Notes under the pieces: generated by a model
Seen by the model: the letters and a program-made list of their open reading frames with translations, nothing else
Databases searched by the model: none
Told to the model about the DNA's origin: nothing
In this document: piece after piece, positions 1-64,000 of the stretch
Layout of the letters: the number at the start of each line of letters is the position of its first letter
Position numbering within the stretch: the first letter of the stretch is position 1
Virus record (IMG/VR): IMGVR_UViG_3300034121_000850
Location: 1 to 64,000 of that record
Reading direction: 5' to 3' (one strand)
Origin: a virus
Length of the DNA: 64,000 bases
Made by a program: the position numbers and the translations under genes

Positions 1-30
1 AAGAAATGAAAGTTTCATTTAAATTAAATC

Positions 31-47
31 CATTGGTATTCCCAATG
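31..47. other. Small hairpin upstream of the tmRNA
   Basis: CATTGG at 31-36 pairs with CCAATG at 42-47 around a 5-base loop, 14 bases before the tmRNA 5' end. No U-run follows, so a terminator is not supported. A 15-codon frame (ATG at 6) covers it, but nothing marks this frame as real. I see no clear promoter in 1-60. The left edge may cut a longer upstream element. Confidence 0.3.
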
Positions 48-60
48 ATGTAATTAATAT

Positions 61-459
61 GGGGGCGACTGGTTTTGATTGCAATACGAATATTACTAAC
101 AAGCATGAGAATGATATTATACTCATTAAAAATGTATATCACCAACAAACGGCAAAGTTAAGAACTTGTCTAATCATGTTGGGTTTGTAAACTATGCTGC
201 ACCACGTGTGCAGTATGGTATTGCTGCCTAAGTAAATGATATGAGCATCTATGCTTGGAAACAGAAAATAGAAAGCGTGAAGTAACTATAAAACTTAAAT
301 TATAGCAGTTCTTTATCTGTATAAAATAGAGTGGTGGAGTCAACTTCGGTTGGTCAATATCTTTTGTATGTTGTAGTAAGATAAATAACATAATAAGCTT
401 GTAATAGAATTAGTAATAGTAAATATTGTAAGACGAGAGTTCGATTCTCTCCGCCTCCA
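61..459 (+). ncRNA. ssrA: Transfer-messenger RNA (tmRNA), phage-encoded
   Basis: tmRNA rescues ribosomes stalled on broken messages and tags the product for proteolysis. Seen here: the 5' end GGGGGCGACUGGUUUUGAUU has the usual tmRNA start. Bases 61-67 pair with 452-458 as a 7-bp acceptor stem (one G-U), with discriminator A459. A perfect T-arm is formed by GAGAG 435-439, loop UUCGAUU and CUCUC 447-451. Long-range helix P2 is supported by 82-86 with 424-428 and 91-97 with 412-418. A UUCG-capped hairpin lies at 341-352. A tag frame ends ...QYGIAA at stop 229-231; if the resume codon is GGG at 181 the tag is GFVNYAAPRVQYGIAA. CCA is not encoded. The exact resume codon and the pseudoknots were not resolved. 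No host genes are nearby, so it belongs to the phage. Confidence 0.88.
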
Positions 460-577
460 CAACAATGAATCTATGTGAAATTCATAACCGAAATAAAGCT
501 CTGTTTTTAAACACCTTGAAATGGTCGTCAGTTAAAGTCTGATACATTAAATTAAACAACATGAAAACATAACAACC

Positions 578-829
578 ATGAAAAAATTACTAATACTTTG
601 TACAATATTTGCATCATGCAGTGAACCACCTGTTCTTAATAATGAAGAAAATCCTTTCATTGTTAGTGGAATAGAAGCAGTATCTGCTACCCACGCTTTA
701 TATACAGATTTTAAAGCTAATGATAGTACTACTCATATTAAACAATCTATTGTTTTACATAGAGGATTATATAATATAGGTGATACTATATACTTTTACA
801 AATTTGATGCTCAACCTTTAAAGAAATAA
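578..829 (+). CDS. Small predicted lipoprotein
   Basis: This 83-residue protein has a lipoprotein signal peptide: basic MKK, a hydrophobic stretch (residues 4-11) and a lipobox-like F-A-S-C with Cys14. The mature part is short and polar. It is the first coding gene after the tmRNA, with an A-rich leader and no Shine-Dalgarno site. Small lipoproteins in early phage regions sometimes block superinfection at the envelope; that role is only inference here, and I recognise no family. Bases 460-577 hold no other feature I can support. Confidence 0.7.
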   Translation: MKKLLILCTIFASCSEPPVLNNEENPFIVSGIEAVSATHALYTDFKANDSTTHIKQSIVLHRGLYNIGDTIYFYKFDAQPLKK

Positions 830-831
830 CT

Positions 832-1035
832 ATGTACGCTATATATGTAATTAAGAATTGTATTACAGAAGGTTATTATACTAATGTATTATCAGGTAAA
901 TATTGTTTTGCAGGTATATTATTTGCAAAAAAATTTCTTACTTATGGTGATGCAGAAAAAATAATAGAAGAAATTAATGCTGCTAAACAAGAAGGTTTAT
1001 ATTGTATTGAGAAACTTTTTATAGTATCAAAATAA
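832..1035 (+). CDS. Small hypothetical protein
   Basis: This 67-residue protein of unknown function follows the lipoprotein gene after a 2-base gap, so the two are probably co-transcribed. It has no signal peptide or recognisable motif. A hydrophobic and aromatic first half is followed by a short amphipathic, Glu/Lys-rich stretch (residues 43-54), as in a small alpha/beta fold. It belongs to the early accessory cluster. Confidence 0.6.
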   Translation: MYAIYVIKNCITEGYYTNVLSGKYCFAGILFAKKFLTYGDAEKIIEEINAAKQEGLYCIEKLFIVSK

Positions 1036-1074
1036 TGACAGAAGATAAAATGTTACATATTTAATAAAAAAGAA

Positions 1075-1293
1075 ATGAACTATAATAAGCACATATGGGA
1101 AGGTTGGACTGTTCAAGATTTCATTAATGAACTAAAACCTACTATTCAAATGATTATGGATGGTAAAAGTTATGTTAAACCTTTTGTTAATAAAGAAGAA
1201 TTAAAAGTATGGTGTATGGATAATCAACCATATTATAAGAAACACATTCCCGAATTAATAACATACTTTTGTTACACCTTTAATATTAAATAA
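1075..1293 (+). CDS. Small hypothetical protein
   Basis: This 72-residue protein is rich in Lys, Tyr and Trp and has no recognised domain, signal or membrane segment. Its stop lies 1 base before the start of the dNMP kinase gene, so it probably shares that transcript. It starts at ATG 1075 after an A-rich leader. A function cannot be assigned. Confidence 0.6.
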   Translation: MNYNKHIWEGWTVQDFINELKPTIQMIMDGKSYVKPFVNKEELKVWCMDNQPYYKKHIPELITYFCYTFNIK

Positions 1294-1294
1294 C

Positions 1295-2158
1295 ATGATA
1301 ATAGGAATTAGTGGTAAAATAGGTTCAGGTAAAGATACTGTTGGTCAAATTATTCAATATTTAGTTTATAGAAATGCTTATAAATTAGATATTATAGCTG
1401 ATATCAGTAAAGAAAACTTTGAAATATATAAAGCAAGTTTTGTTACTATTAAAGAAAGTAGTTGGCAAGTTAAAAAATTCGCAAGTAAACTTAAAGATAT
1501 TGTATGTCTTTTAATCGGTTGTACACGTGAACAACTTGAAGATAATAACTTTAAGAATGCTGAATTAGGGGAAGATTGGGTAAGATATGCTTATGCTATT
1601 GGTCATGGTGATAAAAATGGTCAAAGAACTATGTGGGATATAACTTGTACTAAAGAAAAATATGAACAAGAACGTATTGCTAATTGGCAAACTGCATATA
1701 AACAAGCAATAAACCCAAGATACCTTCTTCAACTATTAGGTACTGAAGCTTGTAGAGAAGTAATACATCAAGATATATGGGTTAACGCACTGTTTGCCGA
1801 TTATAAAGGTACACAATATACTCATATTGATGAACAATGTCCAAGACAAGGTGTAACTGAAGTAACAGAACAAGACGAATTAATGTATGGTTCTATTAAA
1901 TCTACACACCCTAATTGGATTATTACTGATATGCGTTTCCCTAATGAATTAGAAGCAGTTAAAGCACGTAATGGTATTACTATTAGAATTAATAGGAATT
2001 TTTATACAGGTGTAAATAATCATTTAGCAGCTCAACAACACGAATCAGAAATTGCTCTTGATAATGCTACATTTGATTATATTATATCTAATGATGGTAT
2101 TATCGAAGAACTAATTGATAAAGTTAAACAAGTATTAATCTTAGAAAAGATAATCTAA
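1295..2158 (+). CDS. Deoxynucleoside monophosphate kinase (T4 gp1-like)
   Basis: It is predicted to phosphorylate dNMPs to dNDPs and so feed phage DNA synthesis in the cytoplasm. The N-terminus has a P-loop, GKIGSGKDT (residues 7-15). The middle segment, LLQLLGTEACREVIHQDIW, and the later WIITDMRFPNELEAVKA block are typical of phage dNMP kinases of the T4 gp1 type (P-loop kinase superfamily). The length (287 residues) is slightly above the usual 200-250, with extra sequence between the P-loop and the central block. The stop overlaps the start of the next small gene (TAATG). The substrate range, including possible modified nucleotides, cannot be read from sequence. Whether it acts on all four dNMPs is unknown. 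Confidence 0.82.
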   Translation: MIIGISGKIGSGKDTVGQIIQYLVYRNAYKLDIIADISKENFEIYKASFVTIKESSWQVKKFASKLKDIVCLLIGCTREQLEDNNFKNAELGEDWVRYAYAIGHGDKNGQRTMWDITCTKEKYEQERIANWQTAYKQAINPRYLLQLLGTEACREVIHQDIWVNALFADYKGTQYTHIDEQCPRQGVTEVTEQDELMYGSIKSTHPNWIITDMRFPNELEAVKARNGITIRINRNFYTGVNNHLAAQQHESEIALDNATFDYIISNDGIIEELIDKVKQVLILEKII

Positions 2159-2334
2159 TGTATAAGTTTTATAAGATATTTAGAAGTGGTGCAAGAAAAT
2201 ATTGTGCTACATTTGATAGTACTTTAGACCCTGATTACCATAGTTATATTAATTGGTGTAAAGAAAATAATACAGGTTGGGAATTATTAGATAATAATGG
2301 TAATATTAAATTTAGTAATAAAACTAATGAATAA
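2158..2334 (+). CDS. Small hypothetical protein, 58 residues
   Basis: An ATG at 2158 overlaps the kinase stop by one base (TAATG), the coupling style used throughout this phage. The frame stays open for 58 codons to TAA at 2332-2334. The product (MYKFYKIFRSGARKYCATFD...) is basic and aromatic at the N-terminus and polar, Asn-rich at the C-terminus. The overlap and the lack of any other gene in the gap between 2158 and 2356 support it as real. The function is unknown. Confidence 0.6.
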   Translation: MYKFYKIFRSGARKYCATFDSTLDPDYHSYINWCKENNTGWELLDNNGNIKFSNKTNE

Positions 2335-2355
2335 TCATCGTAAAAAAAATAACTA

Positions 2356-2541
2356 ATGTTAGAAAAACTTGTAGTACTTGACTTTACAACAGGAATAGTA
2401 ACTGTATATCCAAACTATATTGAAAATGCTGATTGTTCACCACCATTTGATTATGAATCAATGACTAATAATGAAGGTGAAATAATACTACATTTAAATA
2501 CACATTGGATGGTTACTAAAGAATCAATTATAATTAAATAG
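2356..2541 (+). CDS. Small hypothetical protein
   Basis: This is a 61-residue acidic protein, probably beta-rich, with no recognised motif. It starts at ATG 2356 after an A-rich leader and ends in TAG, 2 bases before the next gene. It sits in the early run of small genes and its function is unknown. The TAG end is one of several showing that TAG works as a stop in this phage. Confidence 0.55.
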   Translation: MLEKLVVLDFTTGIVTVYPNYIENADCSPPFDYESMTNNEGEIILHLNTHWMVTKESIIIK

Positions 2542-2543
2542 AA

Positions 2544-2726
2544 ATGATTAGACTAATTAATGTTGAAAGTAAAATATTTATAATAAATAAATATAAAATA
2601 TCATTTTTTGAACAAAGTGGTAAAAATACAAGAATTGTAATGCAAGATGGAACTTCTATTACGGTTGATATAAATATTAATAATATTATATCTTATCTTA
2701 AAGAACAAATTTTAATATCATTATAA
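2544..2726 (+). CDS. Small hypothetical protein
   Basis: This is a 60-residue protein rich in Ile, Asn and Lys, with no signal peptide or known domain. The first half looks beta-strand forming. It ends with a TAATG overlap onto the next gene, which implies translational coupling. The function is unknown. Confidence 0.55.
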   Translation: MIRLINVESKIFIINKYKISFFEQSGKNTRIVMQDGTSITVDININNIISYLKEQILISL

Positions 2727-3169
2727 TGGGAGCAGGTAATACAATTATTAGACATGATGGTACTAGTTATAATACTTATTATTTAGAACATTATTCACAT
2801 TCTGATGACAATGATAAACCATATTGTGATGATAATCCTTGTATTTGTAATGAATATTTTATAGATGATTTAACAGGTAATATTTCAAGTTTTAAAAACC
2901 TTGTTAAAGCATATAAAAGATACATTCCTGATTGTAGAGTTATCGCTGAAAATAGTATTTTAATGGTTGTTATTGCAGATAATGAATGGTCAACTGCTAT
3001 TGCTTGCATTCCTATTTTAAATGATAATTATAATTATAATCATGGTGCATTTATTGCTTCTGCTAATTCTGTTATGAAAAAAGTAGCTGAAATGCAATCA
3101 ATTTATGCAAGAAATGGTGCATGGCAAAGTTCTGTAATAGAAGATGCTAAAAATTATGTTTTTTATTAA
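2726..3169 (+). CDS. Hypothetical protein, 147 residues
   Basis: The first third is polar and acidic, rich in Asp, His and Tyr, with three cysteines (CDDNPCIC around residues 34-41) that might bind metal. The C-terminal part looks helical. No family is recognised. It is translationally coupled to the preceding gene through a TAATG overlap. A role in early takeover or counter-defence would be guesswork based only on position. Confidence 0.6.
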   Translation: MGAGNTIIRHDGTSYNTYYLEHYSHSDDNDKPYCDDNPCICNEYFIDDLTGNISSFKNLVKAYKRYIPDCRVIAENSILMVVIADNEWSTAIACIPILNDNYNYNHGAFIASANSVMKKVAEMQSIYARNGAWQSSVIEDAKNYVFY

Positions 3170-3186
3170 CCTTTAAATTAAATAGA

Positions 3187-3390
3187 ATGAAACTTTTAAG
3201 AACAAGATTTGAACGTGTATCTATTGATGTAACTGATATAGAGCATGAAGATAAAGTATATACGATAAAAACGTATAGAAATGAAGCAGCTAAAAAAACT
3301 TTAGAAGATGTTGTTACTGATTGGGAAGGTAACGATATTACTGATTCTGAATTAGGTGAATTATTACTTAACTTTTATAAAGCAAACTAA
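3187..3390 (+). CDS. Small hypothetical protein
   Basis: This 67-residue acidic protein starts at ATG 3187 and ends in a TAATG overlap with the following membrane-protein gene. Its pattern (three probable strands and a final helix) suggests a small compact fold, but no family is recognised. It shares the early transcript with its neighbours. Confidence 0.58.
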   Translation: MKLLRTRFERVSIDVTDIEHEDKVYTIKTYRNEAAKKTLEDVVTDWEGNDITDSELGELLLNFYKAN

Positions 3391-3614
3391 TGGACTTTTT
3401 ACAAATACTCTTAAAAACTGGTTTAATTGTATCAACTATTGGAGTTTCAATATTTACAGCTAGAATTGCTTATGCTATTGGAAGATGTGAAGATAGTATG
3501 ATTGACCCAATGATAAAAGAAAATTTAATCATTACGATTAAAAATAATTTGCTTATATCATTATTTATTCTTATATTGCAGCTTGTTTGTTTAACAAATA
3601 TAATACAAGTGTAA
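3390..3614 (+). CDS. Small membrane protein with two predicted helices
   Basis: This 74-residue protein has two hydrophobic segments (about residues 8-30 and 53-72) joined by a polar loop with acidic residues, so it probably spans the inner membrane twice. It is coupled by overlap to the preceding gene and is the last gene before the tRNA. Size and topology could fit a superinfection-exclusion or small holin-like protein. The early location argues against lysis, and I do not assign a function. Confidence 0.58.
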   Translation: MDFLQILLKTGLIVSTIGVSIFTARIAYAIGRCEDSMIDPMIKENLIITIKNNLLISLFILILQLVCLTNIIQV

Positions 3615-3623
3615 TTGGTATTT

Positions 3624-3709
3624 GCCGTTGTGGTGGAATTGGTAGACACGAAGGACTTAAAATCCTTTGAACAGTGATGTTCGTGCAGGTTCGATTCCTG
3701 TTGACGGTA
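3624..3709 (+). tRNA. tRNA-Leu (anticodon UAA)
   Basis: A full class II tRNA can be folded by eye. Acceptor GCCGUUG (3624-3630) pairs with UGACGGU (3702-3708) using G-U pairs, with discriminator A3709 and no encoded CCA. The D-loop contains AAUUGGUAGA. The anticodon arm is AAGGA-CUUAAAA-UCCUU, giving anticodon UAA. A long variable arm follows, and the T-arm is GCAGG-UUCGAUU-CCUGU. It decodes UUA, a heavily used leucine codon in this AT-rich genome, so it probably supplements the host pool. Confidence 0.95.
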
Positions 3710-3744
3710 CAATTAATAATAAACTAACCTTAATTAAAAACAAA

Positions 3745-4062
3745 ATGGAAAATCAAAATTTTATTCAAATTGGTGAGATTGAAAAAGTTGTAATACGTAA
3801 ACTACGTACAGCTGGAGATAAAGGTAATAAAATTGTAGAAGCTTTAGAAGCAACTATTGATAAATTACAAGTAAAAGAATCTTTTGTAATTACTTTATTA
3901 GATAATAGTGTTTACACAATAAAGAGTTATGTAAACAAAGCAGTAGCAAATATCATAGAGAAACAACAACTTAAAGAAGGTGTTCTTAAAATTGGTATTT
4001 ATACAAATGCTAAAGATAAAGATGGTAAGGTAATTTCTATTCGAGTATTTAGAACAATTTAA
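3745..4062 (+). CDS. Hypothetical protein, 105 residues
   Basis: The open frame reaches back into the tRNA, but translation most likely starts at ATG 3745, after the A-rich leader TTAAAAACAAA. The product (MENQNFIQIGEIEKVVIRKL...) is Lys- and Ile-rich, has no Cys, and looks alpha/beta. No family is recognised. It opens the replication block, and its size and charge might fit a small nucleic-acid-binding protein, but no motif supports that. Confidence 0.68.
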   Translation: MENQNFIQIGEIEKVVIRKLRTAGDKGNKIVEALEATIDKLQVKESFVITLLDNSVYTIKSYVNKAVANIIEKQQLKEGVLKIGIYTNAKDKDGKVISIRVFRTI

Positions 4063-4083
4063 ACAAAAACAAAAACAATTAAA

Positions 4084-4650
4084 ATGAAAATCACAAAACT
4101 AACTAAAGCTAAGGATACAAGCGTTGTTTTAAGTAAAACTAAAACACGTGATTTAGTACACATTTTAATAAAAGATAATGTATCTGATGTTTTTCAATTT
4201 AAAACAGAAGAAAACAGAAAGAAAATTATTCTTAAATTTGTTGAAAAAGCTAAGAATAAAGTTGCTAAAAATTCAGAAGGTCTTATGACTCTTAATGAAG
4301 AACTATTTGTAGAATTTATAAGTAAAGTTTTATATTCTAAAATTTCAACTTATGAGAAATATGAAACAGTAGAAAGTGCTACTGAAAATTTAACACCTTT
4401 AGCTGCACAAATTGGTAGTTTTACTAAATTCATTGAAAGTGTTGAACCATTTACTAGAAATCTTATAAAAGATAATGGTATTAGTTTTATTAAAGGAAGT
4501 TGTGAAACTTTGTATTTAAAACTATTTGGTGGTTATGAACTTGTTATACAACACTTAGGAGAAGTAAAAGTAACAGAAGGTGTTTATAGAGATAGTTTCA
4601 AATATGAAATTAAGCAGTATAGAAAAATGCTGTATAACGTGAAATATTAA
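4084..4650 (+). CDS. Hypothetical protein, 188 residues
   Basis: This basic, mostly helical protein has a lysine-rich N-terminus (residues 1-25) and no recognised domain. It lies 21 bases after the previous gene behind the A-rich leader AAACAAAAACAATTAAAATG and is followed directly by a strong terminator hairpin (4657-4684). That suggests the two-gene unit 3745-4650 ends a transcript. The function is unknown. Confidence 0.68.
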   Translation: MKITKLTKAKDTSVVLSKTKTRDLVHILIKDNVSDVFQFKTEENRKKIILKFVEKAKNKVAKNSEGLMTLNEELFVEFISKVLYSKISTYEKYETVESATENLTPLAAQIGSFTKFIESVEPFTRNLIKDNGISFIKGSCETLYLKLFGGYELVIQHLGEVKVTEGVYRDSFKYEIKQYRKMLYNVKY

Positions 4651-4656
4651 TATTAT

Positions 4657-4684
4657 GGGGTAAGTGTAAAAGCTTACCCCTTTT
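4657..4684 (+). terminator. Rho-independent terminator
   Basis: GGGGTAAG (4657-4664) pairs perfectly with CTTACCCC (4673-4680) around the loop TGTAAAAG, followed by TTTT. The next gene starts only 12 bases later, so either read-through occurs or a promoter lies upstream of the hairpin. The same 8-base loop recurs in the terminator at 21339-21371. Confidence 0.85.
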
Positions 4685-4695
4685 AATACCAAACT

Positions 4696-5118
4696 ATGAA
4701 AGATTCTATAGAATTAAAAAATATTGAAAATACTGTTAATGCAACAGCAGTAAGATTGTTTGGTGAAGCAGGATTAGAAGCTTTAGAAAAACCTATGGCA
4801 AGATGTCCTGTTGATTTTACTCATGCTATTGAATTTGATAAAATTAAAGAACATATTAATTGTACTGAATGTAATAAGATTTACCATGTAGGTCAATGTA
4901 CTTACGGTGAATTACATGGTAGAATTTTAATTTATCAAAGTATTACCAATATTTTAGGAACAACTATGAGTAGTCAATCTAAACTACTTAATGATAAACT
5001 TTTAACTTATAAACAACAACTATTAAAAGCTAGAGAACAAAATTTAGGTGAAATGGTTATAAGATTAATGGGTAGAATTGAAGCAATTGAAACTATTAAA
5101 AAAGATTTAAATTTATAA
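4696..5118 (+). CDS. Hypothetical protein with Cys cluster
   Basis: This 140-residue protein has a central Cys group (Cys56 and Cys59 as CTEC, plus Cys67) and His64, which could form a small zinc site, followed by a helical C-terminal half (about residues 90-135) with coiled-coil character. It stops one base before the Dda-like helicase gene, so the two are likely co-expressed and may work together at forks. No family is recognised. Confidence 0.65.
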   Translation: MKDSIELKNIENTVNATAVRLFGEAGLEALEKPMARCPVDFTHAIEFDKIKEHINCTECNKIYHVGQCTYGELHGRILIYQSITNILGTTMSSQSKLLNDKLLTYKQQLLKAREQNLGEMVIRLMGRIEAIETIKKDLNL

Positions 5119-5119
5119 A

Positions 5120-6523
5120 ATGGAACTAACAGTAAAAAAAGAATTTATTAAACTTACAGACCATCAGTTTAGTATTCTAAATGATATTAAGAATTGGGTT
5201 AATTTTAGTAAAAATACTACTGCTGCACTATCAGGAGCAGCAGGTACAGGTAAAAGTACTCTAATATCTTTTCTTATTAAACACTTAGAAAACAGTAATA
5301 AAATCTGTATAAGTGCGCCTACACATAAGGCAAAAAAAGTAATGGAAGATATGCTTAAAGTTAAAGGCACTCCTGTTAATTCTGGTACTATTCAATCTTT
5401 ATTAGGCTTAAAATTAGATACTGATTTAACTACTTTTGACCCATTTAATCCTGCTTTTGCCGTATTAGGACTTCAAACTATTTATAATTATAAACTTGTT
5501 ATAATAGATGAATCTTCTATGATTAATAAAGATTTATTTAGTATGATTAAAAATATAACAGAAAAAGCTAAAATTAAAGTTCTTTTTGTTGGTGATGAAT
5601 ATCAATTACCCCCTGTAAAAGAAGATAGTTGCCAATGTTTCAAAGTTACTGAAACACATGATGTTTATAACTTAACTACTATTATTAGACAAGAAAATGA
5701 TAATCCTGTTCTAAATGTATTATCAGCTCTTAGAGAAGAAATAGGTAATAAAACTTATAATCTTGATAGAATTAAAGCTTTATTAACTACAACGGAACCA
5801 ACTATGAGGGATTGTGTTACTAATAAATTTAATGGGCAAAAAGGTTATTTAGCTTTAAATAAAGAAGATTTTATAACATATCTTAGAAAGTCTTTTTTAG
5901 CTTATCATTTATCTGATTCATTATTCGATATTAAATATATTGCATGGACAAATGAATCAGTTGAACTTTTAAATAAAGTTATAAGAACAACTTTAAATAA
6001 TAGTAAAGAACCTTTTGTAGTAGGAGATATAATTACAGGATATTCTACTGTTTTGTTTGATGAACAAATCATTATTACAAATTCAGAAGAATATAAAATT
6101 CTAAATGTAGAACCTATAGTTGTAAATGCTTTTAATAATGTTTCTTCTCAACGTATGGATATTGAAACAGTAGTAGGAACAATAACAGAAATAAATGTTG
6201 CTATCCCTGATGCAAATTATGTTGATGAATTAAAATTGTTATTAGCACAAGGTAAACATAATAGGAAATGGAAACAATATTATTATTTTAAAGCTAATTT
6301 TCTAAATCCTGTTACTATTCTTAATGAAAAAGGTAAAGCTTTCATTAGAAAAGATTTAGATTATGGTTATGGTATTACAATACATAAATCACAAGGTAGT
6401 ACATACCAATGTGTTTTTGTTAGTTATTATGATATTATAAGAAATCAAAATATTGATGAAGTTTTTAGACTATTGTATGTTGCTTTTAGTAGAACATCAA
6501 AAACTCTAATAATACTTGTATAA
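5120..6523 (+). CDS. Dda-like SF1 DNA helicase (RecD/UvrD-C2 type)
   Basis: This is predicted to be a 5'-3' DNA helicase of superfamily 1B, like T4 Dda, which helps start replication and clears bound proteins. Visible motifs: Walker A GAAGTGKST (residues 39-47), Walker B VIIDESSMI (about 127-135), GDEYQLPPV (motif III, about 159-167), the UvrD-C2 block YGITIHKSQGSTY near 415-430, and motif VI LLYVAFSRTSKT near 452-463. The 467-residue length fits Dda (about 440). A Dda-type helicase beside the polymerase is usual in crAss-like phages. The next gene is preceded by a hairpin. Confidence 0.88.
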   Translation: MELTVKKEFIKLTDHQFSILNDIKNWVNFSKNTTAALSGAAGTGKSTLISFLIKHLENSNKICISAPTHKAKKVMEDMLKVKGTPVNSGTIQSLLGLKLDTDLTTFDPFNPAFAVLGLQTIYNYKLVIIDESSMINKDLFSMIKNITEKAKIKVLFVGDEYQLPPVKEDSCQCFKVTETHDVYNLTTIIRQENDNPVLNVLSALREEIGNKTYNLDRIKALLTTTEPTMRDCVTNKFNGQKGYLALNKEDFITYLRKSFLAYHLSDSLFDIKYIAWTNESVELLNKVIRTTLNNSKEPFVVGDIITGYSTVLFDEQIIITNSEEYKILNVEPIVVNAFNNVSSQRMDIETVVGTITEINVAIPDANYVDELKLLLAQGKHNRKWKQYYYFKANFLNPVTILNEKGKAFIRKDLDYGYGITIHKSQGSTYQCVFVSYYDIIRNQNIDEVFRLLYVAFSRTSKTLIILV

Positions 6524-6535
6524 TTATTAATAATC

Positions 6536-6559
6536 GCGGAGGTTGAAATATACCTCCGC
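6536..6559 (+). promoter_or_regulatory. Perfect hairpin in the leader of the DNA polymerase gene
   Basis: GCGGAGGT (6536-6543) pairs with ACCTCCGC (6552-6559) around an 8-base loop. It is strikingly GC-rich for this genome and ends 16 bases before the polymerase ATG at 6576. No U-run follows, so it is not a standard terminator. It could be an RNA operator bound by the polymerase itself, as in T4 gp43 autoregulation, or an mRNA stabiliser. The functional reading is inference. Confidence 0.55.
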
Positions 6560-6575
6560 TATTTACACTAACCTT

Positions 6576-8900
6576 ATGATATATTTTATTACAACAAAAG
6601 AATACAATTTTACTAATGAAAATTTAACTTTTGTTAATCCTGCAAAAGGTAAAGAAATTTTAAAAGATTTTTACGATAATAATAAACATATCGCTTTAGA
6701 TACTGAAACAACAGGTTTAGATGCTTATGTAAATGATATTGTATTAACAGGATTTGGTAATGTAGAAACTCAAATTATTGTAGATAGTAGATATGTTAAA
6801 TTAAAAGATATTATTCCTACTGATTATGCTTCTAAAGTATATGTTGGGCATAATCTAAAATTTGATTATTCTATGATTTTAATCAATGATAAAATTGATT
6901 TAAAATTTCTTTGGGATACTATGATTGTTGAACAACGCATAACACAAGGTTATGAAGTATCTACAAGTTTAGAAGAAACATTGCTTAGAAGATTAGAGGT
7001 AACTGTTGATAAATCAACAACATTAGATTTTACTTATAAATATTTTGAATTACAATTTAAACACTTAGAATATTTAAAAGAAGATTTAGTACATTTATTA
7101 CCATTAAAAGAAAAGCAAACAGAATGGATAACAAAGCTTAGACAAGAAAATTTATTTTACAAAATAGAATTTCCTTTAATAAGATATATTGCTCAAGCAG
7201 AATTAGAAGGTTTTGTATTAAATAAAGAAGCGTGGATTAAAAATATTAAAAATAATGAAATTATTAAATATGAAAAAGAATTAGCTTTAGATGAAGAAGT
7301 TAGAAGTTTACGTGTAATTAAGAATTTTGAGAATGATGAAATATTTAAAAGATTATCAGGAGGAAAATTTGATAGAAACAGAAGTAAAGCACCTGATTAC
7401 TCTAATGTATTAGATTTATTTGGAGAACCAATGAGTTCTCAAACATTAACAGGATTAAAGAAGAAAATACAAGTAAGTGTTGGTTTAATGAATTGGAGTT
7501 CTCCTACTCAACTTATTGATTTATTTGCAAGACTTGAAGAACCTTTACCTACTAAATTTGGTGAATACGATATTCCTATATTTGATAGTATAAAAGGTGT
7601 TTTAAAACATGATATTGGTTTTATAACACAAGCTGAAAGCCTTGAACAATATTTTATTGAGAAACCGTTATCTGTTGTTAATAATCTTCTAAAACTTCTA
7701 TTAGAATATAGAGAAGTTGAAACTGAACTATCTTCTTTTGGTGTAAATTTCTTGGATAAAGTTAATCCTATTACAGGTAAAATTCACACTATTTATAGAC
7801 AAGCTAAAGCTGTTAATGGTAGATTACAAAGTGGTGGTGGTAAAAAAGAATCTGATAAATTTAATTCTCAAAATATACCAAGAAAGAAAACTATTAGACA
7901 ATGTTTTGGTACTGATGAAGGTTATAGTATAAGTACTGTAGATTTATCAGGAGCAGAAGCTATTACTATGGCATCTAAAGCACAAGATTTTAAATTAAAA
8001 AGACTTGTTGAAGCAGATATTCATAGTCATTTAGCAACTATTGGTTTTAAAAACATCTATTTATATAGAGCAGGATTAGATTTAGGTTTATGGGATAATA
8101 ATGAAGAAGGTGTAAGACATCGTCCTTTTCAAAAAGTTTATAATTTCTTTAAAAGAAAGAATAATTCAAAAATTCTGCATTTATTAGAAATAACAACAGA
8201 GAGAAAAGCTAAAGAAAATTATAATCTATATAAAACATTTTATGTTGATAAAAAACATAATGCTCATTTTAGGCAATCATGTAAAAATCTAACATTTGGT
8301 GGTATTTATGGTTGTAAACCTAAAAAAGCAGCTAAAACTATTGATGTTTCACGAGAAGAAGGATTAGTATATCTTAATACTGCTAAAAGTGAAATACCTG
8401 ATGTTTACAATCTTGTTGAAAGTAATGTTAAAAAAGCTTTAACTGATGGTTTTCTTGTATTAAATTCTAGAACAAATAGTCGTATTTGGTTTCCATTAGT
8501 ATTAGATGCTAAGAAAAATAAATATGATATAGATGACTCTGTTAAATATCAAGTAGAAGGTCAAGCACGTAATATTCCTATTAGTGGTACACAAGCTGAT
8601 ATGATTAAAGAAGCTATGGTTGAAATTGGTTCTTTCATTGAAAAGAATAAATTAGACTGTAAAATCCTTATACAAGTGCATGATGAACTTGTTGTTAAGC
8701 ATCCTTTAAATATGGATGGTGTATCAGAAGAATGGAAAGCTAAACCTCATTATGTTACTTTTACTTATGATAATGGCAAGACTAAATTAGTTTCTTTTGC
8801 TGAATTTACTGCTTTAACAATGGAAAAGGTTTGTAATAGATATTTAGTTAATATGACTATGAATACTGAAAGAAATACTTTACTAACATGGACAAAATAA
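6576..8900 (+). CDS. Family A DNA polymerase with 3'-5' exonuclease domain
   Basis: This is the replicative DNA polymerase. The N-terminal proofreading exonuclease has ALDTETTG (Asp42, Glu44) and VGHNLKFD (Asp97). The polymerase domain has motif A around Asp456 (VDLSGAEAITMAS, in place of the usual DYSQIELR but keeping Asp and Glu). The O-helix motif B is R566-x3-K570-x3-F574-x3-Y578, and motif C is QVHDE with Asp703. Between motifs A and B there is a longer-than-usual segment (about 475-560). No 5' nuclease domain is present. I chose ATG 6576 (774 residues): an upstream in-frame TTG at 6543 lies inside the leader hairpin. Family A polymerases are typical of one part of the crAss-like phages, others having family B. 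Confidence 0.93.
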   Translation: MIYFITTKEYNFTNENLTFVNPAKGKEILKDFYDNNKHIALDTETTGLDAYVNDIVLTGFGNVETQIIVDSRYVKLKDIIPTDYASKVYVGHNLKFDYSMILINDKIDLKFLWDTMIVEQRITQGYEVSTSLEETLLRRLEVTVDKSTTLDFTYKYFELQFKHLEYLKEDLVHLLPLKEKQTEWITKLRQENLFYKIEFPLIRYIAQAELEGFVLNKEAWIKNIKNNEIIKYEKELALDEEVRSLRVIKNFENDEIFKRLSGGKFDRNRSKAPDYSNVLDLFGEPMSSQTLTGLKKKIQVSVGLMNWSSPTQLIDLFARLEEPLPTKFGEYDIPIFDSIKGVLKHDIGFITQAESLEQYFIEKPLSVVNNLLKLLLEYREVETELSSFGVNFLDKVNPITGKIHTIYRQAKAVNGRLQSGGGKKESDKFNSQNIPRKKTIRQCFGTDEGYSISTVDLSGAEAITMASKAQDFKLKRLVEADIHSHLATIGFKNIYLYRAGLDLGLWDNNEEGVRHRPFQKVYNFFKRKNNSKILHLLEITTERKAKENYNLYKTFYVDKKHNAHFRQSCKNLTFGGIYGCKPKKAAKTIDVSREEGLVYLNTAKSEIPDVYNLVESNVKKALTDGFLVLNSRTNSRIWFPLVLDAKKNKYDIDDSVKYQVEGQARNIPISGTQADMIKEAMVEIGSFIEKNKLDCKILIQVHDELVVKHPLNMDGVSEEWKAKPHYVTFTYDNGKTKLVSFAEFTALTMEKVCNRYLVNMTMNTERNTLLTWTK

Positions 8901-8904
8901 AACA

Positions 8905-9255
8905 ATGGCATTAAAAAACATTCTAAGAACAAAGGAAATTTTAACCCACAGGGAGCAAAACAACGTATCTAACAGCGTTAAACCAAAAAGTCAAAGGGTG
9001 GTTGAATTGACCCATACTTTTAAGAATTACGAATATGAAGTTGGTGATGTTCTAATAATTAGAAAACAATCACACGCTTCTGATTACGATAGAGATATCG
9101 CTGCACAATATGACATTGATTACACTACTCCATTGACTGTTGAAACTATTAAAACTGATAGTAATAGTCCAACTTGTGTATTTCAAGTGGTAACTTTCAA
9201 AGAAATACCGAATGAACCACACATTGCTTATTTATTTAAACCTTATAAAGAATAA
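8905..9255 (+). CDS. Hypothetical protein, 116 residues
   Basis: It starts 4 bases after the polymerase gene. The N-terminal 30 residues are polar and basic. The rest looks beta-rich (YEYEVGDVLIIRKQ..., then a strand-rich tail), possibly a small SH3/OB-like barrel. No family is recognised. Codons here are slightly less A/T-biased than those of the neighbours. The position suggests a replication accessory role, which is inference. Confidence 0.65.
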   Translation: MALKNILRTKEILTHREQNNVSNSVKPKSQRVVELTHTFKNYEYEVGDVLIIRKQSHASDYDRDIAAQYDIDYTTPLTVETIKTDSNSPTCVFQVVTFKEIPNEPHIAYLFKPYKE

Positions 9256-9257
9256 TT

Positions 9258-9497
9258 ATGAAGATTACAAAAAAACAAATACTTAATAGAAATATTCCGA
9301 TTGATACTATAATTAAAGTAGCTTTTAATATAGTAGAAGGTCTTATAGATTTATTTGCAAATTCTGCTGGTTCTAAAAAAGCACAAATTGAAGCTTTACA
9401 AGCTGCTCAATTAGCTCAAGGAGAACTTATAGAAGCACTTGGTAGAGAAAATATACAAAGAATTGCTGATATTGAAGCATTAAATGCACGTAGATAA
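9258..9497 (+). CDS. Small helical protein, 79 residues
   Basis: The C-terminal half (residues 40-79) is Ala/Gln/Glu-rich with heptad spacing and probably forms a coiled coil. The N-terminus is basic with a short hydrophobic stretch. The gene overlaps the following helicase gene by 14 bases, so they are translationally coupled. It might be a small partner of that helicase. No family is recognised. Confidence 0.6.
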   Translation: MKITKKQILNRNIPIDTIIKVAFNIVEGLIDLFANSAGSKKAQIEALQAAQLAQGELIEALGRENIQRIADIEALNARR

Positions 9498-10923
9498 GAA
9501 TAAACTATTACGTCAAGAACAAGGGGTTGTTAAGTTTTTCAACTCTAGTAATTTTAAAGCTTCTAAAGATAGACAAGGAGTTTTAAATTATTTTACTGGA
9601 GTTGGAAAAACTTACACCGCTATTCTTATAATAAAAGAGTACCTTAGATTGTATCCTTTAAAAACTGTCGAAATACTTGTACCAAGAGAAGTTTTATATA
9701 TGCAATGGAGTAAGGAAATACAGAATAGAATACCTTATGCAAATATTAAAATTACAACATTAGGAACTTATATTCATAATCCTAATATGACTTCAGAAGT
9801 AGATTTATTAGTTGTTGATGAATTGCATATGTTTTATGATGTTGAAGTTGTTCAACTAATTAACAATACAAGAATTAAATTTACTGATAATTTAGGGTTA
9901 ACAGCCCACTATAAAGATAAAAAAGGTAGACAAAAAAGTATTGAACACATTTTCCCTGTAATTGATATAATTGAGGAGTTTGAAGCTTTAGCCGAAGGTT
10001 TTATTAGTCAGTTTATTGAATATAATCTAAAAATATCTTTTACAGAAGCTGAACAAGAACAATATATTAAGCTTGCCAATGTAATAGATAAATATTCTCC
10101 TAAATTTGGGGAAACTAATCAATATGGTATTGCTCTATTTTGTTATGCAGGAGGTAAAGGTAAAACAGGTATTTATAGAAAAGGATTTGATTGGTGTCAA
10201 ATATGGGGAAAAAGACAAGGTTGGTATAAAGGTTGTTCTGAAGAAGTAGATTTACTATGGAATCCAAGTAGAGTTATGGGTTATGCTAAAATATTTGTAA
10301 ATGCTATTAGTCAAAGAAAAGACTTACTTTATAATGCAGAAAACAAAATATTAATAGCAAAAGAACTTGTATTTAAATTTGATAATTGTAAAACTATTGT
10401 ATTTGGACAAAGTACTAATTTAGCATCTAAATTAAATTTAATGCTTAATGAAAAACAAGCTGGAATATCTGTTGCTTTTCATAGTAATATACAACCTCAA
10501 ATACTTCCTAGTCCTAAAACAGGTAAACTAATTAAATTTGGTGCTAAAAGATTAAAAGATGCTGCTTTAGAAGGTATTAAAAATGGAACTGTAAGAGTAA
10601 TTTGTACTGCATCTGCTTTAGATGTTGGTTTTGATGTTGAAGATATTAATCTTGGTATTATAACTTCTAATACTTCAAGTACAACACAAAGACAACAAAG
10701 AGGTGGTAGAGTTAAAAGGGTTAATACTAAAAGTATGTTTCCCGATAAAGAAATTGTTCTTATAGTTAATATGTATGTTGAAAATTCACAAGAAGAAAAA
10801 TGGTTAAGAGAATCACAAAAGAAAAACAAAAATGTTAAATATTGGGTTGATAGTATTGATGAAATTAATTATAATCCAACAAATAAAGATGTCTTTGACA
10901 TAACTGAATTTATTGATGATTAA
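9484..10923 (+). CDS. Superfamily 2 DNA helicase
   Basis: This is an ATP-dependent helicase or translocase of superfamily 2. Seen: motif I FTGVGKTYTA (about residues 37-46), motif Ia-like VEILVPREVLYMQW (62-75), motif II VVDELH (Asp112-His115, a DEVH/DELH variant), motif V-like ALDVGFDV, and motif VI QRQQRGGRVKR (402-412, with Gln405, Arg406 and Arg409). Length 479 residues. SF2/SNF2-type helicases are regular members of crAss-like replication blocks. The start overlaps the preceding small gene; the stop overlaps the next gene. Confidence 0.85.
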   Translation: MHVDKNKLLRQEQGVVKFFNSSNFKASKDRQGVLNYFTGVGKTYTAILIIKEYLRLYPLKTVEILVPREVLYMQWSKEIQNRIPYANIKITTLGTYIHNPNMTSEVDLLVVDELHMFYDVEVVQLINNTRIKFTDNLGLTAHYKDKKGRQKSIEHIFPVIDIIEEFEALAEGFISQFIEYNLKISFTEAEQEQYIKLANVIDKYSPKFGETNQYGIALFCYAGGKGKTGIYRKGFDWCQIWGKRQGWYKGCSEEVDLLWNPSRVMGYAKIFVNAISQRKDLLYNAENKILIAKELVFKFDNCKTIVFGQSTNLASKLNLMLNEKQAGISVAFHSNIQPQILPSPKTGKLIKFGAKRLKDAALEGIKNGTVRVICTASALDVGFDVEDINLGIITSNTSSTTQRQQRGGRVKRVNTKSMFPDKEIVLIVNMYVENSQEEKWLRESQKKNKNVKYWVDSIDEINYNPTNKDVFDITEFIDD

Positions 10924-11488
10924 TATTATACAATACGTTTCATTTTTAATGAAGCATCAAATAAGTGCAAGTCAATTTCTACTTATGTATTTACTATATA
11001 AGAAAGAAATAGCTTTAATTCATCAATACATTAAAATTTTTAGGAAGGGGAAAATAGGATTTATGGATAAAATTGATTATGATGATTTAATAGCAAAAGG
11101 GTTTATAAAGGAAGTAGAAGGACAAAAAGGTAAAATAATTTTAACAGATAAATTTAAAAGTATATTCATTGATGTACGTGAAGCAGTTGAAGAAATATAT
11201 GATTTATATCCAGCAATTATTATAAGTGCAAAAGGTGTTAAATACCCTTTAACTTTATATAATAGAGAAGAATTTATAAAACTATATACTAAAATATTAG
11301 AAACAGATATACACGATGAAATAGTAAAAGATTTAGAATATGCTGTTAAAAATGATTTAATTTTTGGTAAAATTGATACATTCTTTACAAGTAAGTTTTA
11401 TTTAGGTATTAGAAAAATTAGAAATGAAGGAAAAAAAGTAACAGAAGTTAAAATAGGACAAGATATAGACCATGAGTTCGGCAACTAA
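10916..11488 (+). CDS. Hypothetical protein, possible helicase partner
   Basis: This 190-residue basic protein is mainly helical, with a winged-helix-like stretch (about residues 55-80: DYDDLIAKGFIKEVEGQKGKIILTDK has the helix, turn and beta-wing pattern). I use ATG 10916; a TTG three bases upstream is less likely. It overlaps the SF2 helicase gene by 8 bases and the DnaB-like gene by 17 bases. The tight packing between helicases suggests an origin-binding or helicase-loading role. That is inference and no family is recognised. Confidence 0.66.
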   Translation: MINIIQYVSFLMKHQISASQFLLMYLLYKKEIALIHQYIKIFRKGKIGFMDKIDYDDLIAKGFIKEVEGQKGKIILTDKFKSIFIDVREAVEEIYDLYPAIIISAKGVKYPLTLYNREEFIKLYTKILETDIHDEIVKDLEYAVKNDLIFGKIDTFFTSKFYLGIRKIRNEGKKVTEVKIGQDIDHEFGN

Positions 11489-12482
11489 AGTATTACCATT
11501 TAAACATATAAGTGAAGTAGCTAAAGAAGCTATAATCGCTTTAAACGAAGAAAGACACGGAGAACAATTAGGACTTTATACAAGATTTCCTAAATTTAAT
11601 GTTGCTATGAATAAGTATTCAAGATTTTCTCACGTTACTCTAATTGCTGCTGCATCAGGTGCAGGTAAATCTTATTTTATTAATATTTTAGAAGAAGATT
11701 TTACAGATAGTAAAGGAGTTAATAAAGATTTTAAAGGTAAAGTTATGTTAATAGCTTTTAAATTTGAAATGGAAGGTAAAGATGAACTTATTCGTGCTGC
11801 TTCTCGTGATATGGGTGTTTCTTATAATTATTTACTAAGTTCTGAATATATAGGCAATTCTAAATATAATCAATTATCTGATTTAGAATTAGCTGATGCT
11901 ATTAAGTATTTTAAGCAAATAGAAGATAAGAAAATATACTATATAGAATCTATTGGTGATTGTATGCAAATACTACATACTGTTCAGAAACTATGTAATG
12001 AAAATCCTGGATATAGACCTATTGTTACTATTGACCATTCTTTACTAACTAAAAAAAGTACTGAAAAATCTGATATGGAATTGATTTCTAATATTGCTAT
12101 TACTGCTATTGTTTTGAGAAAAACCTTTAAAGCAATGGTTTATATATTAGGTCAATTAAATAGTAATATTGAGTCTGTTGAAAGACGTATTAAAAAAGAA
12201 TTACATTATCCTATTAAAACCGATATTTATGCTCAAGCACAACTATATTGGGCTTGTGATAATGTTTTTATTCTTAATAGACCTGAACTATTAGGTATTG
12301 AAGAGTATGGTAAGTTAAAATTACCTACTGCAAACTTAGTACACATGAGTTGTATAAAATCAAGAAAAGGTCGTTTAGGTAATATCTTTTTGATGGAACA
12401 ACTAAATAAATCTACCTTTTCAGAAATTACAGTTGATTATTTATTAGAAAAAAAGAAAAAAAATGAAGAAAATATTTTGTAG
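11472..12482 (+). CDS. DnaB-like replicative helicase (RecA-fold ATPase)
   Basis: This is predicted to be the hexameric replicative helicase. It has the DnaB C-terminal RecA-like core: Walker A ASGAGKS (61-67), Walker B IVTIDH with Asp188, then an ISNIAITAIVLRKTFKAMVYILGQLNSNIESVERR block matching the DnaB H3/H4 region, and a late CDNVFILNRPE segment. At 336 residues it lacks most of the usual DnaB N-terminal domain, so any primase contact must use another surface. It ends in TAG, with a promoter-like element spanning its stop. Confidence 0.85.
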   Translation: MSSATKVLPFKHISEVAKEAIIALNEERHGEQLGLYTRFPKFNVAMNKYSRFSHVTLIAAASGAGKSYFINILEEDFTDSKGVNKDFKGKVMLIAFKFEMEGKDELIRAASRDMGVSYNYLLSSEYIGNSKYNQLSDLELADAIKYFKQIEDKKIYYIESIGDCMQILHTVQKLCNENPGYRPIVTIDHSLLTKKSTEKSDMELISNIAITAIVLRKTFKAMVYILGQLNSNIESVERRIKKELHYPIKTDIYAQAQLYWACDNVFILNRPELLGIEEYGKLKLPTANLVHMSCIKSRKGRLGNIFLMEQLNKSTFSEITVDYLLEKKKKNEENIL

Positions 12483-12505
12483 TTACGAAATTAGTGTTAC
12501 ATTTG
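12476..12505 (+). promoter_or_regulatory. Bacteroidota-type promoter candidate
   Basis: TTTG at 12476-12479 and TACATTTG at 12498-12505 match the Bacteroides primary-sigma consensus (-33 TTTG and -7 TAnnTTTG) with an 18-base gap, close to the usual 19-21. It lies at the end of the DnaB-like gene, about 55 bases before the RecT-like gene, in one of the wider early gaps. It would let host polymerase transcribe the recombination genes. No transcript data were used. Confidence 0.55.
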
Positions 12506-12559
12506 CATACGATTTACAATTAGCACCGTCCAATTTTATAAAGTTTTAGAGTTAAAGCA

Positions 12560-13285
12560 ATGAAAGATTTAGAAAAACAAGTTTTAGATATTACACCTGC
12601 TAATGTATTTAATAGTAATAACCTTGAAGTATTACTAAATTTTAGTGCAACTATTGTTAAAAGTAATCTTACTCCACATAAGACCTCTGAATCTGCTTTA
12701 GCAGCTATTCTTCAAGGTATGGAAATAGGATTACCTGCTATGGCTGCATTAAATAATATTCATCTTATTCAAGGGAGAGCTACTTTAGGTGTTAATGTAT
12801 ATACTGCTATTTTATTAAAAAATGGTATTATATTCGATATACTTAAAGACTGTCAACCTATATTTCAATATGTTAGAAGAAAATCTGATGGAAAAGATTA
12901 TTCTCCTGTTATTGTATATAGAGAAGATGAATTACCTGATGCTAGTGCGCTTGGTTCAGATAAACTAATCAAAGGTGTTAAACCTGTTGATTATGTTACT
13001 GAAATTAAATTTAGTAGAGTTGTAAAAGGAAGAGAATTTACAATTACTAATAAATTTAGTTATTTAGATGCACTAACGCAAGAACTTACTGATAAAGATA
13101 ATTGGAAACGTATGCTTAAAACTATGCTACGTACTCGTTGTCTTACTACGGGAGCAAGGTTAATTGCACCTGATTTATTTATGGGATTATATGAAACAAC
13201 TGAAATTTTAGATACTAACCAAAAAAACAATAACTATGCGGTAACAGAAGATGGAGTAGTCGAAGATATTACCAATAATGGATAA
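12560..13285 (+). CDS. RecT-like single-strand annealing protein
   Basis: RecT/Red-beta-like proteins anneal complementary ssDNA during recombination. The key block is LQGMEIGLPAMAALNNIHLI followed by QGRATLGVNVYTAILLKNG (about residues 50-90), which matches the conserved 'G-E-L-G-L, P, L, I, G-K-p-a-l' pattern of RecT proteins. A second conserved region, NWKRMLKTMLRTRCLTTGARLIAPD (about 178-202), is also typical. Its likely partner is the PD-(D/E)XK exonuclease at 19049-20236. An A-rich spacer of 79 bases with no SD follows the gene. Confidence 0.82.
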   Translation: MKDLEKQVLDITPANVFNSNNLEVLLNFSATIVKSNLTPHKTSESALAAILQGMEIGLPAMAALNNIHLIQGRATLGVNVYTAILLKNGIIFDILKDCQPIFQYVRRKSDGKDYSPVIVYREDELPDASALGSDKLIKGVKPVDYVTEIKFSRVVKGREFTITNKFSYLDALTQELTDKDNWKRMLKTMLRTRCLTTGARLIAPDLFMGLYETTEILDTNQKNNNYAVTEDGVVEDITNNG

Positions 13286-13364
13286 CATTATTAAAATGAC
13301 CTTTAAAAACAATTAAACAAAAACAATCAAACAATTAACAAAAACAATTTAAAACAACAACAAA

Positions 13365-13832
13365 ATGAAAATTATCCGTAAAACAACAGGTACACGTGAA
13401 AAAGCAGGAGTTCCAGCAGGTATAATGGTTACTTGCACTAAAGGCATTCTTCGTCTAACTACTGCATTGATTGATGCTCTAAGTCTAACTACCGCTAGTA
13501 AACTAGTAATGGTATTAGGAGAAGAAGAAGATGATAATGGTGAAGCAGTTAAGGCAATTTATATGTCTGTTGAACCTAAAGGTTCAGAAGAAGGTGCTAC
13601 TCTTGGTGCAGTAGGTTCTTTGCTTCAATTCTCTGATTCTGCAACATATCAGCATTTGGAAGGAAACGAGAAAGTAAATCGTTTGTTTACAGTTGATGTT
13701 GAAGCAGGTGAAGAAGTTGAAGGAACTACATACTATAAATTAGTATTTGCTTCTGAAACTGCTAAATCTCCACGTAAATCTTCTGCTGAAGGTGGTGATG
13801 AAGAAGATGATGAAGAAGGAAGCGAAGATTAA
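13365..13832 (+). CDS. Protein with SSB-like acidic tail
   Basis: This 155-residue protein has a probable beta-rich core (residues 1-125) and an extremely acidic C-terminal tail (GGDEEDDEEGSED). Such tails are the hallmark of phage and bacterial ssDNA-binding proteins, where they bind partners and mimic DNA. With RecT upstream and primase downstream, a ssDNA-binding or DNA-mimic role is plausible, but no OB-fold signature can be confirmed by eye. It has its own A-rich leader (CAACAACAAAATG) and a strong terminator after it, so it may be made in large amounts. Codons are less AT-biased than neighbours', which also fits high expression. Confidence 0.7.
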   Translation: MKIIRKTTGTREKAGVPAGIMVTCTKGILRLTTALIDALSLTTASKLVMVLGEEEDDNGEAVKAIYMSVEPKGSEEGATLGAVGSLLQFSDSATYQHLEGNEKVNRLFTVDVEAGEEVEGTTYYKLVFASETAKSPRKSSAEGGDEEDDEEGSED

Positions 13833-13854
13833 TATTAATTAATCTTTGTTTAAA

Positions 13855-13889
13855 AGAGGGGTAGTGTTAAAACTACTCCTCTTTTTTTT
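13855..13889 (+). terminator. Rho-independent terminator
   Basis: AGAGGGGTAGT (13855-13865) pairs with ACTACTCCTCT (13872-13882, one G-U) around a 6-base loop, followed by seven T. It ends the acidic-tail gene. The next start is 47 bases downstream. Confidence 0.9.
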
Positions 13890-13935
13890 AGTTAAATAAA
13901 TCGAGAAAAACAATTAACAATTAAAAATTATTATT

Positions 13936-14715
13936 ATGGCTGATAAAAAGAAAAATGTAGCAGATGAAGAAGTAAAAGTTCCTATTGTAACAGGAGAATT
14001 TCAAGAACCTATTGTAGAAGAAGCATTTGAAGATGGCTTTGAAGCAGGTGATTTTGAGATTGGTGAAGAAGTAAGTGGTACAAGATTTGGTAGTTTCCAT
14101 CCACCTATTAAAGATACTAATGGTCAATATGACTTTCCAAAAGCTTATCTTGTAGATGTTTCAGTTAAAGAAGTTGAAATTAAAAAAGGTGATAAAATTG
14201 GTCAAAAAGCTAATATTTTAAATTTCACTTTTGCAGACGCTCCTACACTTGAAAAAGCTAAAGTAAGATTTGTACATTCTGAATGGCAAATTGATAATGT
14301 TAAATCAGAAGATGGTGCAAAAATGTTTGACGGTATGAAAAACAGAATTAAACATCTTTTTGAAACATTCCTACCTAATAGTCAAGTAGTATTGGGAACA
14401 GGTGCAAGAAGTTTTGTAGGTTGGTTTAATATTATTGAAAACCAATTTAAAACAAGTAAAGCAAATAATACTCCTATTTATAGTAATATTCCTGTTTATG
14501 TATTTGTTACTTTTCAGAAAAAAGGTGGTAATGTTCAATTTCCATTATTTCCAAACTTTATTGAACTTGCAGTTGCAGGTAAGAAACCAATTACCTTTAC
14601 TGTTAATACTAAATACCATCAAATTACACCTAAAGCAAGTGCAGGTGCAGCTAATATGGCATTAGATATTAGTCCAAGTGATTTTCCTGAAATGGGTAAT
14701 GAGTTCCCAAGTTAA
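13936..14715 (+). CDS. Conserved-looking replication-block protein, unknown
   Basis: This 259-residue protein has an acidic N-terminal region (residues 1-45), a probable beta-rich middle (AYLVDVSVKEVEIKKGDKIGQ...) and a Pro/Phe-ended acidic C-terminus (ISPSDFPEMGNEFPS). An acidic tail ending in an aromatic-Pro motif recalls T7 gp2.5 or SSB tails, so it is a second candidate ssDNA-binding protein. No family could be fixed by reading. It stands alone between two terminators, suggesting its own expression level. Confidence 0.7.
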   Translation: MADKKKNVADEEVKVPIVTGEFQEPIVEEAFEDGFEAGDFEIGEEVSGTRFGSFHPPIKDTNGQYDFPKAYLVDVSVKEVEIKKGDKIGQKANILNFTFADAPTLEKAKVRFVHSEWQIDNVKSEDGAKMFDGMKNRIKHLFETFLPNSQVVLGTGARSFVGWFNIIENQFKTSKANNTPIYSNIPVYVFVTFQKKGGNVQFPLFPNFIELAVAGKKPITFTVNTKYHQITPKASAGAANMALDISPSDFPEMGNEFPS

Positions 14716-14738
14716 GTAAAGTTACTGTTACTGTTTAA

Positions 14739-14783
14739 AGAGAAGTTGCAATCAAAAAAAGATTTGCAGCTTCTCTTTTTTTT
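14739..14783 (+). terminator. Rho-independent terminator
   Basis: AGAGAAGTTGCAA (14739-14751) pairs with TTGCAGCTTCTCT (14764-14776, one G-U) around an A-rich loop, followed by a run of T. It separates the preceding gene from the primase gene, which starts 41 bases later. Confidence 0.9.
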
Positions 14784-14823
14784 GTTTATATTCGTAAATT
14801 ATATTTATATTATTATCTAATTA

Positions 14824-15885
14824 ATGAGTTTCGATATACACCCAAAAATAACCAAACAGTATATATTAGCAAGACTTACACAAGAAGATATTTTCAATTT
14901 TTACTTATCAAATTTTAATGTAGTAGTTCAAACAAAAAGTTTATTTAGTTCTCCATTTAGAAGAGATAAAGACCCAAGTTGTGGTTTTAAGTATCGCGGT
15001 GATGGTAAACTAATTATGAAAGATTTTGGTGGTGATTTTCATGGTGATTGTTTTGATGTTGTTAAATATATATTTAGATATAATAATTTTTATGATATAT
15101 TAGATACAATAGCCAGAGATTTTTGTATTCATAAATATGAAAATAATAAACCAAAAGATTTTAACATAAATACTCAAAAACTTATAGTTGAGAGTATTAA
15201 CAAAGTTACTGAAAAAACTGATATTAAAATTAAAGTTAGAAAATGGTTAAAAGTTGATGAAGCTTATTGGAAAAAGTTTAATATTACTATTGAGTTATTA
15301 AATTACTATAATGTTTATCCTATACAATTCTTTTGGGTTAATGGAGATTTAAAATATGAATTTGAAGCTGATGATTTAGCATACGCTTATTATTTTGGTA
15401 AAAATAGCGATAATAATGAGAAATTTAAAATTTATTTACCTCTTAGAAAAAAGTTTAGATTTAGACAAAACTGTTCTGTACTACAAGGACTGAATCAATT
15501 AAAAAAAGCAGAATACGGTGTAATAACTAAATCTTTAAAAGATGTTATAAGCCTACGTTCTTTTGGTATTCAAGCTGTTGCTCCTAATTCAGAGAATACT
15601 AAATTGCAGTTAGATGATATACTAACTATAAGAAAAAGCATATTCAAACCTTATTCATTTTATGATAATGATTTAACAGGTATTAGAAATGCAAAAGAAA
15701 TACGTGATACTTATACAATTCCTATAATTATGTATCATAAAAGAACAGTAGCAGAAGAATTTTATCATCCTAAGATTAAAGACTTTTGTAATATTGTTGA
15801 ATATTTAGGAAAAGAAAAAACTAAAAATTTAATTAAACAAATTCAAACAAACATTGAAAATGAAAAACTTAATAGCCCTTTCTGA
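14824..15885 (+). CDS. DnaG-like primase with degenerate zinc finger
   Basis: It is predicted to make RNA primers. The N-terminus matches the DnaG zinc-finger domain in layout (SPFRRDKDPSCGFKY..., then KLIMKDFGGDFHGDCFDVVKYI, residues 43-83). But the metal ligands of CPFH and CFGC are replaced, so zinc is probably not bound. A Toprim-like fold follows: ITKSLKDVISL (234-244, where the usual catalytic Glu of TEGxxD is Lys236) and FYDND (Asp281, Asp283 as the DxD pair). The 353-residue length is short for DnaG because no helicase-binding domain is present. The next gene overlaps its end by 26 bases. Confidence 0.8.
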   Translation: MSFDIHPKITKQYILARLTQEDIFNFYLSNFNVVVQTKSLFSSPFRRDKDPSCGFKYRGDGKLIMKDFGGDFHGDCFDVVKYIFRYNNFYDILDTIARDFCIHKYENNKPKDFNINTQKLIVESINKVTEKTDIKIKVRKWLKVDEAYWKKFNITIELLNYYNVYPIQFFWVNGDLKYEFEADDLAYAYYFGKNSDNNEKFKIYLPLRKKFRFRQNCSVLQGLNQLKKAEYGVITKSLKDVISLRSFGIQAVAPNSENTKLQLDDILTIRKSIFKPYSFYDNDLTGIRNAKEIRDTYTIPIIMYHKRTVAEEFYHPKIKDFCNIVEYLGKEKTKNLIKQIQTNIENEKLNSPF

Positions 15886-16246
15886 TAATGCTCTTTTTAT
15901 TGGTTTTGCTTCTGAAACTTCTTTAAAAGAATCTAAAGCAAAAGTTGAAAAGTTTATGGAAGAAAAATATCCTTTATATACAATATTTGCAGAAGGTAAA
16001 ATAGAAGATACACCTAATGGAATTATAAAACGTGTATTAGATATACCTGATAATGTTGAATCTAAATGGGTAGATTCAGGAAAATGGAAAAATAGAAAAA
16101 CTAATCAAATAGTTAATATTAAACCTAATGACCCTTTTGAATGGATTACATTGAAAAAAGAAGATTTTAACTTCGCATTTAATACATTTAAAGGTTTAAT
16201 TGGAGAAGATTACAAGTTTGGTACAATTTACACATTATGGAAATAA
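15860..16246 (+). CDS. Hypothetical protein, 128 residues
   Basis: It starts at ATG 15860 inside the primase 3' end (26-base overlap); a TTG six bases upstream is a weaker choice. The N-terminus MKNLIALSDNALFIGFASET is hydrophobic but unlikely to be a signal peptide, and two alpha/beta segments follow. It overlaps the RusA-like gene by 10 bases, so all three are coupled. No family is recognised. Confidence 0.66.
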   Translation: MKNLIALSDNALFIGFASETSLKESKAKVEKFMEEKYPLYTIFAEGKIEDTPNGIIKRVLDIPDNVESKWVDSGKWKNRKTNQIVNIKPNDPFEWITLKKEDFNFAFNTFKGLIGEDYKFGTIYTLWK

Positions 16247-17142
16247 TAACCGTAACAATACCTAATTATATTAGGGAAATTCAATTAAGCCGTTCTCAAC
16301 GTGCTATATACTTTGAATGGGATAGTTTTAAGGACAATATTAAGGCTAAAAATAAACCATTATTACAGAAGTATATTAAAGACAAAAATCAAGCTATTAT
16401 GGAAAATCGTGTATCAGTAAGTAACCTTGAAAAAGGTTATTTTATTGGTATATATGTTAAAACATTATTAGTAGGTTCTGTTGTTATATCAGGAGGTAAA
16501 CCAATAGATTCTTTATATAATGGAAAAACTTATAATAGAAAAGATTTTAAATACTATCTAACAGAATCAGATAGCAAAACTATTATATTAGCAAACCCTA
16601 ATCAAGTCGGGCAACCTAATATTAGACCTATTAAAGGACAAGATATTTATACAGGTGGTGAACATATAAGAGCTGCTGTAATAGATAATATTAAAACTTC
16701 TTTAATGTCATACGTTAGGGGTATCCCTGTAATTACAGAATTTCCGATTATGATTGATATGGAAATACATGATACTGTTAAAGCTTGGACTGATAATAGT
16801 CAAGATGTTGTTGGTGGTAATTGGGATGTTGATAATAGAGGTTATCCTTATGCAAAAGCTTTTCCTGATTTATTAGTTAAATTAGGTAAAATACCTGATG
16901 ATGATAGACTTAGAATTACTAAACCTCCTGGCGCTATATTTGTTCCTATTAAAGAAGATGAAACACGTAAATTAGTATTTAGAATTTACACTGATACAAG
17001 AATTTGTATCCAAGAAAATCCTTTTTATAATGGAACTATTATACGTGAAAATGTTAGAAAAGAAAATCAGTCTATTAAAAAGAAAACTAAACATCCTGAT
17101 TATAAACCTAAAGAATTAAGAACAATTAAATTTAAAAAATGA
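16237..17142 (+). CDS. Putative RusA-like Holliday-junction resolvase
   Basis: The C-terminal half contains WDVDNRGYPYAKAFPDLLVKLGKIPDDDRLRI (about residues 196-227). It keeps the RusA pattern D-x-D-N ... K ... D-x-L ... G-x-I-x-D-D, in which the aspartates bind metal. RusA enzymes cut four-way junctions before packaging. The protein is 301 residues, far longer than RusA (about 120), because of an unknown N-terminal region. It overlaps the DnaQ-like gene by 4 bases (ATGA). The function rests on this one motif; a different nuclease or an inactive relative is possible. Confidence 0.58.
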   Translation: MEIITVTIPNYIREIQLSRSQRAIYFEWDSFKDNIKAKNKPLLQKYIKDKNQAIMENRVSVSNLEKGYFIGIYVKTLLVGSVVISGGKPIDSLYNGKTYNRKDFKYYLTESDSKTIILANPNQVGQPNIRPIKGQDIYTGGEHIRAAVIDNIKTSLMSYVRGIPVITEFPIMIDMEIHDTVKAWTDNSQDVVGGNWDVDNRGYPYAKAFPDLLVKLGKIPDDDRLRITKPPGAIFVPIKEDETRKLVFRIYTDTRICIQENPFYNGTIIRENVRKENQSIKKKTKHPDYKPKELRTIKFKK

Positions 17143-17807
17143 CATATTATGATTTTTTTAACAGAGATATTTTAATATATGATTTTGAAACTAATGGTTT
17201 ATTAGATTGTAAAGATTTACAACCAATAGAAATAGCTATTATTAAAATATCTAAAGATGGAACAGTTACTGAATATAATGAATACGTAAAAGCTAAATCT
17301 GCTATTTCAGATAAAATTACCAGTATAACAGGTATAACAAACATAGACTTAGAATCTAAAGGTATTACATTATTTACAGCAGCTAAAGATTTATCTAAAA
17401 TATTTACAGAAGATTGTTTAATTATAGGACATTGTATTATTAAATTTGATAACATAATTTTAAAAGAATTACTTAAACCATTTCCTCTTAAATTAACAAG
17501 AGGACAAGTATTTGATACAGGAGGTGAATTTAAAGCTACAAAATTAGGTTGGAATGGTTTTCAAGGTGCTTCTTATTTTACTTATCATTCTAAAGCTCTT
17601 GAAACACAAAGAAAAGGATTGTTTTTTAATTTAAAAGAAGCTTGTAGATATTATGAAATAGGGGAAAACACTGAATTACCTTTTCATAGGGCTATTGCAG
17701 ACGTTCATTATACATTGCAAGTGTTTATTGAACAATTTAAACTATTACAAAAAGAAAAAAATATACCTGATATTAACCACATTTTAAATCAATCATGGAA
17801 GAAGTAG
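17139..17807 (+). CDS. DnaQ-like DEDDh 3'-5' exonuclease
   Basis: It has the DEDDh exonuclease motifs: ExoI YDFETNG (Asp15, Glu17), ExoII IIGHCIIKFDN (about residues 98-108) and ExoIII HRAIADV (His183, Asp188). The length, 222 residues, is typical. The polymerase already has its own exonuclease domain, so this one may degrade RNA or act in repair or recombination. It overlaps the RusA-like gene by 4 bases and the ligase gene by 13 bases. A TAG stop ends it. Confidence 0.88.
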   Translation: MTYYDFFNRDILIYDFETNGLLDCKDLQPIEIAIIKISKDGTVTEYNEYVKAKSAISDKITSITGITNIDLESKGITLFTAAKDLSKIFTEDCLIIGHCIIKFDNIILKELLKPFPLKLTRGQVFDTGGEFKATKLGWNGFQGASYFTYHSKALETQRKGLFFNLKEACRYYEIGENTELPFHRAIADVHYTLQVFIEQFKLLQKEKNIPDINHILNQSWKK

Positions 17808-19024
17808 TAAGTACACAACACGCATATAAAACAGAAACTTTATATGCTATTGACAAAAAAGGTGCAATAAGGTCATATTCAGCTATTGTTACAAAAGTTG
17901 GAAGTATTGCAAGAGTAACATCTTTTACGGGAGTATTAGGTTCTACTAAACAAAGAGTTAAATCTGACCTTATTAAAGTAGGTAAGAATGCTGGAAAATC
18001 TAATGCAACAACACCATTAGAACAAGCTATTTCTGAAACTAAAAGTGATTTTACTAAAAAACTTAAAGAAGGGTATAAGACTTTTAAATGGTTACAAACA
18101 TCTTATGAAACATTAGTTGGTTCTAAAATGATAGAAAACTTTGCAGAAACTAATGCAACTGTTGATGGACTTTTTAAATCATTAAGTATTACACATAATA
18201 CAGACCATAATAATCGTATTAAGCCTATGTTAGCTGAAAAGTTTGATAGTGTTAAGAACAGAAATTTTCCATATTATATTCAACCTAAATTTAATGGAGT
18301 AAGATGTTTATCACATAAAGAAGATGATAATATTGTACTAATCAGTAGAGAAGGTGAAGAATATCATTTAGAACATATTAAAAGAGAGTTAAAAAAGTTA
18401 TTTTTAATGTTTCCAACTTATGTTTTTGATGGAGAACTTTATTCACATGATGTAAAACTGCAAGATATAGCAAGTCTTGTTAAATCACCTTCTGATAGAA
18501 GTATTCAAATTTGTTATTATATTTATGATATTGCTATACCTAATAGTAAACAATGGTCAAGATTTTCTATATTAGAAGATTTAAAACAAATTGAAGATTT
18601 TAAATATATAAAATTTGCAAACACTTATATTGTATCTAATTTACAAGAAATTAGTGATTACGATTTTATTAATATTAAAGATGGTTTTGAAGGTAGTATT
18701 GTAAGAGAATATCAAGGATTATATGAATTTAGTTTTAGGTCAAGTAATTTACTTAAAGTAAAAACAACACAATCCGAGGATTTTACTATTACAGGGGTAA
18801 ATAAAAAAGATAATAGTAATGATGAGGATTTTGTATGGGTATGTAAAACTAATAGAAATAAGAGTTTTGAAGTACGTCCTCATGGTACAATAGCTGAAAG
18901 ATTATTTTGGTTTAAAAATAGTCATTTATATATTGGAAAAAAGTTACAATTAGAATTTTTTGAATACACCAAAGATTTAATACCATTTCATATTACAAGC
19001 GTTGTAATTAGAAATTATGAATAA
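17795..19024 (+). CDS. ATP-dependent DNA ligase
   Basis: It seals nicks in DNA using ATP. The motifs are motif I PKFNGVR with adenylated Lys165, motif III VFDGELY with Glu214, motif IV FEGSIVR (about residue 301), and motif V LLKVK (Lys321, Lys323), followed by an OB-fold-like C-terminus. The first 130 residues form an additional N-terminal region resembling a WGR-type domain (YAIDKKGAIRSY...), which may bind DNA ends. Length 409 residues. The start overlaps the DnaQ-like gene. Confidence 0.9.
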   Translation: MEEVVSTQHAYKTETLYAIDKKGAIRSYSAIVTKVGSIARVTSFTGVLGSTKQRVKSDLIKVGKNAGKSNATTPLEQAISETKSDFTKKLKEGYKTFKWLQTSYETLVGSKMIENFAETNATVDGLFKSLSITHNTDHNNRIKPMLAEKFDSVKNRNFPYYIQPKFNGVRCLSHKEDDNIVLISREGEEYHLEHIKRELKKLFLMFPTYVFDGELYSHDVKLQDIASLVKSPSDRSIQICYYIYDIAIPNSKQWSRFSILEDLKQIEDFKYIKFANTYIVSNLQEISDYDFINIKDGFEGSIVREYQGLYEFSFRSSNLLKVKTTQSEDFTITGVNKKDNSNDEDFVWVCKTNRNKSFEVRPHGTIAERLFWFKNSHLYIGKKLQLEFFEYTKDLIPFHITSVVIRNYE

Positions 19025-19048
19025 TAAATTAACTAAACTTAAACAAAC

Positions 19049-20236
19049 ATGGAAAATTATTTTAAAGTAAGTGCAATTAGTAATAGTTCTTTATCTTATA
19101 TCAATCCTGCACAAGGGGGTTCACCTCAATTCTTTAGAGATTTTAGAGATGGAAGATTAGAGAAAAAAGATAGTACTGGTTTTGAAAAAGGTAATCTTTT
19201 GCATACTTATATGCTTGAACCTTCTAAATTTAAAGTTCTTCAATATGAAAAACCTACTGCAATGATGGGGGAATTTGCAGAAGCTTTCATTAAAGAATTT
19301 AAAAATATAGGTATGACCTATACTGAAAGTACTGATATAGAATCTGATGAAAAGAATGCTAAGAAAAATGATGAAAATGTAAATACTATCATTGATTCTT
19401 ATAATTTATTAACTGAAAGATTAACACGTTATCTTCCTTTAGGTTATTCTATGTCTAATGAAATTATTGACAATGTTGATACTTTTATAAAACTTATGCG
19501 TTATGTATATAGAAAGAATAATTTTTATAAATCACAAAAAGAACATACATGGTTAAAAGCTTTTGTTGAATCTTCATTAAATTATGTAGAAGAAGCTATC
19601 AGTTCTGAAGGTATGATTGGTATTAACTCTGAAGTTAAAAACGCTCTTACTAGAATGATTGAAAGTTTAAAAAGAAAAGAACTATGTGATTATTTTCTTA
19701 ATGATAACAGTTTATTACATAAGGGTAAACATACTGAAGTTTTTAATGAGTTAGAATTATTTTGGGTTAAAGAGATAGAATGTCCTGTAACTAATAAAGT
19801 AATTAAAACAAATCTAAAAGGTAAAGTAGACCGTCTTATTATTGATTTTGATAATGAAATTGTTTACAATATTGATTTAAAAACAACAGGTCTTGCATTA
19901 TCTTTTTATGGTAATAAATATGGAGATTATTTCAAAAGAAAACATTATAGACAAAATGCCTTTTATGATGAAGGTATTAAAAACTATATGGTAGAAAACT
20001 ATTCTGTTGACAATTTTGAAATAAAACATATCAATATTGTAATTGAAACTATGAATCAATTTAATTGTGCTGTTTATGAAACTTACGATGAAGTATTAAA
20101 TCTAGGTTTACATGAAATTAAACAATTATTAGGACGTATAGCTTTTCATGAAATACATGGATGGGATAGTACATTAGAAGAATATATGAATAAAGGGTAT
20201 ACACCATTAGAACAAATTTTTAACAATTCAAAATAA
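19049..20236 (+). CDS. PD-(D/E)XK exonuclease (RecE-like)
   Basis: The C-terminal half shows the PD-(D/E)XK core: VDRLIIDFDNE with Asp261 and IDLKTT with Asp276 and Lys278, followed by a helix with a conserved Gln (RQNAFYDEG). Near the N-terminus, FEKGNLLHTYMLEPSKF is the 'G-x-x-x-H-x-x-x-L-x-P-x-x-F' pattern seen in phage RecE/Cas4-type exonucleases. It would resect double-strand ends to give ssDNA for the RecT-like annealer. Length 395 residues. The A-rich leader AAACTTAAACAAACATG has no SD. Confidence 0.8.
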   Translation: MENYFKVSAISNSSLSYINPAQGGSPQFFRDFRDGRLEKKDSTGFEKGNLLHTYMLEPSKFKVLQYEKPTAMMGEFAEAFIKEFKNIGMTYTESTDIESDEKNAKKNDENVNTIIDSYNLLTERLTRYLPLGYSMSNEIIDNVDTFIKLMRYVYRKNNFYKSQKEHTWLKAFVESSLNYVEEAISSEGMIGINSEVKNALTRMIESLKRKELCDYFLNDNSLLHKGKHTEVFNELELFWVKEIECPVTNKVIKTNLKGKVDRLIIDFDNEIVYNIDLKTTGLALSFYGNKYGDYFKRKHYRQNAFYDEGIKNYMVENYSVDNFEIKHINIVIETMNQFNCAVYETYDEVLNLGLHEIKQLLGRIAFHEIHGWDSTLEEYMNKGYTPLEQIFNNSK

Positions 20237-20243
20237 ACTTAAC

Positions 20244-21332
20244 ATGGCACACAAATTAGATTTTCAAAGAGGTAATGATAAAGCTGCATTTTTCAGCGTT
20301 AAAGAGGTTGCATGGCATAAACTTGGTAAAGTTGTAGAGGAAGCACCAAATAGTGAAGAAGCTATTAAATTAGCTGAACTTGATTATGAGGTTAAAATAG
20401 CACCTTTATACGCTACTGTTGGTTCTTTAACAAAAGATGACGCAATGCAAGAAAAAGCAGTATTATCTGCTAGAAGGGGTACAGTAGAAAATGCAATACC
20501 TACTGAATACTTTGGAGTAAAACAAATGCCTATTAATTTTGCTACATATCGTGATGATACAAAACACGTTTTTGGGATAGTTGGTAGTCGTTATGAAGTA
20601 GTTCAAAATAGAGATGCTTTTAATTTCTTTGATGAAATCATTGGAAGTAAAGAAGCTATTTTTGAAACAGCAGGTGCTATCAATGATGGCGCTACTATCT
20701 TTATAACAGCTAAATTACCTGATTATATTCGTGTTAATGGCGATGATGTTATTAATAAGTATTTATTATTTACTTCTTCACATGATGGAACAAATCCTGT
20801 TAGAGCATTATTTACACCTATTAGAGTTGTATGTAATAATACTTTAAGTTTAGCATTAGCTTCTTCAAATGGAGTAACAATTAGACATACTGCAAATGTT
20901 CATAACAAAATTAAAGAAGCTGCTAATTTATTAGGAATTGTTAATAAACAAACAGAAGAACTTAATGAATTGTTATCTCAACTTACTAAAGTTAGAATTG
21001 ATGAAACTGCTTATTGTAAATACTTAGATTTTGTATTCCTTACAAAAGAAGAAAGACAACAACTTGCTTTAGGAATTGAAAGAACTGATATTATCAGTAC
21101 TAATAAACTAAACATCATCAGTTCTATTAAAGAATATAATGAAGTAGTTGTAAACAATGAATTTGAACATTGTAAAGGTACTATATATGGGGCTTATAAC
21201 TCTGTAACAGGTTATTTACAAAATGTTAAAAAGTATCAATCTGATGATAAAAAGTTTAGTAGTTTATTTTTAGATGATAAAGTTGGGGTTAAAGCTTTAA
21301 ATGCAGCTTATAATACTTACCAAAGTTATTAA
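20244..21332 (+). CDS. DUF932 / phage-plasmid TIGR03299-like protein
   Basis: This 362-residue protein begins with AWHKLGKVVEEAPNSEEAI near residue 23. Later it has FGIVGSRYEVVQNRDAFNFFDEIIG and RALFTPIRVVCNNTLSLALA, the signatures of the DUF932 (TIGR03299) family found in many phages and plasmids. The biochemical role is unknown, though it is often near recombination genes, as here. It starts 7 bases after the exonuclease gene and is followed by a strong terminator. Confidence 0.85.
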   Translation: MAHKLDFQRGNDKAAFFSVKEVAWHKLGKVVEEAPNSEEAIKLAELDYEVKIAPLYATVGSLTKDDAMQEKAVLSARRGTVENAIPTEYFGVKQMPINFATYRDDTKHVFGIVGSRYEVVQNRDAFNFFDEIIGSKEAIFETAGAINDGATIFITAKLPDYIRVNGDDVINKYLLFTSSHDGTNPVRALFTPIRVVCNNTLSLALASSNGVTIRHTANVHNKIKEAANLLGIVNKQTEELNELLSQLTKVRIDETAYCKYLDFVFLTKEERQQLALGIERTDIISTNKLNIISSIKEYNEVVVNNEFEHCKGTIYGAYNSVTGYLQNVKKYQSDDKKFSSLFLDDKVGVKALNAAYNTYQSY

Positions 21333-21338
21333 TATAAA

Positions 21339-21371
21339 AGGGGTTCTATGTAAAAGTAGAACCCCTCTTTT
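21339..21371 (+). terminator. Rho-independent terminator
   Basis: AGGGGTTCTA (21339-21348) pairs perfectly with TAGAACCCCT (21357-21366) around the loop TGTAAAAG, followed by CTTTT. Its loop is identical to that of the terminator at 4657-4684. The next gene starts 12 bases later. Confidence 0.9.
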
Positions 21372-21383
21372 AACTTAATTGTT

Positions 21384-21575
21384 ATGAATGTAATAATAGA
21401 AGAAAGAATTAAAAAAATTAATGAATTACAAAATAGTTTATCTCAAGAATCTTTTTATGATGAAGTTGGAGATAAACTTAATATTACCGAATTTGCATTA
21501 TTTTGTGATGCACAAGTTACAATAGAAACTACTTTAGACGAATTAAAAGCAATATTAACCAAAATAAATAAATAA
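21384..21575 (+). CDS. Small hypothetical protein, 63 residues
   Basis: It is acidic and wholly helical in appearance, with no recognised motif. It starts 12 bases after a terminator and ends 4 bases before the GroES-like gene. Its expression must come from read-through or a promoter inside or before the hairpin. The function is unknown. Confidence 0.6.
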   Translation: MNVIIEERIKKINELQNSLSQESFYDEVGDKLNITEFALFCDAQVTIETTLDELKAILTKINK

Positions 21576-21579
21576 ACAA

Positions 21580-21927
21580 ATGGAATTACTTAGAGAACCA
21601 ACCAATGATGAGTTAAAAAGATTTTTTGAAGAATTTGTACCTGTTAATAATTTTATTGCAGTTATACCTCCACAAGTTAAAGCTAAAACAGCAGGGGGAA
21701 TACATAAAACTGATTTAGAATTAAAGCAAGAACTTAATGCACAAAATAATTCTCCGATGCTTGTAATACATACAGGTGGAAATGAAGCTTTAAAAGTATT
21801 TGATAAAGTTATATTTTCAAGACACGCTGAACCTGATTACATTTTTCAACACCCAGTGCATAAAGGTTATCAGATAAGACTATATAACTTTATATATGTA
21901 GTTGCTACTGTTAAACAAGACGCGTAA
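21580..21927 (+). CDS. GroES-like co-chaperonin
   Basis: The order of conserved blocks resembles GroES: FVPVNNFIAVIPPQVKAKTAGGI near residue 20 (GroES has 'DRVLVKP...KTAGGI', including the mobile-loop start), then KVFDKVIFSRHAEPDYIF (compare 'GDKVLFGKYAGTE') and a final LYNFIYVVA strand. Length, 115 residues, is close to GroES (about 97) and T4 gp31 (111). It would cap the host GroEL to fold phage proteins, probably capsid or the giant late proteins. No GroEL gene is present in the window. The assignment rests on reading these blocks. Confidence 0.68.
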   Translation: MELLREPTNDELKRFFEEFVPVNNFIAVIPPQVKAKTAGGIHKTDLELKQELNAQNNSPMLVIHTGGNEALKVFDKVIFSRHAEPDYIFQHPVHKGYQIRLYNFIYVVATVKQDA

Positions 21928-22157
21928 TGTTAAAGATTATCAAGGTATCAAGTAAAACACCTATAAAGAAAGTAAGTAAGACTTTAGTTATTAAACCTGT
22001 AAAAGGAAATACTAACTTATTAACTACTTCGGATATATATAAAATACCATTAGATAACGGAGTTATTAGTTCTAAACATGGTTTTATAGGTAAAAGGATA
22101 TTTTGTGCTAAAATATGTATGTTTAGTGGTAAATCAAGTATGCCTGATAAGATTTAA
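21927..22157 (+). CDS. Small basic hypothetical protein
   Basis: This 76-residue protein is strongly basic (SSKTPIKKVSKTLVIKPVKG) with a C-terminal half holding two Cys and Gly-rich turns. It is coupled to the GroES-like gene by a TAATG overlap and is the last plus-strand gene before the convergent terminator. No family is recognised. It may bind nucleic acid, which is inference from charge alone. Confidence 0.6.
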   Translation: MLKIIKVSSKTPIKKVSKTLVIKPVKGNTNLLTTSDIYKIPLDNGVISSKHGFIGKRIFCAKICMFSGKSSMPDKI

Positions 22158-22180
22158 GTCAAAAAACAACGTACAAAAAA

Positions 22181-22225
22181 AAGCCTTCTGCACCAATACC
22201 TTAACGGTTTTGATGTAGGAGGCTT
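22181..22225. terminator. Bidirectional terminator between converging arms
   Basis: AAGCCTTCTGCA (22181-22192) pairs with TGTAGGAGGCTT (22214-22225) with two G-U pairs around a 21-base loop. An A-run lies before it and a T-run after it, so it works for plus-strand transcripts and, read from the other side, for minus-strand ones. It separates the early plus-strand block from the late minus-strand block. Confidence 0.9.
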
Positions 22226-22245
22226 AACTTTTTGTTATAGTATGT

Positions 22246-25200
22246 TTAATTCGCGCTATACAACTTATAGTACCTATTATTATTCTCAAGATTAAACCAT
22301 TTATCAATTTGATTTGCTAATGGTAAAGTCTTTATAAATTGCACTTGTACTTTCAATTCACCATGTCTTGCACCCCCGCGATAATAATTTTTATCCTCTT
22401 GACCTGCAATAATATTTAAAGGATATTTAGCAACATTAGTTAAAAGTGTTAATATATCAGAACTAGCTTTAAAAGCAGCAGCAGGATTTTGAACTAATTT
22501 TTGTGATTCATTTATCCAACCATAAGGACTGTATGTATTTAATTCGCTTGCTATACCATCTAATTCATATAAAGCAAGATTATAAAAAGTAGAAGCTTTT
22601 AAATCTTCATCGTCATCTGCAAAAGAACGTAATAATCCTACTAATGCGAGGAATGCAACTACTGTAATCATTTCTAATAAAAACCTTTTAATTTCTCCTT
22701 TTTCTATATCAGATAATTCAAACCAATATATTTGTAAATTTTGTACAAACTCAGCATAATTATTAATTACACTACCAAGAGTTGCATAAAAATCCCTATC
22801 ACCATCTTCATTCCAATGAAAATCTTTAGCTTCTTTAAAAGGTCTTGTAAGAAATTTCCAAGCAGAAATATAATCTCCAGTACTAGCATAACCTAATGAT
22901 TCATTATGTATAGTTTCACCAAAAACTTGTCCAAATCTTTTATTCCAACCAGGCATAGCCCAATGTCTAAATTGCATAATTAATTGACCTGTAATAGTAT
23001 GTTCTATCGTACCTTTATCAAAAGTATTATATATACCATGTATTCTATGATTTACTGCCATTATTTTTCTACGAAATGCACTTTCATCAAGAATACTTAT
23101 ACCACTATTAGGTTTTAATACAGCTAACCCATCTTTTAATTCATACATTTCTAAAACTTTTTTATAAGTTTTAAATTCTTCTTTTGCTTTTAAAACTTTT
23201 TCATTATACTCCTCCATAAGAGTAGGATTTTTTATAATTTCTTCTTTGGTAGGTTTATTTAATGATTCTTTATACATTCTAAAGTTCATAATTTTACCAC
23301 CAATTACTCTATGTGAGTGCATCATACTAAACATACCAGTCATTTGCATTTGATGTTCTGCACCATTCATCATAAAGAAACCAAAATCATTTACTCTTTG
23401 TAAAGCTGTTTCTTTAGAAAATTCAAAATTATTATTCTTTTCAGATAATTCACGAGTATCCTGATAAATACCAAATCTTTTAATTAAAGCATTTTCTATT
23501 GAACTTGCGTTAGTAATATCGTCATTTTGCATATCTGTAAAATAACTTCCTAAACCATTATGATATGAACGCATACCACTTGCAAAAGATTCTCTATCAA
23601 AATCTATTTCAGAACCTGATTCAATAGCCATTTGTATCATACCATAACCTTCATTTTTAATTGCAGCAAACATATTCAAATATAATCCTTTTAAAGATAT
23701 AAACTGTTTTAAACCTTGTCCTAATTTAGTTTTCAAACCTTCATCTTCTAAATAATTACCTTCATAAAGCATTTCAATAAATAAATCAATATGTTTAAGA
23801 ACATTTGAATCTTTAGCGTCTACTAATACATTAGTAGAAGTTCCAGTAGCTTTAGACCTTAGTAAATCTAAAATTGAACCTTTTCCATCTTGTCTAATAA
23901 TTTTACTATTAGCTATTGCATATCTTAATAAAGTTATATCAGATTTTATATGTTGCATCATTTCATGGGAAACAGCAGCTTCAATAAATTTAGGAAAAGT
24001 TTTACCTAAATCTAAATTAATAGAATTTTTATGTAGTTCTAAATTAGCAAGTTTTATTTCATTATTCTTATCTATAACTTCTTGTAATGTTTTAAATTCA
24101 CCAAGTTCAAGATACTCTAAATGAGATAGTACACTTGCTTCATAAGCTTCGGGAGTTTCACCTCTCATTTTTCTCCTTACAGGTAAAAGTTTTTCAGCAC
24201 CAAGTAAACCTATAAAACGTAAAGGTGTTATAAGTACTTTTTCTCCTGATATATCAATTACTTGTTCATGAGGTTTTTTAGGTTTCTTTTTTTCTAATTT
24301 AATATATTCTTCAGTACCCATTGAAGGTATATTAGCTTCAGCAGCAGTTAAATTAGTATGTTTTAAAAGGTCAGCAAATTCTTTTTTAAAGTATGTATAA
24401 AATTCAAAAGCTTCGGGTTTACTTTTTAATACATCATAACCAGGATTAATCCAATTAGAATTTGGTAAAGCCATACCTTTAGCATCAGCTTTAAATTTAG
24501 GATTTATAAATTGAGATTTAACTTTACTACTTGTATAAACTCCACCAGGCATTAACATACTATCATAATATTCAACAATTTGTCCTTTTATTACAGTAGA
24601 AACAAGATTAATACTTAAATCCTTTGGCATTATAGTTGTCCATATACGAATAGGCTCAATTTTTTTAGTATAAGGATTTTCAGTATGATTTAATTTATAC
24701 CATGCAGTATCTTCAAAACCATTTTTTAATTTTTTAGTTCTTTTTGCGTAAAGGTCTATTTGCTTTGCAAGTTCAATATCGTAATATTCAGTAGTTTGAA
24801 AATCAACTAAATCTTGAAATTCTTTTAAAGCATCATCAAAATCAGCATTAGCAGGACCATCATATTCTTCTTCAGATTTAACAGAATCTTGTAATCTTCT
24901 AATTTTAAGAGCAACCTTTTCAGGAACTAAATGTCCCATAACTCTTCCTTGGTCATCAAGATAAGGTTTAGTTAACTTTTTAATTTCCTCATTAATGTCT
25001 ACATTAGAGTCACTTCTAAGAATACTTAAAATTCCATTAAATTTATCCCAAAATGCAGGAGAAGGTTTAAAATTTCTTTGTATAGTATGTTTAGATGTAT
25101 CTGTATTTTTAATTGCTTTAAATTTTGCTAAATCATCTAATACTTCTTGTAATGGTACAATTAAAAATGATTCCATCATTTCAGTAATATCTTCATAATA

Positions 25201-28200
25201 TTTAGCTAATTCTTTAGCATCTATATATTCTTGAGAAGCTACTTCAAAATTGTTAGGGTCACTATAAAATGCAGATAATGTTTTTAATTCTCCTAATTCT
25301 TTTCTTTCTTGATATTTTATAGATTTACTATTAAAAGTTTTCTTTTTATAAGCTAATGTACCCTTATCTTTATCTAAAGTTTTTACAGTTTCTTTATTAT
25401 ACTTACTTAAAATTTTATTTTTAGCAGTTCTACTACTTATTACAAAATTTCTATTCTTTTCAGATAATTTTTGTTCTAAAGTGTAAAATTCTTTAGTATA
25501 TTGTTGTTGAGTATTTTCAGTATAAAAATCATTAATTATTTTTATTCTTTTTACATCATCATCTGCTAAATCAACAACAGATTCATACATAGCAGTTAAA
25601 GCATCATTAAAACCTTTAATATCATATTCATGAATAAGATTTTTATTCTCATCAATAAGGTCTATAATAGAATATTTTGATTCTGTAAATTTAGCCCACC
25701 TTTTTTTAAATTGATTAATTTTTGCTATTGTTTTAGTATGTACTTTATGTTCATTTACTGCAAGAAGTTTAGCAAAATTAGCACCAAGAGCGTGTCTACT
25801 GTAAGATAAACTATCTGTTTTAAGAGCTATAGCAGTTTCATCAATAAGACCATCTTGGAATATTGTAGCAGCGTGTTTAATTACATTAGGGTCATTACTT
25901 GTTCTTGCAAAAGATTCTTGATACCTATCTAATAATACTTGAAAATTTTGTCTTAATTTATTAATTCTATTAGAATTTTTTTCAATAGTAAAAATAGTTG
26001 CATTAATAGTTTTTTTAAGAGCTTTTACTTCAGTAGTATCTGTTTCAAATATATCAATGTTTTTTAAATTTTTAGCTGCACTTGTACGGACTAAAAACTT
26101 TCTAATTCTTTCAACATATTCAGCTAATTTTCTTGCATCATCAGAATAGAAATTTTCTCCACCTTTTGCTATAAGCATTCTATTTATAAAAGTTTCAAAA
26201 TCAAGTAAAGACTCTTTTTCAAATAAAACAGTTTTAGTTAAACTTCTTTTAATTTTACCTAAATTTTCTCTATTTAATAAATCAGCGGCTTCTATTTGCA
26301 TTTTTTGTAAAAACCGTTCTTCTTCTAATACAGTATTAATCTTTGCAATAGAATCTTGTTGAGTTAAATTATTTCTAAATTGTAACTTATGTAAATGTAA
26401 TTGTGCTCTTTCATCTTCAAGATATTTTAAAACAGATTTAAGTTGCTCTATATCTTGAGCATCTTTTTGCCACATTAAAGTATCTTCAAGACGTTCATCA
26501 ATTATTGTTTTAAGTTCCCCTGTAATTAAATCATCCGCTAATTGTTTGATTGCATCATCATTTAATCCTAGAAAATTACTTATTTTAGTAAATAATCTAT
26601 TTAACCAATACTTCCATGTTTTAACTTCTTCAGCTGTATCATAAAGTTCATCAGCTTTAATTCCAATAGCAGTAGTAAGCACTTCTTTGGCTAAATCTTG
26701 TTCTGAAAGTTCGGGATAAATACGCTTTGTTTTAGTCCATAACATTGTACCTCTTAGCTGTTCTATTCCACGTTGAACAACTGGGTTAGTATAACCTAAA
26801 ATGTCTATAAATAGATGCCCAAATTCATGGAACACACTATCAGTTAGACGTTTATTAGGGTCAATATTAATGGTTATATTACCATTAACTACTTTATAAT
26901 AATTCCCTTCTTCTTTCTCTGTAAAATTAACTTTAACTCCAGCTTTATTAAAAATATCTACAAGTTTTTTCTTTTTACGTTGATATTTTATATCAGAATC
27001 TATTGGTTCTGTTTTATTACCTAAATATTCTTTTTGATTTGAAACTTCTTCTTCTTCAGCTTTTACTAAAGTTACATCATTAAAAACAAAATGTCTAAAA
27101 CCTTTTGCAGGTTGTTGAATTTCTTCTTTAACACTATAAGGTTTAAAATTAAAGAAATCATTTAAATCTTTCATTCTACCCATTAGAATTTTAGCACTAA
27201 TAATAGAAGTCCAAGATTGAATATTAGAATTTATATCACTACTTAAAGTATCTGCATCACTTGTAAAAATATCTATAACGTGGTCACCTATACTACCTGT
27301 AATAGTTAATGTATTATTTTTAGAAAAAACTTTTTCTACTGTATATTCAGGATATAATTTTTTTATAGCTTTTATATAATCAAATTGTTCTACAATTTTT
27401 CGTACATTTCTTTTTTTATCGCCATTTAATTTATAAGTTTTAAATACTTTTATAAGTTTATTAACATTATTATTATCAGTTAAAGATAGATTTTTAGTTA
27501 AAATAGTAAAATCTAAATCATGTAAATTTTCTTTTTCAGAACGAAATAACGTACCTTGTAATCTTAACGCTAAACTACCTGTTAAAAGAAATTTTAAATC
27601 AAAGAAGTTATTAATAATACTTTCAGCTTTTGCGTCTTTTTTAATAGTTTCTTCATAATTAGTTAACTGAACATCAGATTCTAAATTTTTAGAAAATTTA
27701 TCAAAATTACTATTTATAATATCATTAGCAAAAGAATCAATTAAATTTATTACATCTTCTTTAGTAAATTCTTTTTCAACAGTTTTAAATAATTTTTCAA
27801 ATAATTGTTTTAACTCTTTTAAAATACTTTCAAGAAAAGAAAGTTCTTTAGCAGTACCTTTACCCCAATAATCAGCTTTTCTATGAATATAACTATCTTT
27901 AGGGTGTTCAAAATTATTTTTAATAGCATCTGCTAAATAATCTATTACAATTAATTTTTTAATTTGAGGAACACTTAAATTAGGACTTTTAGTTTTATAT
28001 TCTTCAAATTTTTCATTATAATTGTCTAATTTTTCAATATTAAAAAATAAATCTGTTCTAACTTTATTTAACCTTCCAAGCATTGAATAAGCTACATAAG
28101 CAGCTTCTTTTGGTAAAGTTTTAAAAGTTTCAGAATCTTTAATTAAAATAACTTTATATAATAAATCAGTAGCACTTAAAGCATTGTAACCTGTTATGTC

Positions 28201-28458
28201 TTTTAAATTTTTTACAAATTCAATATCAAAACCTAATGTGTTTACAAAACTTAATAATTTATAATCTAAAGTTTCAGTATCTTGTGCATCAAAATTTTGA
28301 TTTTCAAGTTTACTTGCCCAAAATTCTATATATTCATTAACTTTACTCATTTCGGGAACTTCTTCACCATTATGAATAAATACTTTGTAAGCATTAGTTT
28401 CACCTAAAGCATTAACTAATCTAACCCATTCAGCAGAATTTTTATTTGGACATTTCAT
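22246..28458 (-). CDS. Giant virion cargo protein: nucleotidyltransferase-like and zincin domains
   Basis: This 2070-residue protein is the last gene of the late block. Seen: a nucleotidyltransferase-like motif, FLLTGSLALRLQG (Gly294-Ser295) followed by HDLDF (Asp314, Asp316), as in the pol-beta/AbiEii superfamily. A zincin motif HEFGH lies at 544-548. Long helical, Lys/Glu-rich segments with coiled-coil character cover about 600-1100. One strongly hydrophobic helix lies near 1926-1948, close to an otherwise soluble C-terminus. In crAss-like phages, large proteins in this place are packaged in the virion and ejected with DNA. The domains might modify host targets or process proteins; these roles are inference. 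It starts at ATG 28458, 8 bases after the RNAP gene. Confidence 0.8.
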   Translation of the reverse strand: MKCPNKNSAEWVRLVNALGETNAYKVFIHNGEEVPEMSKVNEYIEFWASKLENQNFDAQDTETLDYKLLSFVNTLGFDIEFVKNLKDITGYNALSATDLLYKVILIKDSETFKTLPKEAAYVAYSMLGRLNKVRTDLFFNIEKLDNYNEKFEEYKTKSPNLSVPQIKKLIVIDYLADAIKNNFEHPKDSYIHRKADYWGKGTAKELSFLESILKELKQLFEKLFKTVEKEFTKEDVINLIDSFANDIINSNFDKFSKNLESDVQLTNYEETIKKDAKAESIINNFFDLKFLLTGSLALRLQGTLFRSEKENLHDLDFTILTKNLSLTDNNNVNKLIKVFKTYKLNGDKKRNVRKIVEQFDYIKAIKKLYPEYTVEKVFSKNNTLTITGSIGDHVIDIFTSDADTLSSDINSNIQSWTSIISAKILMGRMKDLNDFFNFKPYSVKEEIQQPAKGFRHFVFNDVTLVKAEEEEVSNQKEYLGNKTEPIDSDIKYQRKKKKLVDIFNKAGVKVNFTEKEEGNYYKVVNGNITINIDPNKRLTDSVFHEFGHLFIDILGYTNPVVQRGIEQLRGTMLWTKTKRIYPELSEQDLAKEVLTTAIGIKADELYDTAEEVKTWKYWLNRLFTKISNFLGLNDDAIKQLADDLITGELKTIIDERLEDTLMWQKDAQDIEQLKSVLKYLEDERAQLHLHKLQFRNNLTQQDSIAKINTVLEEERFLQKMQIEAADLLNRENLGKIKRSLTKTVLFEKESLLDFETFINRMLIAKGGENFYSDDARKLAEYVERIRKFLVRTSAAKNLKNIDIFETDTTEVKALKKTINATIFTIEKNSNRINKLRQNFQVLLDRYQESFARTSNDPNVIKHAATIFQDGLIDETAIALKTDSLSYSRHALGANFAKLLAVNEHKVHTKTIAKINQFKKRWAKFTESKYSIIDLIDENKNLIHEYDIKGFNDALTAMYESVVDLADDDVKRIKIINDFYTENTQQQYTKEFYTLEQKLSEKNRNFVISSRTAKNKILSKYNKETVKTLDKDKGTLAYKKKTFNSKSIKYQERKELGELKTLSAFYSDPNNFEVASQEYIDAKELAKYYEDITEMMESFLIVPLQEVLDDLAKFKAIKNTDTSKHTIQRNFKPSPAFWDKFNGILSILRSDSNVDINEEIKKLTKPYLDDQGRVMGHLVPEKVALKIRRLQDSVKSEEEYDGPANADFDDALKEFQDLVDFQTTEYYDIELAKQIDLYAKRTKKLKNGFEDTAWYKLNHTENPYTKKIEPIRIWTTIMPKDLSINLVSTVIKGQIVEYYDSMLMPGGVYTSSKVKSQFINPKFKADAKGMALPNSNWINPGYDVLKSKPEAFEFYTYFKKEFADLLKHTNLTAAEANIPSMGTEEYIKLEKKKPKKPHEQVIDISGEKVLITPLRFIGLLGAEKLLPVRRKMRGETPEAYEASVLSHLEYLELGEFKTLQEVIDKNNEIKLANLELHKNSINLDLGKTFPKFIEAAVSHEMMQHIKSDITLLRYAIANSKIIRQDGKGSILDLLRSKATGTSTNVLVDAKDSNVLKHIDLFIEMLYEGNYLEDEGLKTKLGQGLKQFISLKGLYLNMFAAIKNEGYGMIQMAIESGSEIDFDRESFASGMRSYHNGLGSYFTDMQNDDITNASSIENALIKRFGIYQDTRELSEKNNNFEFSKETALQRVNDFGFFMMNGAEHQMQMTGMFSMMHSHRVIGGKIMNFRMYKESLNKPTKEEIIKNPTLMEEYNEKVLKAKEEFKTYKKVLEMYELKDGLAVLKPNSGISILDESAFRRKIMAVNHRIHGIYNTFDKGTIEHTITGQLIMQFRHWAMPGWNKRFGQVFGETIHNESLGYASTGDYISAWKFLTRPFKEAKDFHWNEDGDRDFYATLGSVINNYAEFVQNLQIYWFELSDIEKGEIKRFLLEMITVVAFLALVGLLRSFADDDEDLKASTFYNLALYELDGIASELNTYSPYGWINESQKLVQNPAAAFKASSDILTLLTNVAKYPLNIIAGQEDKNYYRGGARHGELKVQVQFIKTLPLANQIDKWFNLENNNRYYKLYSAN

Positions 28459-28466
28459 ATTTAAAA

Positions 28467-31400
28467 TTATTTCTTTGTTTTACATTGTTCATTCTTATCT
28501 TCTGCATCTTTATCAGGAATAGAAGAAAAGTCCATACTTGTTTGAGTACCTTTTTTAGAAGTTGATTTTACAGTATTCTTAGTAAATTGAGCAGGACTTG
28601 ATGGTAAATTACCTAAATCTTGAGCTCTTCTAAAAGTTAAAGTTATAGTATATTTAGTTATAACTTCTCCATTAGGTAAAGTAATAGCAGGAAAATCTAG
28701 CATTTTTTTACTATTCATAGGAGTACTATGAGTAAGTTCAAATCTACCTTTCCCATTTAAACCAAAAGTATAAATTGAACCATTTGTAGTTTGTAGTTCG
28801 TTTGTATAACCTTTTAATTTTTCATTATCAGGTAACCATTGTTTATCATATTTATTAGCAAAAGTCATTTTACCATCGTTATCGTCAACAATACCAAGTC
28901 CAGCGTCATTACCGATAGTATATACAATTACAGGGTAATTTCTTGCTGAAACTGATTCAGTAGTATCTTTATGAGGGTAAATGTATTGATCGTCTGTATA
29001 AATGTTACCAATTACACTATCATAAACACTCATATCAACTCCAATAGCTTTTTCAATTTCCCGAATAATTGGGTTTAATACACCTAATGATGGTAATTGA
29101 TTACCTTTTTGGTCTAAACTATGATAAGAATAATACTTAGAATTTTTATCAAAACTGTCAATTTTAACAGGCTTTGCTAAAGGGTTAGTTCTTGCCCACA
29201 TTAAACCATAATGGAACATTTCATTAGCAAATTTACCTTTATTCTCTTTATAGGTTTGTGCTTTAATTTGTGGCTTAATAATATCTACAAATTGTTGAGT
29301 TTTTTCTTTAGTAGGGGTAGTTTCTGCTTGTATAACACCATAAGCTTCTGATACAACTGTTACAGTTTGTTCTGTATTCCAATTATATTTATTGATTAAA
29401 TAATCTAAAGCAGTAGCATGAGAAGGTTCATTAGCTTTATTAGCTTTTGTATTTCCATAATAAATAGGTTTATTTTTAAATTTACCTGATTTAATTTGTT
29501 CTCTTATCCACTCTGCTTGAGGTTCATTACTACTTAGTACAAAATCTATAAAATCAATAACATTTTCTTTAGTAGTTTTACCACTCATATGAAAAGGATT
29601 TTCAAAAGAAGTTGGCATTTTAGTAGATTTATAAGCTACAACTGCATTACCTTTCTTTTGCTCATCAGAATATTCATAAGGTTTTTCTACTATTTTAACA
29701 TTTTCAGATTGAGTTTTATCTCCTAATTGAGAATATATATATTCCGCTGTATTTCCATTATTAGAATCTTTTTCAAGACTTTCTATGGTTTTTATATAAA
29801 CCTCTTTAATAGCAGCTTCACCTGCTGCATTAAGTTCTCTTGTACCGATACCTGCAAAATCTTTAGTAAGTATAGGAGTGCCAACTTTTATAAAATCATT
29901 TTCAGAACTATCCCATTGATACCAACCTATTTCATAATCTTGTGTTTTACGTTGATTAAATACATAAACAGGTTTATCAATTTGTATAGCCATTTCAACA
30001 GCATATCCTGTACCCCCTTCTACAACAGATTTTTTAGACTTATTAGTATAACCTTTTTTATCTACTTCATTAGGACTTAATATAGTAGAAACAGCGTAAA
30101 CAGCATCACTGTTTTTAACTTGAAACCAATTTCTACCATGTAAAGGATAATATTTAGGTATATCAGGTCTACCTAAAATTTTATAAGTTTTTTTAACTCT
30201 TATAACACCTTCTTTTAATTCTTCTGTTGTTATTACTTTATTACCTTTTGGAGTTTTATCTCCATAAAAATAATGGTAATTATTAATCATTCCAAAAGTT
30301 TCACCAATAGTATCCCAAGCACTATCTGCTCCTATTGCTCCACCAGAATGATTAATAAAATTACTTATATCAGTAGTTAACCGTTTAACAACTTTTTTAG
30401 CAAGTTCTATTGCTTTTTCTGCTTTAGTAGCTTCTTTTTCTTCTTCTTGTTTTAAAGATTCTATTTTTAAATCAGATAATTCATCATTTATTTTATTAGA
30501 ATCTAAAATACTAACATCACCTGTTTCAATTAAATTTCTACTACCTAATAAACTTAATGGAACGTAAACCATAAAACCATTTATAATACCTACTTTTTTA
30601 ATAAGTATTTCTGTACTTAAACTTAAATTCTCATTACTATTTGGTATTTTTAATATATCTTTTTGTTGGTCAGCATCTAAATTATGATAATAATCTTCAT
30701 GTATTAAAACTACATTATCTTTAGTTAAACGCCAATCAATACCTTCTACTTTTTGTGTATCCCAATCAACTTGTGTTTTAGTAAGTGGAAGTATATTAGT
30801 ATTATTTCTTAAAAAAGATTCTGAAAATTCTTTATAATAATGGTTATTTTCATCAAAATTATATAATCCTAAACCAACATTAAATTCATTTACTAATATA
30901 TCTAATGATATAATTTTTGCATATGAATCAGTTACAGGGGCTAAACCCCAAGCTAAATCAGCATACAATACTAAATTTTTACCAAGTAATGAAACATAAG
31001 GGTCATTAGAATAATACATTTCATCTAAAGACCTTCTTAATCTTTTTTCAATAGCATCCTCTTTAATATTATTAAATTGTAGTTTCTTACCTTGAGTTTT
31101 AGTTGCAGGTTTAACTTCAATATAATTTATTATATGAGTTTCAGTTGTTTTTAATTTTAAAATATTTTTAACTACTTCTATTTGATTAAAAATAGGATAT
31201 GTTAAAAAATCTTCAAAAGTTAAAGTTTTATTACTATCAACAACAGTATTATTTAATCCAAGAATTGTTTTAATTTGTACATCTGATAATTTAAAAGCAT
31301 CATTACTTCTATACAATTTTGTATTAATAAATTTATCAAAACTTCTTTTAATACCATCTATTTTATTATATTGTGTAATTGGTATATAAGTCCTCAAATC

Positions 31401-34400
31401 ATTAAAAGCTTGTCTAAAGAATGCAGATTCTGTAATAAATAAAGACTCCATAGCATCAGCACCTGCTTTATTAGAATTTAAATAATAAGCTTCTATTAAA
31501 GGATGTACTGATTTTTTATCAATACCAAATAGTTTTGGAAATATAGCTTTAATTAAATTTGTTCTAGTACCATCAGACTCTTCAATATAAAAATCATCTT
31601 TTTTAGCTAATTCTGTTATATTAAAAGTAATATCATGTGTTTTAGTTGTACTTGGACCAGCGCCAATCTTATCAACAGCAAATATAGTAGATAATTTAAG
31701 AATCTTTTTACCTAACTTATCTAATTCTTTAAAATGTTTTAAAGCAATAATTTGACTTTGTATATACTCTATACGTTCAGCAAGAGTTAAAGTTTTTTGT
31801 TTTGATTTTTGTATAGCATTGTCTAAATCTTTTATTGAAAAAACTTTATTAAGACTTCTATCAACACCAAGATATTTTTTTAATGTTTCATTTTTAACTC
31901 TAAATTTAGCATCTTTTAAACCTTGTTCAAAAAGTTTATTTTCTTTTATTTTTTTTGTTTGAACTAAAAGATTATATAAACTACCAAATAAATATCTTTC
32001 AGTATCTTTAATAGTATCACTTAGAAATTTTTGAGATATTATATTATTAGCATTATAATAATTTTCAACCATTTCAAGTATAATAGGTTGATTTACTAAT
32101 AATAACGCTAATTCAATATCCCCTGTAATGTTATTAACAGCTGATATTACATTAAAAGTAACTTCATTTATATTTCTTGGTAAAGGGTTAGCTACGGAGT
32201 CAACAGAATGGTCAGTTAATAAACCATTAATATAAGAGTATTTTTTACCATTAATATTTATAAACGTACCATCGTTATTCCAACCAAATTTATCAAATAC
32301 TATTGTAACAGAATTTTCTGATACTATAACATTATCACTTCCATGTTTTTTAATTAAATCTTCTACCGTAAAAAGAATTTCATTAATAGGATAAGTTGCT
32401 GAATAACTTTGCGAAGATTTTGCTCTAACAGTTTGTAATACAGCCCATGTTCCAGCATTAGAAGCACTTAATCCAGTATTACTTAAACTTCCAACAGATG
32501 AATCTCTAAGATTACCATTAACATTAGGGTCTACAGGATTTGGTTCTTTTTTCTTTGTACCATTTAATTTAGCAGCTATTGCTAATGTTTCAGGGAATTG
32601 AGCAGGTTCAATAGCTTCTAATTGATGTGTACTATTAGACATAACAGACATCATAACATTAAAAGTAACATTTTGACGTTGCGCAACAGTATTATATTCT
32701 AATAAACTATCTACATATAAACTAATTAAATTATCTTTTTCTATGTTATGATTAACAGTAAGGTCATAAATAGCTTGTTTATATTCAGATTCAGCAGCTT
32801 TTGTTGAAGTATTAATTCTTTTAATTTCATCAATATTAGATTGTAATAAAGTATTTTGAACTTTATTTAATTTATCTACAAGTTTATCTCCAATTCTAAC
32901 ATTTTTAATGATATCTTCTATCATATTATTAGAATCGGTAATATATTTAGATTGTAATTCAGCCATTTCTTGAATTACATCTAATCTAAATTCCCAAAAT
33001 TTATCAGTATTAAAAGCAGCTTTAAGGAAAGAATCTGTAATAGTTGTAATTTTAGCAGTTTCTGTTAAACTTAAATTAGCTCTTTCTGCTGCTAAAATTT
33101 TATTAAATTCTACTAATTCTTTTTCTAAAATTTCATACTCATCTTCAAAAGCTTCATTTAATACTTCAAATTCTTTAAATTTATCTGAAAATAAAGTTTG
33201 TAAATTAACATTAGTACGGAAAATATTTTTTATAACAGTAGACTCTCTACTTAAAATAAGTTTCTTTTCTGATATAAGTTGATTACGGTCATTAAAATAA
33301 TTATCATTAAATTGATTTAAAACTTCTTGAAGTTGCTTTCCACTTTTAAAAGCTTTTAAATCTTTTAAATATTCTTTATTAGTTGGTTTTCTTTTAGTAT
33401 CTAATTTCTTAAAACCATCATCTGTTTTTTCATGATGTGCAACCATAACATATAAACTATCTATGTCAAAGTCCATACCTGTTCTAGTAATTAAATCTTT
33501 ATTTACAACCATAGTTGCACCAATTTCTTTTGGTAAAAATCCAACTACTTCTAAAACAGCAACAGAATGTTTACCTGATGTAGGAATCCTATAAGCAATT
33601 AATCTTCTTAAATTAACATCTAATTTATTTATATCAATAAGTTCACCTTTCTCATAAAAATCTGAACTCCAAGCAGGAAGCCAAGTTTCAATAACCCAAA
33701 CACCATCAACAAATTTAACATCTAATTCTCCACTATGTGCTACATCATACATTAAAGCATCAGAAGCTACAATAGCATGGAAACCAGGCATTTTCTGTTT
33801 TGTAACATTATTGCTCCATACAGATAATAATGAACTCATAAAAGTATCTTTAGTGGTATTAGCATCTAAAGGTAAATACAATTTATTAGATTTTTCATCT
33901 ATTGTTAAAGCGGCTTTTAAATTGCTTGATAAAGGTTTAGAAGTATCACTTTTTAAAAAGTCTACAACAGTTTGTAAATCAATGGAAACTTCTCCAAATT
34001 CATCGTAAGTAATACCTAACTTATCATCTACAACTTTTCTAGAAAATTCAAGTAGTTTTACTAAGTTATCTTGAAAAAGTGCAATTACATCAGAACCTTT
34101 TACATTTGTACCATCTACATTATAATTATGTTCAAATGGAATATTTGTTAATATAAATTTAGAAATTTGTACTGCTAATTTTGCAGCATAATCTTCATAA
34201 TCAGTAGGAGTTTCTTGTTGTAATGTCCAATTTTCATTCTTTGCTTTTTCAAAAACAAGATTATCTAAATTATCTAAAAGATTATTGTTAATATCAACAA
34301 TTATATTAGTTTGAAAATGCCCAAACTTCTTACCTGATTTGTAAACAACTTCATCAGCTTTATAACCTATTGTATTATTATTTTCATCTTTTATTGCAAT

Positions 34401-37400
34401 ACTTTCAATAAGTTTACTAATTTGAGTTCTTTCCCCAGTTTTAGGGTTAGTTTCAAACATTTGAGGTATATATGGTACAGCAGCATATTTGAATTGTTTA
34501 GAAACTACAATTTCTACATTTTCATCAAAATTTCTACTATAATCATGAAATTTAAAAACTCCTAATAAAGTTTTAACTTCAAGATAATTTAATTTTTGGT
34601 TTGCTTTAATTTTAGCAAAAAGGTCTTTATAAGTTTCATATCTTCCATGCTCTTTTAAGGTCTTTTCTAAGAAATCAAGCATTATATAACCTCCACCATC
34701 AGAAGTTTTAATTTTTTTATAATCAGCTAAAAGACTTGTTGCTAAAGCTTTAGCTTTAGTTTCTTCAACACCAGTTTCTTCCATAATATCTTTAGTAGTA
34801 TTTTCTACCATCAAATTATATACGGAAGATTCTGATATTATATCATCAACAATTAATATATTACGTGTATCTCCTATTTCTGTTAAAGAACCTTTTTCAC
34901 CAGGAGAACCAGGAGCTTTTGCACGTTTATTAACAGTAACATTATTTGCATATTCGGCAGTAACTCCAAATATAAAATTTTGTAATTCAACGTTATTTAT
35001 ATAATAATTAAGAGAAGATTCAACAAGGAATGTGTTATAATCAGAATCTAAAAACTTTTTATTAGCAACAGTAAAAAATGGACTTAATATTTTTTTAAAT
35101 TTATTATTTGTTTTATAAAATTCTTTATAAATTCCACTAATTTCTTTTTGAATAGCTTCTTCAGCAGCAATTGTATTATCTATACTATTATAAACATCTT
35201 TATAAACAATACCTTGCATAAATAAACTATCAACACTATTTAATGAAGGGATATTATGAAATTCAAAAACTCTTCCTACTGGTTTTTTATTTTGTTGATA
35301 TATTCTTACACCACCTTTTATATGAAAATGATAACTTTCTAAAAAGAATGGTTCATTTTTTCTATTTATTATAAGATTTCCTTGTTCATCCCTTACAACT
35401 CTACGAACACCATTAACTTCTTCTGTTTCATACATAAACAGTGTTGCTTGATGCATACGTTCTACTTCTTGTAAAGTAGTATTATATATTGCATTAAATA
35501 AAGAAGAATCAGTTTTTAATTCTATACCATTTTTATTAAATGTAATATCCCCTTCTTTTACAGCAATTCTTTTAACCTGTAAATCATATCTTGTAGGACT
35601 ATTAGACATTGTTAAAAATGGACTTCTAATCAATTCAGAATTAACATCATATTTTGTTGTAGTTAAATAATTAATAGCATTATTTAAATTCCACTCAAAA
35701 GAATTTTGGGTATTATATTTTTTACCTACACCAGTGGTTGTATTTTTTAAACCATCTTGTCCTAAAATATTAAAATAGTTAAAAAACTCACGATTAAGAG
35801 TAGCTTTTGCTACATCTTTTACGCCATCAGTTGTTAAAAGCATTCCAAATACTTCTTCTGTATTCCATAACCAATTAGAATACTTATTAGAAGGAGATAA
35901 AGCTAAACCTTGTAATCTTGTTAAAAGTTTAGATTCTGCAAGGTTATTACCTTTTTTATAACCTACTATTTCATCTATAAATGTTGTAATAAATGAAGGC
36001 ATCCTATGAGCACCCTCTGTTTTACCTGTTACATTTTTAAAAGTATTTTCTCCTAAAAATATATCATATTTTTTATAAAGTTTTGCTAAACTATTAAAAG
36101 TTTTATAACTGTCAAATCTTTCATTAACAGCGTAATCTCTAATAACTCTAGCAACAGTATTGATAAATACATTTTCTACTACTAATTTTTTATTAGGTTC
36201 TTTATTAGAATTTATAATTTTTATAATAGTTTTCTTATCAATATTTATACCAACTGCATCTAATAATTGTTCAGCTATATTAATTTTATCTTCTAAAGAA
36301 GTATTAAGATTTTTAGCTTTATTTATTTTATTTTGTAGTATAATTAAATTTTCAGGAGTAAAAGCTTTTACTTCATCTTTATATTTAAAGGTTGTAATCC
36401 ATTTATTACTAATACGATGTTCAGCTTTAATATTAGATATAGCAGTTTTAAAACTAAGATTTCCGTCAATTTCTGTAATTCTTTGATTTTCTATATCAAT
36501 ATCAGGAGTTGACATTAAAGCATATAACCCATCCTTAATATTTCCTTTATTTTCTATAATTTTATTATAAAAAATACCATAAAAAGGAGCTATAGTTGTT
36601 ATATTATATAAACGATTCATCATATCGTCAATATTTACTATACCAACAAGTGTTTCTCTTAAATAATTAAAACTTAAATTATAGTCAACAAACTCTACTA
36701 AACCACTTAAAGTATCTTGGTCAACAGTAACTTCAAATTTACCGACAGTAGTGTTAAATGATATATTTTTAACTAAAGGTAAATTATATACAAGTGTTCT
36801 TATAGGGTCGGAAACTCTATCAGCAAAAGGTTTTAAACTTGTAGTATCCTCCCAATTTTTAACAAGTGAATTAGCAGTTTCTTCAGATTCTACATCTATA
36901 TCGTCTAAATCATAATTAAGTTTACTTATTAAATTTTCATTAATTTTAACCCAAATAGAATTTTCAGTATTATTATTTTCTAAATCTTTTAATGTCCTAT
37001 CTAATAAATTTAATTGTTTAAGTTTAAATTCTTTTATTGTAGGATTTTCAGTCTTTTCTACTTCTGCAACTTTTAAATCTATTTTCTTTTTAATAGCATT
37101 AATAGTTGTAGACTTAAATGAATAGACTTCAATATTATCAATAACAGTTTCATCAATAGAACCTTTAAGAGAAGTATTTTTAGCTTCTTGATATTTTTGA
37201 CTAAGAAATCCTGTTAAAGAGTTTAAAAGATGCTCTTCTTCTTCAATACTAAAATTATCAACAACACTTGTAAATTGGTTATTATTTTTAGCAAAATTTA
37301 CAAACGTATCGTTTTCAGAAGTTGATTTAAAATCATTAAGAATACTCCAATTAGATTTTAAAATCTTAGAAAATTCATCATATAAATTAGACTCTTCAAT

Positions 37401-40400
37401 TTGAGGAGCTTTTTCTGCTTTAAATAATTTATTAAAAAACTTAACAATAGAATTAATAATTCTATCAAAGAAACTATCACTTGCTTGTATAGTTTCTTCT
37501 GAATCTATAACTTCTTTTGGGAATTGAAGTTTCTGTAATTCTTTTATTGTATTTTTATTAGAAATAGCTTCTGCAATAAATTCAAGTAAATTAATAGAAG
37601 ATAAACTACTTCTATCAGAAGTTCTTTTCAAATATTCGTTAAATATTACATTAAGTTCTTTGTATAAATTATGAATATTCTTTTCAGAACTGTTTAATTT
37701 ATAGCCATCCTTAACAAGTTTATCTAAAACTTCTCCTTGCATAACAGCATCAACTGTTAATTGATGTCCCAATTCATGTACTAAAACATGATTTGTAAAG
37801 TCATGGATATTTGTTTTAAACTTCTTAGGATTTATAAAAATAGTCTTACGTTTACGACTATAACGTGCAAATATAGAAGCCTTAGTTTTTCCAGTAGAAT
37901 CTTCAAAGAATTTTGAATCATCTAAAACAACTAATTTAATACCATTATTATTAATAAAATGATTTAATATTGTTTTACCTAAAGTACTTTCAGTATTAGC
38001 TAATATGTTTTCAAAAAATTCAGAATTATTTTGAGCAGTTATAACATTCTTACTATGCTTTAAAACAACAGCATCAGTAATTTCCGGAATATTAGCTTCA
38101 TTATTATATAATGATTTTACATCAGCAAACCATAAATCATCCCCAAAAGTAGTAGGTTCTGATGAATCAGTTTTATCAGGTGTAGAATCATCTACTTTAT
38201 CTTCTTTTTTAAGTCCTGTACTGTCTAATGTTAAAACTAATGGATAATGCCCTTTTACAGCAATATTACCAACAAACTTTTTACCAACTTTTACATCAGC
38301 AACATTTGTAGATAACACATCATTTTCAATAATCCAATCATAGTAATCTTCTTTTTTACCAGTTAAAGGATTAACAAAATTATCTACACTCCTATAATCA
38401 TAATTTCTTTTTAGTCCTTTAATAGCATCCTTAATTTTTGCTTTTGCTTTTGAACCTGTAATTAATTCATCATTTACAAGCATAGTAACTAGACTATGCG
38501 CTTTACCAGCTTTATTAAAAGGATATATTTTATAAGAATCATTACCAATAGTAAATTCTATAATTTTATCAGAAATATTTACATTAAAATAAGCAGCATT
38601 AACACCTTTAACATTTTTACGGAATCTACTACTTATAGGGGTAAATACACGAATCTTATCTTTTAAATTATTAATTTTATTATTAATTGTAGCTTCAGGG
38701 TCTTTATGAAATGCATCAATAATTTCTAAAATAGAATTATATACAAAATCCCTTGCTTCAAGATTATCACCTAAATCACTTCTAAATAATTTAACAGGTA
38801 TAGCTTTTCCTTTTACACCATCTATAACTAAATATTGAAAAGCGGATTCAAAATCTTTACCAAGAGTTTTTTCACCTTCTTCAATATATCTATTATAAAC
38901 AGGTTCTCCTGTTTTTAAATCAAAAAGCATTTTAGGATTTTCCCCTAATTTAGTAGATGCTATTGTTACTTTTAATTTTCCTTTTTTAAATTCTTTAATA
39001 GTTCTAAAAATGTAATTATTTTCTTTATCAACTGCAAATTGAACTGCCCCTGATGTTATTCTATTAACTTCAGTATCTACTGTTGCATCAACTCCATTTT
39101 GTTGAATTTTACTTAAAAGTCTATTTCTTAATGTTTGAGTAGCTGCAAAATCGTTTTCTATGATAGTTTTCCACCTTGTTAAAGACCTACGATAATCTTC
39201 ACCCGTACTACTATTATCTACGTTTCTTGATAATAATTTTTGTAAATGGATTACTTTAGAAAAAGCGTTACCACTTGTTGATAATTCTAATATACTTGCT
39301 AAGTTATTACTTATACTTTTATAATTAAAATTAAAAACCTCTTTTCTTAACGCAACTAAATCTTCATTAGAATTTTTTAATAAAGCTTCAACTAATAAAG
39401 GTTCAGAAACTAAATGGACTAAACCACCTTTTGATGATACATTAGCTTCTTTTTCTTCTAAATTAACAGTATTGCCTGTTTTATTTAAATGGGCGATAGC
39501 AACACCTTCTGTTGTTGATACTTTAATAGGTACACCTTTAATCCATTTTTCTAAATCTTCTTTAGATTTAGGTATTCCATTAAATTCTTTATTATCAGTA
39601 TCAATAGATAATACTAATTTTGAACCATTAACTAATTCTTTAATAGCAGCAAGAGTTTTACCTTGTTCTTCTGTTAAAATAACATTTATTTCTTCACGTT
39701 TTACTTTTTCTAAACTACTTATAAATACATTTACTCCACCACCTATATTAGATAGCATATCTTGAAATTCTTCAAAATCTTCTGTATTAGAATCTTTAGC
39801 AAGAAAGAAATCTTCTGCAACAACAGAGTTATAAGGAGTTTCTAAATCTGCTAAAATTTGTTTAATGGTTAAAAGATTTTGATTTATTTTAAGTTGAATT
39901 TCATATATTCTATTTAAAATAATAAGTTCATCCTCTTCTGATAAATTTTCATCATTATCTAACTTCTTTCTATAAAAAGAAAATAAACCTAATAAACCTA
40001 ATAAACTTGCTTCAGTAGGAGTATTAGGAACATTTGCAGTAGTAGGTTGAATATTACCTTCAATAGGTATTAATAATGCACCACCTGTCCAACCTTCATT
40101 ATTAAATCCAGACCATTGCTTACTATCTATTTCACCATTAACAGCTTTTGGTTTAGCACTAAAAGAACCAACATCGTGATAACCAAGTATTAAATCTTTT
40201 GGATTTAAATTATACTCTTTTTGAATTTGAATACCTTCATTTTCTATTTGATTCAAAGAACCTGCAAAATCTCTAACGATTGTATTATCATATTTATCTT
40301 TAAATATAAATACAACAGAACCTCCACTAAATCTACTATAAGCATTTCTATCCTTATAAATTAAATAAGTTCCTGTTCCATCTTGTAATAAAACTTCTCT

Positions 40401-43400
40401 AACAGTTTTTTTAAAACCTTCGGGATTTCTTGTTTTATCAAAAGTAATATCACTAAAAGCCATTTGACGTAAAGGGCTTATTACATTATCAGATACTTTT
40501 AAATCATTAGCTTTCTTATATGATAATTGAACACTATTATCAGCATTCTTTTTAAATACAGGAACCCAATGATTTTCTCTTTTAGCTTTTTCTATATAAT
40601 CTTTATTATATTCATGAGAGTAGTTATTAAAAGCAGAACCATCTAACATAAAATGTCCAACCCCAATAACACCTTTAACTTTTAAACCTTCCTTTGGTAA
40701 ATCTTTTTTAACAGGTACAGGTATATATCTAAAACCATCAGCGTTATCCCATTGACTTCTATAAGAATATATACTATCTTTTGCTGTATAACTATCAGGA
40801 ACAGTACCAATTATTTGAAAAAATTTAGAAGGTTTTGGTTTAACAACTACAACAGGTTTAGCAGCTATAGGAACCATTTGTTCTTCAGCAACTTCTATTA
40901 AACCTTTTTTATCTAAAAATCTTTTAGCCCATTGAGCAGGGGTAGAGTACATAATATCATTAACAACACCCTCTGTAAGAACTTTAGTATCAAAATTAGT
41001 ATTAAAGTTAGTATCTATAGTAGTTGCAAAAGAAGTTATACTAAGAGTAAATACACCTGCTAATGCTAAACTGCCAATTACTTTTCTTATAGCTAAAACT
41101 GCTTTTTGTAAAGCACTTAAAATTTCACCTATAACAGAAGGTTTTTCGGGTTCTCTTAAAGCTTCTAAAACTTTTTCTGTAACTTCTTCTTCTGTAATAC
41201 CTTCTTCTTCTGCAATAGTTGCTACTACTTCAGGAGTTAAAACTTCTTCAATAACTTCTACAAGTTTAGCTTTTTCGCGTGCTTGTTGTAATATATCAGT
41301 TAATGCAACACTTTCTTGTTCTAATTGTTCATTTTCTTTTTCTAAAGCTTCAATTAAGTCTTTATTATCTGCTACTATCTGCGTTGTATCTTCTACTATA
41401 TCACTTACAGGTTCTACTGTAAATTCTATAACAGGGGAAGGAAATTCAATAGTAATATGAGAACCTATAACTTCAGCTATATCTTCAATTACTTCCTCTT
41501 CAATTACTTCCTCTTCAATTATTTCTGTTTTAATACCTAAAGCAGATAGTTCTGCATCATATATTTTTTTAATTTCAAGATCTCCAGAACCCAAAATAGC
41601 TCCTGATTTTATTTTATCAATACTTTTTAAAATATCAGATTTTCTTGCTTCATTATATGGTTTATTTATTTCAGCTAATTTTTGGATAGCCATAATTCTA
41701 CTTTCAATACTAGAACTTGGATTATTTAATACATCTTCTGCATCATGTTTTTCCAATATATCACTACCACTAGGGATAAGTATACTTTTGCCTGTTGATG
41801 TATCTACTCTTCCTGCTATTTTAGATGCTTGTAATTTTAATTCTCTTAAATATCTTTCTTGCCCTTTTGTTTTTGCAAATTCTAGTCTTTGTTTAGCTTC
41901 TTCATCAAATGGTAAGGCTTCTAATTCCTCTTCCCTTCTTCTTTCTATATCAGCTTTAGCATCTGTAGTACTTAAAGCAGCTGGTTCAGCATCGTATTTA
42001 GCAATTATTTCTTTACCAAGTTGTTCTACATTACTTCTTAAAGTTTTTCTTGCATCTGCATTGTTTATAGCAGGAGTATAAGATAATTTTGAATTTATAT
42101 AATCTTCTACTTTATCTGCTAAAGTTGTTAAAGGTCTTGATGTTGCATTAGGGTCTCCATCATTTTTAAAAGTTGCAGGGTCTGTACCATAAAAACTATT
42201 TAACTCATCAGATACAGATTTTACAATATCTGCTACTTCTTTACCCCAATATCTTTCATAATAAGCCTCCATATCAGACTTATCTGTTTTATTAAGCCAA
42301 CCATCTTTTCCAATACCAAAGAATGGATACCATCCAGCTACTAATCCTTTACCTGCTTGACCTGTTGTTAAATAGAATGGTACAATAACACCATTTATAT
42401 TTACTAAAACTTTAGCTCTATCAGTAGATGTTACTACATTCCAGTAATTACCATCTATTTCAAAACCTTCTAATTTAAAATTAGGATTAGAAAAAATTAT
42501 TTCTTCTACACCATTTAGTCCTTTTCTTCTTTCTATATCAGTTTTAGCTTCTTTTATTGATTTATTAATATTAGTTAAAAAATATTCTTCATTTTTACCA
42601 TCTAAAGTATAAGCATTTAATCCTGTAAATTTTACTAAATCTTTTTCAATAGACATACCTCTTGATTTAATCTTATCATTCATATAATTAATATAATCTT
42701 GAATAAGCTTTTGAGGGAATGTACTTTCTATATTTTTTGCTAATTCTCTAAATTTATTTTCTAATGAAACTAAATATTCAGTTTTATTTAAATCAATACC
42801 TTCATTAAGAGTTCCTCTAATATCATTTAACAAAATAGTTGCTTTATGGACATCTTCACCTGTTTTAATACCTTCTTTAAGTAGTTGTCTTAATTGTTTT
42901 ATTTTATTAGCTAATAAGTCTTTTCTTGTTTGCCAATGTTTTTTAAGAATTTCAGTAGTAGCAAATTCTTCTGAATTTACAACATTTTCTAATTCACTTA
43001 TTTGTTCTTCTATGGTAAAAGCTTCTACCGAATAAATGACAACTTCTGCAAGAGTAGGTGTAATAACGATAGGGTTAGTATTACTATCAGGAAAGACAAT
43101 AGGAGCGTCATCAGGAGTGGTATCATCAACAGCAGGAACACTAGAAAATAAAGTATCTTCATTATTGAAAATTTGTTCATCTTTAATATCTTCTATAAAA
43201 TTCTTTAAATAAATATAAGATGGGTTTTCAATAAATTTTTCATCTTGTTCTTCTATAAGTCTTAAAAATCTTTTACCTGCTTTTTTTAATTGATAATAAT
43301 CATCATTATCAATATATTTCTTCATACTTCTATAATAAGCAGGATATGCTACTGCAAAACCTTTTTGACTTACATCTGTAATTCCATCTAATTCTTCTTG

Positions 43401-45713
43401 TGTTAAAGCTTCTTTATTTGCTTTATTTCTATTAGTGTCATTAACACTTTTTAACGTTTCATTATATGTATTAATTTCACTTTTAAAATTAGGATGGTTT
43501 ATATTTAAGTTATCAATATCTTCTTGAGTTAAAGTATTATTTTTAACTTTTTCATCTACAATAGCTTTATCTTTTTCAAAAGCATCTTTTTCCTCTTGTG
43601 CTTTCTTAACTTTAGCTTCTTCTGCTTTTTCTGCTCTAATACGTTTATCGGCTTCTATAGATTTTTTATCAAAATCAGTACCACCTGCTATATCATTATA
43701 TAGCTTTAAGAACTTTTTTTCAACATCTTTTAAATAATAAAATTCTTCAAATTTATTACCTAAATCTTTTTTAGAATCTTTACTTAAATTGCTATAAGTT
43801 GTATTTACATAATTATCAAGATTTGAAAGAACATCACCTTCTTTAAGACCTTTTTCAAATTCTTTTAAAGTAAATTCATTTAAATCTATTAATGATTTAC
43901 CATCTAAACCAGCTTCAAATTCAGTTATTTTTTCCCCTATAAATTCAATATTAGATGCAGCATCATATAACGCAGCCCGCGCTAATTCATGTTTATCTCC
44001 ATAAATACTATTAATCTTATTTTCAAGAGTTTGAAGTTTATAAGCCTTACTTATCATAGCTTCAACAAAATCATCTTGAGTAGCTTTATCAAAAATCTTT
44101 GTATTCGTACCACCAAATTCTTTAGTAAACTCTTCAAAACTTAAATCTTTGAGAAGTTTAATATCTTCTATAAAAGAGTCAAATGTATTAGATTTATTAG
44201 CTAAAGAAACTCTTGCAGCTAAATCAGCTACACCATCAATACCTTCAAAATTACTTGTAGCTTTTGCAAAAAAGTTATTACTATTAGCTTTTACAAATGA
44301 ATTATAAGACTTTTGAAAAACATCACTATCTACATAAGCATTTAATTCTTTTAATAAAGATTCTGTATATAAATCTTGTTGAGTATCTTCCCCTCTAAAA
44401 GCATCCCATATACCACCTTCCATTCTTATACCAATTTTACCTGTACCAGTTCTACCAGGAGCGCCAATACTACCAATAAGAAAACCAATTAAAGCTTGCT
44501 CTTGTCCTTCTTTAGTACCAAAAGATTCTTTTAATGCAAAAGCAGCAGATTCTGCAGCTTGTCCTAATTTATCTAAATTTTCATTATTATATGTATTTCT
44601 ATAATAATCATCTAAATATTTTTCAACTGTATATTGACTTAACTCTTGTGCAGCTTCAGTTAAAGGATTATAAATACCTTTAGCAATCCTTTCAGCTTTT
44701 GTAGCACTAGGAGCTTTTATAAAATTCTTACCAACTCTAATAATATTATTAGGTTTAAAAGCAGCAGTACCCCCTTTTAAGATTTTACCAAATTGTATAG
44801 CATTTGAAAAACCTACAATAGGTAAATTCATTGCAAATCTTACATTACCTAAAACTTCAGAAGCTTCTTTAATTTCTGTTAATTCAGAACCTTCGGGAGT
44901 TCTACCATGTTTTAATATAAAATCATTAGTAGCGTTTCTAACAAAACTGTCTTTACCTTCACGTGCTTCAACAGCAGACTCCGCAACAGCTGATGCAGTA
45001 TAAACTACACCTGTTTCAAAAGCAGTTAAACCAGTATAAGCTGCTCCAGTTTTACCGATAGCATTTGTAGCTTCTGCAATAGAAGTAGCTTTAACACCTC
45101 CTTTAATAGCTAATTTTGCAGCTTTAGTACTAAATTTCATAGCAGCACCAACACCAAAACCCCCTACTAAAGCCCCTGCTGTAAACCCTAAACCACCTAA
45201 AACTTTATCAGCCCAAAAATTAGCAGAAGTAAGCCCTTTTAAAAGTCCAGCATCTTCTTCTGCTTTTGTGTAATAATGAGGAAATCGTTCTTTAATATTA
45301 TCTTTAATAGAATCTAAATACCTTGAAGCATCATTATCAAAAATTAGATTAGCGTCTTTATTAGCTATTGCTTTTGGTATACCATAAGTTATATCTGTAA
45401 CAGTTTCAACAGCGGTAGCCCCAGCTATAGCTGCAAAATTTACTATACCATTAACCCATTTAGTAGATGTAGGAGTTCTTCTTGCACGAATCTCTTCATT
45501 ATTAGCATTAACTTTAAGTTGAAAATCAAATTTAGACATATAATTTCCAGGTACATCTAAACCAGAAAATTTATTATTAGGTTTACCAAGAACAGCTTTA
45601 GCAGCTTCTATATTAAGATTAGTTTCAGTTTTTGCAGTTTTAGGTGTTGGGTCAACCTGTAAAGGTTTATTTAATAACGCGTTAGCTGCGTCTATATTTA
45701 GATTATTCTCCAT
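28467..45713 (-). CDS. Virion RNA polymerase polyprotein (crAss-like), with zincin, SLOG-like and AlkB-like domains
   Basis: This 5748-residue protein is one uninterrupted frame. The catalytic signature is TGMDFDIDSLYVM with Asp4081, Asp4083 and Asp4085. It is preceded by YRIPTSGKHSVAVLEVVGFLP, matching the beta'-like double-psi barrel of crAss-like/YonO RNA polymerases, where the DxDxD Asp residues hold Mg. Other parts: two N-terminal copies of a 15-residue peptide (residues 4-48), a Gly-rich hydrophobic stretch near 165-190, a hydrophobic helix near 1540-1560, an unidentified domain at about 1625-1885, a zincin HELGH at 2646-2650, a SLOG-like Rossmann domain (HSGGAIGADSAWD at 5122, GGTGYAVEMA later), an unidentified domain near 5365-5450, and a C-terminal AlkB-like dioxygenase (His5581, Asp5583, His5662, FRRA with Arg5695-5696). 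In relatives the packaged polymerase transcribes early genes after ejection. Confidence 0.9.
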   Translation of the reverse strand: MENNLNIDAANALLNKPLQVDPTPKTAKTETNLNIEAAKAVLGKPNNKFSGLDVPGNYMSKFDFQLKVNANNEEIRARRTPTSTKWVNGIVNFAAIAGATAVETVTDITYGIPKAIANKDANLIFDNDASRYLDSIKDNIKERFPHYYTKAEEDAGLLKGLTSANFWADKVLGGLGFTAGALVGGFGVGAAMKFSTKAAKLAIKGGVKATSIAEATNAIGKTGAAYTGLTAFETGVVYTASAVAESAVEAREGKDSFVRNATNDFILKHGRTPEGSELTEIKEASEVLGNVRFAMNLPIVGFSNAIQFGKILKGGTAAFKPNNIIRVGKNFIKAPSATKAERIAKGIYNPLTEAAQELSQYTVEKYLDDYYRNTYNNENLDKLGQAAESAAFALKESFGTKEGQEQALIGFLIGSIGAPGRTGTGKIGIRMEGGIWDAFRGEDTQQDLYTESLLKELNAYVDSDVFQKSYNSFVKANSNNFFAKATSNFEGIDGVADLAARVSLANKSNTFDSFIEDIKLLKDLSFEEFTKEFGGTNTKIFDKATQDDFVEAMISKAYKLQTLENKINSIYGDKHELARAALYDAASNIEFIGEKITEFEAGLDGKSLIDLNEFTLKEFEKGLKEGDVLSNLDNYVNTTYSNLSKDSKKDLGNKFEEFYYLKDVEKKFLKLYNDIAGGTDFDKKSIEADKRIRAEKAEEAKVKKAQEEKDAFEKDKAIVDEKVKNNTLTQEDIDNLNINHPNFKSEINTYNETLKSVNDTNRNKANKEALTQEELDGITDVSQKGFAVAYPAYYRSMKKYIDNDDYYQLKKAGKRFLRLIEEQDEKFIENPSYIYLKNFIEDIKDEQIFNNEDTLFSSVPAVDDTTPDDAPIVFPDSNTNPIVITPTLAEVVIYSVEAFTIEEQISELENVVNSEEFATTEILKKHWQTRKDLLANKIKQLRQLLKEGIKTGEDVHKATILLNDIRGTLNEGIDLNKTEYLVSLENKFRELAKNIESTFPQKLIQDYINYMNDKIKSRGMSIEKDLVKFTGLNAYTLDGKNEEYFLTNINKSIKEAKTDIERRKGLNGVEEIIFSNPNFKLEGFEIDGNYWNVVTSTDRAKVLVNINGVIVPFYLTTGQAGKGLVAGWYPFFGIGKDGWLNKTDKSDMEAYYERYWGKEVADIVKSVSDELNSFYGTDPATFKNDGDPNATSRPLTTLADKVEDYINSKLSYTPAINNADARKTLRSNVEQLGKEIIAKYDAEPAALSTTDAKADIERRREEELEALPFDEEAKQRLEFAKTKGQERYLRELKLQASKIAGRVDTSTGKSILIPSGSDILEKHDAEDVLNNPSSSIESRIMAIQKLAEINKPYNEARKSDILKSIDKIKSGAILGSGDLEIKKIYDAELSALGIKTEIIEEEVIEEEVIEDIAEVIGSHITIEFPSPVIEFTVEPVSDIVEDTTQIVADNKDLIEALEKENEQLEQESVALTDILQQAREKAKLVEVIEEVLTPEVVATIAEEEGITEEEVTEKVLEALREPEKPSVIGEILSALQKAVLAIRKVIGSLALAGVFTLSITSFATTIDTNFNTNFDTKVLTEGVVNDIMYSTPAQWAKRFLDKKGLIEVAEEQMVPIAAKPVVVVKPKPSKFFQIIGTVPDSYTAKDSIYSYRSQWDNADGFRYIPVPVKKDLPKEGLKVKGVIGVGHFMLDGSAFNNYSHEYNKDYIEKAKRENHWVPVFKKNADNSVQLSYKKANDLKVSDNVISPLRQMAFSDITFDKTRNPEGFKKTVREVLLQDGTGTYLIYKDRNAYSRFSGGSVVFIFKDKYDNTIVRDFAGSLNQIENEGIQIQKEYNLNPKDLILGYHDVGSFSAKPKAVNGEIDSKQWSGFNNEGWTGGALLIPIEGNIQPTTANVPNTPTEASLLGLLGLFSFYRKKLDNDENLSEEDELIILNRIYEIQLKINQNLLTIKQILADLETPYNSVVAEDFFLAKDSNTEDFEEFQDMLSNIGGGVNVFISSLEKVKREEINVILTEEQGKTLAAIKELVNGSKLVLSIDTDNKEFNGIPKSKEDLEKWIKGVPIKVSTTEGVAIAHLNKTGNTVNLEEKEANVSSKGGLVHLVSEPLLVEALLKNSNEDLVALRKEVFNFNYKSISNNLASILELSTSGNAFSKVIHLQKLLSRNVDNSSTGEDYRRSLTRWKTIIENDFAATQTLRNRLLSKIQQNGVDATVDTEVNRITSGAVQFAVDKENNYIFRTIKEFKKGKLKVTIASTKLGENPKMLFDLKTGEPVYNRYIEEGEKTLGKDFESAFQYLVIDGVKGKAIPVKLFRSDLGDNLEARDFVYNSILEIIDAFHKDPEATINNKINNLKDKIRVFTPISSRFRKNVKGVNAAYFNVNISDKIIEFTIGNDSYKIYPFNKAGKAHSLVTMLVNDELITGSKAKAKIKDAIKGLKRNYDYRSVDNFVNPLTGKKEDYYDWIIENDVLSTNVADVKVGKKFVGNIAVKGHYPLVLTLDSTGLKKEDKVDDSTPDKTDSSEPTTFGDDLWFADVKSLYNNEANIPEITDAVVLKHSKNVITAQNNSEFFENILANTESTLGKTILNHFINNNGIKLVVLDDSKFFEDSTGKTKASIFARYSRKRKTIFINPKKFKTNIHDFTNHVLVHELGHQLTVDAVMQGEVLDKLVKDGYKLNSSEKNIHNLYKELNVIFNEYLKRTSDRSSLSSINLLEFIAEAISNKNTIKELQKLQFPKEVIDSEETIQASDSFFDRIINSIVKFFNKLFKAEKAPQIEESNLYDEFSKILKSNWSILNDFKSTSENDTFVNFAKNNNQFTSVVDNFSIEEEEHLLNSLTGFLSQKYQEAKNTSLKGSIDETVIDNIEVYSFKSTTINAIKKKIDLKVAEVEKTENPTIKEFKLKQLNLLDRTLKDLENNNTENSIWVKINENLISKLNYDLDDIDVESEETANSLVKNWEDTTSLKPFADRVSDPIRTLVYNLPLVKNISFNTTVGKFEVTVDQDTLSGLVEFVDYNLSFNYLRETLVGIVNIDDMMNRLYNITTIAPFYGIFYNKIIENKGNIKDGLYALMSTPDIDIENQRITEIDGNLSFKTAISNIKAEHRISNKWITTFKYKDEVKAFTPENLIILQNKINKAKNLNTSLEDKINIAEQLLDAVGINIDKKTIIKIINSNKEPNKKLVVENVFINTVARVIRDYAVNERFDSYKTFNSLAKLYKKYDIFLGENTFKNVTGKTEGAHRMPSFITTFIDEIVGYKKGNNLAESKLLTRLQGLALSPSNKYSNWLWNTEEVFGMLLTTDGVKDVAKATLNREFFNYFNILGQDGLKNTTTGVGKKYNTQNSFEWNLNNAINYLTTTKYDVNSELIRSPFLTMSNSPTRYDLQVKRIAVKEGDITFNKNGIELKTDSSLFNAIYNTTLQEVERMHQATLFMYETEEVNGVRRVVRDEQGNLIINRKNEPFFLESYHFHIKGGVRIYQQNKKPVGRVFEFHNIPSLNSVDSLFMQGIVYKDVYNSIDNTIAAEEAIQKEISGIYKEFYKTNNKFKKILSPFFTVANKKFLDSDYNTFLVESSLNYYINNVELQNFIFGVTAEYANNVTVNKRAKAPGSPGEKGSLTEIGDTRNILIVDDIISESSVYNLMVENTTKDIMEETGVEETKAKALATSLLADYKKIKTSDGGGYIMLDFLEKTLKEHGRYETYKDLFAKIKANQKLNYLEVKTLLGVFKFHDYSRNFDENVEIVVSKQFKYAAVPYIPQMFETNPKTGERTQISKLIESIAIKDENNNTIGYKADEVVYKSGKKFGHFQTNIIVDINNNLLDNLDNLVFEKAKNENWTLQQETPTDYEDYAAKLAVQISKFILTNIPFEHNYNVDGTNVKGSDVIALFQDNLVKLLEFSRKVVDDKLGITYDEFGEVSIDLQTVVDFLKSDTSKPLSSNLKAALTIDEKSNKLYLPLDANTTKDTFMSSLLSVWSNNVTKQKMPGFHAIVASDALMYDVAHSGELDVKFVDGVWVIETWLPAWSSDFYEKGELIDINKLDVNLRRLIAYRIPTSGKHSVAVLEVVGFLPKEIGATMVVNKDLITRTGMDFDIDSLYVMVAHHEKTDDGFKKLDTKRKPTNKEYLKDLKAFKSGKQLQEVLNQFNDNYFNDRNQLISEKKLILSRESTVIKNIFRTNVNLQTLFSDKFKEFEVLNEAFEDEYEILEKELVEFNKILAAERANLSLTETAKITTITDSFLKAAFNTDKFWEFRLDVIQEMAELQSKYITDSNNMIEDIIKNVRIGDKLVDKLNKVQNTLLQSNIDEIKRINTSTKAAESEYKQAIYDLTVNHNIEKDNLISLYVDSLLEYNTVAQRQNVTFNVMMSVMSNSTHQLEAIEPAQFPETLAIAAKLNGTKKKEPNPVDPNVNGNLRDSSVGSLSNTGLSASNAGTWAVLQTVRAKSSQSYSATYPINEILFTVEDLIKKHGSDNVIVSENSVTIVFDKFGWNNDGTFININGKKYSYINGLLTDHSVDSVANPLPRNINEVTFNVISAVNNITGDIELALLLVNQPIILEMVENYYNANNIISQKFLSDTIKDTERYLFGSLYNLLVQTKKIKENKLFEQGLKDAKFRVKNETLKKYLGVDRSLNKVFSIKDLDNAIQKSKQKTLTLAERIEYIQSQIIALKHFKELDKLGKKILKLSTIFAVDKIGAGPSTTKTHDITFNITELAKKDDFYIEESDGTRTNLIKAIFPKLFGIDKKSVHPLIEAYYLNSNKAGADAMESLFITESAFFRQAFNDLRTYIPITQYNKIDGIKRSFDKFINTKLYRSNDAFKLSDVQIKTILGLNNTVVDSNKTLTFEDFLTYPIFNQIEVVKNILKLKTTETHIINYIEVKPATKTQGKKLQFNNIKEDAIEKRLRRSLDEMYYSNDPYVSLLGKNLVLYADLAWGLAPVTDSYAKIISLDILVNEFNVGLGLYNFDENNHYYKEFSESFLRNNTNILPLTKTQVDWDTQKVEGIDWRLTKDNVVLIHEDYYHNLDADQQKDILKIPNSNENLSLSTEILIKKVGIINGFMVYVPLSLLGSRNLIETGDVSILDSNKINDELSDLKIESLKQEEEKEATKAEKAIELAKKVVKRLTTDISNFINHSGGAIGADSAWDTIGETFGMINNYHYFYGDKTPKGNKVITTEELKEGVIRVKKTYKILGRPDIPKYYPLHGRNWFQVKNSDAVYAVSTILSPNEVDKKGYTNKSKKSVVEGGTGYAVEMAIQIDKPVYVFNQRKTQDYEIGWYQWDSSENDFIKVGTPILTKDFAGIGTRELNAAGEAAIKEVYIKTIESLEKDSNNGNTAEYIYSQLGDKTQSENVKIVEKPYEYSDEQKKGNAVVAYKSTKMPTSFENPFHMSGKTTKENVIDFIDFVLSSNEPQAEWIREQIKSGKFKNKPIYYGNTKANKANEPSHATALDYLINKYNWNTEQTVTVVSEAYGVIQAETTPTKEKTQQFVDIIKPQIKAQTYKENKGKFANEMFHYGLMWARTNPLAKPVKIDSFDKNSKYYSYHSLDQKGNQLPSLGVLNPIIREIEKAIGVDMSVYDSVIGNIYTDDQYIYPHKDTTESVSARNYPVIVYTIGNDAGLGIVDDNDGKMTFANKYDKQWLPDNEKLKGYTNELQTTNGSIYTFGLNGKGRFELTHSTPMNSKKMLDFPAITLPNGEVITKYTITLTFRRAQDLGNLPSSPAQFTKNTVKSTSKKGTQTSMDFSSIPDKDAEDKNEQCKTKK
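41482..41526 (-). repeat. In-frame 15-base tandem repeat in the RNAP gene
   Basis: Three copies of TCTTCAATTACTTCC (41482-41496, 41497-41511, 41512-41526, the last with two changes) code for an acidic E-E-V-I-E repeat of the giant protein near residue 1400. It is a slippage-prone acidic linker between regions and gives no sign of function beyond that. Confidence 0.7.
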
Positions 45714-45714
45714 T

Positions 45715-48015
45715 TTATTTTACAGGTTCTTTAGTATATAACGCATTAACATATTTTTCTAAATCTTCAAGATTTCCAATTAAATTATCCCCCATACCAT
45801 TAACATTAACTAAAAATCTAGGTACACCACTATTACCTGAAATACCTTCAGTATAAGGATTAGCTAACGTAACTTTTATATTATCAGCAGGGTCACCAAC
45901 AAAACCAGAAATAGTTTCTCCATTTAATATTTTTTGTACTTGATTATTAATCATAATATTACCTTTAGGACTTCCTGTTCTATGTTTTATATAAAAACCT
46001 TCTTGTCTTTCAGGAGAAACAGGTATTGTGTAAACAATATCATCTGTAGAATTTTCATTTACTATATGAAATTGCATTGTATTTTCATTTTCACTAAGAG
46101 GTATAATATCAGTTTGTTTAATAATTGCTGGTACTGTATTAACTTCTACTCCATCTAAAGTTCTTACTTGTGTAGAAGGTAAACTTGCCCTAATAAAACC
46201 TTGTGCAACTGCAACAGCTTTAGGATTTGTAATAGTTTTACTTTCTACTTTTGCAATATTAGATTCAGACATTTCTTTAGCAGCTTTATCTAATTTTTCT
46301 TTTTCTACATTAGAAGTATTAGATACTAAAGATAATTTATTATTATGAATAGCTCTACCTTTAGCAACACCACTTAAACCATTCCAAGCTTTAACACCAT
46401 CTTCTACAAGTGGACCTAAACCCTTTCTAAATAGTCCTTCACTAGCAGTCATAACTAATGCAGCAGATTTATCATCACCTTTTTGTTTAAAATATAAAAA
46501 AGCTTGCATACGTTGTTGTTCAGTAGCCCCTAAAACATCTGTTTCAACTAATTTTGCAAGTCCTGCAAAATCAATAGTTATACCAGCTTTTTTAAATATA
46601 TCTTTAACGTAATTATCTTTTTTAAGCTTTTCTTCATGATTTTCTCTAGCTTCTAATTGAAGTCTATATAAAATAGGGTTATCCCCAATATTAATATTTT
46701 CCCCATCTTGTGTAACATTTATAACAGGATAACCTTCTGAATCATAAGTAACATCTTCTACTTTATAAGCAGGTTTTCCTTTTAAATCTTTATTTAAATT
46801 AGTAACATAAGCACTAACCGCTGTTGCAGTTTTAATAGCTTTAGCGTCAACATTTGCAACATTCTTTTCTGCTTGTTCTACTGTTTTAGGAGCAGTATTT
46901 ACATGAGCTACTATATCAGTAACTGTTTCTACACTAGCAGTTTCACCTTTAGCAGCTGCTAAAACCTTACCAACTCTTGCAGAATCTTGTAATACATTTT
47001 GTTCTAAACTTTGTTGAACATAATCTGCTTTCTTACTACCATATTGCATTAACTCTGTTGTTATATTAGCTTTATGATATTCTTTAGCAATAGCATTATT
47101 TATTTCTTGGTCTGTTGCAGTAGGATTTGCATTTTTATACAAATCAAACATTTTTTGATACCCATTTTCTCCTTTAGGGTCATCTTTAGTTATAAAATTA
47201 GAAGCAACATCTTCTTTAGAAAAATCTACATCCATTGTATCGACATGAGCTCTATAATTTAAATGCTCTTGATAACCCCCATTATTATCTAATGCAAGTT
47301 TAATTGATTCTGCGACTTCACTAGCACGAATAGTTTTAATAGTATTTTTTCCATGAATTACAAAAGTAGCTTCTCCAGTAAGAGGGTCAGGTGGACCTTG
47401 ATTATAACTTACATAACCTTCAACACCTTGGTCAAAAGCATAATCTTTAATTACTGTTTCAACAACAGCTATTGCATCAAAAGGAGTTGCAGGTACTTTA
47501 TAAGGATTATAATGACTAACATATTTTCCTGTTACTTTATCTACATGATCATTTCCGACATTCTTTTGAGCATTAGCTACTAATTTTTGTTGGTCTGCAT
47601 GAGGTATTTTAGCAGCTTCTAAACTTTTAATATATTCTTCATTTTTAGTAACATTACCTAAAACTCCTTGTAACATTTGGTCACTTGAGTAATCTCTAAC
47701 AATACCAGAAATCTCTATTTCAGCATCTTCATAATTTCCTCTATTTTTTAAATCTTCAAGTTGTGCTTTAGCTTTATTAGTAGCTTCAAGTAAATGAGGT
47801 TCATTACCCTTTAAAGCACTAAAATTAGCAAGCATTGTTGACATTTTATCTGTTTCACGTTTGTTTGCGATAAATTTATCTTCTTGTGCTTTATATGCAG
47901 TAGCGTATTCTTCAACAGGTATAGATTTTTTAGCCGTACCTTGATATAGGGCGTTCTTTTCTTCTGCAAAAGAAAGAGTAGGAAAAAGATTATTAGTAGC
48001 TGCTAAAGTTTCCAT
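45715..48015 (-). CDS. Putative virion cargo protein (766 residues)
   Basis: It lies 1 base before the RNAP gene in the late transcript. The sequence is mostly helical and Ala/Lys/Glu/Asn-rich (long stretches about 40-130 and 330-480), with a beta-rich C-terminal part (about 600-766). No enzyme motif is seen. In crAss-like phages the genes between the muzzle and the RNAP encode packaged cargo proteins that leave the capsid with the DNA. This placement, not a motif, supports the call. The start is ATG 48015, 5 bases after the preceding gene. Confidence 0.62.
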   Translation of the reverse strand: METLAATNNLFPTLSFAEEKNALYQGTAKKSIPVEEYATAYKAQEDKFIANKRETDKMSTMLANFSALKGNEPHLLEATNKAKAQLEDLKNRGNYEDAEIEISGIVRDYSSDQMLQGVLGNVTKNEEYIKSLEAAKIPHADQQKLVANAQKNVGNDHVDKVTGKYVSHYNPYKVPATPFDAIAVVETVIKDYAFDQGVEGYVSYNQGPPDPLTGEATFVIHGKNTIKTIRASEVAESIKLALDNNGGYQEHLNYRAHVDTMDVDFSKEDVASNFITKDDPKGENGYQKMFDLYKNANPTATDQEINNAIAKEYHKANITTELMQYGSKKADYVQQSLEQNVLQDSARVGKVLAAAKGETASVETVTDIVAHVNTAPKTVEQAEKNVANVDAKAIKTATAVSAYVTNLNKDLKGKPAYKVEDVTYDSEGYPVINVTQDGENINIGDNPILYRLQLEARENHEEKLKKDNYVKDIFKKAGITIDFAGLAKLVETDVLGATEQQRMQAFLYFKQKGDDKSAALVMTASEGLFRKGLGPLVEDGVKAWNGLSGVAKGRAIHNNKLSLVSNTSNVEKEKLDKAAKEMSESNIAKVESKTITNPKAVAVAQGFIRASLPSTQVRTLDGVEVNTVPAIIKQTDIIPLSENENTMQFHIVNENSTDDIVYTIPVSPERQEGFYIKHRTGSPKGNIMINNQVQKILNGETISGFVGDPADNIKVTLANPYTEGISGNSGVPRFLVNVNGMGDNLIGNLEDLEKYVNALYTKEPVK

Positions 48016-48020
48016 TATTA

Positions 48021-49778
48021 TTATTTAGTATCCATTAAAAGTTTTTGTAAAGCTTGTTCAAAACTTACATTAGAAGTCATAGACATTTTTTTAGCTTTTT
48101 TAATAACATCTTTAGATATATCTTTAACCCCGTTTTCAGCAGAAGTATAATCTTTAATTACAGTTTCATCTTCTTCACTTAAAGGAGTATCATCATGTGT
48201 AGTATAACCTGTAAGATTAGAATTGGCAAGAGTGCTTGGAACACTTGGAACACTTGGAGTATTTGGAGTATTTGGAGTATTTGGAGTATTTGGAGTATTT
48301 GGAGTATTAGAACCACCATTAGTAGAAGCATTAACAGGAGCAACAGCTTTACCACCATTAGTATTTAATTTAGCATCAAATCTTTCAGAAGTACCATGAC
48401 TACCATAAAGAGTTCTCCAAATATCTAATTGTTTTCCTTGATATTCTCTATCATAAGCTTCTTGTTTTGCATCTACTTTAGCTTTATTAGTTTCAGAAAT
48501 CATTTGATTTAAGTCTTGTCCAACATCAGCAAGATTTGCAGAATGTGCAGCCAACTTATTAGCATTCCTTGTAGCAGTATCTGTATTAAACTTGTTTATT
48601 TTTTCTGTATTTATATTAGCAATACCTTGTGCATTAAGTCTATTTTGATTTTGCAGTTGCAACTCTGCATTAGTTTTATAAGCGTAAACTTTATTTTTAG
48701 CATTAATTCCAGTTGCAGTGCCTAACATTATTCTACCTAAAGCGTCAGAAGAACTTGAAGTATTACTTGTAACAGCTCTTTCATAATTTTTTAAACCAGA
48801 ATTAATAGAACCAATTTGGTCACCAACTTCAACCCTTGTATTAAGAGGAACTGCATGACTTAAAAGAGGTGCAGGTACATCAGGAGTTTGTTCTGTTATA
48901 ATAGCATTAGCAATATTATCAGCAAACATTGATAAATATTGAGGATTAAATTCTCCACCACCCGCAAATTTACGAAAATTTCCAGCAGTACCACCACTTG
49001 CTTGTTTATAAGATTCTTGCATATCATAAATTTCATTTAAAGGATTTTTTAAACCTTTAAGAGTACCTTCAGCTTTTTCAGCGTTACGTTTATTTGTATT
49101 ATTCGCATGAGAATCACTTGATTTTACTTTAGCTATTTCTGCCATTTTAGTAAACTCAACTTCAGCATTTTTATAATTATCATGTAAAGCTTTAATTTTA
49201 GGATTTTTAAGCATTTCTTCTGCTATTTGAGCAAAACCTAATTTACTTGATATAACTCTTTTACCGTCTAATATTATCTCTTTTTCATCTACATTAGTCC
49301 CATTAGATAAAGCAACAGTATCTTCTTCAGGGCTGTCACTTTGTACTTTTTGAACACCTTTAGCTATTGTTTTTAAAGCGCCTCCTTTTACAGCAACAGG
49401 TTTTCTAAGATTTGTAAATATATCTAAAGTAGACATTTCACCACCTAAAGCTTTATAACCTGCAGTCATATCACCTGTTGTAGTTTCTCCCTCTATTTGG
49501 GCATAATCTGCTTTATATCTGTTTTGTCTTGCAAGTCTATCTCTTATATCTCTAGCTTTTTTTTCTTCTTCTGCTTTATCCTCTCCAGTAACCCAACCAT
49601 AAATACCACCACCGATAGCACCAACAGCGGCACCAATACCTGTACCAATAGGTCCAAAAAAACTACCTAAACCTGCACCAACAGAAACCCCTGTACCTAC
49701 CCCACTTAAAACATCCATTCCAACGTCATAAGTATCTTCTTTAACTTTTGCATTACCTACTGCTTGTCCTATTGCCAT
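48021..49778 (-). CDS. Glycine-zipper cargo protein with Thr-Pro-Asn repeats
   Basis: This 585-residue protein has an N-terminal glycine-zipper region (about residues 25-66: GVGTGVSVGAGLGSFFGPIG...), a motif of proteins that insert in membranes or form channels. Next come helical segments and a low-complexity linker of Asn-Thr-Pro repeats followed by SVPSVPS (about 490-520), with a helical C-terminus. In podovirus-like phages such proteins are ejected to build a conduit across the envelope, like T7 gp14-16. Placement between cargo and muzzle genes fits. The function is inference from the zipper and context. Confidence 0.65.
   Translation of the reverse strand: MAIGQAVGNAKVKEDTYDVGMDVLSGVGTGVSVGAGLGSFFGPIGTGIGAAVGAIGGGIYGWVTGEDKAEEEKKARDIRDRLARQNRYKADYAQIEGETTTGDMTAGYKALGGEMSTLDIFTNLRKPVAVKGGALKTIAKGVQKVQSDSPEEDTVALSNGTNVDEKEIILDGKRVISSKLGFAQIAEEMLKNPKIKALHDNYKNAEVEFTKMAEIAKVKSSDSHANNTNKRNAEKAEGTLKGLKNPLNEIYDMQESYKQASGGTAGNFRKFAGGGEFNPQYLSMFADNIANAIITEQTPDVPAPLLSHAVPLNTRVEVGDQIGSINSGLKNYERAVTSNTSSSSDALGRIMLGTATGINAKNKVYAYKTNAELQLQNQNRLNAQGIANINTEKINKFNTDTATRNANKLAAHSANLADVGQDLNQMISETNKAKVDAKQEAYDREYQGKQLDIWRTLYGSHGTSERFDAKLNTNGGKAVAPVNASTNGGSNTPNTPNTPNTPNTPNTPSVPSVPSTLANSNLTGYTTHDDTPLSEEDETVIKDYTSAENGVKDISKDVIKKAKKMSMTSNVSFEQALQKLLMDTK
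48232..48312 (-). repeat. In-frame 9-base minisatellite coding Asn-Thr-Pro/Ser-Val-Pro repeats
   Basis: About nine 9-base units are seen: GTGCTTGGA, two ACACTTGGA and five exact GTATTTGGA copies, then GTATTAGAA. Read on the minus strand they encode tandem Asn-Thr-Pro units passing into Ser-Val-Pro units. The exact identity of five copies suggests recent slippage and possible length variation between isolates. Confidence 0.9.
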
Positions 49779-49787
49779 AATTTCTAA

Positions 49788-52700
49788 TTATTTACGATAC
49801 GGTTCATATTTATAATCAACATCTAAAAGATTTATAGTATTTTGGTCAACATTGTCATACTCAAACCTTACGGTCACAAAGTTACTAATAAATTTCGACT
49901 TTTCAAAAAAAGTTTTATTTGCATCAATATTTGTAATAATCAAGTCAAAAGTATCATCTAAAAAAGGAAGTAAAGCATTTGCAACTAAATTCCTAAATTT
50001 ACTTACAGACCAACGTCCTCTAATATTTCTATTTACAGGGTTAAACCAAGTTAAGTTTTGATTCAATAATATTCGACCTGAACATTTATTATTGTTGTAT
50101 ATCATAATACTTGTAAAAGTTTCATTATGTAATTCAACATTACTACTATTTCTAACTTCAGTTTCCCAATTTACAGAACGAAATAATTTTATAATATCTA
50201 TAGGATTATTAAAAACTATATCAATATATGAAGGGTATACAAAACCTCCAATATATTGTGCTTTATTACTTTGATTTGTTTTATAAATTTGTGAAGTAGA
50301 TACAGCAAAAACACCATTACGTTGACTATACATCATATGAGGATAATAATCATGAAAACTATTAAAACCTTTTATATTAAAAGAATAACTTAAAGTAAAT
50401 GGTAATGTTTCACCTTCAAATCTATTTTTAGCAAATATAATTCTTTTATATTTATCATCATAAACAATAAAAGAACCTTTTATAGTAAAAGGGTTATCAT
50501 CGTTATTTGATGCTAAAGATGAACCCCCGTAAGTTAAAAAATAATCTTTATATCCATTGTCTGATATAATTTCAGCTTTCGCCCCTTCTACTACTATAAG
50601 TTGTTTTCTGTCTTTATCATAAACTACATAACCATTAGGTATTATAATACTTGCAAACATATCTCCACAACCTATATAACCTTCATCAACTGTTATAACT
50701 TCTTTAGGAGGTCTTTCAAATAAATCAGAACTTTTAAGATAAGCAACAAGTTCATCAGTTTGTATTACGTCCTTAGTGCTTGTATAAAAAAGAGCATTCC
50801 TCATCTGTATATATAAGTTACTGTCAGCCCCTCTAACAGTCCATATAACGCCTTTATTTCTTGGCATCTCATAATAACTGTCTAATAAAAAGATACGCCA
50901 TGCAACCTGCTTAGATTCATCTTGTTGAGTGTTCGACAAATAAACCCTAAAACGTAATTTATCTACATAATCAATATAAGGATTATAAGGTATAGGTACT
51001 TTAAGTCTATTTACAGAATTATAACTATAATCATAAGGATATAAATGTCCAACAGAAGCATCTAATTCAATGTTTCTTTTTTCCGCCTCTCTATAATATA
51101 AATTAAAATAACTATACTCTCTATGTTTTATTCGTAAAGCAAATCTTACAGCAAAACCACTAGTTTGTGTAGGAGTTACTACATTAAATTTAATAAATTG
51201 AATACGCTCGCCATTAAAAATATCCCAATTATAAACTTCATCAATAGGGTTATATAAATTAACACCAGTTGTTGGAAAAAAATAATTAGAAGATATTAAA
51301 TCTTGACCATAAAAACTAACATATAAATCATAAGCTAAAACTTTTAATGTAGCATATCTTGGATTTAATAAACGTGTTACAGCTGCTGTATCATGCGCAC
51401 CACCAGCAGATACAATATCAGAATTTAAAGCACTTAAAGATTCATAAGCGCCAAATGCAGTAAAAAGGGAAAAATATATATAATCAACACTTAAAAAAAG
51501 ACAAGCTTCTCTACCTTGATTGTTGTATAAAGTATGAGCAACATTATCTTCTTCTAAATATTCATAACCTGTTACTGGAATATTTTTTTCACTTGCAATA
51601 TCAAAACCCCCTATTAAAGATGTAAGTTGACTATCGAGCATATAACCATTAAAACCATTCCAAAATTCTGATTTTAAATAATGTACACCAATAGCAGGTT
51701 TATCTACTAATAAATGAAAAGAATACATTCTAAATCCATGCTTTGTTACAGCTGTATTAAGATTAGTATTAGATACACCAGGTAATATAAAAGAACCTCC
51801 TAATACAGTAGAATTTCTTACACCTCTATCAGCGTGCATAAAATAAAAACTTTGTACTAAATCTTCAATTTCAGTAGGAATGTAAATATCACTAAAAACA
51901 ATACCTAAAGAAAATTTAGCATAAAAATCTCCTGTATTATGGAATAATTCTGTACAAGGTAATTTATGATGTCTTACCTTTTCATTCCTAATACTATCAA
52001 TTAAACCAGTTCCATCCCAAACATCAAAAGCATCTAAATCAGGATATGTTTCTGTTGCATTTTCCCAAAAACCCATAACACCTCCAACATCAGCAGTTTC
52101 TCTTAAATGGAAATATTTAAGGTCATCAGCCATGTCTAATTCATATTGGTTAATGCTATAAAAATCCGAAGCATTAGCATTTTCAAGTAAAGGAGGTGGG
52201 ATAACAAAAACAAAAGTAGCAGGAGTTCCTGTTATAGCTGCTATTAAAGCAGGACTACAAGGTACATCTAATATAAAATTTTGAAGAATACCAAAAGTAG
52301 GGGGTGCAGATGAAGGTGATGTTGATATAATATTATATGTAATACCTAATATAGTCACTGTTGGTAAAGGGTCATTAGTGACATAATAACTACCAGGAAT
52401 ATAACCAGGAGTTAAAGGGAACTCTATAATAATAGTAAGATTCCCTGTCATAGTTCCCATATCCTCACAACCTGCTCCAAGTACATCCCCTATCAAATCA
52501 GGAAGAGTATTATCAATATCAACAATAGCAGGTCTTCTACCAGGAATATGAAAACCTTCACTATAAGTACCATCTTTAAATACAAATCCTATATATAAAG
52601 CAGATATTTCATCAGGCATTACACCTTTAAGAGAGTATATTACAGAAGCTGATGCGCCATCAGAAAATTCATTAGATATTTGACTATCACTAACTTCTGT

Positions 52701-53744
52701 AACCCAAGTTGTTTTAATGTTATTTGCATACTTTTGATAATTTATTTTAGGTTTTACATCAACATTACCTACAACTAATTTATTAAGAGTTTCAGTACCT
52801 GTTTTAACTTTTTCAAAAGAAGTTCTTAAACCTATTAACTCTTCAGTAGTTTGTATATCATTTTCATGTAACCCTGTATATATAAATTCATCAATCCCTG
52901 TTAATGTAATTGGTCTTGTTATAACGTCATGTGCAGTATAAATATTACCAGCTCTTCTTAGTGTTGATATTTTATATTTTTGATATCTTATATCTAAATT
53001 TGTAATTCTTAAATGAATAGTTTGACTGACTATTTGATTTGCCCCGTGACTTAAACCTTCAAATGCATCAACTAAATTAAAAGGTAAACCTATAGGAATA
53101 GGGTTACTAAATTGAGTATAATTAGTTTGGTCAAATTCATTTAAAAGGTATGAAATAGTAAAATAATAAACACCACTAGGAATTAAACCCCCTCCCTTAA
53201 CAACTTTAATAAGTTCAAAATTAGGTAAAATAAATTCAGGAAATAGATAAGATAATACTATTTTATCGGCATCAACTAATTCAAAAACCCCATCAACAGC
53301 AAAAGGTAGAGTATTTATATTTAATATTTTTGGTTTTTTAGAAAGTGTATTTACACCATCCCACCATGAAATAATAATCTCACCTTTATAATTTTTAAAA
53401 TACTTACCTTCAATAGGATTTTCAATTAAAAACCCAAATAAAACAGTCCTAACAATAGTAGTATAAGCCCCTGTTTCATCTAAAAAACCAATTTCAGATA
53501 TAGTGTCATTTGTGCTAAAAATTACTGTTTCATTACCAACAGGGATAATACCGTTAATTCTATAAGGGGTAACAGTTGCTGGATTTCCATTAACTGTATT
53601 GATATACAAATTAAAACCTTCTTCATTCTTAATAGAAGTTAAACTATGATTATGTACAATATTTCTAGCAGCCCTCCAAGAACCTTGTTCTTGAAGGCTT
53701 TGTGAATTATCTAATTTACTACCTTTATTAAACTTTGTTGCCAT
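49788..53744 (-). CDS. Muzzle/stabilisation-like tail protein
   Basis: This 1318-residue protein has the mostly beta-strand composition of a phage tail protein and an opening (KFNKGSKLDNSQSLQEQGSWRAARNIVHNHSLTSIKNEEGF) resembling crAss-like proteins annotated as P22 gp10-like stabilisation protein, known structurally as the tail muzzle. It has no catalytic motif. Its stop is close to the cargo gene and its start overlaps the ring gene's stop by one base (TAATGG), consistent with one late transcript of neck and tail parts. The name rests on resemblance and gene order, not alignment. Confidence 0.66.
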   Translation of the reverse strand: MATKFNKGSKLDNSQSLQEQGSWRAARNIVHNHSLTSIKNEEGFNLYINTVNGNPATVTPYRINGIIPVGNETVIFSTNDTISEIGFLDETGAYTTIVRTVLFGFLIENPIEGKYFKNYKGEIIISWWDGVNTLSKKPKILNINTLPFAVDGVFELVDADKIVLSYLFPEFILPNFELIKVVKGGGLIPSGVYYFTISYLLNEFDQTNYTQFSNPIPIGLPFNLVDAFEGLSHGANQIVSQTIHLRITNLDIRYQKYKISTLRRAGNIYTAHDVITRPITLTGIDEFIYTGLHENDIQTTEELIGLRTSFEKVKTGTETLNKLVVGNVDVKPKINYQKYANNIKTTWVTEVSDSQISNEFSDGASASVIYSLKGVMPDEISALYIGFVFKDGTYSEGFHIPGRRPAIVDIDNTLPDLIGDVLGAGCEDMGTMTGNLTIIIEFPLTPGYIPGSYYVTNDPLPTVTILGITYNIISTSPSSAPPTFGILQNFILDVPCSPALIAAITGTPATFVFVIPPPLLENANASDFYSINQYELDMADDLKYFHLRETADVGGVMGFWENATETYPDLDAFDVWDGTGLIDSIRNEKVRHHKLPCTELFHNTGDFYAKFSLGIVFSDIYIPTEIEDLVQSFYFMHADRGVRNSTVLGGSFILPGVSNTNLNTAVTKHGFRMYSFHLLVDKPAIGVHYLKSEFWNGFNGYMLDSQLTSLIGGFDIASEKNIPVTGYEYLEEDNVAHTLYNNQGREACLFLSVDYIYFSLFTAFGAYESLSALNSDIVSAGGAHDTAAVTRLLNPRYATLKVLAYDLYVSFYGQDLISSNYFFPTTGVNLYNPIDEVYNWDIFNGERIQFIKFNVVTPTQTSGFAVRFALRIKHREYSYFNLYYREAEKRNIELDASVGHLYPYDYSYNSVNRLKVPIPYNPYIDYVDKLRFRVYLSNTQQDESKQVAWRIFLLDSYYEMPRNKGVIWTVRGADSNLYIQMRNALFYTSTKDVIQTDELVAYLKSSDLFERPPKEVITVDEGYIGCGDMFASIIIPNGYVVYDKDRKQLIVVEGAKAEIISDNGYKDYFLTYGGSSLASNNDDNPFTIKGSFIVYDDKYKRIIFAKNRFEGETLPFTLSYSFNIKGFNSFHDYYPHMMYSQRNGVFAVSTSQIYKTNQSNKAQYIGGFVYPSYIDIVFNNPIDIIKLFRSVNWETEVRNSSNVELHNETFTSIMIYNNNKCSGRILLNQNLTWFNPVNRNIRGRWSVSKFRNLVANALLPFLDDTFDLIITNIDANKTFFEKSKFISNFVTVRFEYDNVDQNTINLLDVDYKYEPYRK

Positions 53745-54466
53745 TATGCTATAATTAAACTACCTTCTGTACTTTCAAATATATTAGAATCTGTACTTAA
53801 AGCAAATGTTGTATCTTCAAAGAATCTTTGTACTTTTCCAGTATCAATAATAACACTATTCCAACCACGCATAAATAATTCCATATCATCAATATCAGGA
53901 AAATCAACAGAGTTCTTAGCCCTCCATCTTTTATCTTCCCAACGGGCTTCTGCTTTTTCAAAAGGTATTTGAGATATATCACCACGTAATGTTAGCAACA
54001 TTACGATATACCATTCTACTGCACCAATAAATTCAAAATTATCGGGTATAAGAGGAAAACCTTTACAATCTAAAGGTATAGTCTTACAATAAACAACAAT
54101 ACACCCCTCTTCAAAAGAAGTGTGTATATAACCAGGATTTAATGTATAACTATTATTAGCATCAACAGGAAGATGGTCTGTAAATTTACATGGGTTATGA
54201 AATCTAAGAGAACCATTACGGGGTAATCTACAACCTTTATAACTAACCCCTAATACAGTATCTAAATGACATGGTAAAGCTACTTTACCTTCTTCTACAT
54301 TTAATTGAATACCTGTTTCAACACTTGCAAAATAAGAACCAATACCTCTAATAGCCTCACCAACCATCTCATAAGCATCCCCTGTCCATGAAGTATTAGT
54401 AGGTCTAAAATCTCTTATAATTTTGGCTATAACAGCACTTGATGATATTGTTTGAACAGCGGGCAT
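53744..54466 (-). CDS. Tail ring/adaptor protein (P22 gp4 / T7 gp11-like)
   Basis: This 240-residue protein has an early helical stretch (SWTGDAYEMVGEAIRGIGSYFA), then GKVALPCHLDTVLGVSYKGCRLPRNG, a SFEEGCIVVYCKTIPLDCKGFPLIPDNFEFIGAVEWYI block and a late helix. This is the typical order of P22 gp4/T7 gp11-type tail adaptor proteins (parallel helices plus a strand-turn 'L-P-x-D ... G' region and 'P-L-I-P-D'). It should form a ring below the portal. It is flanked by other small ring candidates, and its stop overlaps the muzzle gene start by one base. Confidence 0.74.
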   Translation of the reverse strand: MPAVQTISSSAVIAKIIRDFRPTNTSWTGDAYEMVGEAIRGIGSYFASVETGIQLNVEEGKVALPCHLDTVLGVSYKGCRLPRNGSLRFHNPCKFTDHLPVDANNSYTLNPGYIHTSFEEGCIVVYCKTIPLDCKGFPLIPDNFEFIGAVEWYIVMLLTLRGDISQIPFEKAEARWEDKRWRAKNSVDFPDIDDMELFMRGWNSVIIDTGKVQRFFEDTTFALSTDSNIFESTEGSLIIA

Positions 54467-54469
54467 CTT

Positions 54470-55195
54470 TTAAAAGTTAGTTATAGAATATCTTTGTAAT
54501 TTATCTGTATAAGGAATACTATTTAAAAGAAATACACCATCTGAAACAGTTGTTGTTTCTAATTTAGAAGTACTTGCTTTTTTATTAGAAGGCTTGTATT
54601 GATAATTTAAAGTAGTATTAGAATGTATGCTTTTACAACTCCAATACCACCAAAACATATAACGCTCTGTATGGTACATTAACCACTTCTCACCGTTATT
54701 ATGTTTTATAATATTATTATCTTTATCTCGTTCTAAAACTTCGTAAGGAGTAACACCTTCTTTAATTAAGCGTGCTTTATTAGCATTACTTGCACCCCAA
54801 TTAATTCTTAGCTTATTAGTTTTAACTTCTTCTCTTCTAATGTAAAAACTTCCACATGAAGTAGAAGGGTACATAGAATAGTTATAACCTTTTAATATAG
54901 CTAATGATATTTTGTAAAAAAACTTTTTAATAATAAAAGTAAAAATTGGTATAGGAACGTCTAATACCTTTTTTAAAACTTCAGCTTTTTGTTTAGTATA
55001 ATTAAACTTAACAGCTATTTTAGCAATAATTACTTCTTTATCTTCTTTTTTACTTGATTTAAGATAATCTGTTGAAGTTTGTAATTTTGATAATAAATTA
55101 TCTAAAATACTTAAATCTTTTTCAAGTAAAATTTTATAGACATCATAATAATCACTTAATTTTATTGTATCACTCTTTAAAGTTAATCTCTTCAT
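54470..55195 (-). CDS. Putative tail ring protein
   Basis: This 241-residue basic protein lies 3 bases upstream of the P22 gp4-like gene and overlaps the preceding gene by 26 bases. It has a helical N-terminus (about 1-85), a short hydrophobic segment near 86-105 and a beta-rich middle. Together with its position, this fits one of the stacked ring proteins of the crAss-like tail. No motif is recognised, and an assembly chaperone is an alternative. Confidence 0.58.
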   Translation of the reverse strand: MKRLTLKSDTIKLSDYYDVYKILLEKDLSILDNLLSKLQTSTDYLKSSKKEDKEVIIAKIAVKFNYTKQKAEVLKKVLDVPIPIFTFIIKKFFYKISLAILKGYNYSMYPSTSCGSFYIRREEVKTNKLRINWGASNANKARLIKEGVTPYEVLERDKDNNIIKHNNGEKWLMYHTERYMFWWYWSCKSIHSNTTLNYQYKPSNKKASTSKLETTTVSDGVFLLNSIPYTDKLQRYSITNF

Positions 55196-55796
55196 TTTCT
55201 GTTACAAGTTTAAATTCATTTGCTAATATACTTTGAACCATTAAAGGTATTAAATCTAATGCTATTGGAAACTCTGAATTATCATCATAACATTCAGAAT
55301 CACAATAATTTATAAGACCTTCTAAATCTTCAAAATAATGTATTACTTCTAAATAGGCAAGCTTAGTTTTATTAAACACGTAAATATGATTATCAATATA
55401 ATCATATCTTCCTATATTAAAAGTATATTTATTATGCTTAGTAAATTTTAATTCTTGTAAAGTGGTATAAGTTAAATCTTCAAATCCAGCAAGAAGTCCT
55501 ACATGAAGAAAAGGTGCACCACCTTTAATTCTTATAGGACGGGGAAAAGGATTTTTAGTCTTTAGTATTTTACAACCTACATCAATATAACAATTATCTG
55601 CTTTATCAACTTTAACTAATTCAACTACAATACGTTGTCTAAGTGTTTTCTCAACACCATCTTTTTCAACGCTTCTGCGTAATTCTAAAGCTCTGTATTG
55701 CTTAACAGCAAACTTAGCTTGTTGAATTACTGCGTAATCATTAGCTTTATTTAATTTCCTTGCAATATAACTACTAATCTGATTCAGGCTTGCCAT
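55170..55796 (-). CDS. Putative tail ring/collar protein
   Basis: This 208-residue protein has a long helical N-terminus (about 1-50, basic) and a beta-rich remainder (RIKGGAPFLHVGLLAGFEDLTYTTLQELKFT...). It overlaps the next gene by 26 bases and the holin-like gene by 23 bases, so it is firmly in the late transcript. It is probably a second head-to-tail ring protein. The role is inferred from location and size. Confidence 0.58.
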   Translation of the reverse strand: MASLNQISSYIARKLNKANDYAVIQQAKFAVKQYRALELRRSVEKDGVEKTLRQRIVVELVKVDKADNCYIDVGCKILKTKNPFPRPIRIKGGAPFLHVGLLAGFEDLTYTTLQELKFTKHNKYTFNIGRYDYIDNHIYVFNKTKLAYLEVIHYFEDLEGLINYCDSECYDDNSEFPIALDLIPLMVQSILANEFKLVTENEEINFKE

Positions 55797-56274
55797 CTTT
55801 TATAGTAGGTTTAGTAATAAAATCTATTAATTTATCTTTTATAATAATAAGTAAATCGTTTTGTTTAGTATTTTTAATTATGGAATAAAATTGAATTAAA
55901 CCATAATAACCTGCGGTCATTTTAAAAATACTTAAATCAATTTGAATTATATATCTTTCTAAGATAAATGCACTACATAAAGATATAAGATAAACTGCAA
56001 TAGTTATACCTGATTTAGATAGACCAGCAGTACTTATACCTTTTTTATTACCTTTATCATCTAAATCCCCATATGATTTAGTTATACCTGTAAATATATT
56101 AAGTCCGATTAAAAGCCCTAAAGCTATGAAAACTTCTTGATATGATGTAATAATACTTATTAACATTGTTAACAAAATTACTAACAATCCAGTGAATGCC
56201 ATTTTTATCTTAATGCCTAATATCATTAAGAAATCCAAGAAATTATTATCTATATTATTAAAATTTAAGTTCAT
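55774..56274 (-). CDS. Holin-like membrane protein
   Basis: This 166-residue protein has three or four hydrophobic segments: about 26-46 (AFTGLLVILLTMLISIITSY), 47-65, 87-106 and possibly 115-130, with a basic, polar C-terminal tail. Topology and length resemble the Bacteroidota phage holin family, which forms holes in the inner membrane and releases lysis enzymes. In crAss-like phages a holin gene in the tail block is common. No endolysin gene is seen beside it. The start overlaps the previous gene's stop by 4 bases (ATGA). Confidence 0.7.
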   Translation of the reverse strand: MNLNFNNIDNNFLDFLMILGIKIKMAFTGLLVILLTMLISIITSYQEVFIALGLLIGLNIFTGITKSYGDLDDKGNKKGISTAGLSKSGITIAVYLISLCSAFILERYIIQIDLSIFKMTAGYYGLIQFYSIIKNTKQNDLLIIIKDKLIDFITKPTIKDGKPESD

Positions 56275-56624
56275 TTTTTTAAAAGTATTGCAGATGTTAT
56301 TAAAAAAGAATCAAAGGCATTTTTACTATAATTATATGTATATATAGCAATAAATTTATAAGCTTTTAACCGCGTTACATTTTGACCAAAAAATATTATC
56401 TGTTTTGTATCACTTAAATCAAATACAGCACCCCATTCAATAGTAAATGTAAAACCATCATATACCGCTTCATTTGGAATATCTGCACTAATTTCATAAT
56501 CAAAAGAAGGAGCATTTACAGTACCTTGTATAGTATATTTTTCAATACCTAAAGATAAATCTACTAATATAACAGGTTCATAATCTGTTAATGTTATTCT
56601 TTGTATTCTTGTTAACTTAGACAT
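56271..56624 (-). CDS. Small beta-rich protein, probably structural
   Basis: This 117-residue protein is mainly predicted beta-strand (RIQRITLTDYEPVILVDLSLGIEKYTIQGT...), with no signal or metal motif. It overlaps the fibre-like gene (8 bases) and the holin-like gene (4 bases). A small capsid or fibre accessory protein is likely from context. No family is recognised. Confidence 0.55.
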   Translation of the reverse strand: MSKLTRIQRITLTDYEPVILVDLSLGIEKYTIQGTVNAPSFDYEISADIPNEAVYDGFTFTIEWGAVFDLSDTKQIIFFGQNVTRLKAYKFIAIYTYNYSKNAFDSFLITSAILLKK

Positions 56625-57609
56625 TAGCGCGTTTAGTTATAGTTACCATCGTTCTACGTAAATTTAAATCACCAGCACTTACAATTTTTCCATAAAAATT
56701 AAATACAGTAGCGTTGTTATCCATATCAGGTACAGTAATTACCCCAGTACCAACACCTGTTGAAGGGTTGTCAAAAAATTCTCCAAAAGTATTAAACTCA
56801 GTAATTAATGGTTGAAAACCAATCGTATATAGTAAAGAACTAATTTTTGAAAATTTATAACTAACAAAAATTGTTGTAGCATTTATTTTAGTAATACGTG
56901 CAACCATTCTAAATCTATCAAAAAAATCGTAAGAATCAACTTCTGCAACAACTATACTATTATTAATAGCAAGTTTAACTGTTTTTGGGGATGCTACTAC
57001 AAATCCATAAAGAGTAATAAAAGTGTTAAAAGTTTTATAAAAATCAGCTTCTATTTCAATAAATTCAGTATTAGCAAGTAATCCAGCAGGTAAAGTATAT
57101 TGATGATTAATATTACTATACGGTACAAAAAATCCACCTGTATCACCTGATAAATTAGAATTAGTAATTCTATGATGTAAAATACCATCACTTTGAATTT
57201 CATAAGTTTGTCTAGTAGTTCCACTAACAATTTCAGTACTCTCAACAACATTATTTCCAATAACACGAGGAATTTGCCCAGGTTGAACAAACCTAATCAT
57301 TTGGTCAAGATAACTTGATGTAACATTTCTATTTAATACATCAAAATCAGATGCTGTTTTAGCTAACCCCTGTAAAGAATTAGTAGCCCTATCAGCAGGA
57401 TTTAATTTAAAAGTAATACTTTCTAATAACTTCCTATAAACATCTTCACTAGGAAAATCGTCCCTTAAAAGTCTATTATAAACTAAAGTAGCTACACCAT
57501 TTTTAATAATAGTATATTGTAAAGCAAAACCAGTTTCTTGGTCAGGTACAGTACCACTATTAACTTGGGTATGTCTAAAGAAAAATTCTCTAAATTCTTT
57601 TAGTGCCAT
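56617..57609 (-). CDS. Putative fibre or tail-surface protein
   Basis: This 330-residue protein has a short N-terminal region (MALKEFREFFFRHTQ...) and a long beta-rich part with Gly/Thr/Asn-rich turns (about 145-310), as in phage receptor-binding or head-fibre proteins. A GDTGGFFVPYSN turn near residue 155 is followed by a jelly-roll-like alternation of strands. It sits next to sugar-modifying genes and the holin-like gene. No known fibre domain is confirmed. Confidence 0.55.
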   Translation of the reverse strand: MALKEFREFFFRHTQVNSGTVPDQETGFALQYTIIKNGVATLVYNRLLRDDFPSEDVYRKLLESITFKLNPADRATNSLQGLAKTASDFDVLNRNVTSSYLDQMIRFVQPGQIPRVIGNNVVESTEIVSGTTRQTYEIQSDGILHHRITNSNLSGDTGGFFVPYSNINHQYTLPAGLLANTEFIEIEADFYKTFNTFITLYGFVVASPKTVKLAINNSIVVAEVDSYDFFDRFRMVARITKINATTIFVSYKFSKISSLLYTIGFQPLITEFNTFGEFFDNPSTGVGTGVITVPDMDNNATVFNFYGKIVSAGDLNLRRTMVTITKRANV

Positions 57610-57610
57610 C

Positions 57611-58198
57611 TTATAAATATTTAATTAACATGGAATTAATACATATATTAGATTTTGTAAAATCTACATTATCAGCAACAGCAAGATATTCATCAACAGC
57701 TTCTTTAACACCAGGAAAATCAGGATTAGCATAATCATCAAAACCTAAATAACCCCCACTTTTAATCTTATTACACCAAGCAGCTATTTCTTTTTTTGTA
57801 GTTTCATAAGAATGGTCAGTATCAACCATTACAAAATCTAAACTTTTATCATCATATAATAAAGAAGCTTTTGAACTATCAACTTGTAGTACATTTATAC
57901 AGCTAATAAACCCTGCTTTCTTTATATTATTGATACATACATCTACTATATTACCTTCATTCTCTTTAACAAAAGGATGGTCAAACTTCCAAATATCAAT
58001 TAAATCTAAAGTACAAGTTTTATCTTCAATAGCTGTTTTTTCTAATAGATATACAGCACTTCTTCCTTGCCATACTCCTACTTCAATAGCTTTAAAATTT
58101 AAAGGCATTCTTTTCACTACATAATCATACACTTTTTCAAATGTAGTAAACCCTGATACTTCTTTATAAAGTGTTGGTACTGTTAAAATATTTTCCAT
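57611..58198 (-). CDS. Class I SAM-dependent methyltransferase
   Basis: This 195-residue protein has the class I methyltransferase pattern. Motif I is EVGVWQGRS (39-47), followed by an acidic strand end LDLIDIW, then FVMVDTDHSYE (about 123-133, typical of the Methyltransf_24/cephalosporin-hydroxylase-like group) and GGYLGFDDYANPDFPGVKEAV. That group often acts on sugars or small molecules, so methylation of a glycan on the virion surface is more likely than DNA methylation. It lies in tail genes beside the glycosyltransferase, a context typical of surface modification. The substrate is unknown. Confidence 0.82.
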   Translation of the reverse strand: MENILTVPTLYKEVSGFTTFEKVYDYVVKRMPLNFKAIEVGVWQGRSAVYLLEKTAIEDKTCTLDLIDIWKFDHPFVKENEGNIVDVCINNIKKAGFISCINVLQVDSSKASLLYDDKSLDFVMVDTDHSYETTKKEIAAWCNKIKSGGYLGFDDYANPDFPGVKEAVDEYLAVADNVDFTKSNICINSMLIKYL

Positions 58199-58199
58199 T

Positions 58200-58310
58200 C
58201 AATTATGTTTATGTAAATTAAATTTATGCCAAAAAAACTCGTCAAAACAACTATAAAATATTAAATTAGGATATTTCCAATTAACAAGGAACTATAACTA
58301 CTTTTCTCAT
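58200..58310 (-). pseudogene. Frameshifted remnant of a small gene
   Basis: An ATG at 58310 overlaps the upstream glycosyltransferase stop as ATGA, the usual coupling here. It reads MRKVVIVPC and stops at TAA 58283-58281. Shifted by one frame, coding-like sequence continues (LVNWKYPNLIFYSCFDEFFW...HKHN) to a TGA immediately before the methyltransferase ATG. The gap is thus explained by a gene of about 38 codons broken by an indel. 'KVVIVPC' resembles the start of some glycosyltransferases, so it may be the stub of a sugar-modifying gene. A sequencing error or frameshifting are alternatives. Confidence 0.4.
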
Positions 58311-59587
58311 TTTATGTGAGAACCCCTAATATCACTTAAACTCTTAGGATTTTGTAATGCAAGTGTTGGAAAGAAAGAATATTGTTTAAGATTAGGAATA
58401 TTCCTTGTAATCTCTATATCAACATCAGCATCTATAGTTTTATTATTTAAACGATTTACAATCTTTTCAATTCCACTTTTAGACAATATCATACAATGTG
58501 TCCCCCACACATCTTTAGGAACATAAATAGTACCTGCTATATGTTTACCAGGTTTTCCATATCTTTCATTACCTCCAAGCCAAACAATATCCCAATCATT
58601 GGGAACATTTTTCCAACCTTCTTTTAATAACTCTTTAAAACCATGTTGAAAAAGTACATCATCTTCAAGCATTAATACAGTTTCATAACCTTCTGCATAA
58701 CACATATTTAATATCCCAAGCCAAGATATATAACAAGCAGCAATTCCAGGATTAATAACCTTTTCACATTGAATACCTAAACCTTTTCCATTAATAGCAG
58801 GAATTGTTTTAACATCTCTAATATTAAGGTAATTTAAAAGAATATCTACTTTTTTCTTTTTATCAGGTCTTGTTTGAAGATTAAGTAAAAATCTTTTATC
58901 TACTTTAATATCAGCATAATCAAAAGGGTCTTGAGTACCTGTATTATCTAATTCAACACAAGTAGGAATTAACTTCCAATCATAATTTTCTGTTCCTACA
59001 CTTTTAATCTTTATATCAGATATTGTAGACATAAAAAATTCACATTGTAATCTTTTACGTTCTTCTTTAATTAAGTTTTTATCTATAATATTAGGTTTAG
59101 TTTTAAATGAGTTAATATCTCTTGTTTTATTTATAACAGAAGCGTTAGCCCACCAAAAATTACCACTAAAATGATTATTACACCAATTATAACCTACTAA
59201 ATCAACGTCTTTAATATACTCAATACAGGTTTTCCAATTAGTAATAGTATGTTTAACTAAAGCTTTTCTCCAATATTTTTCATGAATAGTATTTTTAGAA
59301 GCCCCTTTACTATGACAATACAAAACAATATCTAAAGGACTATTTTTACAATGATTTTGTAATAGCTTAATAGTAGGATATTCATACTCTTTTACATCAC
59401 CAGAATAAATTAATACTACATTTGCAATAGGAAAATGTAATTTATTAAAATCTTCTAATTTACCTACAAAAGATATAACAATTTTATCAAGTTCTTTTAT
59501 TAAATTAGAAGAAGTTACAGCAGCAAATATTTCAGCAGTAATTGCTTTATATTCTCCCATACCCGCTAAATGATAAAATAAGGTCAT
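58307..59587 (-). CDS. Two-domain glycosyltransferase (C-terminal GT25-like)
   Basis: This 426-residue protein has two parts. The N-terminal part (1-225) has YCHSKGAS (90-97) and HFSGNFWWAN (139-148), a motif of bacterial glycosyltransferase-like proteins. The C-terminal part (230-426) matches GT25 (LPS glycosyltransferase): LLNLQTRPDKKKKV near 234, NPGIAACYISW near 279 and MLEDDVLF with Asp309-Asp310 as the likely metal-binding DxD-like pair, followed by DWDIVWLGG and GTHCMILSKSGIEKI. It probably adds sugars to a virion or host-surface component. A single polypeptide with two GT domains could attach two sugars in sequence, which is inference. Confidence 0.8.
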   Translation of the reverse strand: MTLFYHLAGMGEYKAITAEIFAAVTSSNLIKELDKIVISFVGKLEDFNKLHFPIANVVLIYSGDVKEYEYPTIKLLQNHCKNSPLDIVLYCHSKGASKNTIHEKYWRKALVKHTITNWKTCIEYIKDVDLVGYNWCNNHFSGNFWWANASVINKTRDINSFKTKPNIIDKNLIKEERKRLQCEFFMSTISDIKIKSVGTENYDWKLIPTCVELDNTGTQDPFDYADIKVDKRFLLNLQTRPDKKKKVDILLNYLNIRDVKTIPAINGKGLGIQCEKVINPGIAACYISWLGILNMCYAEGYETVLMLEDDVLFQHGFKELLKEGWKNVPNDWDIVWLGGNERYGKPGKHIAGTIYVPKDVWGTHCMILSKSGIEKIVNRLNNKTIDADVDIEITRNIPNLKQYSFFPTLALQNPKSLSDIRGSHIK

Positions 59588-59588
59588 A

Positions 59589-60218
59589 CTAAAAGATTAA
59601 TTCTCCTTCTAAAAGCGTTATAGTTTGAGTACCACTAGTTAAAGGACTTGTTGTCATTATATTAATAGTACCTGATGTAAAAGGATATATACCATCTAAT
59701 ACACCTGCTGTTATTGTAACAGTCCAATAATTAGGTAATGTTTGTGTATAACTACCTGAGAAAATTTGAATATTACGCATAATAACACTTACGTCTGATA
59801 CAGAACTAAAAACAATAGTAGAAAAAGTAAACATATTAGGGGAAATTTCTAATGGTTTACCGATATAAAAATCAGTAACTACTCTAAGTTTTTGAAATAT
59901 AAATATACCATCTTGTTCATCAGGAGGAAGTCCTGAACTAAAAGAACTACTAGAACTAAATGAACCACTTGGTTCACCAGCCATATATAAAGCAGCTACA
60001 CTAATTTTACTAACTAATTGCCCTGCTTTTCTACCATAATTTATAATAGGAATATAAAGTTTAGTAAGAGGATGATTACTTACATCATCTCCTGCATAAT
60101 ATTTACTAGCAAAATCTCTCATTATTTCAACAAATCTTTCACTATCATCAATAGTAAGAGCATTAAATATTTTAGTAAACTCTATAATATTGTTAGAATT
60201 TTGATTTCTTCCGTTCAT
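59589..60218 (-). CDS. Structural protein with serine-rich linker
   Basis: This 209-residue protein has a helical N-terminus (about 1-70), a Ser-rich linker (GSFSSSSSFSSG, about 86-97) and a beta-rich C-terminus (about 105-209). This is the plan of a virion protein joining an anchoring domain to an exposed domain. The Ser-rich linker is a possible O-glycosylation target for the glycosyltransferase encoded just 1 base downstream (inference). No family is recognised. Confidence 0.55.
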   Translation of the reverse strand: MNGRNQNSNNIIEFTKIFNALTIDDSERFVEIMRDFASKYYAGDDVSNHPLTKLYIPIINYGRKAGQLVSKISVAALYMAGEPSGSFSSSSSFSSGLPPDEQDGIFIFQKLRVVTDFYIGKPLEISPNMFTFSTIVFSSVSDVSVIMRNIQIFSGSYTQTLPNYWTVTITAGVLDGIYPFTSGTINIMTTSPLTSGTQTITLLEGELIF

Positions 60219-60221
60219 ATC

Positions 60222-60680
60222 TTAATTTATTAAAGTCGTATAACAAATGTTAACACCATTTATATAATCTTGAATATCTACAATTACAATATTAGGATTA
60301 TCAACTGTAGTTGGTTCTACAATATTATCATATTCAATATCTATACATTCAATCCCCCCATCACAAGGAATAAAAGGGTATCCAAATATCTTAAAAACAT
60401 CTTGTAGTTTTATACCTTTACAGGCGTAACATTTAGAGAGTCTTTCTAATTCATATTTAGTTACATAGTAACTCCATTCTTTTACAGAGTTTTCTAAAAT
60501 ATCTTGATAGATAAAACTAACAAGATAAAAAGCACTATAATAATCTAATACTTTAAACTGTAAACAACTTTTATCATATAAAGATTCTTCTTTAAACTCT
60601 TTAGTATGTAAAGCAAAAATAGTTTCCTTGTATTTAACAAAGAAACTATTTAATTTAGCTTGTAAATCATTATTACCCAT
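60222..60680 (-). CDS. Hypothetical late protein, 152 residues
   Basis: I place the start at ATG 60680, which overlaps the stop of the upstream gene as TAATG; a TTG nine bases further upstream is a poorer choice. The protein is mostly helical (about 1-85) with two CxxC-like cysteines (SKCYACKG) and a C-terminal beta region. It is probably a small virion or assembly protein. No family is recognised. Confidence 0.6.
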   Translation of the reverse strand: MGNNDLQAKLNSFFVKYKETIFALHTKEFKEESLYDKSCLQFKVLDYYSAFYLVSFIYQDILENSVKEWSYYVTKYELERLSKCYACKGIKLQDVFKIFGYPFIPCDGGIECIDIEYDNIVEPTTVDNPNIVIVDIQDYINGVNICYTTLIN

Positions 60681-62248
60681 TACCCACAATCTTTACAAGG
60701 TGTATCACATTCTTCACAAAACTCTAATGCTTTAGACATTAAATCTTTTGCAGTAAATAAATTATTGTTTAAATCAACAGGTAAAACATCATAAAGATAA
60801 TTAAAACTGTATATACTATTTACAATATTCATATAAGTAAATAGTAATGCTTGTAAAGCTACAAAATTATAATAATCTTTATGATTACAGTCATTACAAT
60901 CATGACAATCTTTACCTCCACCACAAGCTATTGTTTTTATATAATAATTAAAACAGTCTTTAATTTTACAATCATTAAACATAATTGTAGAATTTTCGAT
61001 AGGTTCTCCCCCATTTTTATCAATACTTACCCCTGTAAATTTAAAAACATTAGTTGAATCTATTGTAACTGTAACGCATTCGCATGGTTCAATAGTTAAT
61101 TCACCAACATCTTCAAATACATTATCTGAATTTAAACTTGCATAAGTAATTGTAGTAGGCTGAAATGATTTATTACAAATAGTATATTCATTACAATTAT
61201 CTGTTTTCTTTATAGACCACCAATTACAACCTTGTACTTTTTCAAATGTACAACATTTATGTAAAATTTGTGTTGAATCGTTAGGATTTCTAATAACTAA
61301 ACAAGCTTGAATAATATAATCGCCTGTTTCAGGAATATTAAAATAAAATGGATATGATGCAGCATTATGAACATAAGGATAAGATATACCTGTAATTGAA
61401 TTAATTTGTGTAGCAATTACAGTTCCATTATAATCAATTAAACTGAACTCAATTTCAAAATCGGTAAAACAATATTCAAGAGTACCATTATTAGGATATT
61501 TTTGAATGTATGTAAAATCTAAAGCTAATACTGCATAATTGTTTGAAAAAATACTTATACAATCTTCGTTAGAACAACCTGTATTTGTAACTTGTAAAAT
61601 ACCACTAGGTATAGTTTTAAGTATAAGATCATTAGGTCCTTCAATACAACTTAAACCATTAACATCAAAAGTAATAACATTTGCAGCTAATAAAGGGTCA
61701 GCATAAGAAATTATACCTTTTTTATTAGGTATAACAGATGTAACACCATTTTGTTCAAAATATGTACTAAAAGCAGGATAAGAACTTACTAAATAATATG
61801 TAAGACTAGAATTTACAAAAGGTGTATAAAAGCCATAATACGCATAAAATGGTGTAGTACGAATAGTATCAACAATAACTATATAAGGGTCAAAATCAAG
61901 TCCAAAAACTTGAAAAATATTTTGGTAAGAATGATAACCACCTCTAACAAGTTCTAATTCAATATCAATAGATTCCCAAGGATTTAACCCTATAATTTCA
62001 AATTGAAAAATTTCACCACTAACCCCTGTTGATACGAAATTATCAACAGATATAGTATTAGTAGGAGCGTTAACTATAATTGGAATAGCAGGTAAAGAAA
62101 ATCCAAATTCAGGATAATCTACTACAACTACACCATTAACAGTAAGTTTTATTCCAGGTGTTGTAGAATCAAATGCTAGTAGAGGGTTAGAACAATCTTC
62201 CCCTCCACTAGCATCAATACTATAAATTTGAAATTTAACTAAAGACAT
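60680..62248 (-). CDS. Cys-rich late structural protein
   Basis: This 522-residue protein is dominated by predicted beta-strand, with many Gly/Asn/Thr/Tyr turns (about 1-400). The C-terminal 120 residues are rich in cysteine: ACGGGKDCHDCNDCNHKD near 440 and a final CEECDTPCKDCG. The clustered CxxC pairs suggest zinc binding or a disulfide-stabilised tail, unusual for a phage structural protein. Probably a virion surface or neck protein. A leader of 39 bases with no recognisable promoter lies upstream. Confidence 0.6.
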   Translation of the reverse strand: MSLVKFQIYSIDASGGEDCSNPLLAFDSTTPGIKLTVNGVVVVDYPEFGFSLPAIPIIVNAPTNTISVDNFVSTGVSGEIFQFEIIGLNPWESIDIELELVRGGYHSYQNIFQVFGLDFDPYIVIVDTIRTTPFYAYYGFYTPFVNSSLTYYLVSSYPAFSTYFEQNGVTSVIPNKKGIISYADPLLAANVITFDVNGLSCIEGPNDLILKTIPSGILQVTNTGCSNEDCISIFSNNYAVLALDFTYIQKYPNNGTLEYCFTDFEIEFSLIDYNGTVIATQINSITGISYPYVHNAASYPFYFNIPETGDYIIQACLVIRNPNDSTQILHKCCTFEKVQGCNWWSIKKTDNCNEYTICNKSFQPTTITYASLNSDNVFEDVGELTIEPCECVTVTIDSTNVFKFTGVSIDKNGGEPIENSTIMFNDCKIKDCFNYYIKTIACGGGKDCHDCNDCNHKDYYNFVALQALLFTYMNIVNSIYSFNYLYDVLPVDLNNNLFTAKDLMSKALEFCEECDTPCKDCG

Positions 62249-62287
62249 TAAGTGTTAAATAAATAATAGTTAAATAATAATTAAATA

Positions 62288-63265
62288 TTAATCAAATATC
62301 TGTAAAATAGCGTTAACAGCAGTCTGAACAGTATTAGCAGGAGCGTTAGGAATAACTAACTCTACAATCATATCATCAGTATCTGCGCTACCACCAGTAT
62401 TATTATCTCTATCTTTTCTGAATTGAATACCATACATATCATAAGTTTCACCTACAACAGCAGGGTTAGCAAAACTAAACATTTGATTAGCTAAACAATC
62501 TTGTGAAGTATTACCAAGTTCAGTAGAGTATTCTTGCCAAATAGTAACAACATCAGAGTAAGTACCTGAACCAAATACAACAGCAACAGTTACAGCATTT
62601 AAAGTTTCATCTATTGTAGCATCTGTTGCAATACCGCTAACACCTACACTAATTTGAGTATCTACAGGAATAACAGTAAGAGAAATACCAACACTAAGTG
62701 GACCTGTAACAGTAGCAACAGCAGTTACAAGTTGTGACAATTGTGGGTGGTTATTAATACGAACTACTAAATCATTAATAACAGAAGTTGCAGTAGAAGA
62801 AGCGTTTACAGTTGATTCTACACGATAAATTTCAATAGCAGGTAGAGTACCAGCACTCATATTTTGAATACGAATATGAGCAGTTTCACCAACTACAAGT
62901 GTTGGAAAGTTCATATCACCAATACCAGCACCATCATCACCAATTAAAACAACTTGTGCAACAGGAGCTACATAAGCACGTAGTGAATACTTAGAACCAA
63001 AAGGTATAACCATACTACGTTTTACAGTAGTACCAGTAGTTGCAGGAACACCTTGATAAATAATATAACCTTGTCTTGTAAGGTTTAAAGGAGTAACGGC
63101 AGCAAGCAAAGCAGCAGCAGTAGCAGCTGTTACGAATGTACCATCATTTGTAAATATAGCACAAGCGCCATCGGCAAGTAAGCCAACTTGGTTTATTGTA
63201 GCTATCGTACCACCACCTGCTAATAAGCCATAGTTTAGGTCTTTAAAAACGAGCATTTTTCTCAT
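62288..63265 (-). CDS. Probable auxiliary capsid or major structural protein
   Basis: This 325-residue protein has a sequence unlike its neighbours: rich in Ala, Val, Thr and Gly with few Lys and Asn, long strand-forming segments and codons less biased to A/T. This is the usual look of an abundant virion protein such as an auxiliary capsid or decoration protein. No family was recognised. ATG 63256 is an alternative start (the protein begins MRKMLVFK). The gene follows the cut gene at the window edge by 3 bases. Confidence 0.58.
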   Translation of the reverse strand: MRKMLVFKDLNYGLLAGGGTIATINQVGLLADGACAIFTNDGTFVTAATAAALLAAVTPLNLTRQGYIIYQGVPATTGTTVKRSMVIPFGSKYSLRAYVAPVAQVVLIGDDGAGIGDMNFPTLVVGETAHIRIQNMSAGTLPAIEIYRVESTVNASSTATSVINDLVVRINNHPQLSQLVTAVATVTGPLSVGISLTVIPVDTQISVGVSGIATDATIDETLNAVTVAVVFGSGTYSDVVTIWQEYSTELGNTSQDCLANQMFSFANPAVVGETYDMYGIQFRKDRDNNTGGSADTDDMIVELVIPNAPANTVQTAVNAILQIFD

Positions 63266-63268
63266 GAT

Positions 63269-64000
63269 TTATTCTATTTTTAGATTTTCTGTTAAGAATT
63301 GTTTGTAAGTATTTGAATTGATTAAACTTTTTATTGTTGTAATTGTATTATTTAGAATCTCATGATGTACATTTTCATCTAAATCACTTGTTATATTCAA
63401 ATTATGATTAACTTTCATTGGTTTTTTATAATACTTAAAACCTACATTTTGAATATAAAATTGTTCATTATGGTATAATCTTAATAACCCTTTAGTAATC
63501 TCACAAACAACAGATATTGGAGAAGTTTTAGTAAAAGAATCTCTTAGTCTATCATTGATTACTTCTGAATTATAAACTCTACCTTCTGCTACTTTTAACT
63601 TTTTATTTGCTAAATTATATTGTTTAGCACTTACTGCACTGAAAGGAATAGTAGATACACTTGCCGCTGTTATTCTTATATTAGTATAACTTGAATTTGA
63701 ACTTAAAAAATATAATCTACCAACTCCAAATGTTCCTGCTAATTGTTCCCAATAAACTTCTAATCCTGTTAGATTAGTATAACTAATCACATCACGTATT
63801 AAATCTTTTATATAAAACCAATATTCAATATTAATACCAGCGTTTATATATGGATAAGTAGCACTTGTAAAAATAGTAATATAAGTTCCATTTACTTCTA
63901 ATTCAATTCTAAAAGGAGAATAATCATAATTTGTAGGTAAACTATATTCAGCAATACCAAAACTTGTTGCAGTTTCAACATAAGAATTAATATTACAATT
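63269..64000 (-). CDS. Structural protein, 5' end beyond the window
   Basis: The frame stays open to the right edge. Upstream of the first obvious start-like codon (GTG 63790), translation continues as good coding sequence (...SYVETATSFGIAEYSLPTNY...), so at least 243 codons of a longer gene are present and its start lies outside. The visible part is beta-rich with Tyr/Thr/Asn-rich segments, and a short helical tail ends near 63.3 kb. It is probably a virion or neck protein. No family is recognised. Confidence 0.6.
   Translation of the reverse strand, partial: NCNINSYVETATSFGIAEYSLPTNYDYSPFRIELEVNGTYITIFTSATYPYINAGINIEYWFYIKDLIRDVISYTNLTGLEVYWEQLAGTFGVGRLYFLSSNSSYTNIRITAASVSTIPFSAVSAKQYNLANKKLKVAEGRVYNSEVINDRLRDSFTKTSPISVVCEITKGLLRLYHNEQFYIQNVGFKYYKKPMKVNHNLNITSDLDENVHHEILNNTITTIKSLINSNTYKQFLTENLKIE

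Follow-up and report, generated by a model that had tools for sequence, protein, structure and literature searches.

Phages of the crAss-like group are highly abundant and deliver a giant polymerase of their own into the host. Several described systems resemble parts of the locus analysed here. The presence of the polymerase in the virion and its ejection into the host have been shown for other crAss phages (PMC10172136; PMC7886860), and three RNAP-associated proteins were detected in crAss001 virions, for which an ejection model was proposed (PMC10172136). Among the polyvalent proteins are virion RNA polymerases of the N4 type that carry peptidase, ART and further effector domains; a search of that work for dioxygenase, 2OG, NADAR and crAss gave no match (PMC5512222). 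AlkB domains occur in the replicase polyproteins of plant RNA viruses of the Flexiviridae and Closteroviridae (PMC544882), and jumbo phages encode stand-alone AlkB-like dioxygenases, for which a role in resetting the methylation of phage or host DNA was suggested (PMC7824862). In the open-licence full-text literature we found nothing that joins AlkB with crAss-like phages or with a virion RNA polymerase. An earlier note on the present DNA, which proposed an AlkB-like dioxygenase fused to a virion RNA polymerase, was aware of no polymerase previously reported to be fused in this way. As far as we found, no earlier description exists of an AlkB fusion to a DNA-dependent or virion RNA polymerase, but the claim does not extend to the plant RNA virus replicases (PMC544882).

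The window, a stretch of 64 kb from an 82,888-bp virus record, has as its longest frame a giant ORF of 5,748 residues (28467-45713, minus strand) that joins a crAss-like virion-type RNA polymerase to effector-like C-terminal modules. By tblastn, the C-terminal 3,000 residues of this ORF matched 95 phage records, mostly crAss-like, among them annotated crAss RNAP catalytic subunits (cr107_1, best E 3e-37; crAss002, E 2e-36). The region similar to these Crassvirales subunits, the polymerase core, spans residues 3240-4088 (33450-35996, minus strand). While a PDB search with a single polymerase sequence gave no match, a profile made from the window core and six relatives matched 6vr4, the solved crAss-like phage RNA polymerase, at E 4.8e-43. 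The polymerase has its catalytic metal-binding motif, DxDxD, in the form DFDID (residues 4081-4085; 33459-33473, minus strand), all three Asp being invariant in the seven-member polymerase alignment. These matches identify the giant ORF as a crAss-like virion-type RNA polymerase, and with 6vr4 matched and DFDID in the same ORF, the fusion to a virion-type polymerase proposed in the earlier note holds. By analogy with the other crAss phages, the window polymerase would be located in the virion. Its polymerase, SLOG, DUF4326-like and AlkB-like domains share one ORF and would presumably share this location.

N-terminal of the core lies HELGH (residues 2646-2650; 37764-37778, minus strand), a possible zincin-like metallopeptidase motif at which the SprT-like family PF10263 matched below threshold (E 0.0062-0.031). 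A zincin-like peptidase is present in N4-type virion polymerases, and HELGH possibly marks a peptidase of that kind. Further towards the N-terminus, residues ~1600-1950 (window ~39900-40900, minus strand) resemble part of a surface protein that was inserted into the polymerase ORF, with a hydrophobic segment ahead of this region and ASLLGLLGLFSFYRKK after it. Elsewhere in the window, ARAGORN predicted a phage-borne tmRNA (61-460, plus strand) with a 26-residue tag ending in YGIAA, and a tRNA-Leu (3624-3710).

The AlkB-like 2OG-Fe(II) dioxygenase domain occupies residues 5451-5700 (28614-29363, minus strand), that is, the C-terminal 250 residues ahead of a polar tail formed by the last 48 residues of the giant ORF. 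The earlier note had put the domain at residues 5542-5748. The C-terminal location stands, but this interval cuts the domain, as BLAST against the first relative (L002) shows the module homology beginning at residue 5451, some 90 residues upstream; a 207-residue query taken from the shorter interval found no match among viral contigs. Aligned with E. coli AlkB, N5570-x-Y5572 (28998-29006, minus strand) is the counterpart of N120-x-Y122. H5581-x-D5583-x-x-E5586 (28956-28973, minus strand) contains the Fe(II) ligands equivalent to H131 and D133, together with the equivalent of E136, and R5657...H5662 (28728-28745, minus strand) contains the distal Fe(II) ligand equivalent to H187. Finally, T5689-I-T-L-T-F-R5695-R5696 (28626-28649, minus strand) corresponds to the AlkB RxxxxxR motif with Thr for the first Arg. 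N5570, Y5572, H5581, D5583, E5586, R5657 and H5662 are identical in all 18 family members, and R5695 and R5696 are unchanged in all 17 that extend that far. PHKD (5580), ELTHS (5659) and ITLTFRR (5690), from which the domain was originally recognised, sit where the earlier note had them, and H5581, D5583, H5662 and R5695 were correctly numbered. The bare H-x-D...H...R pattern that it offered as evidence is nonetheless worthless alone, arising in 69% of shuffles of the giant protein. The fuller pattern NxY...HxDxxE...R...H...R arises in 0.2% of such shuffles, and chance is ruled out because the residues are conserved across the family.

Profile and fold comparisons place the domain with AlkB, the predicted fold being a double-stranded beta-helix closest to those of AlkB and ALKBH proteins. 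PF13532 (AlkB-type 2OG-FeII_Oxy_2) matched 10 of 10 members scanned singly, with a best E of 5.6e-8 and with every single-member match scoring below the Pfam gathering score of 31.2 bits; for the window, E was 1.6e-4 with the domain alone and 3.8e-5 with the 638-residue C-terminus as query. AlphaFold, given ten sequences, produced a model (pLDDT 75.7, pTM 0.82) whose best PDB match in Foldseek was E. coli AlkB (6y0q; E 1.3e-8, prob 1.00, TM 0.70 by target), and nearly all of the best 50 PDB matches listed were AlkB or ALKBH proteins (AlkB, ALKBH1/2/3/5/6). This model superseded one from four sequences that was poor (pLDDT 53.6), yet already matched AlkB. With hhalign, the 18-member alignment matched E. 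coli AlkB, a single-sequence template, at E 1.1e-4 and a probability of 56%, pairing NxY with N120/Y122, HxDxxE with H131/D133/E136, the distal His with its counterpart, and LTFR with LTFR210. The AlkB-like identity and the likeness to the 'LTFR' end of AlkB proteins, both put forward in the earlier note, and the overlay of the Fe ligands, which it named as a check, are borne out by these comparisons. We regard it as almost certain that the C-terminal domain is an AlkB-like Fe(II)/2OG dioxygenase and that it is a mobile module. With the single sequence as query, the PDB yielded no matches beyond GAPDH, intimin and RCC1 repeats; a GAPDH or RCC1-like fold was rejected, these being chance matches and the RCC1 likeness reflecting a G-x-I/L-Y-x-F/W-G motif. 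NCBIfam gave no useful match. A separate reading frame was ruled out, the module being in frame and continuous, as was a sequencing chimera, the module being present in many independent contigs.

The cofactor pocket departs from the AlkB pattern. AlkB homologues share HxD, H and RxxxxxR, in which the first R coordinates 2-oxoglutarate (PMC544882). This first Arg, R204 of AlkB, binds the 2OG C5-carboxylate and corresponds to T5689 in the window. Of 17 members, 15 have Thr at this position, and only L027 and L029 have Arg; most members are thus predicted to have part of the 2OG pocket changed. With Thr as the counterpart of R204, 2OG has to be bound in another way or less tightly, and it is because the first Arg is missing that we speak of a divergent AlkB-like branch rather than of an AlkB with established cofactor binding. 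The counterpart of D135, a base-contacting residue of AlkB, is also Thr.

The fusion recurs in related contigs, where the earlier note had suggested looking for it. Successive scans of viral contigs found the AlkB-like module in 32 of them. It lies inside a giant ORF in 30, and DxDxD occurs within the same ORF in 22 of these 30, most of the eight giant ORFs without it running off the end of the examined stretch. The module is usually C-terminal of the polymerase; it is N-terminal in L011, whose ORF (aa ~700-4715) contains SLOG, an ASCH-like region (by eye), AlkB, HExxH and the polymerase, and resembles a helicase at its C-terminus. Stand-alone module genes were found in a 368-kb viral contig (L019, 265 aa) and in L028, where the gene is cut by the contig end. 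Around the former (L019 1246-17415) we noted by eye ORFs resembling Sir2, PRPP synthetase, Thg1, CYTH, Nudix and nucleoside deoxyribosyltransferase. Scans of genomes gave no match the first time and one locus the second. A 280-residue stand-alone relative is present in a contig assigned to a Legionellaceae MAG (L112) and possibly represents the cellular source of the module. Its neighbours (L112 2907-5994), both noted by eye, are an RlmN/Cfr-like radical SAM ORF and a second ORF that contains the motif WHIDGHQGH and resembles another 2OG-Fe(II) enzyme. Searches with three different family members detected no relative of the module among 50,697 GenBank phage records, no match was found in plasmids, and no member was found in a cultured phage. 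The module is absent from all 80 sampled other crAss-like polymerase loci and is therefore an uncommon accessory.

The history of the module differs from that of the polymerase that carries it. Between the window and L002 the AlkB domains are 74% identical, the polymerase cores 22%. The window polymerase is 22-27% identical to all twelve others, with AlkB identities ranging from 41 to 74%, and across 78 pairs AlkB identity does not correlate with polymerase identity (r 0.10). Grouping the window with L002 is rejected by the polymerase data (p-AU 2.7e-5), but not by the AlkB data (p 0.38). Likewise, the grouping of L012 with L020, which belong to a supported AlkB group with L021, is rejected by the polymerase data (p 0.001). 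Since the polymerase branches are long, the exact polymerase tree is unsure; the comparisons nevertheless indicate that the AlkB-like module has moved between very different polymerase lineages. Ratios of dN/dS of 0.10-0.24 in seven of eight pairs, and of 0.38 in the eighth, indicate that the domain is under purifying selection.

In the window, the AlkB-like domain is preceded by a SLOG/DprA-like domain and then a DUF4326-like module. The former (residues 5118-5310; 29784-30362, minus strand) matched phrog_768 at E 3.9e-10 and our own HMM, built with the window sequence included, at 6e-76. The latter (residues 5355-5445; 29379-29651, minus strand) was named by eye and has no PHROG or Pfam match; it matched our own HMM, likewise built with the window sequence included, at 2e-35. 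In 20 of the 30 fused contigs the same ORF also encodes one or more SLOG, NADAR, macro-like or DUF4326-like modules, in varying order, for example NADAR (PF08719, E 8.5e-13) in L007 and phrog_2072/DUF7831 (E 9e-37; macro-like by eye) in L015. Among the 80 other crAss-like polymerase ORFs, 15 contain one (L037, L039, L054, L058, L059, L066, L071, L079, L084, L087, L089, L091, L095, L100 and L106), a difference that is biased because the HMMs derive from AlkB-bearing loci. In cr130_1 (L006), SLOG, NADAR and macro-like pieces reside in one annotated giant CDS. SLOG modules also lie inside the N4-type virion RNA polymerases of Klebsiella phage Pylas (L003, ORF 5049-16514, aa 987-1161) and Alteromonas phage PT15-A5 (L004, aa 1109-1252). 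These are 39-42% identical to the window SLOG, and SLOG has apparently been acquired independently by two unrelated kinds of injected polymerase. SLOG, NADAR, macro and DUF4326 have been proposed to handle NAD or ADP-ribose signals in virus-host conflict (PMC9503650; PMC7824862). In addition, the AlphaFold model matched the AlkB-like region of a 1,058-residue Pithovirus protein named 'NADAR domain protein' (2.4e-6), an independent sign that AlkB-like and NADAR domains go together.

What might such a domain do at the end of an injected polymerase? The reading that we favour, and hold to be reasonably probable, is that of a mobile AlkB-like dioxygenase, injected with the polymerase, that de-alkylates nucleic acid early in infection. 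Nucleic-acid de-alkylation as the activity of the domain, taken by itself, is assigned tentatively, with a little less than even confidence. The part in repair or demethylation that the earlier note suggested is likewise conjectural. As in crAss-like phages generally, virions would contain the polymerase and eject it into the cell either before the DNA or together with it; the domain would then be in the cytoplasm before phage gene expression. If it acts like the AlkB family, it would use host iron, 2-oxoglutarate and oxygen to oxidise an alkyl or methyl group attached through nitrogen to a nucleic-acid base, whereupon the group would fall off and the base would be restored. The likely site of action would be the incoming phage genome or the first transcripts, where lesions or host-made marks that block the injected polymerase could be cleared. 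The SLOG, NADAR, macro-like and DUF4326-like neighbours suggest that the entire polymerase tail serves as a set of counter-defence tools. Several points count against this de-alkylation reading: the counterpart of R204 is Thr in most members and that of D135 is Thr as well, the PF13532 matches of single members stay below the gathering score, AlkB chemistry requires O2, and relatives within the AlkB family also act on proteins.

It is conceivable, though unlikely, that the domain instead hydroxylates a host or phage protein, or that it hydroxylates or hypermodifies a base, acting as a writer rather than an eraser. 2OG dioxygenases are versatile, protein-acting members exist within the AlkB family, and both the substrate-side counterpart of D135 and the 2OG Arg are changed. 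However, fold comparison ranks the nucleic-acid demethylases AlkB, ALKBH2, ALKBH3 and ALKBH5 highest, with no protein hydroxylase among the 50 PDB matches listed.

Perhaps the domain works in the NAD/ADP-ribose chemistry of its neighbours and complements the NADAR and macro-like modules, oxidatively stripping ADP-ribosyl-type adducts (such as those left by DarT-like toxins) from DNA bases or processing defence signals derived from nucleotides. We consider this scenario rather improbable. It would fit the tails that hold SLOG, NADAR, macro-like (phrog_2072) or DUF4326-like modules in two thirds of the fused viral contigs (20 of 30) and in the window, the Pithovirus match, and the Sir2-, PRPP-synthetase- and Nudix-like ORFs seen by eye near the stand-alone gene of L019. 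However, our own HMMs find none of these modules in 10 of the 30 fused contigs, the count is biased by HMMs built from these very loci, and co-residence in the tails may only mean that all of these modules serve counter-defence. Moreover, we know of no AlkB-family enzyme that acts on ADP-ribose linkages. We give little credence to the speculation that an AlkB-type dioxygenase injected from the virion erases host-made, non-methyl defence marks on phage nucleic acid, for example ADP-ribosylated bases, in concert with the NADAR and macro-like modules of a polymerase tail in which counter-defence modules are shuffled.

We also doubt that the domain is a degenerate, non-catalytic dioxygenase kept for binding or structure, be it in packaging, ejection or DNA or RNA binding. 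The counterpart of R204 is indeed lost in most members, and C-terminal regions serve packaging in other large virion proteins. Yet every one of the 18 divergent members keeps NxY and all three Fe ligands, dN/dS is low, the module also exists as a stand-alone gene, and packaging does not need it, because none of the 80 sampled vRNAP ORFs of the same kind has it. A chance resemblance or an unrelated fold, to which the frequency of the three-motif pattern in shuffles might point, is refuted by the family-wide profile, fold and conservation evidence and has a negligible probability.

If the de-alkylation reading is correct, a phage polymerase can bear an exchangeable enzymatic tail with an oxidative nucleic-acid de-modification domain, and viruses may arrive with a ready-made de-modifying enzyme. 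This would be a candidate route for repairing or clearing the phage genome or the first transcripts ahead of phage gene expression, for which some 30 natural fusions are available as a test set. The SLOG, NADAR, macro-like and DUF4326-like modules, for their part, point to the virion polymerase as a platform for early counter-defence delivery.

Each known system shares part of this architecture. The crAss-like virion RNA polymerases (phi14:2, 6vr4; crAss001 gp47/49/50) are homologous to the window in the polymerase core, but those in GenBank differ in that no AlkB relative was found in the phage records. E. coli AlkB and human ALKBH2/3/5 have the fold and Fe-ligand layout in common with the window domain, which differs from them in its ~15% identity, the lost R204 counterpart, the change of D135 to Thr, its extra inserts and its fusion to a polymerase. 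The jumbo-phage AlkB-like enzymes are also phage-encoded, but they are free-standing, expressed after infection starts and not fused to a polymerase. Polyvalent proteins resemble the window ORF in uniting a large multidomain polymerase with exchangeable effector domains, virion delivery being presumed for the window; their N4-type polymerases differ from its two-barrel crAss type. A further parallel is with the plant RNA virus replicases, in which AlkB likewise resides in a viral polymerase polyprotein, is scattered among relatives and has a history discordant with that of the polymerase. Their AlkB domains are described as keeping RxxxxxR (PMC544882), whereas in the window the first R is Thr, and their polymerase is an RNA-dependent enzyme that the host cell produces during infection, whereas that of the window is a DNA-dependent, virion-type phage polymerase that would be injected.
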